A stretch of 64,000 nucleotides of DNA, from positions 868,001-932,000 of the forward strand of contig CM028326.1 of NCBI GenBank assembly GCA_016647705.1, given 5' to 3'. The position numbers were made by a program, and so were the translations under genes. Of this stretch, positions 1-64,000 are shown one piece after another. Every line of letters starts with the position of its first letter. Position 1 is the stretch's first letter. Under the pieces are notes generated by a model. It searched no databases. It had not been told where the DNA came from and saw only the letters and a list, made by a program, of their open reading frames with translations. The stretch comes from Eucommia ulmoides. Taxonomy: Eukaryota; Streptophyta; Magnoliopsida; Garryales; Eucommiaceae.

Positions 1-400
1 AGATAAATTGAGTGATGAACTCCTTACTTTCATTTGGCTTCAATTTGACCGATATCAACCTATGTATTTGGTCCCCATATTTTGTCTGAATGTTTCCAAA
101 AGACCACTTATATGTTCGTTTACCAGGTCATCTATTAGAATGAAATGTATGACAAAGTATGTATGTACCTATTTGTTTTCCTAGACCATATGTGGTACTT
201 AACGTTATTCTACATAGTCCATACCTGGAACCGGGACTCAAATGGGTTAATTATGGGCATCAAACTGACACTACCAGAAAGTGTAGAATAGTTAAATACT
301 GGATAAATATATTTGAGACAAGCATAGTCGAACCACCTTTCTTCCTACTATAGTAATATATTAGAAGGAGATTTAGCCAAAATGTAAATTAATACGAAAA

Positions 401-456
401 CAACATATTCAGCATGAAAAGCATGTTGTACAGTCTACACCATCCACTTCTATATA
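401..456 (+). promoter_or_regulatory. OMT1 proximal promoter module
   Basis: An AGCATGAAAAGCAT core lies at 411-424, followed by a TATA-like TATATA at 451-456, about 67 bp before the OMT1 ATG. The same core plus TATA arrangement precedes OMT3 and the OMT6 relic, and an orphan copy lies at 8047-8083. Conservation between duplicates suggests it travelled with the genes; its binding factor is unknown. Positions 1-400 hold no gene I can support. Confidence 0.5.
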
Positions 457-522
457 CAGACGTTGAGGTTACCCTAGTTCAAATAAGATCATACATTGGC
501 CTAGAAACAGCTCAATCTAGCC

Positions 523-1684
523 ATGGACAATATCATGACCACCTATACTGATCAAGAAATTCTCAAAACTCAAGCTCACATTTGGAATCATATTTTCAAC
601 TTCATTAACTCTGCCTCCCTAAAATGTGCTGTTCAACTGGGCATACCAGAAGTTATCCATAGCCACGCCAAACCCATGTCTCTGTCAGACCTAGTCGCCG
701 CACTCCCTATCAACCCCTCTAAAGGCCGTTTCGTCTATCGCCTCATGCGAATCCTAGTCCATTCGGGCTTTTTTCTTCAGCAAAAACTTGACCAAGAACC
801 CGAGTATTCCCTCACACTTGCTTCCAGGCTCCTCCTAAAGGACGAACCTTTCAGTGCGAGGTCGCTGCTACTCGTCGAACTCGACCCGATATTGACAAAG
901 CCGTGGGATTTCTTGAGCGAGTGGTTTCAAAACAATGACCCCACGGCTTTTGACACAGCCCATGGGATAGCCTTTTGGGATTATAACGCCAAGGAGCCAA
1001 GACTTGGCGATTTTTTTAATGAGGCCATGGCTAGTGACTCCCGGTTGGTCATAAAGGTTCTTATTGAGGAGTGTAGGGGTGTTTTTGAGGGCTTGAAATC
1101 GCTGGTGGATGTTGGGGGTGGCACTGGATCGGTGGCTCGAGCCATTGCCGGGACATTCCCTGACATGAAGTGCACGGTGCTTGACCTCCCTAATGTAGTC
1201 GCTGGCTTGGAGGGGACCGAGAATTTGGAGTTTGTTGGAGGGGATATGTTTAAGGCCGTGCCCTCTGCTAACGCTGTCTTACTCAAGGTATGCTAAACTA
1301 GAAATGATTAAATTCTTAATACTATGTGTTTAAAAATTCAATGATTCGGTTTATTTTCTTATTGAAAAACGAGAAAAACAGTGGATTTTGCATGACTGGA
1401 GTGACGAAGAATGCGTGGAGATACTAAAGAAGTGTAAAGAGGCAATTCCGAGCAGGGACAAGGGTGGGAAGGTAATCATCATAGACATGCTGATGGAGAA
1501 CCAGAAACAAGACGATGAGTTAGTTGAAGCGCAGCTCTTCTTCGACATGCTGATGATGGTGGTTCTCACTGGTAAAGAAAGAAACGAGAAAGAATGGAAA
1601 AAGCTCTTTGTGGGTGCCGGTTTCAAGGACTACAAGCTTATCCCAATGTTGGGTTTAAGGTCAATCATTGAGGTTTATCCTTGA
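523..1684 (+). CDS. OMT1: class II plant O-methyltransferase (stilbene/flavonoid OMT-like)
   Basis: Predicted cytosolic S-adenosylmethionine-dependent enzyme that methylates a phenolic hydroxyl. Two exons: 523-1287 (255 codons) and 1382-1684, with a 94-bp GT-AG phase-0 intron; product 355 aa, normal for the family. The N-terminal third carries the dimerisation region (around [11 protein letters not shown], residues 32-42). SAM motif [10 protein letters not shown] is at 194-202, LDLP follows near 220 and GGDMF near 239. The catalytic base is expected to be H259 in WILHDW, right at the exon junction. The C-terminus LGLRSIIEVYP is the family ending. The start is the first ATG in frame, in a CC-ATG-G context. 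First intact member of the tandem array; overall resemblance is to grape resveratrol di-O-methyltransferase-like enzymes, but the substrate cannot be assigned. Confidence 0.93.
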
Positions 1685-1950
1685 CAAGATCCTTAAAACA
1701 TACTATGTTTCCTTATGTCTAATGTTGTGGTCATTATGGTATTGAGAATTTGGCCCAAATCCTATGTATGAAGTATTAACTAGTGTGTGAAATTGCTGAA
1801 TACTTGTGTTGTGAGGAATAATAGGCCTATGGCTCTTGTAAGATACATATTGAAAGTAGATATCATGTTGTGGGTGTATAATTTTTATCGTCCTCAAAAT
1901 CCCTTCGTTATAAAGTTATGTTTGTTCGCTTCTTTATTGATCAAACTTCA

Positions 1951-2405
1951 CCTAGAAATCCAATGGACCTAACTCACTCTCAAAAAACGTTTTGAAAGAT
2001 GAGTATTACCCCTAAACTTATATATAACTCAGGATTAGGAAATACAAGCGACGTGAGATTCAACACGCCCCCCTCATTAGTAGGGTGGACTTTGACAAAC
2101 CACTGTGAACGACTATCGGGAGACCCAACATCAATGTGAGATTCCACACGCCCCCTCACATGCAAAGTGAACTTTGACAAACCATTGTGAATGAATATTG
2201 GAGGCCCAACATTGATGAGGGATTCAACACACCCAACATCATATGAAGAGTCATGTAGAAATCCAATGGGCCTAAGTCGCTCTCAAAAGACGCCTTGAAA
2301 GAGGAGGATTACCCTTAAACTTATATATAGCTCAGGATTAGATAATACAAGTGATGTGAGATTCAACACGCCCCTCACGTACATAATAGATTTTGACAGA
2401 CCACT
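1951..2405 (-). mobile_element. TRIM-like repeat, two LTR-like blocks
   Basis: Two related blocks (about 1951-2228 and 2253-2405) share TAGAAATCCAATGG at the left and repeated 'gattcaacacgccc' segments, each with a TATATA-like box. The same family, in the other orientation, forms the TRIM at 12612-18460. No PBS or target duplication is visible here, so this is a degraded copy. It lies in the OMT1-OMT2 spacer; 2406-2838 shows nothing recognisable. Confidence 0.55.
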
Positions 2406-2838
2406 GCGAACTCTATCCAACTTGGTCTAGTTGGATATATAGTTAATGATTCTTGGTTGTGATGTTACTAAAATTCAAAGCATTTTCACCCTGCCAAATG
2501 GTGATATCACAATTGAAGTTATATTTGTTGCCATCCTAGAAGATATTTGAAATCATTTCGAAAGCGATATGCAAATCACTGTAACCATTTACCTATGATC
2601 AAAAGGTAAATATTAATTATGCAATGACATGATCAATGGTATTATTAGTAATTCTAAAAGTCTGCCTGCTTCTAATTAACAAATATTTCCCAGATTTGCC
2701 CTACTTTCTTGCACTCAAAACTTTCCAGAATAGCCAGATTACTGTTCATTCACAGAATCATGATGCCTCTTATAGGAATCCTCAAAATTTCAAAATTCAG
2801 TTCTGGATTCTAACATACGCTCGTGAACATGAAGAGTT

Positions 2839-3169
2839 TGTTGGGTTGATTTTACATCGGGTGTGGAAGGAGTTGGTGGTCAGATTATATGTACGAGGGA
2901 AAACCTTATTTCATGAGTAAACTTTTGGGGTTGAGAGAAGTCCAAGACTACCCTACACTAGTATCAGAGGGCATGTTATAACAAATCTAACCCAATAGCC
3001 ACAAAGGGGTCGAGGGTTAACCAATCAAAGACCCGATATGTGAGGGGGAAATTATTGAATTTATCCCATATCAGATGTGAAAGGAGCTAGTGGTCAGATA
3101 TAAGTGTGAGGGATAGACTCACCTCAAAAGTTAACTTTTAGAATTGAGAGAGGTCCAAGATCACTTACA
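2839..3169 (+). mobile_element. Complete TRIM element (331 bp)
   Basis: LTR1 2839-2957 and LTR2 3053-3169 are alignable direct repeats. A primer-binding site TAGTATCAGAG (one change from the initiator tRNA-Met type TGGTATCAGAG) follows LTR1 at 2959-2969. A polypurine GAGGGGGAAAT abuts LTR2. The element is flanked by a GAGTT duplication (2834-2838 and 3170-3174). No coding capacity. A related LTR fragment lies immediately downstream of truncated OMT6. The stretch 3175-3721 up to OMT2 holds no gene I can see. Confidence 0.82.
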
Positions 3170-3721
3170 GAGTTAACCACATATAATTAGTCACATATAA
3201 TTAGTCAAAAATTATGATTCCAGGCAATTTAACATTCTGATGACCAAAATAATGCAGAAATTGAAACAACAAATAAGAGGAAGCAAATGTAAAAGCACCC
3301 CTTTCATTTATTTTTCATTCTTTTTCTAGTGAACAGTGAACACTACAGAGGTTCTTATTTTCTATGTTGAAAGTGATTTCACCAATTTAATAATTCAAAG
3401 TAATGATCAGACCAGATCACAAATCTTATGTTGGATTTTCCTGCCTCGCTTGTCTTAAGATTGAGTAACTGAAAATGACAGAAACAATATCCAGTCAGTC
3501 ATCAAATCTAGTAGAGAATCACCCCTTCAATAAATAAATCCTCAAAATGGATAAATGGACTAGGCAGTAATGCTTCACGTGTGAACCATAGCGTTCTTTG
3601 AAGAGAGAAAATGAAATGCAAAATTTAATAGATGAGGATGCAAATTTACCATGTTTTGCCAAGCCTGCTATTCAACTATAACAAGTACCAGTTAACCAAA
3701 CTATAGCATTGATCCTTGCAT

Positions 3722-5753
3722 ATGGCTAATAATGAGATACCTACCGAGCTTATGCACAAAGCCAAAGCTCATATTTGGAACCAAATTTTCAGCTTCATAA
3801 ACTCGGCGTCACTAAAATGTGCTGTTCAGCTGGGCATACCAGACATCATCCACAAAAATGGCAAACCCATGATTCTTTCCGAGCTCATTTCCAAACTCCA
3901 AATAAATCCTTCTGAATCCCTCTCTCTCAGTCGCCTCATGCTCGTCTTGGTTCGCTCTGGCTTTTTTTTCTATGATCAAGAACACGGATATTCCCTCACT
4001 CTAGCTTCTAGGCTGCTCCTAAAAGACGAGCCCCATAACGCGAGGTCGTTCTTGCTCGTCGTGTTGGACCCGATTCTGACAATGCCGTTTCGCTTCTTGA
4101 CCGAATGGTTCGGAAACGATGATCCTGCAGCGTTTGACACGGCTCACGGATTAACCTTTTGGGAGTATCACGCCAAGGAACCAAGGCTTGGTGATTTGTT
4201 TAATGATGCCATGGCTAGTGACTCAGGGTTGATTGCGAAAGTGCTTGTTGGGGAGTGTAGAGAAGTTTTTGAAGGCTTGGAATCGATTGTGGATGTTGGG
4301 GGTGGGACAGGAACGGCAGCAATGGCTGTCGCCGAAGCGTTTCCTGGATTGAAGTGCACGGTTCTTGACCTGCCTCATGTAGTTGCTAACTTGGAGGGGA
4401 CTAAGAACTTGGAATTTGTGGGAGGTGATATGTTTCAGGCAATACCATCTGCTAACGCAGTCTTGCTCAAGGTATGTTTTCTCTTGATAATTTTTTGAAC
4501 ATGTCTGCTAATCTCTCTCATATCAATAAAGTTCTAAATTGGCGAGCAGTGGATTCTTCATGACTGGAATGATGAAGAATGCTTGAAGATATTAAAGAAG
4601 TGCAAAGAGGCAATTCCAAACAAGGAGGGTGGTGGAAAGGTAATGTTACTGCACAATTAAAATAAAGAACGAAGTTACCGAATTTTCTTGGGTTGAGTCG
4701 CGGATTAGGTCGCTCTCTTTAAGACGTTTCGCGACTCTGCCTAAAAATCGTGCAAGCAGTATAACAACTCCGTTATCCTCAGGATAAATCAGCCCAAAAT
4801 CACCTCTGTCTAGGACCTTTTTTGCACTGCAGAAGTCCCGAAAACCAAACACCCCCTCCCATACTGTTCTCAAAAAGAACAAACTGCTCGGAAATCGAAA
4901 TAGTACCGAAAAAACTGTTCTATTGAATCGGAACAGTGAAAAAATAAACTGTTTCAGAATAGTTTCGGAACATAACAGAAAGCAATTTACTGTTTCAGAA
5001 CAGATTCGGAAATAAAGAACAATTTAATAAAAAAATGAAGAATAGTTTTGCAATATTTCAGAAGAAAAAATGTTTCTGAATTTGTTCTAGTGTCTCCTTC
5101 AATATTGAAGTGTTCGTCAGTATTTATAGACCAAAATATTGACCCAAAACGTTTCAAAAATTAACGGAAATGTTTCGCAAATTAATTCTCGAAACTGAAA
5201 CGTTCAGATTTTAAAACAAAGGAAACGGTTTCAAGAAAAAAATTATTTTTTTCTAAAAAAAATAAAATAAATAAGTGCCACCTCATCACACGTGCGACGT
5301 GACACTGCCGGACGGCGGCGGCAGCGCGGGCGTGGTAAACTAGTAGGGATGTAACTATTCTCCCCTTCACAAAATGTAAGTACCTCTTGGGGCACACCCT
5401 AAGTATTCCACATACCCCTTGTTATACTGCTCAACACTTCTTCTCCCAATCAACGTGGGATAGAGGGAATAGAGGGAAACTATTTTTGACACTCGTTTTT
5501 TATTAACAAAAAACAATTAAAAATTCATATGTTCCAACAGGTAATTATCATTGACATGGTGTTGGAAAACCAGAGACAAGATGATGAAGCAGTTGAAGCA
5601 CAACTATTCTATGACATGATGATGATGGTCTTGGTCACTGGTAAAGAAAGAAATGAAAAAGATTGGGAGAAGCTCTTTCTGGATGCTGGTTTCCGGGCCT
5701 ATAAGGTCACTCCTGTTCTGGGTTTAAGGTCTCTCATTGAGGTTTATCCTTAA
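3722..5753 (+). CDS. OMT2: O-methyltransferase with an LTR-derived second intron
   Basis: Same family as OMT1. Exons 3722-4471 (250 codons), 4550-4639 (30 codons) and 5541-5753 (70 codons plus stop) give a 350-aa product. Intron 1 (78 bp) is the ancestral one, before WILHDW; the catalytic His is residue 254 and motif I VDVGGGTG is intact. Intron 2 (4640-5540) interrupts the GGK-VIIID segment, which is continuous exon in OMT1, OMT3 and OMT4. It consists of an 896-bp solo LTR plus one 5-bp target duplication, and its removal restores the paralogous reading frame exactly. If it is not spliced, translation meets a TAA within nine codons and loses the last 70 residues. The start ATG at 3722 (CAT-ATG-GCT) gives the MANNE N-terminus like the paralogs. 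Functional only if intron 2 is removed in vivo. Confidence 0.85.
4644..5539 (+). mobile_element. Solo LTR forming intron 2 of OMT2
   Basis: Begins TGTTACTG and ends TTCCAACA (TGTT/AACA inverted ends). It is flanked by perfect 5-bp duplications GGTAA at 4639-4643 and 5540-5544. A TATA-like TATTTATA at 5121-5128 fits a + oriented LTR promoter. No internal coding region or second LTR is present. The donor GT comes from the target sequence (AAG|GTAATG); the acceptor CAG is the LTR terminal CA plus the first G of the right target copy. Confidence 0.85.
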
Positions 5754-5932
5754 GACAAAACATAAATTTCTACTTGTCCAACACAATTCATCGATTGTCC
5801 AGTACTATGTTTGAAATAAATCTTAATTGATTTTATTTCTACTCGAGTACGACCATGGGATGAGTCGAATATATATATTTATTAAAATGGAATGCATTAT
5901 GATCATCAGAAGCGAAAAATGCATTGTAAAAA

Positions 5933-6619
5933 TTAGGGAAAATAAGTGGGAGGTCCTCTATTTAAACTCTAATTGATCAAAAGTTCTACATGTGGTAAAA
6001 AATTTTGATTTAATCCCATCTGTTTTAAAAAGGCGAAAGCCTTGCTCACGTGATAGTCACGCGTCAGTTATATGTAATTACTTTGTGTATAATATTATTG
6101 TATTAGTTACAGGTAATTAATTTTTTTTTTTTTTTTTCCAATTATATGTTTCAATGATATGTAATTTTTTAATTACATGTCTCTGATATGTAACTAAAAA
6201 ATTTGATATTTTTCAGTTACATATTTTAATGATATGTTTAGTTACATGTATCTGATATGTAACTAAAAAATTTAATATTTTTTTAGTTACATCCCAAAAT
6301 ATTATACATATATATGTAATTGTAACATATAACTAATATTATATAACTATATGCAACTAAAAATATCCAAATATGTGTGAAAAGTAACAATTATAAAATT
6401 GTAACTAATATTAGTTACATATAACAGAATTTATTATAAAAAACGAATGTACTCACTAAAGGCTCCCTACAATTCCTATAATATCTCTATAATTTCCGCA
6501 ATGCGGGACTAAAACACAAGTGAAATCTAACTTAAATGACTAAATCAAGATCTAATAACACAAAATGATTTTTCACCAATTAGACTTAAAAAAATGGATT
6601 TTTCACCGATTTTCCCTAA
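5933..6619 (+). mobile_element. MITE family 1, copy A
   Basis: Starts TTAGGGAAAAT and ends ATTTTCCCTAA (terminal inverted repeats). The AT-rich interior is full of 'agttacatgtaact'-like short inverted motifs. Two further copies lie at 19196-19904 (opposite orientation) and 25148-25887. Noncoding. The target duplication is unclear. Lies just downstream of OMT2. Confidence 0.65.
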
Positions 6620-6999
6620 AAAATATGATCATGTATTGGGTGTATTATGATCATCAAAAGGGAAATTCCATCAAGCTACAAAGACAATCTACTTGTTCAA
6701 ATACTTTGATTTAAATCAATCAACCCAAATAAAACCTAAAAAAATTAATTCAAAACTTTCAGATTGCAGTTTTCAGTAGCTCGGCTATGTTAATGTTAGT
6801 GGGTGCATGTTGGGACCGAAACATGTGTTTCTGTAAGAAGCTTGTGAGATGAGCTTCTCCATGAAACACCCATAATACATAACCCTAAAGCTATATGCTC
6901 AAAATGTGTACTAACATTCCAATCCCTCTAAGACAAAACGTTATCATCGTGACAATTACTCTAGTTGTATGTGATTGAAGTTCGAAATTAAATAGATAT

Positions 7000-7704
7000 T
7001 GATGTGGGGGAATTTTGTCACATATTCCACGTGGACAATATCGTCTCAAGTGTGGAAAAATGGCTGGGTTGGGAGCTGGAGTTCCCTCCAAGCCGAGCTG
7101 AAGAAGTCTGAACCGAGCCAATGGACTCCAGGCTGGGCTGACGAGCTCAAGCACCCTCCGCTTGTTGTCTCCGTGCTCGGAGCCTCCCCGGGCCGTCTTG
7201 AGGTTTCAACTCATGGGCCTTTACAGGTAGGCCCAAAAGCCCAATCCAGATGACCAGAGCGCACGAATCTACTTGCTCTGCTCAGATGATTAGGGTAATT
7301 AATCCGAACATAACTCCCTAATTTCGCGGCGCTAATCGAGTCCAGCGCCTATAAATATATCATGACATCCAATGCCCAACGGTACGTCTTCTCTACTGAC
7401 ATTAGAGCATGTCTTAGTTCTTCTCCCCTGGATACTTCCTCTCACACCGGAAGGACTTTATCGGGCATAACCCTAGTGAGTCTGTGTGCAGGTGCTCAGA
7501 GATTAGGACAGAGTCCAGAGAATCATTCATCTTGGAATCTGAACAAGATCTCAGGTCGGGATGAGGATTTTTGATCGGATTGCGATCACCTCGAGGTCGT
7601 CAACACCCCCGAACTCACCAGTTAATCATGTCATCAACAATCTTGTAAGTGTATTGCCTTTCTGGACCACATTGTTAGTCGCTTACCACTTTTGGACATC
7701 AACA
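7000..7704 (+). mobile_element. Solo LTR with GATAT target duplication
   Basis: 705 bp, TGATGTGGGG...ACATCAACA, flanked by GATAT at 6995-6999 and 7705-7709. A CCTATAAATATA TATA box near 7348-7359 supports + orientation. No internal domain remains, so it is most simply a solo LTR left by LTR-LTR recombination. The element family is not identified. Positions 6620-6999 hold nothing recognisable. Confidence 0.78.
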
Positions 7705-8046
7705 GATATAAACGCTTATACCTCAACATTCATTTTGAATTTTAATTCTACTATTTTAAAGCAGTTCTACAACTAATGCTCTATTGGAATTTCAGAAAGG
7801 AAGTAATAAATCACTAGGAGCAGCATATTGAAGGAAAAAAAAATACTAGAATAATTGCAAGTATCTAGCAAAACATTAGAGTAAGTGCAAGTTTTTTTTT
7901 TTTTCACACGAGGGTAGATGGAGGAATGCATTGGCTTGTCAGCTGTGAGTGGCTTCAGAAGTGCAATTCATTGCATTTTATTTTTCAAACACCCATAATT
8001 TGCAGTGTGTTTTAAGGTGCAGACAGGAGTCAAAGCTACAGACAAA

Positions 8047-8083
8047 AACATCTTACTTAGCATGAAAAGCATACTCCATAAAC
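8047..8083 (+). promoter_or_regulatory. Orphan copy of the OMT promoter module
   Basis: Contains TAGCATGAAAAGCAT (8058-8072) and following sequence like the module upstream of OMT3, but no OMT coding sequence follows. Only 37 bp later a 2-kb LTR begins. Before that insertion this copy lay about 150 bp upstream of the OMT3 module. Either a duplicated promoter segment or the last trace of a deleted gene. The spacer 7710-8046 contains no gene. Confidence 0.45.
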
Positions 8084-8125
8084 TATATACATATATATAT
8101 ATAAACAAGATAATTGAACAAAAAT

Positions 8126-10197
8126 TGTCACACCCCTCCCCGGGCCTCCATCGCCCGAGGTCGGGTGTGACGTTGATTTGACATTACCTGACCAATCAAT
8201 AAATATTTATATATACATACACTCCTATAATTTTTTTTTCCCCAAAAATATAATATATTTACTCACTTCAAAATTTGGGAATATACTTGTCCCTAATATT
8301 CACAACAAAACCCCAAAAAGAAAACTGAATCTTTCACAGTTCACACCTGTCCAACCAACCCTCCAAAATGACACCATCTCCTGACTCTACCTAGTGCCAG
8401 TAGAGGACCCACTCCTAGCTGCGGTACCTGAAACCAAATATTTTATTGGTGTATTGTCTTCATAATAAAAATTGATTTATGGATCAAGGATAATTATCAA
8501 ATACCATTTTTCAAATATAATATACTATAACCGCATACCATGTCAGAATAAATTTTCATTGTCATCATTGCCATAAGATAATATATTTAAATCAACCAAT
8601 ATAACATTGCGACATATAATAGAGTATCGTACTCATATTTTCCTACTAGCTATAAGATCGTTTCATCTCACGATCGGGAGTTACGACGGTACCGTAACTT
8701 GTAAAACTATATCATCTAAAGTGACTATCAGTGTTAGGGTCATTTAATATCTCTAATGGTAGGGGCAGCCATCCGTAGGATTTGCACTCCTAATAGGTCT
8801 ACATATATCCACCCTGTAGGACTTGTCTGATAGGTAATAACAAAAATCCACCATGCAGGACTTGCCTGACAAAAAACAACAAATATTTACCCTGAAAGTC
8901 TTGCCTGACAGACAACAACAAATATCCACCTAGCAGGTCTTGCCTGACAAGTAATCAACATCTCGCAGAACCCGCCCTCTTGACGAGAAGACAACTATGA
9001 CATAGTCGGATAACAAAAACACTTTCCACATTTAAAAATCTATTTGATCCGCATAACGTTATAACACCGTCCATTTTAATAAACATTTTTTTTTCACAAT
9101 TCATACAAAAATATCATTTGTCAATTTACATAGAAGACAGTATACTCACCTCGATTTTCGTGCTACCAAAAACACTGCCGTCGAAAGACTACGTGGGCGG
9201 TAGCACTTGTGAACCTAACAATGATAGGACCTAAATTAATAATTCATTTAAAATAAACCTAATATGTAGTGCGTGGCCCTAAAATGCATCATTTTTCATT
9301 TCCCAAATTTTAATTATACAAAATTACTACCCCCATTTCTTATGTCAATATAAATTGTACGAAAATTATCATTGTAGCAATTACAAAAATTCTCGTATTA
9401 ATAATTTAAATTTATAGAAAAATATTAGTCAATTGTTAAAAATTTTATTGGCCGACAAAATACAAAAAAAATTATCATTTTAATAAAATTTACAATTTTT
9501 ATTTTAACTGTATTTTTCACAAATTAGATATTTCTATATCGGCTATATTTCTCAAACCCACGTATATATTTTTGACATATAAATATACATGTATACTTGT
9601 CCGCATAAATAATCCTATGAATTAAAAGTGATATATATTTTATTCTAGACACACATATATATATATATAGACAGATACATATACAAATGGAAAGAATAAA
9701 AAAAAAAAAGGAATTACCTGTAACTGCGTTTCTGCTTATGTTTTTTTTTTTTTTTTTCTCTTCTCTCTTTTCTTTTCTCGCGGCACCAGGCACACACACA
9801 ATACATGTCTATACATATCTAACATTTGATCACCCCTTTTATCCCTTTTTTTTTTTGGGGAGATGACTGTGTCATCTTATCCCAATAACTCTATCCATAT
9901 GGATAGAGTTTGTTTCCTCCCTTCAACGAATTCTATCCCTATGTATTTATTTATTTTTATTTTATTTACACTAACTACCTTTTAGAATAATGAAAATTTT
10001 AATTATATCATAAAATTTTTAAAATTATATTTTAAATAACATGTTAACCCCTAAATTTTTTAAAATCACACTTTTAAATATTCAAGTAGACCCTAATTTT
10101 TTTTAAAAAGTGTTAAATGACAAAATACACTCCGTTATTTTCTAAATGTTCTAAAATGCAACTAAAAATTATGCACATGCGAAAATCGGGTCTTACA
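8126..10197 (-). mobile_element. 2.07-kb solo LTR (Ty3/gypsy-like)
   Basis: On the - strand it begins TGTAAGACCCGATTTTCG and ends in a GGGGTGTGACA-type terminus. It is flanked by AAAAT at 8121-8125 and 10198-10202. Around 8790-8970 it carries four degenerate copies of a short repeat with the theme 'ggacttgcctgaca'. Start, end and length resemble LTRs of Tekay/Del-like gypsy elements (inference from memory). No internal domains remain. It separates OMT3 from the orphan promoter copy. Confidence 0.75.
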
Positions 10198-10208
10198 AAA
10201 ATAACTTA

Positions 10209-10267
10209 CAACATCCTATTTAGCATGAAAGGCATACTCTATATATCCATCCACTTGTATATAAATA
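10209..10267 (+). promoter_or_regulatory. OMT3 proximal promoter module
   Basis: CAACATCCTATT then TAGCATGAAAGGCAT (10221-10235) and TATAAATA at 10260-10267, some 40 bp before the OMT3 ATG. It matches the OMT1 module in order and spacing. Confidence 0.55.
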
Positions 10268-10306
10268 GAAGAGAGCATATTGGCTTGGAAATATTTCGAT
10301 TTAGAA

Positions 10307-11464
10307 ATGGCCAATACTGAGATTGCCATCGATCAAGAGCTTTTTAAAGCACAAGCTCAAATTTGGAACCAAATGTTCAACTTTGTAAACTCTGCCTCCC
10401 TAAAATGTGCAGTTCAACTGGGCATACCAGACATCATCCATAGCCACGGCAAACCCATGTCTCTATCTGACCTAGCCACTGCCCTCCACATCAAACCCTC
10501 TAAAGCCCCATTCCTTTATCGCCTCATGCGAATCCTAGTCCATTCCGGCTTTTTTATTCAGCAAAAGACTGGAAAAGATGACCAAGAACAAGAGTATTCC
10601 CTCACACTTGCTTCGAGGCTCCTCTTAAAGGACCAGAACCTGAGTGCAAGATCACTAGTACTTCTCGAGCTCGATCCAGTCCTGACAAAGCCGTGGGCTT
10701 TCTTGAGTGAATGGTTCCATAATGATGATGAGACCGCGTTTGACACGGCCCATGGGGGTAACATTTGGGATTATGGCGCTAAGGAGCAACGGCTTGGTGA
10801 TCTTTTTAATGAGGCCATGGCTGGTGACTCCCAGTTGGTGACAAAGGTTCTTACTGATGAGTGTAGGGGTGTTTTTGAGGGCTTGGAATCGCTGGTGGAC
10901 ATTGGGGGTGGCACCGGAACAGTGGCTGGAGCCATTGCCAAGACATTCCCCAGCACGAACTGCAAGGTGCTTGACCTCCCTCATGTGGTTGCTGGCTTGG
11001 AGAAGACTGATAACTTGGAGTTTGTGGGAGGAGATATGTTTAAGGCGGTACCCTCTGCTAATGCTGTTTTACTCAAGGTATCCTCTCTTCACCAGTTGCT
11101 TCTTAAAAATATTTAATTAACTAATTTGGGGTCTAAAATCGGGATTCTTCATGACAATCAGTGGGTTCTTCATGACTGGAGCGACAAAGAATGCGTGGAG
11201 ATACTAAAAAAGTGCAAAGAGGCAATTCCTAGCAGAGACAAGGGCGGAAAGGTAATCATCATAGACATAATTGTGGAGAGCCAAAAACAAGACCACAAGT
11301 CAGTTGAAACACAGCTATTCTTTGACTTGGTGATGATGGTGGCGGTCACCGGTAAAGAAAGAACCAAGAAAGAATGGGAAAAGATCTTCGCGTGTGCTGG
11401 TTTTAGGGACTATAAGGTTATTTCAGCGCTGGGTTTGAGGTCCCTCATTGAGGTTTATCCTTGA
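10307..11464 (+). CDS. OMT3: class II plant O-methyltransferase
   Basis: Two exons, 10307-11077 (257 codons) and 11162-11464 (100 codons plus stop), with an 84-bp phase-0 intron; product 357 aa. Motif I reads LVDIGGGTG. The catalytic region reads WVLHDW, with Val in place of the Ile of its paralogs; the His (residue 261) is kept. The ATG at 10307 gives the family N-terminus MANTE; the upstream in-frame codon is only a TTG. The exon-2 copy contains the AAG-GTAATC segment that in OMT2 carries the new intron, here uninterrupted. The 3' flank still resembles that of OMT1, showing that the duplicated unit included the 3' UTR. Confidence 0.92.
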
Positions 11465-12611
11465 ATGTTCATGCTACTTTTATTTATGCCTAATGTTGTC
11501 TTGATTATGATATTGAAAATTTATGCACAAGTCCTATGTATCAACTATTTAGTGTGTCTAATTGAAGATTACTAGCGTTGTAAGGAATAATTAGCCGATG
11601 GCTACTGTGAGATAAAGTAATCATATTGGATGTACAAATTTTATCATCTTCAATCAGATATTTTCATGGTGAATTGTCCACTCACACACAAAAAAGGTAA
11701 ACATTTATATTTCTTCATCCACCCTCACCCTTCAAATAAGAGTTTATGTTCTTGTCATCAGAAAAAAAAATAAAAAAAAATAAAAAGAAAAAAAAGGGTA
11801 GAGTTCATGTTCATCATTTCCATAGTTCATCATCCATCCCTTTAATAAGCAGTATAGTCTTCATTTAGTTTGTTTAAGAGTTAAGGTATAATGATGATCT
11901 AATAGACTCCTAAATGGAGGGGAGCAGGAGCAAGTAACCAAGAAATTGCAAGGCTCTCTCGTGCAAGTTCTAGTCTGCATTTGTGTGTGCACGCCACATA
12001 ATTTTATCATCAATAATAGATTTCCAAGTTCTTGCCCTAGCTGTCTAGTTTCTTGCACTCAAACTCGAAAGAATAAAAACATTTCTATTTTCTTCAAAGA
12101 CTACTGATGATGTTCCTCATAGGATCATCACAGGAATATCCATAACTCAGCCTAAATATCAGAATTCAATTCAACATTCATATATGCTTAAAGCATGACA
12201 AATTCCTCAGATTATTTGTCAGATGAAGATGGTCTGAAAAATTTTAACATCCTGACACTAAAAACATAGAAATTGAAGTGATAAATATGAGAAAACTATA
12301 TTGATGTCCTTACTGTCATGATGAAAGTACTTTTACCAATTTATTAATTCAGCGTGATGATGAAACACATAGCTTCTAATGTTGGAATTTCAGACTTTCC
12401 TCATCTTGCAATTTGCTAATTAAAAACACAGTCCGGCAATATGCAGTCATCTAATCTTGTAGACAATCACCACATAATAAATTATTAAAAGTGAGACATC
12501 TCTCTCTCTCTCTTTAGAGAGAGAGAGAGAGAGAGAGTAAAATGCAAAATTTATTCCTTGACTTTTCTGAAATTCATTTTATAATTTAAATTGATGAGGC
12601 TGGGAAAATAT
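11465..12611. other. OMT3 3' flank and unassigned spacer
   Basis: Starts with OMT3 3' UTR-like sequence homologous to the OMT1 and OMT4 downstream regions. At 12500-12537 a (TC)n tract faces a (GA)n tract across a TTTA loop, a perfect hairpin microsatellite. No gene is visible. Confidence 0.5.
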
Positions 12612-12934
12612 TGTTGAATCCCACATTGATGTTGGGCCCCCGATATCCATTCACAGTAGTTTGGCAAGTTCACTCTACATGTGAGTGGCCGTGTTGAATC
12701 CCACACCACTTGTGTTACTTAATCCTAAGCTATGTATAAACTCTAAGGTAATCCTCCTCTTTCAAGGCGTCTTTTGAGAGTGACTCAGGCCCATTGGTAT
12801 CAGAGTCGGGTCTTTTATCTGAAGTTGGGCGTGTTGAATCTTACATCAATGTTGGCCCCGATATCAGTTCGTAGTGGTTTGGCAAAGTCCACCCTGCGCA
12901 TGAGGGGGTGTGTCGAATCCCACAATGATGTGGG

Positions 12935-13527
12935 TGTTGTGCGGAAGCGTGTCGGGTGGACCCAACACAGAACAAATATTATGGGAGATGAAATGAAAAC
13001 ACACACACTCACAAACAAGAACACAAGTTTTAACGAGGTTCGGCAATTTCGCCTACTTCTCGGGAGCAACTATGGAACTTCTTTATTTGACAATAAAATA
13101 CAAATAAAGAATACAAAACAAAGTCTTAAAACAACTTAAGACACTTGTGCAAGAATTCACTCAATTGTGACTATTGAGGAATTGAACTCTCTCTCAACTT
13201 GTACTTCTTCAATTGAGAGATATTGTTTTCTTCAATTGTGAGATGATTTTTCTTCAAAGCTTATGGTCTCAATTTATAGGGAATGCTTGAGGCTCATAAT
13301 CTAGTGTGAATAAGATCCTTAGTGTGAATAAGATCCTTAGAACCTTCAACAATTGAGGTAGCCACAATGTTGGAATCAATTGTTGGAACCAATTTTGAAT
13401 AACTCCATCTACCATTTTTGACCCATTTTTCTTCTTCCCTTTCATACCAAACAAATGTGTGAAAAATCTATTCACACCATGAAAAATGTTAGCCCAATTT
13501 TGTTGACAATCAAGCCAACAACCAACA
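12935..13527 (-). repeat. Copia 3' LTR
   Basis: 593-bp LTR reading TGTTGTGCGG...ACCAACA on the + strand. It differs from the partner LTR at two positions (t/c in 'ctactyctcggg', g/t in 'catttttkaccc'). Confidence 0.93.
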
Positions 13528-13635
13528 ATCTCCACCTTGGCGAGATTTTCAAATGCCACCATCACCACAACGTTAATATGAATTCTCATACTACACCTCC
13601 AATAGAACCAATAGTTGCTCCTCCAAAAATCATAC

Positions 13636-16600
13636 TTATGTATGAACAATATTGGCCAAGTTTAGGCAGTGAAGAAACTTGGCGCTTCCAACGACTTTCG
13701 TCAACATATCTGCAGGGTTATCGACTGTCCCAATCTTCGTAAGAAGAATAACACCTGCATCAACAATTTCTCGAACAAAGTGGAATCGAACATCAATATG
13801 TTTGGTCCGAGCATGATGAACTTGGTTCTTCGCTAGATGTATTGCGCTTTGACTGTCGCAATATATTTCCACCTGTTTCTGATGAAGACCCAAGTCTGAA
13901 ATCAGTTCATGTAACCAAATGGCTTCCTTCATGGCTTCTCCAGCAGCCATGTATTCAGCCTCCGTGGTAGACAATGCTACAGTGGACTGCAAAGTAGACC
14001 TCCAACTGACTGGACCATTAGCCATGGTAAATAAATACCCGGTAGTAGACCGTCGCTTATCCAAATCACCAGCGTAGTCTGAATCCACATATCCAATGAG
14101 AAATCTTTCGACTTCCATTTGATTTCTCGCAAATTTCAAACCCACATCCTCAGTACCTTTGATATACTTCAAAATCCATTTTGCAGCTTCCCAATGCTTC
14201 TTTCCTGGATCATGCATGTATCTGCTAACCATACTAACAGCTTGAGAAATATCAGGTCTTGTGCATACCATTGCGTACATAAGGCTTCCAATCAAACTTG
14301 CATACGGTACTTGAGCCATATACATTCTTTCTTCATTTGTACTCGGTGACAGTTCCACACTTAATTTAAAGTGAGGAGCCAAAGGTGTATTAACCGGTTT
14401 GGTATTTTCATCTATACCAAATCGATTTAGTACATTTTTCAAATACTGTTTCTGTGTCAGCCACACAGTCCCAGCCGTTCTGTCACGAGTAATTTCCATG
14501 CCCAAAATTTTCTTGGCTTCGCCAAGATCCTTCATTTCGAATTCCTTCCGAAGTTGGGCTTTCAACTTCTCAATCTCCACCAAACTCTTAGATGCGATTA
14601 ACATATCATCAACATATAAGAGCAAATAAATGAAGGTACCATTTTTCAATTTACGGAAGTACACACAATGATCATATTGACTTCGCGTAAAATTATGTAC
14701 CTTCATAAATTTGTCAAATCTCAAATACCACTGTCGTGGAGATTGCTTTAAACCATACAGGGACCTCTGCAACTTGCACACCATTTGTTCTTTGCCAGCA
14801 GCTTTGAAACCATCAGGTTGCGACATATAAATTTCCTCATCCAAATCTCCATGTAGAAAAGCAGTTTTCACATCAAGCTGCGCCAACTCCAAGCCAAATT
14901 GTGCGACCATGGCAAGTAAAATTCGAATGGATGAATGCTTTACAACTGGTGAAAAGACTTCATTGTAGTCAATCCCTTCCTTTTGAGCATACCCCTTTGC
15001 AACCAGTCTTGCCTTGAATCTCACACTGTTTTTCCCATGAGAGTCCTCCTTCTTTGCATATACCCATTTACACCCAATTGCTTTTTTTCTTTTTGGTAAC
15101 TCTACGAGTTCCCAAGTCATATTCTTATGGAGAGAATCCAATTCTTCATTCATGGCTTTATTCCATTCCACACTTTCAGAACTTTGCACAGCTTCTTTAT
15201 ATGTGGTTGGAATATCTTCACTGACAATTGGTAGGGCATAAGCAACCATATCCGCAAACTTTGCTGGTTTTCGAATTGTTCTTTTTGGTTTGCTAGCTGC
15301 TATCGATTCTTCAATTTGTGGAGGCCTTTGAGGAGAGGGCTCCACCTCAATTCTATCTTCCGTATCCCCGTCATTTTCATCATCTGAATAAGTGTCTTCT
15401 GAAAAAGAATCTACTGGACTTTGAATCTCCACTTGCTGCACTAGACTGCCTTTTTTATTCTCTTCATTCGACACTTTCTTCTTCATAAATTTACTTTCAT
15501 CGAAAGTAACATCCCTGCTCAAGATCATTTTCTTCAATGCAGGGCACCATAATCTGAACCCTTTCACTCTACTGCTGAAGCCCAGAAATATGGCCTCCTT
15601 TGCCCTTGGATCAAGTTTGCTATCTTCGGTCACGTGAAAGAACGCCGAGCAACCGAAGATACGCAAAGAATCATAATCTGATGCAGGTGATCCTGACCAC
15701 ACTTCAATAGGAGTTTTTCCATCAATTGCAGTAGAAGGCAGACGGTTAATTAGATGACATGCATAAGTAACCGCTTCTGCCCAAAAACTCTTCGTCAAAC
15801 CGGAATTGGATAGCATGCACCTTACTTTTTCAAGTAAAGTCCGATTCATACGTTCCGCTACACCATTCTGTTGTGGAGTCTTTTTCACAGAAAAATACCT
15901 CACTATTCCTTCTTGTTTGCACAAGGAATAAAATGGATCGGACGTGTATTCACCGCCGTTGTCCGATCTCAACACCTTGATCTTCCTTCCGGTTTGATTC
16001 TCCACCCTCTTCTTCCAAGCCAAGAAGATCTCTAGGACTTGATACTTGTGTTTCATAGTATACACCCAGAGTTTTCTTGAGAAGTCATCTACAAATGTAA
16101 CAAACCAGTGCCTTCCACTCAAAGATGCAGTCTTCGTTGGACCCCAAACATCAGTATGCACATAGTCTAGGATCCCTTTTGTTTTGTGGATGGCCGTGCC
16201 AAATTTAACTCTGGTTTGCTTGCCCAGCACACAGTGCTCACAGAAGTCCATCTTACAAGTCTTGGCACCCTTCAAAAGACCCTGCTTTACTATGCCTTGC
16301 ATGGCCTTCTCTCCAGCATGCCCAAGCCTCATGTGCCAAAGCTTGGTTGTATCAATAGCAGTTTCTACGGTGGCAGCTCCACCGATAACAGTCTTTCCTT
16401 GTAAGAAATACAAATTATTTCTCCTTAGGCCTTTCAAGACAACCATAGCACCTCGTGTGACTTTCAACGATCCAGCTTCCATGATGACTTTGAAACCATT
16501 TGATTCCAAAGCACCCAAAGAAATTAGATTCCTCTTCAAATCTGGTACATACCAGACATTGGTCAGATCCCTCGTGGTTCCGTCGTGCAGCTTCAATCGG

Positions 16601-17655
16601 ATCACGCCAACCCCTTTCCTTTCACACGTATGATCATTTCCCATAAGAACTGATCCACCACTACCGAGATCCAAACTGGTGAAACAATCCGTATCAGGAC
16701 ACATATGATAGGAGCACGCGGAGTCAAGAATCCACTCGTCTGAGCCAACTCCAGCTGTAGTAGCCAGAGCAAAATTTGAATCATCATCTTCAATTTGGGC
16801 CACGTTTGCATTTGTATTACCCCTGTTTTTCAGCTTGGGGCAATCCTTCTTCCAATGACCCTTTTCACGGCAAAAAGCACATTCATCCTTTGCCGGAATC
16901 TTCCTGCCATTTGATGAAACTCCTCTCGACTTGGAACGAGAGTTGTTTCTACCTTTGTTGTGCTTTTTGGTCTCCGATCTGCCCCTCATCATCAAAGCAG
17001 TAGATGTATCAATTTGAGACACCTTGTCACGTCTACGAACTTCGTTATTCATCAACGCGTCTGATACATCCTTGAATTTCACCGAGTCTTTTCCGTAGAT
17101 CAAAGTGGTTGCCAAGTGTTCGTATGAATCCGGTAAGGAATTCAACAACACAAGGGCTTTGTCCTCATCCTTGATCTCTTCATCCAGGTTCAATAGATCG
17201 GCAATCAACTTGTTGAAGTCATTCAAATGATCCATCATAGATGTACCTTCTTGGTATTGAAATCGGAAAAGCTTTCGCTTCAGATACAACCGATTCTCAA
17301 TACTCTTTGTCATGTACTTTTCTTCAAGTACTCTCCATAAGTTCTTCGCCATCGTTTCTCTCATTACAAAGTATTTGACGTTCTTTGCAAGACAGAGACG
17401 AATAGAACCGCACGCCATTTTGTTGATCTTCAACCACTCTGCTTTCTCCATAAAATCTGGTTTTTCCTCCAAGGTTATTTCCAAACCCTGTTGAACCAGC
17501 ATATCTATCATCTCACATTGCCACATGCCAAAACTGTTTGTTCCATCAAATTTTTCAATATCAAATTTGCCATTTGATATGGACAGTTTTGTTTGTGAAC
17601 TGGAAGAGGTTGATGGCGATTCAATCTCCTCCGTTTTCGATTCGATCTCCGCCAT
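13636..17655 (-). CDS. Copia gag-pol polyprotein (1339 aa)
   Basis: A single open frame carries all copia domains in order. The gag region covers about 1-250. A CCHC zinc knuckle (CAFCREKGHWKKDC) is near 259-272 and the aspartic protease site LDSAC near 310-314. The pre-integrase motif HMRLGH is near 442. The integrase triad D502, D565, E601 has exactly 35 residues between the last two. Reverse transcriptase has YVDD near 1015. RNase H acidic residues lie in YVDSDY, TEAEY and CDSQ near 1190-1270. Integrase before RT defines Ty1/copia. There is no stop or frameshift, in contrast to the Tat element in this window. Start ATG at 17655 lies 35 bp inside the 5' LTR. Lineage within copia not assigned. 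Confidence 0.95.
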   Translation of the reverse strand: MAEIESKTEEIESPSTSSSSQTKLSISNGKFDIEKFDGTNSFGMWQCEMIDMLVQQGLEITLEEKPDFMEKAEWLKINKMACGSIRLCLAKNVKYFVMRETMAKNLWRVLEEKYMTKSIENRLYLKRKLFRFQYQEGTSMMDHLNDFNKLIADLLNLDEEIKDEDKALVLLNSLPDSYEHLATTLIYGKDSVKFKDVSDALMNNEVRRRDKVSQIDTSTALMMRGRSETKKHNKGRNNSRSKSRGVSSNGRKIPAKDECAFCREKGHWKKDCPKLKNRGNTNANVAQIEDDDSNFALATTAGVGSDEWILDSACSYHMCPDTDCFTSLDLGSGGSVLMGNDHTCERKGVGVIRLKLHDGTTRDLTNVWYVPDLKRNLISLGALESNGFKVIMEAGSLKVTRGAMVVLKGLRRNNLYFLQGKTVIGGAATVETAIDTTKLWHMRLGHAGEKAMQGIVKQGLLKGAKTCKMDFCEHCVLGKQTRVKFGTAIHKTKGILDYVHTDVWGPTKTASLSGRHWFVTFVDDFSRKLWVYTMKHKYQVLEIFLAWKKRVENQTGRKIKVLRSDNGGEYTSDPFYSLCKQEGIVRYFSVKKTPQQNGVAERMNRTLLEKVRCMLSNSGLTKSFWAEAVTYACHLINRLPSTAIDGKTPIEVWSGSPASDYDSLRIFGCSAFFHVTEDSKLDPRAKEAIFLGFSSRVKGFRLWCPALKKMILSRDVTFDESKFMKKKVSNEENKKGSLVQQVEIQSPVDSFSEDTYSDDENDGDTEDRIEVEPSPQRPPQIEESIAASKPKRTIRKPAKFADMVAYALPIVSEDIPTTYKEAVQSSESVEWNKAMNEELDSLHKNMTWELVELPKRKKAIGCKWVYAKKEDSHGKNSVRFKARLVAKGYAQKEGIDYNEVFSPVVKHSSIRILLAMVAQFGLELAQLDVKTAFLHGDLDEEIYMSQPDGFKAAGKEQMVCKLQRSLYGLKQSPRQWYLRFDKFMKVHNFTRSQYDHCVYFRKLKNGTFIYLLLYVDDMLIASKSLVEIEKLKAQLRKEFEMKDLGEAKKILGMEITRDRTAGTVWLTQKQYLKNVLNRFGIDENTKPVNTPLAPHFKLSVELSPSTNEERMYMAQVPYASLIGSLMYAMVCTRPDISQAVSMVSRYMHDPGKKHWEAAKWILKYIKGTEDVGLKFARNQMEVERFLIGYVDSDYAGDLDKRRSTTGYLFTMANGPVSWRSTLQSTVALSTTEAEYMAAGEAMKEAIWLHELISDLGLHQKQVEIYCDSQSAIHLAKNQVHHARTKHIDVRFHFVREIVDAGVILLTKIGTVDNPADMLTKVVGSAKFLHCLNLANIVHT

Positions 17656-17690
17656 AATCCCAAGCTCTCAACCGGAGCTCTGATACCACT

Positions 17691-18283
17691 TGTTGTGCGG
17701 AAGCGTGTCGGGTGGACCCAACACAGAACAAATATTATGGGAGATGAAATGAAAACACACACACTCACAAACAAGAACACAAGTTTTAACGAGGTTCGGC
17801 AATTTCGCCTACTCCTCGGGAGCAACTATGGAACTTCTTTATTTGACAATAAAATACAAATAAAGAATACAAAACAAAGTCTTAAAACAACTTAAGACAC
17901 TTGTGCAAGAATTCACTCAATTGTGACTATTGAGGAATTGAACTCTCTCTCAACTTGTACTTCTTCAATTGAGAGATATTGTTTTCTTCAATTGTGAGAT
18001 GATTTTTCTTCAAAGCTTATGGTCTCAATTTATAGGGAATGCTTGAGGCTCATAATCTAGTGTGAATAAGATCCTTAGTGTGAATAAGATCCTTAGAACC
18101 TTCAACAATTGAGGTAGCCACAATGTTGGAATCAATTGTTGGAACCAATTTTGAATAACTCCATCTACCATTTTTTACCCATTTTTCTTCTTCCCTTTCA
18201 TACCAAACAAATGTGTGAAAAATCTATTCACACCATGAAAAATGTTAGCCCAATTTTGTTGACAATCAAGCCAACAACCAACA
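17691..18283 (-). repeat. Copia 5' LTR
   Basis: 593-bp partner of 12935-13527, directly adjoining the tRNA-Met-type primer-binding site at 17677-17688. Confidence 0.93.
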
Positions 18284-18465
18284 GTGGGGCCTCCTGATAT
18301 CCGTTCGCAGTAGTTTGGCCAGTTCACTCTGCGCATGAGGGGACGTGTTGAATCCCACATCACTTGTGTTACCTAATCCTGAGCTATATATAAAGTCTAG
18401 AGTAATCCTCCTCTTTCAAGGCGTCTTTCGAGAATGAGTTAGGCCCATTGGATTTCTACAAATAT

Positions 18466-19195
18466 ATTATTTACCACGTCCATCTAACCAAAATACAATA
18501 CTAATCCTCATGTTATGCATGTGAGATTCAATTCCTAATGATGAAATCCATCATATACGGTGGTTCAGGCATTTCTCCGAACAATTTGGATACTACTTCG
18601 CGTGAAGCTTCAGTTCAACAATTCATAACTAACTCTAAGGAACCGTGATTATGCGATTTGTATTGAAACATCAAGATGCTATAACAGTTAAGAACTAATT
18701 CTACAACCTGCAACAGACTCCTGGTGTTCCATTCAAATCGCATCAATACACAATAGATAGATAGCGTTGATTAATGAGAATTGAGATCAATTACCTCTAT
18801 CCTCTCTCCCGTTCTTCTTTCGATTCCTTTCTTCTTTCGTGCGCTTTAGATCTGTAACAAGAAGATGATGAGAGTTAGAAATTCAATACACTAAAGTGAT
18901 GAGAATTTTGAAATTTCAAATTATGGTTCCTACGATCTAAACAGCAATGCCTTTTCCAGGTAGGTGACGATTCTTCTTCATTCGTAGACATTTTTGTGTG
19001 GTGTAGGTAAAACATCACATGAATTCCAATGGCGGATGCGCAGATTGCAGTTCAATAATTTCGGGCAAAAAAATCAATTAATTCGAAATTTTGGCGCGTA
19101 AACTATGCATGTTCATGTTAGTGGGGAGCTATAGGGTGATTTTCTCTCCCCCCCGAAGTCCACTTTACCGTTCTTCTTCTTTTTTATTTTATAAA
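18466..19195. other. Unassigned spacer
   Basis: AT-rich, with a short pyrimidine-rich stretch around 18790-18850 that looks like 5' UTR sequence but leads into no open frame. Nothing else recognised. Confidence 0.3.
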
Positions 19196-19498
19196 AATGG
19201 AAAAATTGGTGAAAACTCAATTTTTTTAGGTCTAATGGATGAAAAGTCCTTATGTATTATTAGGTTTTGATTTAATCCTTTAAGTTAGATTTCACTTGTG
19301 TTTTACTCCCGCATTACAGGAATTGTAGGGATATTGCATGGATTATAGGGAATCTTTTAATGAGTACATTCGATTTTTATAGTGTAAGTGAATTCTGTTA
19401 CATGTAACTAATGTTAATTATAATTTCATAATTATTACTTTTCACACATATTTGAATATTTTTAGTTACATGTGTTTATATAATATTAGTTACATATT

Positions 19499-19545
<47 letters not shown>

Positions 19546-19904
19546 TGACGTTATTGAAAAAATATCAAACTTTTTAATTACATATTAGAGACATGTAATT
19601 AAAAAGTTATAACTGAAAAATATTAAACTTTTTAGTTACATATCAGAGACATGTAACTAAAAAATTACATATTATTGAAATATGTAACTGAAAAAAAAAT
19701 AAAAAATAAAAAAAATTAGTTACCTGTAACTAATACAGTGATATTACATAAGAAAATAGTTACATGTAGCTAACGCGTGATTATCACATGAGTAAGGTTT
19801 TCGCGTTTTTAAAAGAAATGAGATTAAATCAAAAGTTTTTACCATATGTAGGACTTTTGATCAATTAGAGCTTAAATATAGGACCTCCTACCCATTGTCC
19901 CTAT
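19196..19904 (-). mobile_element. MITE family 1, copy B
   Basis: Reverse-oriented relative of 5933-6619: GGAAAAATTGGTGAAAA at the left, a GTCCCTAT-type end at the right, and the same 'cacgtgat..' and repeated 'agttacat' interior. An (AT)n run at about 19503-19541 has expanded within it. Confidence 0.55.
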
Positions 19905-20417
19905 AAAAATTCTGATTCAAATAATAACCACCATACAAAAATATTCACTATATTGTCACCATTACAAAAAAAAAAAAAAAAATTCTGATTACCACAATAA
20001 ATATTTGTTATTATAGTTACTACCATAACAAATATTTATTATTATCATCGTCATCGACACAGTAAATATTCTTCACCCCACCACCACAGTTATTATTCAC
20101 TGTCACTGCTACCAACACAACAAATACTCACTATCATCGCTACCGCCTCAACAAATATTCCATATTCCACTATTATTGGCACGATAAATACTTGTTATCA
20201 CTACTGGCACAGTAAATTTTTGTTTTTATTCAGTTTGTTAGAGTGCTCAATGGGGATTCCATTTTGGGGAATACTCAGTGGAATGGTTTTAGTTATGTAT
20301 TTATCATAACACCCATGGATAAGATAATGACATGCACATTTCAACTTCCGTCCACTTTATTGACGGAGTTACCCATTTAGCCTGATTTGAAATAAAATTA
20401 ATACATTAGTTACGAGT

Positions 20418-20778
20418 ATTAGACGGTTCCAACTTAAAACGGTATGTTTTCAAGTGGAATAACTATTTTGACTTATATAGTGGTTTGAGAATTCTCAGGT
20501 GATCAATGTGGAACGGAAATCTAATATCCGCCCTTAAGTGCAACTCCGGTTTGAAAGGATAATATGACTACGAGAGAATGATGAGAAACATGCAACTCTT
20601 GATTTGCACGGATGATTTGACGATCAAAGAATGAGAAACGAATTCTCATAACCTTAACTCTGATACCATATTAGGAGGTTCCAATTTAAAACCATATGAT
20701 TTTAAGTCAAATAATTCTTTTGACTTATATAGTGGTTTGAAAACTCTTAAGTGATCGATTTTGGACATGAATCCAACA
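20418..20778 (-). mobile_element. TRIM-like element, third family
   Basis: The right LTR (20669-20778) reads TGTTGGATTC...CCTAATA on the - strand and is followed by a TGGTATCAGAG primer site (+ positions 20659-20669). A second, diverged LTR lies at 20418-20527. No target duplication was found. 19905-20417 and 20779-21546 contain no gene I can see. Confidence 0.55.
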
Positions 20779-21546
20779 AAAAAAAATAAAAAATTGAAAC
20801 AACCTAACCAATCTAGAATTTAGCTAAAACTTTAGGGACCACTGGAATAAAAAACCCATATATTTAAGAAAAATCAAGAGAGAGCAAAACTCCGTTTGAT
20901 AACGCAATTAAGTATTTAAAGCTAAATACATTAAATACTTATCAAATTAAGTGTATTTGATAACAAAACTATAACAAAATTAAGCAATCACTTAAAAAAT
21001 AAGTATCGCTTACAAAATTGTTCAAGATTTTAAGTAATGTGTGACTCACTTAATTTTTTAGCACTTATCACTTAATACTATAAAATATCTAATTATTACA
21101 ACTAACATTTTACACTAATACTATAAAATCTCACAGAAAATTATATACAAAAATTGTAAATGAAGAAAACATTAAATTGAGAAATAATAGAGAGCAAAAA
21201 ATATTTTTAAAAAATAAAATTATAAAAATCATTTTAAAAATAAAAATTGTATAAAAATAATTTTATTTTGAAGTAAATGAAGTATGGGAGTTGAATGGCA
21301 ACTTTATGATTTATCTACCACCTCAAATCTCCAACTACCATCATTTAGATGATTAATTATATTCCATTTAGATGATTTCCAACTACATCATTAATTTCAT
21401 GCAAACCTAGAGGAACCACTCCACTTGATAGGTTGTCTGAAATATATTTAAAAAAATTTAATCCCCAAAATTTCAAAAAAAGAAGGAAAAGCACAAAAGA
21501 GGAAAGTTGGTTGAAGTTTTTCATTACTGAACCCTGACAGATAAAT

Positions 21547-21700
21547 TACTTGTTGAGCTTCACTATCTACCTCATAGATCAGATGGACCAATTTAAGTAC
21601 ATTTTAGAGAAACCGGTGCTCTATCAGGACGAATTTTCAAGTGGCAAATGCTCCTTCAAGAGTTCAATATCATCTATATCACCTAGAAGTCTGTATACTT
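21547..21700 (+). pseudogene. Ty3/gypsy RNase H fragment
   Basis: Translation reads ..YLIDQMDQFKYILEKPVL.. then, after a frame change, ..KWQMLLQEFNIIYIT-stop-KSVY. This matches the tail of the gypsy RNase H domain seen intact in the Tat element at about 34390-34480. At least one frameshift and one stop. An isolated remnant; surrounding sequence is not alignable. Confidence 0.7.
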
Positions 21701-23245
21701 TATTTACCACTTATATCTCTCTCGTCATTTTGTTTCAAAATCATGAATTACATCTCTCATTTAGAAAATAACAGTCCAACAATCAACTCTTCTAATCAAT
21801 TTTTTTGTGAAATGACATAAATGCCTCTCCTTTTTTTAAAAATTACTTTTTATTCTTTTATTTTTTAAAAAATTCACCAACATTCCTCAATTTTTTTTTA
21901 AAAAAAAATATTTCTACTCCTATATTTTCCACCCCTTTACTTTTAACAAAATTAAAAAAACAAAAAATAAATAAGAAGGAGGCAGAGGAGGAGAAAAATG
22001 AAGAACGAGAAGAAAAAAGAGGAAGATGGAAGAAGACGAAGGGATTTTGGTGGGTGAGTTTTTCTAGTGAGATGGGGGTGGGTTCTACCGGTGAAGCGGG
22101 ATGGGTTGTTCAGCGATTGTTGTTCCGGCAAGGTGGGGGTGGGGTGTTTTTTTCTTGTTTAATTTGTCAAAAATAAAAGAGAGAAAAATATATTTTTTTT
22201 AAATAAGGATCTTAGTGTAAAAAAATAAAAGAGATAAATATAACAAAAACCTAAAGGTGTATTTCTATAATTTAATTTTTAATTATTTAATTTTTAAATT
22301 GTTAGAAGTAAAATTGTCGTTACTGTAATTTTTTTTTATTAATTTTTAACTTATAATAGAGTTAAATAGTGTTTGATCAAAATGATAAAGGGGTTAGTGA
22401 ATGATAGAAAAAATTTGTAATTTTAAGCAAATTGACAGGTGAGATAGAGGTAAATTATAAATAACCTACATATTACATGGATTTATACCACTTACATTCC
22501 CTGTCTTTTTGCCGTTAACTAGATATTTCTCTTGTTATCTTATAAATAAGGATCAACTTCTTTGACCAATTTTTTCGTGTAAAAAGATATGAATGCATTT
22601 CTCTTATTTATTTATTTATTATTTTTATAAAAATTAACACCCCCTATCTTTTTAAAATTATTTTTTCTATCCTTAAATTATTTAACTCTTTTTTTTACCC
22701 AAAAAAAGTCTTATTTCTTAAGAGCATCGGAATCCTAGGCTTCATGTAATTCATCTTCATCACCACCATCGAATGGATCTCACCACTATCCAACGCATCC
22801 AAAAAAATTAGTAGTACACCGCCCTCATCAGAGTATTCATCCACATCATCGTTACCGGCTCAATCTCAATCGGTCTCCGGAAATCCCTTGACAAAGAACT
22901 TGCCAAAGGATTCTCCATATGGGGCGCCTCCACCTCCCTCGCCATCACCGCCTTCTAGGCCCGTCCTTTATCCGATCTATCTGTCGCGACGAATCTGTGC
23001 CAGCGAGCACAGTTTTGGCACCATGCGAGAGATAGATAGAGAGTGAGGAAAAAGTTGTGGCGGGGGAGAGAGATGGGAGGAAAAAGAAGACAAGATCTGT
23101 TTTTTTATTTTGTTAAAAAAAATTAAAAAGTATATTTTTTTTAAGTAGGGATGTTAGTGTAACAAAGTAAAGAATGACAATATATATAAAATAAATTTAA
23201 AGAGTCGTTTATATATTTTAATTATTATTATTATTATTTTTATTA
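21701..23245. other. Decayed, unassigned region
   Basis: Poly-A/poly-T rich. A GC-richer block at about 22740-23000 could be a decayed coding fragment, but I recognise no family and it is broken by stops. No supported gene. Confidence 0.3.
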
Positions 23246-23460
23246 TTTTGATAAGCAAAGATTTTATATAAGATATGTAGAGAGTCTCCTTTACTACATG
23301 ATACTGAGATGTCGTGTAGCCTGCGAGACCCCCACGCCGACAAAATACACTGGTTCTCAAAAGCCAAGCACCCAGGGTCAAGATAAGTTATACCCAACAG
23401 ACAAGCCCAATTAGTGTCTACAACCTAGCACCGCAATATTCCTTGGATCCAATAAAAAAT
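23246..23460 (-). mobile_element. LINE 3'-end fragment
   Basis: Shares with 46354-46544 and 47057-47213 a layout of T-rich start, 'aagcaaa..tttatat', 'ctcc(c)tt(t)actaca' and 'gtgtagcctgcgaga'. Read on the - strand this is a 5'-truncated element ending in an A/T-rich tail, as for plant L1-type elements. Family assignment is inference. Confidence 0.45.
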
Positions 23461-24275
23461 TTAGTAACTTTTTATATATAAGGGGAACTAAGTAAACTTT
23501 GACCAAAAATAATAAAAGGTTGATTGATATTTGTTAAATGATGGAAGAGATATCTAGTGGCAAAAAAAAAGGACAAATTACCGATTACACCCAAAACAGA
23601 GAAGTATTTACCGCCTACTCCCGTCAATTTTTTCTTGCACCGATTACTCTCATCGCCAGTAAATCTTGCACCGAAAACTCTCGTTTCCAAAAACGGCGAT
23701 GAACAAGTTTACCAAAATATTATCTCGTGATTCGCGTCTTCCATCTCCATTTTCACTTCGCCATCGTCGTCGTCTTCACTTCGCCATCATCATCATCTCC
23801 ACTGCCACGTCGTCATCGTTGCAGAAATTGATTTAGGGTTTAGGGAGTGAAACCATTGATTTCATCGGTAAATCGATTTGAGATTGTGAGCTTGATTTGG
23901 TTTACCAATCAATCTGAGATTAATTTCAGGTTTGGAATCCTTGGAATATGATTTCAATTTCTTCGTCGATTCTATGTTCTCTTCAATCGATCTTTCTCTC
24001 TCTCTCTGCTCTTTGTTTCTTCTGGGTCTGTGTCTTCTACTATTATCTTCTTCCTCTTTTTTAATTTTTTCTCTCTCTACACATGATATCTTGACTTAAT
24101 TATTTTATGTTCTGTTTTTATTTTTCCATTTTCTTTTCTGTTTGCATTTTGCATATATATATATATATATGCTTTTGGATTGATTTACCAAAGCAAATGT
24201 GTTTGGGTTACCGAACGATCTGAGATTAATTTACAAATCGATGAAAAAATTTCCCTGCGATCTAGCGCGATTTTC
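23461..24275. other. Unassigned spacer
   Basis: Pyrimidine-rich stretches near 23730-24070, with no sustained open frame. Nothing supported. Confidence 0.3.
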
Positions 24276-25060
24276 TGATGTTGAATATAACATCATATGA
24301 TTTTAACCGTGAATACATAAAACGAGAGCAGAGAAGTAGAGAACAATTGATGTTATATTCAACACATCCACTGGTGTTGAATATAACATCATTTAGTTTT
24401 TAACTGTGGATACATAAAATAAGAGAACAATTGATATTATATTTAACATTCATAGGTATTGAATGTAACATTTACGTATAATATGATTCATAAAAATATG
24501 AGAATAATTAATGTAACATTCAACATCCACAATTGTTAAATCTAATATTGTAAAAAAAAAAAAAAAAAAAAGAAAAGAAAGAACAATAGATGCATTCAAC
24601 ATTAACAGGTGTTGAATGTTACATTAAATATCGACATAAGGGTATTTTTTATCAGAAAAAAATAACATCATAAAAAAAAAGCCAACAATTAATGTTACAT
24701 TCAACATCCACATGAGAGATATTATGGTCAGAAAAAAATAACATTAAAAATATAAAAAAATAAAAGCAATTAATGTTACATTAAAAAAAAAAAAAAACAA
24801 TTGATGAAAAAAAAAAAACAATTGATGTTACATTCAACACCTATATGAGGATTATTTTGGTCAGAAAAAAGATAACATCATTAAAAAAAAATATTACATT
24901 CAACTCCCACATGAAGGGTATTTTGGTCAGAAAAAGATAATATCATAATATATAAAAAAAAAAAAAAAAATTGATGTTACATTCAACACTCACACAGTTG
25001 TTGAATGTTACATTCAACATCCACATGAGGGGTATTTAGGTAAGAAAAAGACAAAAAAAG
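24276..25060. repeat. Degenerate array of palindromic TGTTGAATGTTACATT motifs
   Basis: About eight irregular repeats, 60-120 bp apart, contain TGATGTTACATTCAACA-type cores followed by 'ccacatgaggggtattttggtcag' and poly-A. The core is partly self-complementary. Could be a decayed satellite or internal repeats of a lost transposon. Confidence 0.55.
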
Positions 25061-25147
25061 TTATTGGTGTAACAAAAAAAAATGATGGAAGTAATTGGTA
25101 ATTTCTTTTACATTTTGGAAGTTAATAGTGCATGCCCAAAAAAAAAA

Positions 25148-25887
25148 TGGGACAATTGATGGGAAGTTCTCCATTTAAATTTTAATTGGTCAAAAGTCTT
25201 ACATGCGCTAAATTTTTTTTGATTTAGTCCCATCTGTTTTAAAAAGACAGAAGCCTTACTCACGTGATAATCACGCGCCAGTTACATGTAATTACTTTGT
25301 GTATAATATGATTGTATTAGTTACAGGTAATTAATTTTTTTATTTTATTTTTTAATTTTTTTTTTCAGTTACATGTTTCAATAATATGTAACTTTTTAGT
25401 TATATGTCTCTGAAATGTAATTAAAAAGTTTGATATTTTTCAGTTCCATATTTTAATAATATGTAACTTTTTAGTTACATATATCTCTAATATGTAATTA
25501 AAAAATTTGATATTTTTTCAGTTACGTCACAAAATATGATATGTAATTAAAAAGTTTGATTTGTTTTAATTACGTTACAAAATATTATACATATATATGT
25601 AATTGTAACATGTAATTAATATTATATAAGTATATGTAGTTAAAAAATATGTGTGAAAAGTAACAATTATTAAATTGTAACTAACATTAGTTACATGTAA
25701 TAAAATTCACTATAAAAAACTGAATGTACTCATTAAAAGGTTCCTTACAATATCCCTACAATTCATACAATGCGGGACTAAAAAACAAGTGAAATCTAAG
25801 TTAAAAGACTAAATCAAAATCTAATAACACAAAATAATTTTTCACTAATTAGACTTTAAAAAAAAAGTTTTTCGCCGATTGTCCTTA
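25148..25887 (+). mobile_element. MITE family 1, copy C, abutting the OMT4 promoter
   Basis: Same orientation and interior as copy A (5933-6619). It ends 110 bp before the OMT4 ATG, so most of the proximal OMT4 upstream region is MITE sequence. Confidence 0.6.
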
Positions 25888-25996
25888 AAAAAAAAAAAAA
25901 ATAGAGGAGGTAAGTGGTATAACCCCTATTATATACACCACCTGCGTATATAGACCATAGATCATGCGAGCATATTGGATCGTAAATCAACTAGCA

Positions 25997-27428
25997 ATGG
26001 CCAATACTGATACCGCCACTGATCAAGAGCTGCTCAAAGCACAAGCTCATGTTTGGAACCAAATCCTCAACTACATCAACTCTTCCTCACTCAAATGTGC
26101 TGTTCAACTGGGTATACCAGACATCATCCACCGCCATGGCAAACCCATGCCTTTGTCTGACCTAATCACCGCTCTCCCCATCACCCATTCCAAAGCCCTA
26201 TTCATCCATCGCCTCATGCGTGTCCTCGTCCACTCCGGCTTCTTTCTTCAACAAAATAACGACCAATCAAAACCAGAGTTTTCCCTCACACTCGCTTCCA
26301 GCCTTCTCCTGAAGGACGGGCGTTTCAGCACAAGACCACTGTCTCTTGTCTTACTCGATCCGATTTTGACAAAGCCATGGGATTTCTTGAGCCAGTGGTT
26401 CCAAAACGATGACCCCACGGCGTTCGACACCGCCCACGGGATGCCCTTCTGGGACTATTGCGCAAATAAGGAGCCGAAATTTGGTGAACTTTTCAATGAG
26501 GCCATGGCTAGAGACTCCCAGCTGGTGGAAAAGGTGATTCTTGGCGAGTGTAGGGGTGTTTTTGAAGGGTTGAAGTCGCTGGTCGACGTTGGGGGTGGCA
26601 CCGGAACAATGGCACGAGCCATCGCCGAGACAATCCCCGGCATGAAGTGCTCGGTGCTTGACCTTCCACACGTCGTTGCCGGCGTGGAGGGAACTGAGAA
26701 TTTGGAGTTCGTTGGAGGGGATATGTTTAAGGCGGTACCTTCTGCTAACGCAGTCTTTCTCAAGGTACGTTAAACTAAAATTGTTTAAAGCATTTTCACT
26801 TTTTAAATTTAAACCTCCAAATTTTGGTCCCTATAATTTCAATTTAAATATATAACGTACGCCTTAAAATTTTGTAGTGATCCCACTCCAGTCCAAATTA
26901 ATTGCTCCATTACAACTTTGTTTGGAAAAATATCATCTATTGTGCACCCTTAAGGACATTTGAAAAGATCATGTTTTATTTGATTAGTCATAATGGAGAT
27001 TACTTAATTAATTACACGGTCTCTTTTACCGTAAAGTAAGGAAGACTCTTCCCCTCATTAATAAATGACATCAAATATATAAATTTCCCATTAATCTTTC
27101 ATACTTATTTGAAATGACAAAGCAGTGGATTCTTCACGACTGGAACGATGAAGACTGTGTGAAGATATTGAAGAAGTGCAAAGAGGCAATTCCATATAAG
27201 GACAAAGGTGGGAAGATAATCATCGTTGACATCGTTATGGAGAGCCAAAAACAAGACCATAAGTCAGTTGAAACACAATTTTTCTTCGACCTATTGATGA
27301 TGATGGCGGTCACGGGTAAAGAGAGAAATGAGAACGAATGGGAAAATCTTTTCCTGGGTGCCGGTTTCAGGGACTATAAGATTATCCCAGTCCTGGGTTT
27401 AAGGTCAATCATTGAGGTTTATCCTTAG
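25997..27428 (+). CDS. OMT4: class II plant O-methyltransferase
   Basis: Exons 25997-26764 (256 codons) and 27126-27428 (100 codons plus stop) with a 361-bp phase-0 intron, longer than in OMT1-3; product 356 aa. Motif [22 protein letters not shown] and WILHDW (His260) are all intact, and it ends LGLRSIIEVYP. The ATG at 25997 gives MANTDTATDQ, identical to OMT7. An in-frame ATG at 25964 would add 11 residues but lies very close to a TATATA-like box (about 25931), so it is probably at or before the cap site. The AGCATGAAAAGCAT promoter core of OMT1/3 is absent; a MITE occupies its place. Confidence 0.92.
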
Positions 27429-28135
27429 CCGACATGTTTGTTTATGTCTAGTGTCCTTTGATTATTCTGTGAAATGCCCATATAGCTGTGTTGGGATGAA
27501 TAATTAACCCATGGCTATTATGACATATATGTATTGAACACCTTTTTGTCATCTTCAAAATCCAAATCTTCAATCGCCCGTATCGTTAAATTGAGCCACA
27601 ATCACCACCACGCCGAACCATATCTTCTTTCATCTCAGTTAGAATTTTTTTTTTCAAATAGATCCCATCGAATTAGTTGAAAAAAATGATGATGAAAATA
27701 ATATGTAAGTGATGATGAAAATAATACAAGGGTGCAAAGTGCAATTCGGTCTAACTTCTACACCCAAAGTATAAGGGGTACAAGTGATGACAAAAATAAT
27801 TTAAGGATGCAAAGTGTAATTCGGTCTAACGACATGGGTGTAAAGCGAATTAACCCTTTCAATAAGGATTAATTACATTTGCCCCTTTATAATTTGATCG
27901 AATTGCAGTTTACAATCCTATAATATTTTCATCAACACTTATCTCCCTGTGGTTGGGACTTAAGTGTAACAGTTAAATAATTAACAGAATTTTGCGAAAT
28001 GACAAAAGGGGCAAATGGATATTATCTGGCTCGATCCAATCCAGGGTAAAAATCTTAATTAATATTTAATGATTTATTAATTTTGACTTTTTGAAGTTTA
28101 AGCATTTACTTTAGTGGAAAATATAACTATTGCAC
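27429..28135. other. OMT4 3' flank and spacer before the Tat element
   Basis: The first ~120 bp resemble the 3' flanks of OMT1 and OMT3. Then two short direct repeats with the theme 'gtgcaaagtgcaattcggtctaac'; a third relative (aaatgcaattcgatctaac) lies just right of the Tat element near 42626, so the Tat element landed in this older repeat. The TGCAC at 28131-28135 is the left Tat target duplication. Confidence 0.5.
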
Positions 28136-30446
28136 TGAACGTGTCCCGATTTTCCAGAGAAAATCAGAAAATATAGATATATGCTTTATATATGCTTGGC
28201 GCTGGTAAAACGAGAAGGGTTTTTAAAAACGTCGATTTTCTCATTAAAATATACTTAAGCCTGTTTTAGAAAAAGGAGTCGCCACCTAGCATTGGGTTTA
28301 AATGATGTGCTAGGTCACCATATTTTTCTTTTTTGAAAATAATTTAAAAAAAATGGCTTAAGTAAAATTTGACTCCAAAAATAACATGGTCTGACTAGAG
28401 ATTCGTTTAAAGAGTTCGGGGGTCAGTTACGCTCGGGGAAGGTGTCAAGCACCCCAAGACGCCCGTCCAAAGACGGTACCTTATCCGATTAAGTCCAATT
28501 AGAATTTAAATCCGAATGTTTTTATTTTATTTTTAAATCCTCCTTATATACACATATACACATACACACACATTGAGGGAAGTGATCTCCCTTCTAAACC
28601 TAGACCGTTCTGATGGAAGGCTGAGAATTTTCCACCTCATCTTGTTAACACATTATATTTAACACAAGTTAAAGAAACACACGCACGCACACACTCACAC
28701 ATTGAGGGGAATAATTCCCTTCTAAATTTAAACCGTTCAAATGGAAGGTTGGGAATTTTCCACCTCATATTGTTAGCACATTATATTTAATACGAGTTAA
28801 AGAAACACACGCTCACACACGCACGCACACATCGAGGGGAGTAATTCCCTTCTAAATTTAAACCGTTCAAATGGAAGGTTGGGAATTTTCCACCTCGTAT
28901 TGTTAGCACATTATATTTAATATGAGTTAAAGAAAACGCACGCACCCACACGCACGCACACATTGAGGGGAATAATTTCCCTTCTAAATTTAAACCGTTC
29001 AAATGGAAGGTTGGAAATTTTTCACCTCGTATCGTTAGCATATTATATTTAATACAAATTAAATAAAACACCCGCACACACGCATCGAGGGGAATAATTC
29101 CCTTCTAAATTTAAACCGTTCAAATTGAAGGTTGGAAATTTTCCACCTCGTATTGTTAGCACATTATATTTAATACAAATTAAATAAAACACCCGCACAC
29201 ACGCATCAAGGGGAGTAATTCCCGTCTAAATTTAGACCGTTCAAATTGACAGTTGGGAATTTTCCACCTCGTATTGTTAGCACATTATATTTAATACAAA
29301 TTAAATAAAACACCCGCACACACGCATCGAGGGGAGTAATTCCCGTCTAAATTTAGACCGTTCAAATTGAAGGTTGGGAATTTTTCACCTCGTATTGTTA
29401 GCACATTATATTTAATACAAATTAAATAAAACACCCGCACACACGCATCGAGGGGAGCAATTCCCTTCTAAATTTAAACCGTTCAAATTGAAGGTTGGGA
29501 ATTTTCCACCTCGTATTGTTAGCACATTATATTTAATACAAATTAAATAAAACACCCGCACACACGCATCGAGGGGAGTAATTCCCTTCTAAATTTAAAC
29601 CGTTCAAATTGAAGGTTGGGAATTTTCCGCCTCGTTTTATTTACTCAAAAAAATAAAATAAAAAAATAAATAAAAATAAAAAGAAAATAAAAAGTAATAA
29701 ATAAATAAATAATAAAGGAAGAAGAAAAAAAATCTAATTTACAAAAAAAAAAAAAAAAATTAGTATAATAACAACTTATTTAAAAATAAGAGTAAGATTT
29801 ACAACAGATGAAAATTTACCACCTTCTTGGAGATTTTTTCTTCTTCAAAATTACAATAAAATGAAAATAATATTATTTTCTTCAAAATTTCTCTCCAGAT
29901 TTCACCTCTCCCTTACAAAAATTTCTCTCCAAAAAAATTCTTCCAAAAAAAATTCTCTCTTTGTGTTGTGAGCCTTCATTCCTATTTATAGGAATGAAAG
30001 CCCTAAAACTCGCCGAAGAAACGCACGAAAAGTAGGAAAAAAGGAAAAAAATGGGTGGGTGCACCGATTCGGTGCACCCAAACAAAAGGGGGGGGACACC
30101 CCCTGCTGGCCGCACGTGCGACTAGTTTTTGGTCGCACGTGCGACCTTTTTGCAGCCCCCCCCCCCCCGCGTTCGGTTCAGATTTCTCTCGTTCTCGTCT
30201 GTTTCTTGTCCATTTTGTTCCGAATTAACGCGTTTTTATTCCACTTCGAAAAATCTACAAAACCAAAAAAAAAAAAAATCAATTACTAATATTTAATTTA
30301 CTTAAGAGATTAATAAAACTTAATTTAGCAGTATTAAACCGCATAAATACGGTACAATCAAAATAAAATAAAATAAAAAAAAAATAAAGGTAACTATAAA
30401 ATAAAGTATGATTTTTTGCGAGGCGGTCAAAAATGCCGTGTCTACA
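28136..30446 (-). repeat. Tat 3' LTR with internal tandem repeat
   Basis: 2311 bp, TGAACGTGTCCCG...GCCGTGTCTACA on the + strand. About nine ~120-bp units lie at 28570-29632 (theme 'aattcccttctaaattta..ccgttcaaat..gggaattttccacctcg'). Confidence 0.93.
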
Positions 30447-30567
30447 GCTGCCCCTCTTTGTCATGCAAGTTCACTTGCTTGACAAAGATAAAAGACCACG
30501 TCATTTTGATCGTCCCATTTTTTATTTTATTTATTTTTTAGTTTATTTTCTAATAATAGAACAAATA

Positions 30568-31187
30568 AAATAAAATGACTCATGACGAACAAGCGTACGT
30601 TTAGAGTAATAAAAGAAGACTCATGACGAACAAGTGTCCATTTAAAAAAATAAAAGAATGACTCATGACGATGTTCATGATAAACAAATGTCCGTTTAGA
30701 GGATCGTTTAGAGTAATAAAAAAATGACTCCTGACGATACTCATGACGAACACGTGTCTGTTTAGAGGATTGTTTAGAGTAAAAAAAAATGACTCCTGAC
30801 GATACTCATGACGAACATGTGTCCATTTAGAAGATCGTTTAGAGTAATAAAAAAATGACTCCTGACAATACTCATGACGAACACGTGTCTGTTTAGAGGA
30901 TTGTTTAGAGTAAAAAAAAAAAATGACTCCTGACGATACTCATGACGAACACGTGTCCATTTAGAGGATCGTTTAGAGTAATAAAAAAATGACTCCTGAC
31001 AATACTCATGACAAACACGTGTCTGTTTAGAGGATTGTTTAGAGTAAAAAAAAATGACTCCTGACGATACTCATGACGAACACGTGTCCATTTAGAGGAT
31101 CGTTTAGAGTAATAAAAAAATGACTCCTGACAATACTCATGACGAACACGTGTCTGTTTAGAGGATTGTTTAGAGTAATAAAAATTA
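30568..31187 (-). repeat. Satellite-like tandem repeat in the Tat 3' UTR
   Basis: About ten ~66-bp units containing 'ctcatgacgaacacgtgtc' and 'gtttagagtaataaaaaaatg'. Two variants (gtccatttagaggatcg and gtctgtttagaggattg) alternate, giving a ~131-bp dimeric higher-order repeat over the right two thirds. Confidence 0.85.
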
Positions 31188-31464
31188 TTCGTGCCCCAGC
31201 CCTCTTGACCAGGGGCCTAAAGAAAGTTCAAGAGTATAAAATATGCCCTAACTTGTGACTGAGCCAGAATGAGAGAGCAAAGATATAAATGTGCCCCAGC
31301 CGAACTCTCAGATGACCGAATATTTATAGATTGCCTGCGTACCTTAGTATTATGCCGAGGATCAAGTTTAGCGTAGTTCACTTTTCGCCCTTTTCAGGGC
31401 AAAACGCATATCTAGACGCTCATTTAGAGCTTTGGAACTTTCAGCAATAAAAGTTTCTAATTTG

Positions 31465-31747
31465 AACCGGAAGGTAAGAAGTCTTTGTGAGAGAGAAATC
31501 CATGCTTCCATGTCCTTTGAAAAGCCTGTAATTGAACAAAAACACATGTAACACGAAAATTTAGTTTGAAAAACTTGTCACTCTTTACGACTCGCAATTC
31601 CGTCCAACCGGAAGGTAAGAAGTCTTTGTGAAAGAGAAATCCATGCTTCCATGTCCTTTGAAAACCCTGTAATTGAACAAAAAACACATGTAACACGAAA
31701 ATTTAGTTTGAAAAACTTGTCACTCTTTACGACTCGCAATTCCGTCC
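31465..31747 (-). repeat. 141-bp tandem duplication in the Tat 3' UTR
   Basis: 31465-31605 and 31606-31747 both start 'aaccggaaggtaagaagtc' and end 'cgcaattccgtcc', with few differences. Confidence 0.85.
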
Positions 31748-32496
31748 CCCCTTTTCCGTCGCAATCCCTCATTTGATGGCACTTGACTTTCTCGGGTCAC
31801 GGGACAGTATCGGGAGATTTTTCCGTCTCGTCCTTCCGTCAATCTTAGAGATGTACTTTCTGGAAGTTTTCTCCGAGTTGTTGGCAGGGTCTGATTTTTT
31901 GGACAACATCCCTATCAGCCTTTATTTCTCTGCACCCGCCGATTCTCACTTTCTCTTTTCTACTAGGCATCCTCAGTGCTTAGGAGAATCACATACTCCT
32001 GCTTGCTTTGTATTTTTCAAATCCTGCAAAACTGATTTAACCAAATATGGGAAAAACGTGTAAAATCTTACCCCAAACAGGTATCTTTATCACCAGATAT
32101 GTTGACTGCGAGATTTCAAGCCGGATTGTCTGACAAGTATGATTTCAATGCAAATTTGAGCCATATTTGATATTCCTTTTCACAGATTCCAACTCTTGCT
32201 CAAATCCATCAAGTTCCGAACACAGAAAAGTCTTACGGTCAATGGAAGTCAACCGTAGTGGGAATTCCAAAAATGCCCCTAGGAGTGATCTAACTGTTCT
32301 TTTTTTTTTTTTCTTTTTTTTTCTTTTTTTTTGCGACACGGTCTCTACATTTTTCTCATAGCGCCCTTTCGAGTTTTCACCATGTTCGAGCCGTATTTTT
32401 TCTTTTTTTTTTTCTTTTTTTTTTTTTTTTGGAAGCAACAGATAATCACAAATTGAAATAAACTTACTTAGAAAATAAGGACATTTATTAGGCAAA

Positions 32497-35400
32497 GTAT
32501 TTCTTTACAGAATCCGAGTTTAAGGGCTCGGGAAATACATCACCATCCATTTCCTAGAGAATCAACGCTCCACCGCTCAAAGCCTTATGAACAACAAAAG
32601 GACCTTCCCAATTTGGCGCGAACTTACCCTTAGCTTTATCTTGGAAATGAAAGATTTTCTTCAATACTAACTCACCGACCTTGAAGACTCTAGGGTATAC
32701 CCGTTTATCATGAGCTCTAGTAATCCTCTGTCTGTAACACTATCCGTGGCATATCGCTGTCAGCCGCTTTTCATCGATTAAACAAAGTTGGTCCAACCGT
32801 TGTTGTACCCATTCAGTTTCATCAAGCTCGGCCTCTATGAGCACTCGTAGAGATGGAATTTCCACCTCGGCTGGTATCACCGCTTCTGTGCCATAAACCA
32901 GAGAATAGGGGGTTGCCCCTGTCGAGGTCCAAACCGAGGTTCGGTAAGCCATCAAAGCATATGGCAGCATATCATCCCACTCTTTATAATTGTCAATCAT
33001 CTTCCGTAGAATTTTCTTTATATTTTTGTTGGCGGCTTCTACTGCTCCATTTATTTTTGGACGGTAAGGCGCTGAGTTTTTGTGCTCGATCTTAAACTGC
33101 TGACATATTTTCTGTATTTCTGAACCCTTCAGGTTTTTAGCATTGTCGGTTATCAATGTTTGCGGCAAACCGTATCTTGACACAATATTTTCTTTGATGA
33201 ATCGAGCTACTATTTTTTGAGTCACTCGGGTTAAGGAAACAGCTTCTACCCACTTGGAAAAATAATCAATTGCCACCAGGATAAAGCGATGACCACTTGG
33301 CACCTTAGGGGTAACTTTCCCAATAACGTCCATACCCCACATTGAGAAGGGCCATGGGGCCGCCAAGCAATGAAGGTGCGAAGGTGGGACATGGATTTGA
33401 TCACCATGAATCTGACACTTATGGCATCTTCAAACAAACTGCACGCAGTCGCTTTCCATCGTTAGCCAAAAATGACCGGTCCTCAGGATCTTCTTGGCAA
33501 GCATGAAGCCGCTCATGTGAGGTCCACATATGCCACCATGGACCTCTTTTATCAACTGGATAGCCTCTTCGACTCCAACACATCTCAACAGGCCCATGTC
33601 AGGGGAGCGTTTGTACAGTGTCTCCCCGCTTAGGAAGAATTGGCCTGCTAACCTCCGGAGAATTTTCCGATCAACACTTGATGCCCCTTCCGGATACTCC
33701 TGATTTTTCAGAAAGTTCTTTATGTCATGGTACCACGGGTCTTTGGCTGGCTCAGATTCAAGCTGGCAACAGTGGGCCGGTCGGCGTTGAACTCGGATCA
33801 CCATCGGAATGATATCATCATCCTCTCGAGTGATAGATATCATAGATGCCAAGGTAGCTAAGGCATCGGCGAAGTCATTTTTTAGCCTCGGTATGCTTTC
33901 AAATTCTATTATTGTAAATTGCTCGCACAACTCCAGGAGGTGATTATTATAGGCTATCAAGGTCGGATCTCTCGTGGCATATTTATCCGTCACCTGATTG
34001 ATTATCAGCTCAGAATCTCCGAACACTAGCAACTTTTTGATTTTCATATCGACAGTCAGCTGGAGTCCTAGAATACAGGCTTCGTAATCAGCTCGATTAT
34101 TTGTGCTCTGGAACTTCAACTTGGAAGCCACTGGATAATGCTGTTTGCCCGGAGAAACCAGAACGGCTCCGATTCCAGCCCCTCGAGAGTTCACTGCTCC
34201 ATCAAAATATATTTTCCAGACTGTTTCCTCATTTTCTTCATCCACCGCATGAATCGACTCGTCAGGGAATAGCGTCTCAAGAGGCTGGTTATCTATTTGA
34301 GCTGGACAACTAGCCAACTGATCCGCTATCGCTTGACCCTTCACTGACTTTTGGGTCTTGTAGATGATATCGAACTCCGTCAGCAGCATCTGCCATTTTG
34401 CAACTTTTCCTGACAGAATCGGCTTCTCGAAGATGTATTTTAAGGGATCCATCCTGGCTATCAAGTAGGTAGTCAGTGGGAGTATATAATGGCGCAGTCT
34501 TTGAGCGGACCAAGCCAATGCACAACAGGTCCTCTCCAGCAAGGTATAATTTTCCTCATACTTCGTGAAGCGCTTGCTGAGGTAGTAGATGGCTTGCTCC
34601 TTCTTTCCAAATTTATCCAGTTGCCCAAGAATAGCTCCCATGGAGGAGTCGAGAACTGACAAATATAGTAATAACGGAACCTTCTCCCGAGGCGGCACTA
34701 GAACGGGAGGGTTCGTTAGATAGACTTTAATTTTCTCCAAGGCATTCTGGCAATCTGCATTCCATCGCCCGTCACTTTCTTTTCGAAGTAGCTTAAAGAT
34801 TGGCTCACAAGTGGCAGTGAGTTGGAAGATGAATCGGGTTATGAAATTTAATCGCCCCAGAAAACCTCAGATTTCTTTCTCATTTCTCGGTGGCGGCATC
34901 TTACGAATGGCCTTCGTCTTTGCAGGATCAATCTCGATTCCATGGCGATTTACCATGAAACCAAGAAGTTTTTCGGAAGCCACCCCAAACGCGCATTTTG
35001 CTGGATTGAGCTTGAGCTGGTACTTTCGAAGTCTGTCGAACACCTTTTTCAAATGGCAGAGATGATTCTCGTTCTCCTGTAATTTAACGATCATGTCATC
35101 TACATATACCTCTATCTCCTTGTGCATCATATCATGAAAGAGGGTCATCATTGCTCTTTGGTATGTTGCCCCGGCGTTTTTGAGACCGAAAGGCATCGCC
35201 CTATAGCAAAAGACTCCCCATGGGGTAGTGAAGGCTATCTTTTCTCGATCTTTCTCATCCATCAGAATCTGATTATAGCCAGAGAACCCATCGGCAAAAG
35301 AATAGAGCTTTCGCCCCGCAGTATTGTCGATGATGATGTGAATGTTTGGCAGTGGAAAATCATCTTTTGGACTCGCCCGGTTGAGATCACGATAGTCCAC

Positions 35401-35956
35401 GCAGACTCTGATTTTTCCCGAGGACTTTGGCACGGGAACGACATTTGAGAGCCATTCACTGTAGTTACAGACTTCAATAATTCGGGCATTGAATTGCTTC
35501 ACAATCTCCTCCTTGACCTCGAGGCTGACAGCGGACCTCAGTTTCCTCAACTTTTGTTTGACTGGTACACTCCCCGGCTTTAGCGGCAGCTTATGGGCCA
35601 CGATACTCTTGTCCAGTCCTACCATGTCATCGTAGGACCAGGCAAAGATATCTTGGTAGGAAATTAAGAGCGTTGTCAACTCTTTCTTTTCCAGAGTCAT
35701 GAGGGCTGATCCAATCTTTACTTCCTTCAACTCTTCCGAGGTCCCCAAGTTTATCAACTCGGTCTCATCATTACTGGGAATCGGCTTGTTCTCGAACTCC
35801 GTGAAATCTTTTCGGATCTCACCATCGTCTGGCTGGCAAGAGTCATCTTCTGCTTCCACTCCCATCGGGTTATGGTCTGGTTCTGCATTGAAATCATACT
35901 TATCGCACTCTGGCTCAGTTATATCGCATGCATCATACACTGGTGTTTTAGACATC
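32497..35956 (-). pseudogene. Tat pol: RT, RNase H, second RNase H, integrase
   Basis: Domains in order: RT with ADGFSGYNQ and YVDD (about 35090); RNase H with LSVLDSSMGAILGQ; archaeal-type RNase H with YFDGAVNSRGAGIGAVL (about 34190); integrase HHCC zinc region (about 33440-33560); and catalytic core with AIDYFSKW, TDNAKN and the VEAANKN glutamate. In-frame stops break it near 34868, 33432 and 32741. Each is one C-to-T (coding-strand) change from a plausible sense codon. The frame itself is unbroken, so only point nonsense changes inactivate this part. The conserved tail after the last stop continues to about 32497. Confidence 0.9.
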
Positions 35957-36110
35957 CTGAATGCATAAAATTTAAACATTTAAACCATATGTCGGATAAA
36001 ACAGAATTGCATTCATTAAATATAAAAAACCATTACAAAGCAAAATCCCTTTCCATCTAGAAGGCAAGGTGGATGGAGGGATGACCAACAGAAAATCTCC
36101 CTAAGTTTAC
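35957..36110 (-). other. Putative Ogre/Tat-type intron between gag-pro and pol
   Basis: A 154-nt noncoding gap with GTAAAC at its 5' end (36110 downward, - strand) and TTATGCATTCAG at its 3' end. Removing it joins the upstream frame (..QAF) to the RT frame (RMSKTPVYD..) without a shift. Ogre elements are known to splice a short intron between protease and RT; the application here is inference from sites and frame. Confidence 0.6.
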
Positions 36111-37473
36111 CGAAACGCCTGGCGAATTGGGAGAGAACAAGAATCCCAATTCTGCAGCTTTTCTTTTCCCTTGGTTCGAATACCAGACCCATGACTTGGC
36201 CCTGCCTCGTCTCTCATGATTACATTAACAGCTTCCTTGATCATTACTCTCTCAGGGTACAACTTAAATCCTGCGGTCTCCTTCCCTTTGTTGATGGTTT
36301 CTGCTGGATAGGGGAAAGTGACCCGGATATGAGGAATTTTCATTGGCTGGTCGTCTGGGGATCCATCCCTTTTCTTCCGGAAGAACTTCACCCTGTCTGC
36401 TTTTATCGGCTCGTATCCCAATCCGAATCTCCCCCTCTTCTCCTTGACTTCTATCGGTTCTGTAATTCCGTCTAGATTCTTGCCCAAACCTTTCCCGGGA
36501 ATGCAATCCCGAGACTTCATTTCTTTAGCAACGAAGGCCACAGTGTTAGACAGTGATGGTGTCATCTCGTGTCCTCCTTCCTTCACAAATGTAGCATTCG
36601 CAACGTCGAACACGTGATAGGAGGCTTCAATCTTCTCCTTCTCCTTTCCGTCATCTGTTAACGGGACATGCCGACTATCGCTTGATGGAAAGGTATGATA
36701 TCTGAATCAGCCCTGATCACGTACAGTGTGTCATTAATGATAAACTTGATCTTCTTATGTAGAGATGAAGGCACTGCCCCAGCGTTATGGATCCACGGCC
36801 TCCCCAACAACAGGTTGTACGAAGCAGGTATGTCGAGCACTTGGAACTTTTCATTGAACTGTATTGGACCATTTTCAATTGGCAGGTCAATCTCTCCAAC
36901 GCTATCTCTCCTAGCCCCATCGAATGCTTGGATAACCGTCTTAGACGATCGAACCTGTGATAGATTTATCCCCATTTCTTCCAGGGTCGACAAATGACAG
37001 ATATTTAGTGCCGATCCATTGTCAATCAACACCCGAGCTATGAACATTCCATGGCTTTCGACCGTGATATTCAAAGGCTTGTTGTGACCTGTTCCATCAT
37101 CGTCCATCTCGTCATCTGTGAAAGTGATGGTGTTAGATCCTAAGACCTGCTCGACCAAAGTGACAAACTTCTCCGGAGAGATCGTGCTGGGCAAGTGGGC
37201 TTCATTTAGGACTTTCAGCAGTGCCTGTCTATGTACTTCTGAGGATAGGAGTAGTGAGAGCATCGAGATTTGCGCTGGTGCTTTGCTGAGTTGCTCCACT
37301 ATCTTGTATTCTGAATTCTTCATTGCCTTTAGGAAGTCGTGAGCCTCCGGTTCTGACACTGGATTTTTCAAGGCCCCTCTTGGTTCCCTCACAGGAATCC
37401 TGATAAAATCCTGTGGCGTATACACTCTTCCAGATCGAGTGATTCCACTGGTTTCTCCTACTGAGATTGGCAA
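36111..37473 (-). pseudogene. Tat protease and G-patch-like segment
   Basis: Aspartic protease region with VLIDNGSALNI (D-N-G-S active site) around 37030, ending at a stop near 36658. A one-base deletion near there separates it from a second segment. That segment has a glycine-rich GKGLGKNLDGI...GRFGLGYEP motif (about 36410-36500) resembling the G-patch-like module of Tat polyproteins. Confidence 0.8.
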
Positions 37474-37739
37474 TTCTTCTCATTCTCCTGTTTTAGCGAC
37501 GATCTCATAATTCCATGGAACCTTATTGAGATTTTCCACAATCTTTTGGATTGGAAAAAACAAAACTAGAGATTTCTCCAGTTTTTGGGCTACCCTTTCT
37601 ATATGTAATTCGAACCCTCTGTAGAGAACCTCCGGGTGTAAATAAACACCACCGATATCAATCACATCAACTTCTTCTTCGACCTCCTCTGTGAAAATTA
37701 GATTGACGCCACTTCCTGAGGAGGCGTGTTCAGGCAACG

Positions 37740-39513
37740 GATTTTGCTGACAATTTGGCGTACCGGCCTCAGGTTTTTTAGGAAACGTGATGGCTCCAGT
37801 TCGTATAAACTCCCGGATTTTGTCTTTTAGCTGAAAGCATTGCTCAGTCGCATGTCCTCTGGTTCCCGAGTGGTATTCACAGAAAGCATTTGAAGAAGCT
37901 ACTTTACTCCCAGGTTTAACTTCGTAGAATGGAAGGGGCGTCAGTATCCCCTACTTCAAACAATTCCGGTACAACTCGGTGATCGAAACCGGAAGGTCTT
38001 GTAGTTCTCTGTTGTCGTTCTGGAAATTTTTCCCAGTAGCATGAGGTAGAAGGTCTTGGTGGTATTGGGTTCCTGACTTTGGAGTGCGGTTAGGAATTTG
38101 AGGTGGGGTGTTCGGGCGTGGTTGATAGGTATGGTAAGAGGGTGTTGGGTAGGTTTGAGGGTAATATTGAGGAATGTGGTTTTGATAAGGGGGAGGTACA
38201 TTTTGGTAATAGCGGGGGCGGCTTTGGGAATAGGGTTGGTTTTGAGGATAATTTTGGTTTTGGAGATTTTGAGGAGGGTAGTTGTGATATTGGTTGTTCT
38301 GGTTCGGGTAGTTCTGGGGACAAGAAGCTTGGGGGTAGTTCTGGTAATGGGTTTGCCGAGGGGAAACGACAACAGCTACTTCATTTTCTTTCATCTTTAG
38401 CGGGGCTGACCTTTTCGTCAGATTGGATTGGGCCCCTTCAATTTTTCCGCTCCTTATTCCTTCTTCCGTCACCTCGGCCTGTTTGATCGCATCGCCGAAA
38501 GAAACCACTGCTATGCTCGAGAGATCTCGATAGAACGGCGGTGACTGAATTGACTTGAATATCTCTAACTGAGCCTCCTCGCTCAGCTTAGGGACAACTT
38601 TGGCAGCCTCTTCCCTCCAACGAGCAGTATACATCCAGAAACTTTCGTCTTTATTTTTCAGTATCTGGTAGAGGGTATTGCGGTCTGGCGCGGCATCCTT
38701 ATTGTACACATATTGCTCACAGAAGGCCTCTACCAGATCTTCAAATGTTTTAATCTGTGATAGCTCCAGGGTCATGTACCAGTTGAGAGCCGGTCCTTTC
38801 AACGATCTCCGAAACATCTTTAGGCAAAGGTCTTCGTTCCGAGCATGAATTCCTAACTCCTCTTTGTAAATACTGACATGCCATTCTGGAGGGCCAGTGC
38901 CATCATATTTTGTGAACTCTGGAACCACGAAATTTTCTGGGTACACAATCCCGGGTGGTGCTGACAACTCCTTGTACGTCACTTTCCTGGACGGCTTCTC
39001 CTTTTGCCATTCTTCCATAGTTTTCTCCAATTTCTCCATTTTCAGAAGCCAAGCCGGTGGAGGGCCATTCTCTTCTTTGTTTTCAGTTTCAATGGCCAGG
39101 GCCGGTTGGCTATCATTTGAATTGTTTGGTGGAGCAACGACCCTCTCCGGGTGAATGAGGATCTGCGGGGCGGCGGGGGCCGAGCCCTCTGGCGAGGCCT
39201 GATAGACATGCCCCTGGATGGGATATGTCGGAGCTCCATAGGCGAAAGGATGAGGGCCCATCTGAGGTCCATAGTAGACCGGAATTGCAAAGTTCGGGCC
39301 GACGTGGTTCGGATTCGGCCCTGAGTTCTCCATCCCAATACTTGCAGGGTTTCAATTTGGGGATTCAGTCACAGGAGTCCCGTTGGACGGAGGAATAGGC
39401 ACCTCCTGAGGTCAGCTAAGTTCGTTGATCATTTCCATCAACCTGTCAATAGTTTCCTGCATCTGAGCTATCTGGATCGTTCGGGGAGATTCAGGATTGC
39501 TTTCTGATGTCAT
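37740..39513 (-). pseudogene. Tat gag
   Basis: From the ATG at 39513. It includes a retrotransposon gag core (W-H-V-S-I-Y...LKGPALNWYMTL, about 38700-38880), a Pro/Gln/Asn/Tyr-rich low-complexity stretch (about 38080-38350) and a variant zinc knuckle CEYHSGTRGHATEQC (about 37850-37890). Stops near 39416, 39357 and 37951 interrupt it, and another lies at about 37480 between gag and protease. Confidence 0.85.
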
Positions 39514-40023
39514 CCTGGAATGAGTCTGTGCTCGACTACGTGTAAAGATCGGACTTCGAAAGGGGGGAACTGGATTTGCTTTTCTGGGACCAATTTTCTT
39601 TGTCTTGTCCTTTTCTTTTTCACCTACAAAAAAATCATTTTTTTAGTTCACGTGGGTCTTAGGTGGCCTTAAAGCCCATTCTAATTCGAAGATTTCAATT
39701 TCGATAACGACTAATTAAAACAAATGATGGTACATGAAATTTTTTTTTATTATTATTTTTTTATTTTATTTTTTTTATTTTATTTTATTTTTGTCGTTCC
39801 CTACCGATATTGAAAACTTTGAACTTTTTTTTTTTTTTTTTTTTTTTTTAGGACTTCCCAAGACGTCATAAATTCATCAAGTACAAAAAAACCCCTTTCT
39901 TGTCTTGTATCATAGAATCCTGAGGGGATAATATGGATACAAGACAGTTTTGTTTTTCTCAGAGGATTTACAACGATATAAGGGCCTGAGAGGAAATAAG
40001 AAAAAAAAAATAAAAATAAAAAT

Positions 40024-40081
<58 letters not shown>

Positions 40082-40202
40082 GATATAAAAAAAAAATCAC
40101 AACTTATTTAGTGAATTGAGGGAAAAAATAAAATAAAATTTAACATTCGGACTTTAAATTAGTTGGACTTATTCAGACATATTGGGCTCGACCCTCAGCC
40201 GA

Positions 40203-40220
40203 TCCCCAGTGGAGTCGCCA
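40203..40220 (-). other. Tat primer-binding site
   Basis: On the - strand TGGCGACTCCACTGGGGA begins two bases inside the 5' LTR. This is the tRNA-Arg-type site typical of Ogre/Tat elements, as recalled. Confidence 0.75.
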
Positions 40221-40222
40221 GC

Positions 40223-42566
40223 TGAACGCGCCCCGATTTTCCAGAGAAAATCAGAAAATATAGATATATGCTTTATATATGCTTGGCGCTGGTAAAACGA
40301 GAAGGGTTTTTAAAAACGTCGATTTTCTCATTAAAATATACTTAAGCCTGTTTTAGAAAAAGGAGTCGCCACCTAGCATTGGGTTTAAATGATGTGCTAG
40401 GTCACCATATTTTTCTTTTTTGAAAATAATTTAAAAAAAATGGCTTAAGTAAAATTTGACTCCAAAAATAACATGGTCTGACTAGAGATTCGTTTAAAGA
40501 GTTCGGGGGTCAGTTACGCTCGGGGAAGGTGTCAAGCACCCCAAGACGCCCGTCCAAAGACGGTACCTTATCCGATTAAGTCCAATTAGAATTTAAATCC
40601 GAATGTTTTTATTTTATTTTTAAATCCTCCTTATATACACATATACACATACACACACATTGAGGGAAGTGATCTCCCTTCTAAACCTAGACCGTTCTGA
40701 TGGAAGGCTGAGAATTTTCCACCTCATCTTGTTAACACATTATATTTAACACAAGTTAAAGAAACACACGCACGCACACACTCACACATTGAGGGGAATA
40801 ATTCCCTTCTAAATTTAAACCGTTCAAATGGAAGGTTGGGAATTTTTCACCTCATATTGTTAGCACATTATATTTAATACGAGTTAAAGAAACACACGCT
40901 CACACACGCACGCACACATCGAGGGGAGTAATTCCCTTCTAAATTTAAACCGTTCAAATGGAAGGTTGGGAATTTTCCACCTCGTATTGTTAGCACATTA
41001 TATTTAATATGAGTTAAAGAAAACGCACGCACCCACACGCACGCACACATTGAGGGGAATAATTTTCCTTCTAAATTTAAACCGTTTAAATGGAAGGTTG
41101 GAAATTTTTCACCTCGTATCGTTAGCATATTATATTTAATACAAATTAAATAAAACACCCGCACACACGCATCGAGGGGAATAATTCACTTCTAAATTTA
41201 AACCGTTCAAATTGAAGGTTGGGAATTTTCCACCTCGTATTGTTAGCACATTATATTTAATACAAATTAAATAAAACACCCGCACACACGCATCGAGGGG
41301 AGTAATTCTCATCTAAATTTAGACCGTTCAAATTGAAGGTTGAGAATTTTTCACCTCGTATTGTTAGCACATTATATTTAATACAAATTAAATAAAACAC
41401 CCGCACACACGCATCGATGGGAGTAATTCCCGTCTAAATTTAGACCGTTCAAATTGAAGGTTGGGAATTTTCCACCTCGTATTGTTAGCACATTATATTT
41501 AATACAAATTAAATAAAACACCCGCACACACGCATCGAGGGGAGCAATTCCCTTCTAAATTTAAACCGTTCAAATTGAAGGTTGGGAATTTTCCACCTCG
41601 TATTGTTAGCACATTATATTTAATACAAATTAAATAAAACACCCGCACACACGCATCGAGGGGAGTAATTCCCTTCTAAATTTAAACCGTTCAAATTGAA
41701 GGTTGGGAATTTTCCGCCTCGTTTTATTTACTCAAAAAAGAAAAAAAATAAATAAATAAAAAGAAAAAGAAAATAAAAAGTAATAAATAAATAATAAAGG
41801 AAGAAGAAAAAAAATCTAATTTACAAAAAAAAAAAAAGATTAGTATAATAACAACTTATTTAAAAATAAGAGTAAGATTTACAACAGATGAAAATATACC
41901 ACCTTCTTGGAGATTTTTTCTTCTTCAAAATTACAATAAAATAAAAATAATATTATTTTCTTCAAAATTTCTCTCCAGATTTCACCTCTCCCTTACAAAA
42001 ATTCCTCTCCAAAAAAATTCTTCCCAAAAAAATTCTCTCTTTGTGTTGTGAGCCTTCATTCCTATTTATAGGAATGAAGGCCCTAAAACTCGCCGAAAAA
42101 ATGCACGAAAAGTAGGAAAAAAAGGAAAAAAGGGGGTGGGTGCACCGAAATTCGGTGCACCCACCCCCTTTTGGGTGCACCGAAATCGGTGCACCCAAAC
42201 AAAAGGGGGGGGGACACCCCCTGCTGGCCGCACATGCGGCCAGCCCACTGGTCGCACCAGCGACCAGTGTAGCTGGTCGCACGTGCGACCTTTTTGCAGC
42301 CCCCCGGCGTTCGGTCCAGACCTCTCTCGTTCTCGTCTGTTTCTTGTCCATTTTGTTCCGAATTAACGCGATTTTATTCCACTTCGAAAAATTTACAAAA
42401 CCAAAAAAAAAAAAAAAATCAATTACTAATATTTAATTTACTTAAGAGATTAATAAAACTTAATTTAGCAGTATTAAACCGCATAAATACGGTACAATCA
42501 AAACAAAATAAATATATAAAATAAAGTATGATTTTTTGCGAGGCGGTCAAAAATGCCGTGTCTACA
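40223..42566 (-). repeat. Tat 5' LTR with internal tandem repeat
   Basis: 2344 bp, highly similar to 28136-30446 and also with about nine ~120-bp units (40663-41719). It carries extra GC-rich hairpin sequence at about 42140-42295 (duplicated GGTGCACC arms and extra 'ggtcgcac' units) that accounts for most of the length difference. Confidence 0.93.
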
Positions 42567-42571
42567 TGCAC

Positions 42572-43658
42572 TTTAGTTTAAACCACGTGGGAATAAGTAC
42601 TTAAAAAAATATGGCAAGAGTATAAAATGCAATTCGATCTAACTACAGGGAAACAAAGTGTCTCCCTCTATTACTAATAGTAGTCGATCGCGAGATTCAG
42701 ATATTGCGGGATCACGTTCAACAACTCCCTATTATCAATCAAGTTCGTCTCTAAAATTGAATCAATTTTTGTCACGTTTGGTTTGTGAGAATTGCAGATG
42801 ATAAAAAATGGCCTTTTGATGAAGAAATTGGGGTATTTTTTGTCCAAAGTAAGCTTGGTCGACTTGGTATAAAAGGACCAAAGATTTGGACTTTATGGGC
42901 TAAAATTTTAGAACGGTGAATTGTTGACATAAAACCTCTTAAAAAAAATACTAACCACCGTTGCAACATTACTTGACCATTGTCATTGCCGTCTGTAGCC
43001 ACCTCTGTAACTCAAATATTGTTTTGTGATTTTAGTTAGAAGTTACGGAAGTATACAAATAAAATTTCACTTTCAATTTTTTTTTTTGAAATACAATTAT
43101 AAAAATAATGTGAATATTGCCCTAGAAATTGCCTAATGACAAATAATATAATTTGTTGTCTTTTTTGTTGGACAAGATAATCTCTCTTTCCCTCTCTTTG
43201 TCACACTCGTTTTTAATACACTAGCTATGACAGAAGCAAAACCTATTCAACAGATTTTGTACCCTTTCTAATTCTTCATTCACTGATAATTTCCTTTTTA
43301 TAGAAACTAATGTTAAGATTCATGCCTGCACTATTACCCCGAGGGGTGTTAGTCCGATTGGTAAGGGTAATAGTCATTTTCCTTGTTAACTAGAATTTAA
43401 CTTTCTTGAAGAACCCTTCAAGAATTAAATCTTAAATTTAATCTTAAATGCACCAGACCGATGCGAGATACATACAGGGAGTGCTTTTTTAAGATCGTTC
43501 GGAGAGATGATCAATCAAAGTAGACGTAAGCTGACCTAGACAAATTTTACCATAAAAAAAAATAAAAATAAAAAATGCCTGCACTATTGAAATGACAGAA
43601 TTGTATTTTGTTGATTAATTCAAAGCTTCTGACTTTCACATGGTGTATGCACACACAT
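42572..43658. other. Unassigned spacer
   Basis: Resumes the pre-insertion repeat right of the Tat element, then AT-rich DNA. No sustained open frame. Confidence 0.35.
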
Positions 43659-44222
43659 TGTCATGTCTTGCTCAAGTTGTCCCCAAATATTCAAATTGTG
43701 TGCCTAAGAATCTAGAATTTTCTAGAGCACACTAGCATATATTGGAAAGAATCGGAACAATTCAAAAAATGCTAGAACTTCCAAGATAGAGCTAGACAAA
43801 TCCAGAAGACTCTAGAGTTTGCTAGAGTTATCTTGACATAACTAGACTTTTCTAGAATATCCTAGAATCTTATGAAATGTTGTACATACAACTAGAATTG
43901 TGTAAGAGATTCATGAATATTCTAGATACATTGTAGGATCATGACAAGTGGCACAATCCTAACCATTAGTGTACTTGGTGCCACCCCATAAATAGGCTTG
44001 TTGGCCTTCATTTGTAACCATCTTTGGGAAATTTTCTCAAAAGAGTAATATAAAGCATTCTTTCAAACTCTTGTGTTCTTACTTTGCTCTTGTGATCTCT
44101 AAAATCTCTAAGTCTCTTTCTAATCTCTTTGGAGTATTGATTTCAGGTTCAAAGGTAGGCTTAGTACAACAGACCGTGCTAAGTGCCACACGATTGCTAG
44201 ATAAAGTGCTAGGGTTGTGACA
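43659..44222 (+). mobile_element. Solo LTR upstream of DEFL1
   Basis: 564 bp with TGTCA...TGACA inverted ends, a CCATAAATAGGC TATA region (about 43986) and 4-bp ACAT on both sides. Many 'tctagaa/ctagaat' motifs lie in the upstream third. Likely a copia-type solo LTR; the 4-bp duplication makes this less certain than the others. Confidence 0.6.
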
Positions 44223-44345
44223 ACATGCTTATAAACAATTCCCTCAGGTTATATGTGTTCTTATTCTGATAACTCAAATTTAACCATTATCTTTCTGTCT
44301 TTAATTAGGGTTGGCTTGATCCATTCAAGTATAACTCTCCCCGCC

Positions 44346-44353
44346 TATAAATA
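44346..44353 (+). promoter_or_regulatory. DEFL1 TATA box
   Basis: TATAAATA 76 bp before the ATG, within a block shared with DEFL2 (TATAAATA at 55093-55100). Confidence 0.6.
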
Positions 44354-44428
44354 TCAGTTATTGGATCATGAATTCACACAACCTTAATCGCAATCTTTGT
44401 ACGTAGTTCCACTGATCATAAACAAGAT

Positions 44429-44914
44429 ATGGCTAAATTGTCTCCGGTCACCCTTTTTTGTGTCCTCCCCGTCTTTCCATTTGGTGGGTACTAGCTACAC
44501 TATTACAATAAAGTAGATTTATCTCGTTAGTTAGAAAAATCTAACTAGGGCAACATTTGAAGTTAATTTTCCCTTTTTTTTCTTGTGTTTTTTTGGTATG
44601 ATCTTTTAAGAAATAATAGTTTATAAACCAAGAAATAAAAACAGAAATGTTGAAAATTGAAGTAAATATACTTTTTTGGCTTGCTTATATATATGATTAC
44701 ATTTAAATTGGTTGTTTGGGTTTTGATGCATGCAGATATGCAAATGGTGAAAGCTCATGATAAGCCTTGCTACTATTACAAGCAAAGCAAGGAACGTGTT
44801 ACTACCTACTGTAACTCAACATGTGTTGACTACGAGCATGCCAAGTATGGAGAATGTGGGAAGTGGGGAAGAGGATACACCTGCAACTGCTACTACGACT
44901 GCCACAAACATTGA
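44429..44914 (+). CDS. DEFL1: defensin-like peptide lacking one framework cysteine
   Basis: Exons 44429-44483 and 44736-44914 (phase-1 intron, 252 bp) encode 77 aa: a short hydrophobic signal peptide (about residues 1-18) then a Cys-rich domain. Cys30, 44, 48, 59, 68, 70 and 74 keep the C-x3-C and C-x-C pattern of the CS-alpha-beta fold. The second framework position is Arg39 (CGT) where DEFL2 has Cys (TGT), leaving an odd number and probably an unpaired partner. The signal peptide is also four residues shorter than in DEFL2 by an in-frame 12-bp deletion. The donor is GTGGGT rather than GTGAGT. AATAAA follows at 44928. Likely secreted; may be drifting or neofunctionalised. Antimicrobial or signalling role cannot be told apart. 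Confidence 0.75.
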
Positions 44915-45908
44915 TTTCGTCCCCACGAATAAATAAAAACTGCTAATGTTTGCGGAAACTATATATATTACTACGCGTGTGTTATTTACACAATGTGCTT
45001 AAACGGTAAATGTTTATTGTATATGCAAAATTGTGTTTATGTTGTTGTTATACAAACAAACTGGAAAAATTTCAGTGAAATCTCCTGTCATTTGGAAAAT
45101 TTATAGGGACATTTCTTTCCATTTTGAAAATATCATCGATACCCATTGTGACTTAAAAAACCCAAATACGACACCCCAAAAGTAGGTTGGAATTATGGTG
45201 AAGTAATAATTTTAGATTTTATTTTATCAGTGTACTCTTCTATTATTTACAATCTCTTAAACAATTAAAAAAATCTTTAAAATCTTAAATATAAAATTCA
45301 TGCAACAATGAGAAATTCTCTGTCTATTTGATAGAAAAATTAATTATGTTGAATTAAAATAAAAAATTATATTTAATTAAAAATAAAATAAAATTACACT
45401 ATAACTGAAATACTTATAATTTGGTCAACAATTTTTTCGAAAAAGGGACTTGAGAAAAAAGAGAGAAGGGAAAAAAATACTTCACGAACAATGTTGATAT
45501 ATTTATTTATTTATTTATTATTTTTTGTGCAATGAACATAAATTTTCTTTAAAATCAATTGATGGAATTTTCTTACTAATGATTAAAAGTATGTTTAGAA
45601 TTAATCCAAACAATTATCCCATTGGATAGGTAATTGAATAAATTAAATTTGAAGAATCATCTTAAAATTCTTATTGGAATACTAATTTTATACGTGACAT
45701 ACTAGTAAGTGTTTGTGCTTAAAATTTCAATCAACTCTATATTAATATAAACTTGAATGATATGCGATCTACAAAATTACTATTAATAAAAAAATTAGGA
45801 TCTCTCAAAATATATGAAGTAAGAGATGCAAATATCTCAAAATATCATCTTCTTTTTCTATGACTTTATCCTCTCTTCTTCTCCATGTTCGGATTCAGAT
45901 AGTCAATA
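44915..45908. other. DEFL1 3' UTR and AT-rich spacer
   Basis: Homology to the DEFL2 3' flank continues to about 45030. The rest is AT-rich with no gene. Confidence 0.4.
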
Positions 45909-46567
45909 GCTCGAACACCCTCATGTCTTGCCGGCTTGGAGAGAACTGAGAATTTGGAGTTTGTTCATGCTTCATCGACCGCGATGATCAAAAACTTGTT
46001 CGGTTAAACATGTCGATGTTCCATTAATTAATCTTCATGCTCATTTGAATGACAAACAATGGATTCTTCGTGACTGGAGTGACAAGGATCGTGTGAAAAT
46101 ATTAAAGAAGTGCAAAGAGGTTATTCCGAGTAGCGAAAGGGTGGGAAGGTAATCATCATAGACATGGTAATGAAGAGCCAAAAACAACAAGACCACGAGT
46201 TGCTTGAAACTCAACTTTTCTTTGACCAACTTACAATGTTGTTGATCGTCGATAAAGATAGAAGCGAGAAAGAATGGCAAAATCTTTTTTACGGGTGTTG
46301 GTTTCAGGGGCTATAAGATTATCCTAGTAGTAGGTTTAATGTCAATAATAGAGTTTTTTTTTTTTTTTTTTTTTAAGCAAATGGATATATATTAATAAAG
46401 GATATATTACTAAAGGGGGCCTCCCTTGCTACACGGTAAAAATTACCACGTAGACTGCAAGACCTCCACAAACACTACCATTACATAGTTTCAAACAGGG
46501 ACTGCTAGCCCCTAATCAAGGGAGACATCCCGGGGCTCGGTCAAGGATAATTGATGTTTATCCTTGA
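45909..46567 (+). pseudogene. OMT5 pseudogene
   Basis: Only 57 bp of exon 1 survive (45909-45965, matching the OMT7 LELPHVVAGLEGTENLEFV region). Then comes a short intron remnant and an exon 2 starting at 46060. The splice acceptor AG is mutated to AA before TGG. A 1-bp deletion near 46136 ('gcgaaaggg' against 'gggacaaggg') shifts the frame. A LINE-type fragment (46354-46544) sits between the codons for the last residues, and the original tail with stop resumes to 46567. The 3' flank still resembles the OMT 3' UTRs. Confidence 0.88.
46354..46544 (-). mobile_element. LINE 3'-end insertion in OMT5
   Basis: Starts with T21 (46354-46374; poly-A on the - strand). An imperfect target duplication flanks it (AATAATAGAG before, GATAATTGATG after), as expected of target-primed reverse transcription. 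Same family as 23246-23460 and 47057-47213. Confidence 0.65.
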
Positions 46568-47056
46568 CAAGATCTTTATACTATATGTTTGTTTTAGCCT
46601 AACGTTATGTTTATTATCGTGTAAAAATGGCCCAATACATGTATCGTGATGAACAATTTAATAGCATACGGCTATATGTATTGTACATGTATCTTTTAAT
46701 GATGCTCTAAATCCAGATCTAGCCTTCAAATATGGGTTTCTATTAATTTTCATAACTACTCTTTATTTTTATATTATTTTAGTTGGTTTAAGAAAAAACC
46801 AAGAACTAATACGACTTCTAGAAAAATGAAGGGGCTCTTCATATGGATAAATCCGTCTTGGATCAGGCTGGTTATTGATATTGCTTGTTAAGTTAGTTAA
46901 ATCTCAATGATGGTGACTATGCTAGATGGTGTCATCACAATCAAAGTCGTATGCAAATTAATGACCAGGTAAAACCCTACTTGCCTAATTAATATTTCTT
47001 AATACTAGGTCTATGCTTAATCCATATCGTTTTTCGTTTTTCTTTTTTCCTTCAGT

Positions 47057-47430
47057 AATTTTTATATAGAAGAAGAGGAATGGTCTCCCTTACTACACGG
47101 CAAAAATCCACCTTGTAGTCTGTAAAATCTTTAATATCTGTCAAACTACATAGTTTATACACAGTTGCAAATTCAGGGAAGAGACTTGTTGTCCCAAACA
47201 AGGAACTTGCCCAGTGCCAACTAGGGATGGTCATGGGCCCGGAGGCCCGATCGGCCCGCCCAGCTTAGCCTTATTTTTTTAGGGTTTGGGTTTGGTGTTT
47301 GAGCCATGGGCCAGGTTAGGGCCTAAAGACTAATGCCCATTCATTTTTAGGGTCGGGCTAGGGCTTGATCATTTTTGTGTAGGCCTGGCCCGGCCCGGCC
47401 CGAACTTTTTTAAAATATAAAAATATATTT

Positions 47431-47472
<42 letters not shown>

Positions 47473-47870
47473 AAGAGTTGAGGGACCATTTTGTAATTTT
47501 CAATTTCAGTTAGATAATTTAGCAAACCCTAGTTTCATTCCTCTTCATAGAGAGAGAGTTGAGGGTCCATTTTGTAATTTTAGTATTTAGTTTTTAAATT
47601 TTTAAAAAAAATTAGGTCGAGCTAGGGCTAGACCTGGGCTTAATTTTTTTTTGTAGGGCCGGACTTAGGCATGAAATTAGGGCTCGATCATAGGGCTGGG
47701 CTAAGGCCTAATATTTTTGTGTAATACTCTAGTTAAAACCCGGCTCGAGCCCAGCCCGGCCCATGACCATCCCTAGTGCCAACATCCGAACACCAAGCAT
47801 CCTCGGAGCCCTGGGTTGAACATTCAAAGAAACAAAATACACACGCAATATACCAAACACCACATCTAAC
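47057..47870 (-). mobile_element. LINE-like fragment split by a hAT MITE
   Basis: Left part 47057-47213 has the 'ctcccttactacacggcaaaaatccacc' theme of the 46354 element. It resumes after the hAT MITE at 47784. Outer limits are approximate. The segment 46568-47056 is OMT5 3' flank followed by unassigned sequence. Confidence 0.45.
47222..47775. mobile_element. hAT-type MITE with perfect ends
   Basis: 554 bp. TAGGGATGGTCATGGGCC at the left is the exact reverse complement of the right end. The 8-bp target duplication GTGCCAAC is perfect (47214-47221, 47776-47783). The interior repeats 'agggctcgg/ggcccggcc' themes and a (GA)n run near 47450. No transposase. Confidence 0.9.
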
Positions 47871-48997
47871 ATTTACGTAACACCAAACAAAATATGAAAC
47901 CAACGGCCATAAGGGCAGTTAATTCAGTTGGTCAATTCCAGTGCAAACCCATGTTGTTGGCTGTTGTCTTCCAGGTCTCCGGGATCTCTCCCTTTACCTT
48001 AAAAAATATGGGAAATTCTTCTTTTGCTCGCTTTGCCTGTTATGCTCTTCTTTTGTTCCTTGAGAAGGCGTGGATTACATCATTCTTCTTTAACCATCAT
48101 CAAATTTTCTTATCGAAAGCAATGAGTATTGAGTACTATTCAAACCTCTTCTCCCCTCTCTATCCCAGTCTGGCATTGAACTCTTGGCTTTTATATCCTT
48201 CTTAAAACACCTCAACAAAATAACCACTCAACACTCCATATTATTTCAAAACCATTATTGTTGTTTATCAAGGCAAAAGCCAAACCCTACTCTTCTTGAT
48301 TAACGATTGAGAAATCTATGCATCTCCCTTCCTCGAAATCATTTGGCCTAAATATTCTCCAAAACATCATCCAAATCAAACCAAAAGTAGACCACATGAA
48401 AACAACCACACTCTAAGTATGCCGAAAAACTAAGTACACCATTAGACCCAACTTATAACAAAAACACGCAATTAAACATCAATTAAAATAACTGAAATGC
48501 AATTTCAGTATGGCAAAATCAAAAAAGTTCAAACTTACTTCATGGTTTCCCATACCTGTAGATCAACTAAGAAACTCTCTTTGAAATTCAAATATTTGAA
48601 TTTCATGGTGTAAACACGGAAATATTAAAACGGAAGCGTGTAGCTTTTGGATTTAGAAGACTCGTTTACAACCCGTATTTCGTTTCTCTTTCGTCGGCAA
48701 AAAATATACTATTAGAGTATTTTCTAATAATATCCACACATTCACTGACCAAGGTCATTCAAATTTTCTATAATTTTCTGGGATTTGAAACCTTAGAGGT
48801 ATTAATGTCTATTTATGGCAAGAATCCCAGAGGATGTGTAATTTTCAATGGATGTTTATTGAATAGACGTGATGAGCCGCACTCATTCACATGGTGATTA
48901 TTCATGGAACTTGGGGCCCATATGGACGCTTCAAGGGTCGACTTGGCATGCTCCATAATCCAACACACGAGAAACTCTAGACTTCTGACTTTTACTT

Positions 48998-49067
<70 letters not shown>

Positions 49068-49442
49068 AATCACAACATATTTACATTTTGAGACATTTTT
49101 AACCGTCGGATCGAATATCTGACGGCTGAGATTACATTTTGAGAGATTTTATATTTGAGACATTTTAGGCCATTGGATTGAATATCCAACGGTCGAGATT
49201 GAATGATATCAAGAGATATTTTGAGCCGTCAGATTGGATTAGATCTAAGGGTCAAGATCAAATATTAGGTTATATTAAAATTTTATAATTATGGTACCCC
49301 ACAAAATCCCTAGAATATCTCAACAAATTAACCCCCTCCTTCCCGAAATATAATAAATCAGGAAGGTGCTAGCTGACTGGGATAAGGGTTGGGATCAACT
49401 TGAAAGGGATCTACGGTGGAGATTGAGTGCACATATGAAGTG
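47871..49442. other. Unassigned spacer with (AT)n microsatellite
   Basis: An (AT)n run occupies about 49001-49062. After it, 49090-49260 holds three degenerate 'attttgag..gtcggattg..atctgacggctgagatt' repeats that also recur at 53265-53400. No gene supported. Confidence 0.4.
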
Positions 49443-49497
49443 TGGCTCAAGTGGTATTTTCATAACTAAAAATGAAAGGGTTGCGCGTTCGATCCTC
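49443..49497 (+). mobile_element. SINE head (pol III A and B boxes)
   Basis: TGGCTCAAGTGG (A box, 49443-49454) and GCGTTCGATCCTC (B box, 49485-49497) have tRNA-like spacing but no tRNA fold or CCA-type acceptor. Probably the 5' part of a tRNA-derived SINE or fragment. Confidence 0.45.
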
Positions 49498-51042
49498 CTA
49501 TCTCGCACTTTCTATTCCCCCCCCCCCCCTCCCCCACCTCTTTTTTGGCTCTAAATCAGCCTTAAAAACAGATCCAGCCTTAAAAACAGATCCAGCCCTT
49601 CACAGCTCTAAAACAGATCCAGCCCTTCATCCACGATCGTCGTGCACCGTCGGGCGGTCATCCCTGCTCCATTCGCCGGACATCTCCACGCACCATCTCT
49701 CTTTGTCTCTTTTCCGTCATCTATTGTGCCTTACCATCCTCAACGGTGAGTTGATTCGATCGTTCGGCGTTAGGGTTTAGGGTTCGAGATCGTCCGGATC
49801 TGACTGTTCATGACCGGATTTGATTTTGATTTTGCCACCCGTAGATCTTTGATCGTGCCCTAACCGAACCGGCTGTGATTTAGTGTTTGGCATTGTTTGG
49901 CCTTTGATTTACCTATTTATCTATCTCTCTCCATCGCCGTTTTCTCATTGTCCACGAACTCACCTCCCACGTTCCGCCGTTTCCTCCCACCCTCCAACCT
50001 TTGTCGATTAATCCCTTCCCACGATCTTATTTCAATCCCTCATCCACCTCCACAAACACCTTCAATTGGTTTAAATCCCCACCTCTTCACGCTAACGGAA
50101 CCTATTTTCTTCCCCATATCTCTTATGTTCTCTCTCTGCGCAAACCCTTCCAATGAGGTTAGGATCGCCGACGAATGTAGAGGTGGCAGCATCGACGGTC
50201 AAGATTTTCCAACCGACTGCCATCCATGGCCTGATCGAGGTCCGATTTGGCTAGATCCTGCCCCTTCTCCAAACCGATACGGGGACCAACAGTACGTGTC
50301 TCTTATCTCTCCGTTCCAAGCCACACAGGTGAGTCTCTCAATCCCCGATTTTCTTCTATATGCACACCGCCGCCGTATTTGATTAAATTCATGATCATTT
50401 TTTATTAAATTTAAGGTTTGTGTTGCTGTTATTAAAGTAGTTTATATCATAAATTTAAGGTTTGTTAATAGTGTTTTGGGCCAGTTTGTTCGCAGTGTTA
50501 TGATTCTGATTAGTGTTTTGGGTCTGTTTGTTCATAGTGATTGTTCTGATTCTAATTTTGTTCAGTAATTGTTTGATTTTTTTTTTAATTTAGGTGCAAG
50601 TTCCCTAATTAGGGTTAGTGTTTCATGGTGTTTTTCGTTGATGTTGGTTCTTAGAAAATCTCTGATACTGATTTTCATTATTCATAGAATGTTCTAATTA
50701 ATGTCTGTATGTTCATAGTGGTTTGGGTCTGTTGGTTCATAGTTTCTGATTTTGATTAGCATTTTGAGTTTGTTTTAGGTCTGTTTGTTTATTGTTTATT
50801 GTTCATATTGATTTGATCCATCTCCCGCCATTTTGAATCTACTTTCATATTTTTGTTAGATTAGTGTTTTTGGTGTTGGAATTTGATCGCATTTGCTTAC
50901 AATATGATTTGAATATGATTTGTGGTGAGGATTGCTTACAATTTCCCTCTATCTATATATACCTGTCGTTTGAAATTGTGGTGAGGAACTTTTTGAATTT
51001 TAATATTATTTATTACGTTAAATTATATATAGAAACTTTAAA
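49498..51042. other. GC-richer segment inside a probable Helitron
   Basis: A C-rich tract (about 49517-49535), then sequence resembling 5' UTR and early coding DNA (about 49560-50390) with a splice-donor-like CAG-GTGAGT near 50327. It is followed by AT-rich intron-like DNA up to the Helitron end at 51074. I recognise no protein family; could be a captured gene fragment. Confidence 0.3.
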
Positions 51043-51074
51043 ACCCGTGTCTTTAGGCATGAGGTATACGCTAG
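51043..51074 (+). mobile_element. Helitron-like 3' terminus 1
   Basis: 'cccgtgtctttaggcatgagg' weak stem-loop followed after a short gap by CTAG (51071-51074). Degenerate relative of the copy at 54837-54867; the following base is A, not the expected T. The 5' end was not located. Confidence 0.5.
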
Positions 51075-53208
51075 ATTCATAAAATTAAATTGCAATTGCG
51101 TGTATAAGATAGATTCATACAAAATCATTAGTTGTTGCGAAGATTTAGATGAGTGTACATGCTAGGCCAGATGAGTGTAAATTAATTAGATCAGATTTAG
51201 ATGAGTGTATATGCCATGCCAGGCCAGATGAGTGTAAAAATATGTGAGTGTACATGCCAGGCCAGATGAGATTAAGTTGCAATTGTGTGTATATGATCGC
51301 CATCATCGTGCTCCATCACCATCATATTGAACCTTCTCTAATTCTTCAAAAGCAATTTGTGGTGTATGTAAAGATATGCCAGGAAGCAAGAGCGTAGAAA
51401 GAAGAACAAGAAGGTATTTTTGTTTCTTTTTTCTTCTCTCTGGGGTATCCATTTTCTCAATTTTTACTTATGAATTTCTCACTCATCAATCTGATCTGAT
51501 TCTTACTCGGGTTACTTTAGTGATATGTAAACTTTTAAAAACTTGCATTTTCTTATTTCTAATTCCAATTCTGAGCCTCCAGCTCCAAACTTCCAAACAC
51601 TACCTTATTGTATCTATATTCATTGAAGGGATGACGAAATAAAGTAAATAATTTTGTTATCATTTCATTTTGCAGGTCAAACATGTTGATAAGCCATGGA
51701 AGAGTCATCTGTGCACCCTTTTTTTTTTTTTTTTTTTTTTTCTTTTTTAATATATATTTTGCCTTCTCGCTCTTTGTAGAAAAATGAAAAACTTGAGATC
51801 GTCGAAGCCTCACAGCAATGTCAATGGTGAGTTGTGGTAATATATTTTCTCTCATACCGTCGGATTAGTATCATTAGATGTACTATGTGTTTTTTTGGTC
51901 AAAGGGAGCCCCTTGGAAAGAAAACTTATTTGAACGGTTTCTGTTATGTTTCCAATTTTGTAGGTTATAATTTTGGGAATATATCAAATATCTTATCAAT
52001 TTTGATATTTGCAAATCTATAGGGTTGGGCTTTCACAAAGGTTGTCAAGTACATTTGTTAACCCCAATGTCTTTGCTCTCTAAATGGTATTTAGTTTTTA
52101 TATTATCAAATGGTTGCGAGTAAAATATTAAGAGTGACAAGGATCGCTCCAATCTTGGTAGTTGTTCAGTAGTTTCAACAAACCTTTGTATTCGGTGTCG
52201 TTATTTGATTTAAATTTTTTTTTTATTGAGGTTGATTGAAAATGATATTGTTCCATTTAAATTGCTTGAATTATTAAGGCATTAATTTCTTATTGAATTT
52301 GTTTATTTTTTGTAATTTTGGTTGCTATTTTGAAACAACTGAGCATGTATTCAAATCAAAAGAGGATGGTTATATTGTTCTTTAAATGTTCATGGATGAG
52401 ATCTTACCTCTGCAGGTTGAGTAATTTATTTCCTCATTTGTACTGATTAATGTATTTAATGTTTTAAAATTGTAAATTGAGAATTGACAAAATAAGATTG
52501 CATAGTCAAGCTAAAGACATATAATTTTTTAAGAAATTTGAATCAAATGAAATTGTTGTATTTAATATTCATTTTGCTTAAATTGATTTTAAATTTCACT
52601 GTATTCTATTTATTAGTATTGTGATTCACCGACAATTGGTGTCATGGGTATTTTAACGAGTGCGATTGAACTCTCTTATTACTGTGTGTGAAAAAGTTAA
52701 TTGTGTGTTAAATGCAAAGGAAAGGGGGAGGGGGGGCGGTTTGGGTGGTGGTGTTCGCTTGGACTGAGATAGAGAGGTAATAAAGGCGATTGATGGTCGG
52801 TGGTGACGAGTTGCAGTGTTGTATGGAGGCAAAGGTTTTGCTAGATGGTGGTAACAAAAGACGAAAGATGAGGAAATAAAGACACTGATTACAATTATAC
52901 CCATTAAATTTTCTCATATTATATTTTAGACCTCCAATTTTAATTTAAGAATAATTTGGTTTGGGCTCTAGCTAAAAAGGAAGAGGAAATAAAGACATTG
53001 ATTGCAATTATGCCCATAATATTTTTTTTCATTTTTTATTCTAAACCCTTAATTTTAAAATAATTTAAGCAAAACAATATATACCTGAAGAGAATAAGAT
53101 TAATTTAAGCAAAACAATATATAACTATTATTATGTTTATCAACGTTAACTATGTTTGTGTTAAATTTATAATATAAAATAAAAATTAGATACCAACGAG
53201 TTATATTT

Positions 53209-53240
53209 GTGCCTTTAGGCACAGGGTATCACTACTCTAT
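53209..53240 (+). mobile_element. Helitron-like 3' terminus 2 (degenerate)
   Basis: Hairpin GTGCCTTTAGGCAC at 53209-53222, then 'agggtatcactactct' in place of the canonical CTAG end. The stretch 51075-53208 contains no supported gene; a poly-T run lies near 51719. Confidence 0.4.
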
Positions 53241-53491
53241 AATACAAATTAGGATTGCATTTGAAAATGTCTAAAAGACATTTTTGGAGGGATACATTCT
53301 AGGCCCTTGGATCTCATATCCAAGGGCTGAGATTGAATGATTGGGAGAGACATTTTAATCCATTGGATCAAAGTGATCCAATGGCCAAGATCAAATCTCA
53401 GATTCCCAAAAACTTTCCCACTATCACTCCCACGCTCTCCGTTCTTTCTATGGCTTCTCTTTCTCGCTCATCCCTGATGTGCCCTCTCATC

Positions 53492-54109
53492 TAAGGCTGA
53501 CAAAATAAGTAACAGGTCGTGTAACAGGTCATTATACGATAACACAAAACACGATAAGATCCAAACATGATAAGCATAATGTATCAGACTATCTAAACAC
53601 GAACACGACTCGAAAATTATCGTGTCAACACGACACGATACGATAATTTTTCGTGTCACACGATGACACGAAACCTATCAGGTAAACACGATACGATAGG
53701 ACCTGATAGATTTCCATTACACATTAACTTACCCATTACACGTTAACCCATTACACGTTAATGACCTGTTAACCTGTTGAGTTGACCAAATGAGTAGGGT
53801 TAGGGAAATGTGAATATATATATTAGGTACTAAATTATAATATTTGATAATTTGGGGGTGTAAAAATAATTTATTAAATTAACGGGTAACCTATTAGATC
53901 TCAGGTTATTGTGTAACCTAAATACATGAAATTCTTATCGTGTAACCTATTGGGTTATCAGGTCAACCCGATAACCTGCACTATTTCTTATCGGGTTATC
54001 GGGTCTGACACGATAGCGACCCGTTACCTGATAATCAAAACCTAAACCTGATAATTTCGTGTCGGTCTTTTGTCGTGTCATCGTATAAATACCTGTTTTG
54101 CCAGCCCTA
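53492..54109. mobile_element. TIR MITE with repeated 'acacgataa' motifs
   Basis: Ends TAAGGCTGACAAAATAAGTA and, reverse-complemented, TAGGGCTGGCAAAACAGGTA. Many internal 'cgtgtcacacga' and 'aacctgttacac' short repeats. Resembles hAT MITEs, but the 8-bp duplication is not clear. Confidence 0.6.
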
Positions 54110-54361
54110 CAGTCTCATTGTCCCCGATTTAGAGGTTGCCGCCGCCACACCATCTTCATCTCTCCAATGCCATCGTCGTCGCCGTTGCCATCTTATGTCC
54201 AGTGCCTCACCGCTGTCATCATCAGCGGACTCGCCAGTTCCATCACGTTCGGAGCACCATCGATTCATCACTATCGCTCTCGCCAACCACCAGTGCAATA
54301 GCCATCTTCGTCGATTCGGCCAGATTTGAGTTTGATTTGGCCATATCAAACTTCAGCTGGG

Positions 54362-54484
54362 CTGGATTGCGATAATATTATAAAACCTCTTGGATGTCCA
54401 GGTTCTGTGGCTGGAGTTGATGTTGCAACGTATCGGTTAACAGCTTGCAATACTATGTTGCATAAGTATGCTCTCGATGATTAA
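54362..54484 (+). pseudogene. Unrecognised gene fragment inside a Helitron
   Basis: A 40-codon frame contains GCPGSVAGVDVATYRLT and ends at a stop directly before AAGGTAAG. A weakly similar stretch (GVDVVTDR..) recurs near 54737. It lies between two Helitron 3' ends. Looks like coding DNA, but I cannot name the family. Confidence 0.35.
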
Positions 54485-54836
54485 GGTAAGTTCCAGTAGT
54501 CTTGGGTGGTGGACTTATATTAGTATGTTTATATTGTATGTAATTAATATGCTTATTGTGTTAGTCAAAATTCATTATGTTAGTTATTGTTGTGTTTGAT
54601 TGTTATTGGTCGTGTTGATGTTGTGTTGTTTCAAGAATATGGGTTGAGAATTTGAAATGTCAAATAAGGGGGTAATGTTCATTTTTTTTGTAAATTAATT
54701 TCTGATTGTTCATTTGAAATATTTTTCAAATATTGGAGTTGATGTTGTAACAGACAGATCGGTTAATAACTCACATAACTATGCTGCAGAAGTAATTTGT
54801 TTATTTTTTTTTTATTTTTTATTTTTTTGTTTTACG

Positions 54837-54867
54837 CCCGTGCCTTCAGGCACGGGTTATGCCCTAG
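54837..54867 (+). mobile_element. Helitron 3' terminus 3 (canonical)
   Basis: Perfect stem-loop CCCGTGCCTTCAGGCACGGG (54837-54856), seven bases, then CTAG (54864-54867) followed by T. This is the textbook Helitron 3' end inserted before T. Confidence 0.75.
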
Positions 54868-55092
54868 TATATATATATATTATATGCACACACTTGCAAA
54901 CAATTCCCACCTGTTATTCTCATTTTGAGTTTTACTTGGCATATATGTATGTAAATATATAACTTATGAACAATTCCCACCTTTTATCTTCTCATTTTGA
55001 TGACACAAATTTATTCTAATATTACTCCACTTGCAATTATTTTTTCCGTACATAGGGTTGGCTTGATCCATTCAAGGATAACTCTCCCTGCC

Positions 55093-55100
55093 TATAAATA
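55093..55100 (+). promoter_or_regulatory. DEFL2 TATA box
   Basis: TATAAATA 76 bp before the DEFL2 ATG, in the block shared with DEFL1. Confidence 0.6.
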
Positions 55101-55175
55101 TCAGTTATTGAATCATGAATTCACTCAACCTTAATCGCAATCTTTGTACGTAGTTCCACTGATCATAAACAAGAT

Positions 55176-55383
55176 ATGGCTAAATTGTCTCCGGTCACCC
55201 TTTTCGCCTTCCTTTTCTGCTTCCTCCTCGTCTTTCCATCTGGTGAGTATTCTAGCTAGGGCAACATTTGAAGTCTCTCTCTCTGTGCGCGCGCGCTCGT
55301 AAATCTTTTCAGAAATATTAGTTTAGAAACCAAGAAATAAAAACAGAAACGTTGAAAATGAAAGTAAATATATATTTTTGGTT

Positions 55384-55462
<79 letters not shown>

Positions 55463-55680
55463 CTAAATTTAAATTGGTTGTTTGGGTTTTGATGCATGCA
55501 GAGATACAGATGGTGAAAGCTCATGATAAGCCTTGCTACTATTACAAGCAAAGCAAGGAATGTGTTACTAGCTACTGTAACTCAACATGTGTTGACTACG
55601 AGCATGCCAAGTATGGAGAATGTGGGAAATGGGGAAAAGGACACATCTGCAACTGCTACTATGACTGCCACAAACATTGA
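55176..55680 (+). CDS. DEFL2: secreted defensin-like peptide (8 Cys)
   Basis: Exons 55176-55242 and 55502-55680 with a phase-1 GT-AG intron (259 bp, much of it (AT)n) encode 81 aa. A Leu/Phe-rich signal peptide (about residues 1-22, MAKLSPVTLFAFLFCFLLVF) is followed by a mature domain. Cys34, 43, 48, 52, 63, 72, 74 and 78 give C-x8-C-x4-C-x3-C-x10-C-x8-C-x-C-x3-C, the CS-alpha-beta arrangement. The core is unusually Tyr/Lys/His rich. Intron position splitting signal peptide from mature domain is typical of plant defensins. AATAAA lies at 55706. It is about 90% alike at DNA level to DEFL1, 10.7 kb away, with homology spanning promoter to 3' UTR (about 55055-55797 against 44306-45030). Confidence 0.85.
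55389..55460. repeat. (AT)n microsatellite in the DEFL2 intron
   Basis: Over 70 bp of uninterrupted AT dinucleotides, 42 bp before the splice acceptor; absent from the DEFL1 intron. Confidence 0.95.
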
Positions 55681-55925
55681 TTTCATGTTGTCTCTCCATG
55701 AAATCAATAAAAATGCGTGTTAATAAAAACTGCTAATGTTTGCAGAAACTATGTTATTACGTATGTGTTATTTAAGCAGTAAATCTTTATTGTATGCTTG
55801 TTTCTTCGTTTCTATGTATTGTTATTGATTTGTATAACATAAATAAAATTATACGTATTGTGTTTGTGGTGTTGTTCTCGAACTACCCAAAACAACAAAC
55901 ATCAAAATCAATAATCAACAATTTA

Positions 55926-56460
55926 GGCGGCGTTTGGTAACCGTTTATGTTACCATCCCAGCAGTGGGATGGGAATGAGATGAGATAAGATGAGAATTTT
56001 ATTTCCTTTTTGGGAGTAGAATCGCGTTTGGTAACAATAATTTTTTATTTTTTATTTTGGGAACAGAATCGCGTTTGGTAACGATTTTATTCTAAAACTA
56101 TTTTTTTTTTTTTTGGCCGGCCGCCGGTGATGGTGGCTGGACGGTGGGCTACCGGCGATGTTGGAGGTGACCGGCGATAGTTGCCGGAGATGGCCGGCGG
56201 CGGACGGCGGCAGACGGTGGCAGACGGCGGATAAACAGTGGCAATGGTTTTGGGAATGGGATGGGAATAATGAGAAACAACTTTTTTTTGTTTCTCATTT
56301 CTTAGGAAAAAAAGTGGACACAATTCTCAAATGAGAATGGAATGGGAACGGGAACGGGAACGGGAACAAAAATTACCAAACGCTATTCTCAAGTAGAAAT
56401 TCCAAAAATCTGGGAATGTGATGGAAAATTCTGGAATGGAAAAGGTTACCAAACAGAGCC
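55926..56460. mobile_element. TIR MITE (GGCGGCGTTTGGTAACC family)
   Basis: Left GGCGGCGTTTGGTAACC; the right end reads GGCTCTGTTTGGTAACC when complemented. The interior has several 'gggatgggaatgag' repeats and a GC-rich inverted block near 56115. The target duplication is not clear. 56461-56961 is AT-rich with 'gatggtgatag..atatttgttg' trinucleotide-like repeats and no gene. Confidence 0.65.
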
Positions 56461-56969
56461 TTCATTATGAACAAAAGTTTTCAATTTTTTTTTATGTTTT
56501 TAATGTATAATTCTGATTTTTTTAATTATTTATTTATTTATTTATTGTGATGGTGAAGGCGAAAACTTACTATGCTAGTGGTGATACCAAATATTTGTTG
56601 TAGCGGCAATAGTGATAATAGCGAATATTTATTGAGGTGGTAATGATGATGGTGAGTATTTGTTGTGATGGTAGCGGTAACAGTGATTATTGACTGTAGT
56701 GGTGGTGTCAGTGATAGTACCGAATATTTGTTAAGGTGTAGCAACGATGATAATAAATATTTGTAGTGGTGATAACTGTGATGGTGAATATTTATTGTCA
56801 TAATGGCAGTGATGAAATATTTGTTATGGTGGTGATAGTGTAGTGAAAATTCTTGTGGTGATTAAAATTTATTATCAAAAAAATATTTAAAAGATATTTT
56901 TATCATAAAAATAATATATTGAAGTTTTCCTAAGATAAAAAGGAGTAAAAAGATAAAATTGAGAATTAG

Positions 56970-57418
56970 TAGGGGTGGTCATAGGTCGAGCTGAGCTTTA
57001 ACTAGAGTATTACAAAAAATACTAGGCCGTAGCTTGACTCGGCTCTATGGTCGGGCCCTAGCCAAAGCTCGACCCTACAAAAAAAAATCAAGCACAAACC
57101 CGGCCTTATATATATATATATTTTTTTTAACTTAAATAATAAATCCTATAACATAAACATAAACACTAAATACTAAAATATAAACAATAAAAACATAAAC
57201 ATAAAAATATTAGTGTGTTGAGTTTGTTTGATGTCTATATATATATATATATAATTAATAGTCATCGGGTTGGATCGGGCCTAAAAAAATTCGACCTTGC
57301 TTAAATCCGTTCTTAAATTTGACCGGATCTAAAAAATCAAAATCTAGATAGAACTCAAAACTAAAGTCCAAATTCTAAAAAATATAGTACCGAGTCCTCC
57401 GGGTCCATGACCACCCTA
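56970..57418. mobile_element. hAT-type MITE upstream of MUS81
   Basis: Ends TAGGGGTGGTCATAGG and (complemented) TAGGGTGGTCATGGACC. The 8-bp duplication has one mismatch (AGAATTAG 56962-56969, AGAATTAC 57419-57426). Related in ends to 47222-47775. Confidence 0.78.
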
Positions 57419-57426
57419 AGAATTAC

Positions 57427-57814
57427 TGGGCTTTTGGGCCAGAACGGAGTCTGAACGAAGTTCAAATTCTCTCTGTCGTTCTCGGCCTTATACTCCGGTG
57501 TTGCGTGGCTGTAGCGACGGTGGCGACAACTCTTTCGCTCTCGTCCCTCTCGGTCGTGGCTGCTCATCCGTCGGCCTTCACTTCGGTAGCCCTTTCTTTC
57601 TCTCTCTATCCCTCTCAATCAAGCACGCCCTTCGATTTGTTTAATGTATTCTTTTCATTCATTCGCTAATGTGCTCGTTCAAATCCCACTACTCCCAGAA
57701 AAATATTAATTCGATTCTAAAACTTAACCTAAATCAATCGACCAAAGCAAATGTTCCATTTTTCAATGCCCAATTGATCCGATAGCTCTGAAACCCTCCC
57801 TCTCAAAAACCCTA
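57427..57814 (+). promoter_or_regulatory. MUS81 promoter: paired site II motifs and telo-box
   Basis: TGGGCT and TGGGCC at 57427-57440 (TGGGCTTTTGGGCC) are site II/TCP-type motifs; AAACCCTA at 57807-57814 is a telo-box. This pair is commonly seen upstream of plant replication and cell-cycle genes, fitting a native promoter. Transcript start not determined. Confidence 0.4.
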
Positions 57815-57855
57815 GAATCAATCAAAACCCAAAAAATGATCCGTTGAAGTTCGAA

Positions 57856-59793
57856 ATGGAAAGGCAGAGAGGAGTGGCATGTCGAGAGAACGAAGAGCTC
57901 GCGGCATTCATCTGGCGCAAGAGGCAAGAAATGGCTGATCGCCCAAAAGGTATTTCTGAGAATCTCGACATGACACTTTACAAGGCTTACTCTAGTATTT
58001 GCGATTCCAAAACGCCGATTACGGATCTCAGGGGCCTTGCTCAAATCAAGGGAGTGGGGAAATGGATTTTAAGGCTCACCCGGGATTTTTTCCGGACTGA
58101 TTCCGGTGCATCTGAAAATGAGCAGTTTCCAGAAAATAAGAACACCAGACGCTACATGCCACAAAAGAATTCTGTTGCTTATGCGTTGTTGATTACTCTT
58201 TACAGGGGAACTCAAAGTGTGAGTGATTTTATGCGTAAGCAAGAATTGATCGAAGCTGCTGAAGCAAGTGGGCTTTCTCGTGCCTCCATTGCGCTGGAAA
58301 AAGGCGGACGGAAACCTGGACAGTTTGGAAGCTCACCAAAGGATTGGTATACTGGGTGGAGCTGCATGAAGACTTTAGTAAACAAAGGATTGGTTGTGAA
58401 GTCAAGCTGCCCTGCAAAATACATGCTGACTGAAGAGGGCAAGGAAGCAGCTCGTCAATGCCTTTCAAGATCTGGGTTGGTTGATTCAACTCAGAATTTG
58501 GATGGATTTTCAAATTCAACATCTGGGTTGGTTGATTCAACTCAGAATTTTGATAGACTTTCAAATTCAAGCTCTGGGTTGGTTGATTTAACTCAGAATT
58601 TGGTCACCATTGATGAATTTTCAAATTCAAGATCTGGGCTGGTTGATTTAACTGAGAATTTGGATAGATTTTCAAATTCAGACAGGCTGCAGCCTGTCTG
58701 TTCAAGCAGACAGAAGAAGAAGAACCCAATTGATGAACATGTTTCATCAACCTTATTTTCAAATTTAGACAGGCCGCCTCCTGTCTGTTCAAGCGGACAG
58801 AAGAAGAAGAAAGCAATTGATGAACGTGTTTCATCAACCTTGAAAGCTTGCTCGTCGACAGACTATCCTGTCAGCAAGAATAAACCAATTGATGAACATG
58901 TTTCATCAACCTTGAAAGCTTGCTCATCCACAGACTATCCTGTCAGCAAGAAATTTGGAGAAGAAGCTAAGTCAAATGTGTTAGCAATGCCACCATTGAG
59001 ATTCGGAGAACGATTTGAGGATGCATATGAGGTGGTCATGATATTGGATAACCGGGAGCATTTTGCGACTCGTGGGTCAAGAGGTGCAAAAATCATTGAA
59101 AATATTTGCAGTCGATTCAAAATTCTTGTCGAGGTTAGGCGCTTGCCTGTTGGAGACGTCATCTGGATCGCTCGTCATAAACATAATGGCAAAGAATATG
59201 TTCTTGATTTCATCGTGGAGAGGAAGAAAGTCGATGATTTACGAAGTTCAATCAGGGATAATCGCTATAGAGATCAAAAACTGCGGCTTTTGAGATGTGG
59301 GCTCAAGAAGATGATGTATCTGGTTGAAGGCGATCCAAATTCTTCAGAAGCTGCTGAATCCATAAAAACAGCTTGTTTCACAACCGAAATCTTGGAAGGA
59401 TTTGATGTTCAAAGAACAAGCGGCTTGAATGATACGATGAACAAATATGGGTTTCTCACACAATCAATAACGGAGTACTATAAATCTGGGGATGTTGATG
59501 ATGACAAAGGCAATTGTCCTTCTTTTAACGAGTTTATAAGGAGATGCCAGGATTCGGACAAGATGACAGTGAGCGATGTATTTGCCGTCCAACTCATGCA
59601 GGTTTCGCAGGTGACAGAGGAGGTCTCCATTGCTGTTATGGACTTATACCCCACCCTGTTCTCTCTTGCTCATGCCTACTCTCGTCTTGATGGGAACATC
59701 GCCGCGCAGGAGGAGTTGCTCTGGCGGCAGAGCAACAATGTGGTAAGCGCGACCGCTAGTAGAAATATCTTCCGTTTGATTTGGGCCAATTGA
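57856..59793 (+). CDS. MUS81: MUS81 structure-specific endonuclease, intronless
   Basis: Nuclear catalytic subunit that, with an EME1 partner, cleaves branched DNA (3' flaps, replication forks, nicked Holliday junctions) in repair and meiotic crossover formation. 645 aa in one open frame. N-terminal helix-hairpin-helix about 1-80 (LAQIKGVGKW); winged helix about 105-200; repetitive linker 206-366. ERCC4-type nuclease about 390-530 keeps LDNRE (D398), GDVIW (433-437) and the E-R-K signature (VERKKVDDL, E455). C-terminal (HhH)2 about 565-640 ends with NIFRLIWAN. The ATG at 57856 gives MERQRGVACRENEELAAF, which aligns with plant MUS81 N-termini; the upstream in-frame codon is only a TTG. Plant MUS81 genes normally have many introns, so this is a retrocopy or has lost all introns. 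No stop or frameshift is visible and all catalytic residues are kept. Confidence 0.92.
   Translation: MERQRGVACRENEELAAFIWRKRQEMADRPKGISENLDMTLYKAYSSICDSKTPITDLRGLAQIKGVGKWILRLTRDFFRTDSGASENEQFPENKNTRRYMPQKNSVAYALLITLYRGTQSVSDFMRKQELIEAAEASGLSRASIALEKGGRKPGQFGSSPKDWYTGWSCMKTLVNKGLVVKSSCPAKYMLTEEGKEAARQCLSRSGLVDSTQNLDGFSNSTSGLVDSTQNFDRLSNSSSGLVDLTQNLVTIDEFSNSRSGLVDLTENLDRFSNSDRLQPVCSSRQKKKNPIDEHVSSTLFSNLDRPPPVCSSGQKKKKAIDERVSSTLKACSSTDYPVSKNKPIDEHVSSTLKACSSTDYPVSKKFGEEAKSNVLAMPPLRFGERFEDAYEVVMILDNREHFATRGSRGAKIIENICSRFKILVEVRRLPVGDVIWIARHKHNGKEYVLDFIVERKKVDDLRSSIRDNRYRDQKLRLLRCGLKKMMYLVEGDPNSSEAAESIKTACFTTEILEGFDVQRTSGLNDTMNKYGFLTQSITEYYKSGDVDDDKGNCPSFNEFIRRCQDSDKMTVSDVFAVQLMQVSQVTEEVSIAVMDLYPTLFSLAHAYSRLDGNIAAQEELLWRQSNNVVSATASRNIFRLIWAN
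58471..58953 (+). repeat. In-frame tandem repeats in the MUS81 linker
   Basis: Three repeat types run head to tail: four copies of an ~17-residue unit beginning SGLVDSTQN; two of a ~25-residue unit with R-x-P/Q-PVCSS-QKKK-x-IDEHVSSTL; and two of ACSSTDYPVSK followed by IDEHVSSTL. All keep the reading frame. Confidence 0.85.
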
Positions 59794-59850
59794 TTTTATG
59801 TTGTCCTACTTATATGGTGAATTGTTTGATATTTTTCAACTTTGGATAGT

Positions 59851-59865
59851 AAAAAAAAAAAAAAA
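59851..59865 (+). other. A15 tract 57 bp after the MUS81 stop
   Basis: An uninterrupted run of 15 A, where a poly(A) tail of a processed copy would lie. No AATAAA precedes it and no clear target duplication was found, so it may be coincidental. Confidence 0.4.
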
Positions 59866-59896
59866 GTCAAATTTAGAAATTAAAAGAATTGGATGA

Positions 59897-59972
59897 CAAC
59901 ATCCTTATTCAGCATGAAAAGAATGATATATATATATATTATATATGCACCATCTACTTGTATGTATATATT
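59897..59972 (+). promoter_or_regulatory. OMT6 promoter module
   Basis: CAACATCCTTATT then CAGCATGAAAAGAAT (59910-59924), TATATA runs and CACCATCTACTTGTATGTATA, matching the OMT1 and OMT3 modules in order, before the truncated OMT6. Confidence 0.5.
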
Positions 59973-60007
59973 GAGTATTTGACTTGAGAAGCTCTTCAAT
60001 TCTAGCA

Positions 60008-60382
60008 ATGGCCAATGCCAGTGATCAAGAGCTTCTCAAAGCGCAAGCTCATGTTTGGAACCAAATCATCAACTACATCAACTCTTCCTCACTCAAGTGC
60101 GCAGTTCAACTGGGCATACCAGAGATCATCCACCGCCACGGCAAACCCATGTCTTTGTCTGACCTAACCGCCGCCCTCCCCATTAACCCCTCCAAAGCCC
60201 CGTTTGTCTATCGCATCATGCATATCCTAGTCCACTGCAGCTTCTTTCTTCAACAAAATGACGACCAAACAGAACCAGAGTTTTCCCTCACACTCGCTTC
60301 GAGCCTCCTCCTAAAGGACGGGCCTTTCAGCACAAGACCACCAGTTTCTCCCTTTGTGGCTATCGAACCAAATTTGTTGTAA
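60008..60382 (+). pseudogene. OMT6: 3'-truncated O-methyltransferase
   Basis: The ATG at 60008 gives MANASDQELLKAQ and an open frame closely matching OMT4 for about 111 residues, through LLLKDGPFSTRP. Homology stops at about 60341. Thirteen unrelated residues follow before the stop at 60380-60382. The SAM-binding and catalytic domain is missing and not found downstream. A TRIM LTR fragment begins 60 bp after the breakpoint. It also has Cys for Gly in the otherwise constant VHSGFF motif (VHCSFF). It could yield only a dimerisation-domain peptide. Confidence 0.88.
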
Positions 60383-60400
60383 CTTGAGCTCTAATTTCAG

Positions 60401-60520
60401 TGTAGGGTGATCTTTGGCCTCTTTCAATCCCAAAAACTAGTTCAAGAGGTGAGATTTTTTCTCCTCACACTTATAACCTGATTACCAGTCCCTTCCACAT
60501 CCGATGTTGAATAAATAAAT
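60401..60520 (-). mobile_element. TRIM LTR fragment
   Basis: Reverse complement of the LTR of the 2839-3169 TRIM (TGTAGGGTGATCTTTGG at the left; 'ccttccacatccgatgtt' at the right). No second LTR or target duplication. 60521-60927 is AT-rich with no gene. Confidence 0.6.
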
Positions 60521-60927
60521 AGTCTACATATGAAGAGTTATTCTACTTGATATCACCGACAACAAATATTCATATTACATTAGAAAAAAACTTGGTCGCC
60601 ACGATCATCACCAAAATCATTGTTGCCGACAACTTCCGTTGTCACAGTAGATATTTACCATCATAGCAAAATTAAAAATAAAAATTAAACTTAATCATGG
60701 TAGAAACTTACAGTAAATTACATAATAAATATCTGATTCAAATTAAATATTAAATTTTTAAACAAATTAAAAAATACAACAAAAATAAATTTCATATTGA
60801 AGAAAAAGCACATCAAATCACACTAAACATTGGTACAAATTAAATAGCAAACAATGTTTTGAATAACTTGACAAACACAATAATAATCGACTTCAAAATT
60901 GGTACTAATTAAATGACAATTTTTTTT

Positions 60928-61650
60928 GAAAAATTATATTTTAAACCTTCTAAGTATTGATATTTTTCTAAATAGTCCCTCTCCGTTTAAGTGTTTTATT
61001 TTAAATCCTCTAACTATAAGCACATTTTTATTTGGTCCTTCCGTCAAAAATTTCATCCTAACTAATAGGATTTTGAAGGTAAAACCGTCATTTTACATTT
61101 TTTTATTTTTCTTTTTTCATTTTCTTTTATTATTTAACCCATCTCTCTCTCTCCCGCTCAAGACTCTCTCTCGCTTCCTCCTTTCCCCTCTCTCTCTCTA
61201 TTCCTCCCTCTCCCCGCCGGTCGGAACCACCACCTGTTATGGGGGGTGGCACCCCCGAAACAGGAGTGGTTCACCCCCTGTTTCGAGGTGAACCACTCCT
61301 GTTTCGGGGCACCTTGTTTCAGGGGTATTTTCACCCCCTGTTTGGGTCAGCGGGGAGAGAGAGAAGAGGAGGGAAAGAGGAATAGAAAGAGAGAGAGGGA
61401 AGGAGGGAGGGAGGAGGAAGAAAGAGAGAGATAGTTGAGCGGAAGAGAGAGAGAAATGTAGGAAAAAATTATTTTAAAAAACGTAAAATGACGGTTTTGC
61501 CCTTCTATTCTATTAGTTTTAATAGATTTTTTCATGGAAGAATCGAATTAAAACATGTTGATACCTACAGAGTTTAAAATAAAACGCTCAAATAGAGAGG
61601 GACCATTTAGAAAAATATCAATACCTAGAGAGTTTAAAATATAATTTTTC
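60928..61650. mobile_element. Foldback element with long inverted repeats
   Basis: GAAAAATTATATTTTAAAC and its complement bound 723 bp whose arms match over roughly 180 bp per side. The centre has smaller GC-rich hairpins around 'ggtggcacccc' and 'gtttcg' (61240-61345) and purine-rich runs. CAATTT flanks both sides. Possibly a Mutator-like MITE. Confidence 0.65.
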
Positions 61651-63133
61651 CAATTTATAATTGCAAAAAATTTAACAAATCAAACAACAAAATATTACAT
61701 CATCAAGTATTCAAACACAATAGTAAATATTAAATAAGCAGTACAAAAACAACAAAAAATTTTATTAACCCAACAATAATATTTAACAAACCATGAAAAA
61801 AAAAATCCTAGAATTTTTTATCTGTAAATAAATATATATATATATATATTGAGGGGGGGGGAGATCTGGCTAAATCGGAACTAGATATGACGGGATCTAG
61901 TTTCAATCTGGCCATATCTGCTGAATCCCGTTCGGCCACCACCATATTCGGCTAATTTGGAGGTGGCGACGGTCTTAGTTGTACAGAGAGAGAGAGAGGT
62001 CTGGCCACAATAGCTGGATCTGATGGTCACCACCAGAATAGCACTGAAAACACACACACGCACACATAGAGAGAAAGAGAGATAGATATGCGGGTGGGTA
62101 TACATGAATGATCTCTGTTTCATTGTTTTTAAAATGAGACGTCAATCATTTTTTTTATACATGAACTACTTGTAAAATTAGGGTATATATCTTCCGCGAA
62201 GCACCCAATCATAACTATCATCTTTGTTTGAATATTGAAGATAATATTTGTTGACTAGGATGTTTGTTAGTTGTGGAAATTGGTTTTTCTTTTTCTTTTT
62301 TTTTTTTAACATTGTTCAATAGGGAAAAGTATTAAATTCTGCACATATTTTAGGGATATTTTGGTCATTGAATATTTTTTGGCCCTTTAAAATTTGAGAT
62401 TAAACAGTTCAAAAAGTCAAGTCGATGAAATTAGTCGATTTTATCGCAAACAATTGGTATTACTTGGTAATTTAATTCTTAATATAGGTCTGATCAGTAA
62501 TTTTTTCAAAAAAAAAAAAAAAGATTTAGACATATAACTACGTGAATTAAGGTTATTTATTTAAAAAAAATATTTTTAGGGAATAACAATTTTAAATAAT
62601 AAGTTTTCTTAATATTTTTTTTTATAAATAGTGTTTTATCTCAACGTTTCAAGTCGATGTATGTATATAGACGATGTATGTATCTTAATAGTCCGTTCTT
62701 CAATTATTCTAACAATTTAAGTGAAGCTCCACAACTTCCATTATTTTGTTGCAGACTACGGTGGCCGGTGAGCTGTCCCTGTGAAAAAAGTTGAAATCTC
62801 TCCCATTCCCCCTAAAAAAAATTGAAAAATCAGACACCTCTCATTTGCAAACTTTTTTGGAAACGTAGCTGGAAGGCTATCATAATCTCCATGAAAAAGA
62901 TTCAGACAAAGATATTCCTATTTTAATTGGAAAAGATCATCATGTTCACCATTCAGCGTACATGCATACCCACTTGGCCACCTCTACACAGACTGTAGAT
63001 CATTTTTTTAGATGCATCAAGAATTGAATTCTAAACTTTATACAAGAGAGGTAAACTAGATAGTAATGATTAATGTCACCATAGTTCAAATATAAGCAGA
63101 CATTGCCTTTGAAGACAACACCACAATCTAGCA
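61651..63133. other. Spacer upstream of OMT7
   Basis: AT-rich with (TA)n and a G8 run near 61830-61860 and (GA)n runs near 61985-62090. The OMT1/3/6 promoter core is absent before OMT7. No gene recognised. Confidence 0.35.
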
Positions 63134-63907
63134 ATGGCCAATACTGATACCGCCACTGATCAAGAGCTTCTCAAAGCACAAGCTCACGTTTGGAACCAAG
63201 TCTTGAACTTCATAAACTCCGGCACCTTAAAATGCGCAGTTCAACTGGGTATACCAGACATCATCCATCGCCATGGCAAACCCATGTGTCTCTCCGAGCT
63301 GGCCGCCGCTCTACCCGTCAACCCCTCCAAAGCCCCATCCCTCCACCGCCTCATGCAAGCCCTTGTCCACTCCGGCTTCTTTATTCAACAAAACAATGAA
63401 CAGCTAGAACCGGAGTACTCCCTCACACTCGCTTCAAGACTCCTCCTAAAAGACGGGAATTTGCCTTTCCACTTGAGGCCATTCTTGCTCATCCATTCCG
63501 ACCCGATTCTGAGAAAGCTGTGGGATTTCTTGAGCCAGTGGTTTCGAAACGATGATCCAACGGTGTTCGACACCGCCCACGGGATGCCCTTCTGGGACTA
63601 TTGCTCTAACAAGGAGTCTAGATTTGGTGATCTTTTCAACGAGACCATGGCGAGTGACTCCCAGTTGATGAAAAAGGTGCTTATTGATGAGTGTCGGGGT
63701 GTTTTTGAGGGGTTGGACTCGCTGGTCGACGTTGGGGGTGGCTCCGGAACGGTGGCTCGGGCCATCGCCGAGACATTCCCCGGCATGAAGTGCACGGTGC
63801 TCGAACTCCCTCATGTGGTTGCCGGCTTGGAGGGAACTGAGAATTTGGAGTTTGTTGGAGGGGATATGTTTAAGGCTGTACCCTCTGCTAATGCCGTTTT
63901 TCTAAAG
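63134..63907 (+). CDS. OMT7: O-methyltransferase, exon 1 (continues past the window)
   Basis: 258 codons from the ATG at 63134 to the donor AAG|GTACAT at 63908, the same phase-0 junction as its paralogs. The N-terminus MANTDTATDQELLKAQ is identical to OMT4. Motif I is LVDVGGGSG (Ser for Thr), and LELPHVV replaces the usual LDLPHVV, so the acidic residue expected to bind SAM ribose is shifted to Glu. GGDMF is intact. Exon 2 with the catalytic His is expected to the right but lies outside the last 57 bp shown. No defect is visible. Confidence 0.85.
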
Positions 63908-64000
63908 GTACATAAATGTTAAAAAAGAGGCACTATTTTTTAATTTAATTTTTCAAATGAAACATGCTTAAATCAAGATATTGTTAGTATCATCTGCCCC

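Follow-up and report, generated by a model that had tools for sequence, protein, structure and literature searches.

How introns originate has long been an open question, and few recent cases still allow the causative event to be read. The gene OMT2, part of a tandem O-methyltransferase cluster in the plant Eucommia ulmoides, raises the question in concrete form: can a retrotransposon that lands in an exon leave behind an intron whose removal gives back the original coding sequence? The DNA analysed here (the window) is a stretch of 64,000 nucleotides, positions 868,001 to 932,000 of contig CM028326.1 in assembly GCA_016647705.1, and coordinates are counted from its first letter. Judged by the domains of its predicted product, OMT2 is a plant O-methyltransferase of the Methyltransf_2 type. 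Its parts are listed below; a slash within a motif marks a border.

3722..4471, plus strand: exon 1, with the ATG at 3722; Pfam Dimerisation and Methyltransf_2 are found on the spliced protein
4472..4549, plus strand: intron 1, at the LLK/W position common to OMT1, OMT3 and OMT4
4550..4639, plus strand: exon 2, with the last codons ...GGA AAG
4640..5540, plus strand: proposed new intron 2, phase 0, 901 nt, with the GT-AG ends and in-frame removal expected of a spliceosomal (U2) intron
5541..5753, plus strand: exon 3, 70 codons and TAA

Joining 3722-4471, 4550-4639 and 5541-5753 gives a protein of 350 amino acids with no internal stop, on which Pfam finds both domains at full length (Methyltransf_2, 8.6e-59; Dimerisation, 4.8e-18) and whose best solved relative by sequence is the O-methyltransferase PoOMT1 (9waz, 3.2e-138). 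The alignment of this protein with OMT1, OMT3 and OMT4 is free of gaps over the junction GGK/VIIID, which bears out the claim of an earlier, sequence-only reading that cutting from donor to acceptor restores the codons. With the insert retained, translation would run K-VMLLHN-stop, ending six residues past the K and losing 70 of the 350 residues.

What, then, separates the two coding parts? The insert is 896 bp long (4644-5539, TGTTACTGCACA...TATGTTCCAACA), lies between two copies of GGTAA and ends in TGTT...AACA (TGTTAC...CCAACA), thus belonging to the TG...CA type; LTRs as a rule begin with TG and end with CA, on either strand. Intron 2 holds the GTAA of the left copy, the LTR and the G of the right copy, and nothing else (GTAATG...CAACAG). 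The sequence-only reading had parsed the 901-bp extra intron as an 896-bp TGTT...AACA solo LTR plus one GGTAA copy, and this is confirmed at base level. Two matching 5-mers are expected beside an LTR by chance in 1 of 1024 cases at equal base use, and the GGTAA pair is taken to be a true target duplication because the LTR borders equal those of other family copies and were not chosen to fit. This is an LTR insertion into an exon with a target duplication. The features that it brought, or that lie within it, are these.

4639..4643, plus strand: left target duplication GGTAA, giving the exon-final G and the donor GTAA
4644..5539, minus strand (own sense strand): solo LTR of a Ty1/Copia family, assigned by family copies, ends, and RVT_2 in relatives
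5122..5129, minus strand: TATA-like box CTATAAAT, on the LTR sense strand, the same strand as RVT_2
5503..5507, plus strand: candidate branch point TTAAC, with its A at 5506, -35 from the 3' splice site
5540..5544, plus strand: right target duplication GGTAA, whose G completes the CA/G acceptor

Both splice sites are composite. The donor (G/GTAA-TG) joins the target copy to the TG of the LTR, and the acceptor combines the terminal CA of the LTR with the G of the right target copy, as had been proposed and as the border sequence CAACAG bears out.

The same LTR occurs elsewhere in the genome, where the sequence-only reading had suggested looking for it. The search covered 946.7 Mb in 391 contigs and scored 40 of 2151 candidates, so that copy number is a lower bound; it returned at least 67 match rows including the window's own, and in at least 24 others the match covers 894 or more of the 896 bases. 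Within the window blastn found no second copy of the LTR, only matches of at most 44 nt. Twenty LTR regions were examined, 13 with one end-to-end copy and seven with two, and an exact 5-bp duplication stands at the family's own ends in nine of them. These comprise the single LTRs L012, L024, L025 and L028 (the last duplication a T-run, and weak) and the paired L010, L011, L016, L017 and L018 (the match at L010 was obtained with the outer of two possible right ends). In eight of the 11 regions without an exact duplication a single LTR stands beside internal sequence: one internal side follows the LTR in L013, L014, L015 and L026, and the other side precedes it in L020, L021, L023 and L027. The remaining three are L022, which is ambiguous, L019, where 4 of 5 bases match, and L009, whose right border was guessed. 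The CA end has been lost on one or both LTRs in L017 and L018. The L013 and L010 copies, some 81 kb apart on contig C7, are preceded by a common left flank (AGAAAAAGTTGT) and form a pair in the LTR tree, which suggests that one arose from the other by segmental duplication.

Elements other than LTRs may also have short inverted ends like TGTT/AACA and a short duplication, and the insert might on these features be a MITE, an introner or a non-autonomous DNA element. Seven of its relatives are direct LTR pairs around internal sequences of 3.7-5.5 kb, and both of the internals scanned (L010 and L011, in short open frames) contain RVT_2, the Copia reverse transcriptase; a mobile unit of another kind was rejected on this evidence and is extremely improbable. 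RVT_2 in these two internals reads in the opposite direction to the LTR as given here; together with the TATA-like box on the minus strand, it places the insertion antisense to OMT2. What stands in the gene is one LTR, with no internal sequence and with its duplication intact, that is, a solo LTR.

The state of the site before the insertion can be read from the paralogs.

1471..1472, plus strand: OMT1 empty site AAG/GTAATC in continuous exon, by paralog comparison
11251..11252, plus strand: OMT3 empty site AAG/GTAATC in continuous exon, by paralog comparison
27215..27216, plus strand: OMT4 homologous site AAG/ATAATC in continuous exon, with no GT, by paralog comparison

Within the window and a further two 10-kb stretches next to it, all five other OMT copies that cover the site are continuous, the remaining two being the OMT5 relic (46060-46312, reading AAG/GTAATC) and OMT7, whose exon 2 (L030) reads AAG/ATAATC. 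An AAG/GTAA site in plain exon had been claimed for OMT1, OMT3 and OMT4; the continuous exon stands for all three, and the motif fails in OMT4. The assembly appears to be that of a haploid (PMC7603500), in which case a second allele would be absent from it. Could the LTR have landed within an intron that was already present? AG/GT is a usual intron site, which would suit such an origin, and an ancestral intron was the case that the sequence-only reading had itself named as fatal to its proposal. The content of the intron, only the LTR and one target copy, leaves no older intron hidden at the site; the target copies coincide with the exon ends, and five of five cluster paralogs are continuous. 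A pre-existing intron was rejected for these reasons, and its likelihood is minute.

Taken together, the borders, the family and the empty sites suggest a course of events for OMT2. A Ty1/Copia element would have inserted antisense into the then-last exon at AAA/GGTAA/TT, duplicating GGTAA; later, most likely through recombination between its two LTRs, just one of these would have remained. The donor G/GTAATG would derive from the left target copy, and the acceptor CAG from the terminal CA of the LTR with the first G of the right copy. With both sites at its outer borders, a full-length element would show the same donor and acceptor; splicing may have shielded the gene from the start, with the internal loss merely making the intron shorter. 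Orientation would be irrelevant, because TG...CA ends read identically on either strand. The spliceosome would take out 4640-5540, the flanking codons would rejoin as before, and a full-length O-methyltransferase would still be made.

How good are these splice sites? The sequence-only reading had described GTAATG as a strong donor derived from the left copy. Its origin is as described; its strength is middling. AAG/GTAATG has neither G at +5 nor T at +6, and an approximate dicot matrix gives it 8.5, compared with 10.9, 9.9, 9.2 and 6.2 for the donors of the four intron-1 sequences; of the GT sites in 4472-5760 it is the fourth. By the same approximate matrix a GT site at 5376, inside the LTR, scores 8.8, slightly above the proposed donor. 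Directly behind the acceptor, at 5541-5546, lies the donor-like CAG/GTAATT, which scores 10.5 on that approximate matrix; the right border thus combines an acceptor with an adjoining donor-like sequence and may be compared with the dual-specific sites described in the portion of PMC10809524 used here. A YTNAY scan upstream of the 3' splice site gives, besides the candidate branch point, matches at -52, -39 and -14. The sense strand of intron 2 is A-rich and not U-rich, with 27% T against 36-41% in the four intron-1 sequences, and the LTR strand sense to OMT2 carries five AATAAA motifs, which could end transcripts early.

A middling donor, a low U content and the competing donor-like sites at 5376 and 5541 (as ranked by the approximate matrix) are what partial or conditional splicing would lead one to expect. 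OMT2 would then make the full-length enzyme together with a truncated product of 286 residues (280 OMT2 residues and VMLLHN), and retention of the intron would act as a switch. An intact frame requires just enough correct splicing, and the sequence holds no sign of two products. Such a switch is conceivable and somewhat doubtful; it overlaps with seamless removal of the intron and does not exclude it. Exact splicing in the cell is itself likely, given the anatomy of the splice sites and the intact reading frame.

How long has the gene lived with its insert? In an LTR tree of 28 rows (OMT2, 13 single and 14 paired), the OMT2 LTR is sister to the solo LTR L012 (support 0.95, K2P 0.139) and has a terminal branch of 0.081. 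The substitution rate used for Eucommia is 8.25e-9, as given in the part of PMC7603500 used here. At this rate the branch corresponds to at most about 9.8 Myr, an upper limit set by the copies sampled, as scores were given to 40 of the 2151 candidates in the genome search and a closer copy may exist. K2P within LTR pairs is 0.062-0.119 in six copies, or about 3.8-7.2 Myr at 8.25e-9; L009, for which the end was a guess, has 0.141.

An age of this order bears on whether OMT2 could be a young pseudogene, its last exon broken by the LTR, its transcripts retaining the LTR or ending in it, and its frame intact through recency. The A-rich insert and its AATAAA motifs would fit, and a dead OMT2 would not be odd in this cluster, where three of the seven OMT copies in reach are relics or bear stops: the OMT5 relic (45891-46357), the OMT6 relic (60022-60330, only part of exon 1) and OMT7 (L030:237-537, with a stop codon in exon 2). 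Outside the LTR, however, the spliced reading frame of OMT2 has no stop and no frameshift, and the splice sites at both borders restore that frame exactly. The dN of the OMT2 branch is lower in exon 3 (0.078) than upstream (0.131), a comparison of limited power by which the sequence following the LTR shows no relaxation. In a simulation, likewise of limited power, with the indel rate taken from six LTR pairs and the upper bound used as age, neutral decay keeps the frame intact with P of 0.22, 0.05, 0.014 and 0.001 at d of 0.02, 0.04, 0.06 and 0.08; the true P may be several-fold higher, because the age is an upper bound and because methylated LTRs probably mutate faster than genes. Against OMT1, OMT3 and OMT4, OMT2 has a dN/dS of 0.21-0.28 (YN00 and ML). 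Low dN/dS was rejected as proof of selection after the insertion, since most of the OMT2 branch, with a three-point dS of about 0.6-0.7, is older than the insertion.

The intact frame and the unrelaxed exon 3 favour a spliced, working OMT2, and a young pseudogene is unlikely. That OMT2 is spliced exactly at 4639/5541 and is a working gene, with partial retention still allowed, is given a probability of roughly 0.78. The intron birth proposed by the sequence-only reading is supported at the DNA level and likely at the RNA level.

Other repeats lie in the window. A young, apparently complete element inside the OMT cluster at 12935-18283, Ty1/Copia-like by eye, has two 593-nt LTRs with 2 mismatches, a target duplication GTGGG and an open frame of 1339 aa on the minus strand. 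Minus-strand frames at 32740-39333 resemble by eye a fragmented Gypsy-type polyprotein (integrase, reverse transcriptase, gag-like). An inverted repeat pair of about 700 bp, 80% alike, occupies 5934-6616 and 19199-19903, and its first copy starts about 180 bp past the OMT2 stop codon.

Would other insertions of this kind be spliced as readily? If a general rule held, any 5-bp duplication beginning with GGT would give a G/GT donor and a CAG acceptor at the outer borders, and the element would be removed seamlessly, full-length or solo, in either orientation. GGT would suffice because the CA of the LTR supplies the A of the acceptor, and such a target would thus be about four times commoner than AGGT: in four OMT coding sequences GGT starts at 1.9% of positions, against 0.49% for AGGT. 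LTR retrotransposons might by this rule, drawn from the one locus OMT2, be pre-adapted intron makers through duplications that start with GGT, and in land plants they might be giving rise to introns repeatedly and unnoticed, a generalization that is offered as speculative. Among the nine other duplication-bearing insertions only L017 has a duplication starting with GGT (GGTTT), and no frame longer than 47 aa spans its empty site. Open frames across the joined flanks, stop to stop, reach 136 aa in L011, 262 aa in L018 and 42-80 aa in the other seven. Pfam gave nothing above cut-off on the L011 and L018 frames (no match for L011; one below-cut-off match, 0.02, for L018), and OMT2 is the only one of the 10 duplication-bearing insertions checked that has a known protein family across the empty site. 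Frames and Pfam thus place none of the nine further family insertions in a coding exon, and are all that argues against such a position for any of them. The full-length member L018:592-6860, with its 262-aa flank-spanning frame, lies possibly near a gene's 5' end.

Several known systems share parts of this arrangement. Among plant transposon introns, Giroux et al. 1994 reportedly described one derived from Ds in a maize gene; Ds is a hAT DNA transposon with 8-bp duplications, unlike the LTR in OMT2. Doc, the source of an intron in Drosophila, is a LINE and not an LTR element. The intron that it formed in GM26034 is, like that of OMT2, a single retrotransposon insertion with visible target duplications; it added five amino acids where OMT2 has none added (PMC3296678). 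The comparisons here and below draw on portions of the papers cited. Transposon-made introns are an accepted mechanism with few documented cases, and the table of Yenerall and Zhou 2012 has 35 transposon events in Oryza, Drosophila, Oikopleura and Zea; the main text of that paper contains neither the word "LTR" nor "retrotransposon" (PMC3443670). The AGGT model set out there resembles OMT2 in that insertion at a protosplice site creates flanking duplications that become donor and acceptor and leave the coding sequence unchanged. It differs in duplicating AGGT, whereas OMT2 duplicates only GGTAA and takes the acceptor A from the CA of the LTR (PMC3443670).

In grasses, SMART elements have altered the structure of some genes, and the three examples described in the portion used are not seamless intron births (PMC3281118); in olive, a Copia insertion occupies an intron of PIN2b, and another variety later acquired exon sequence from parts of the element (PMC9312197). 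A non-exhaustive literature search, weak evidence of absence, found no naturally occurring solo-LTR intron whose splice sites are split, and no paper on Eucommia OMT gene structure was found among the matches listed. What appears new at OMT2 is a candidate seamless land-plant intron from a solo LTR, whose CA end would give the acceptor A so that a GGT target suffices.

A precedent is ONSEN, a Copia element whose exonic insertion in Arabidopsis is spliced out whole according to cDNA (PMC12112155). As proposed for OMT2, a plant Ty1/Copia element in an exon acts as a new intron. ONSEN, with its cDNA, is a new, experimental, full-length insertion, and OMT2 has a degenerate solo LTR in a reference assembly; and the portion of the ONSEN paper used here describes no splice sites derived from the target duplication, in contrast to the composite target/LTR sites of OMT2 (PMC12112155). 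Introners, too, are born of transposable elements, take their splice sites wholly or partly from target duplications and leave mRNA length mostly unchanged; they form families of similar introns in many genes (PMC9860276). One event was seen here, at OMT2, and it involves an ordinary retrotransposon family. Land plants yielded no introners in the same paper (PMC9860276). At OMT2 a single locus displays the donor element, its orientation, the target duplication, the empty paralogs and the frame together, and if its splicing is real, OMT2 would stand beside these systems as a clean land-plant case of intron birth by an LTR retrotransposon.
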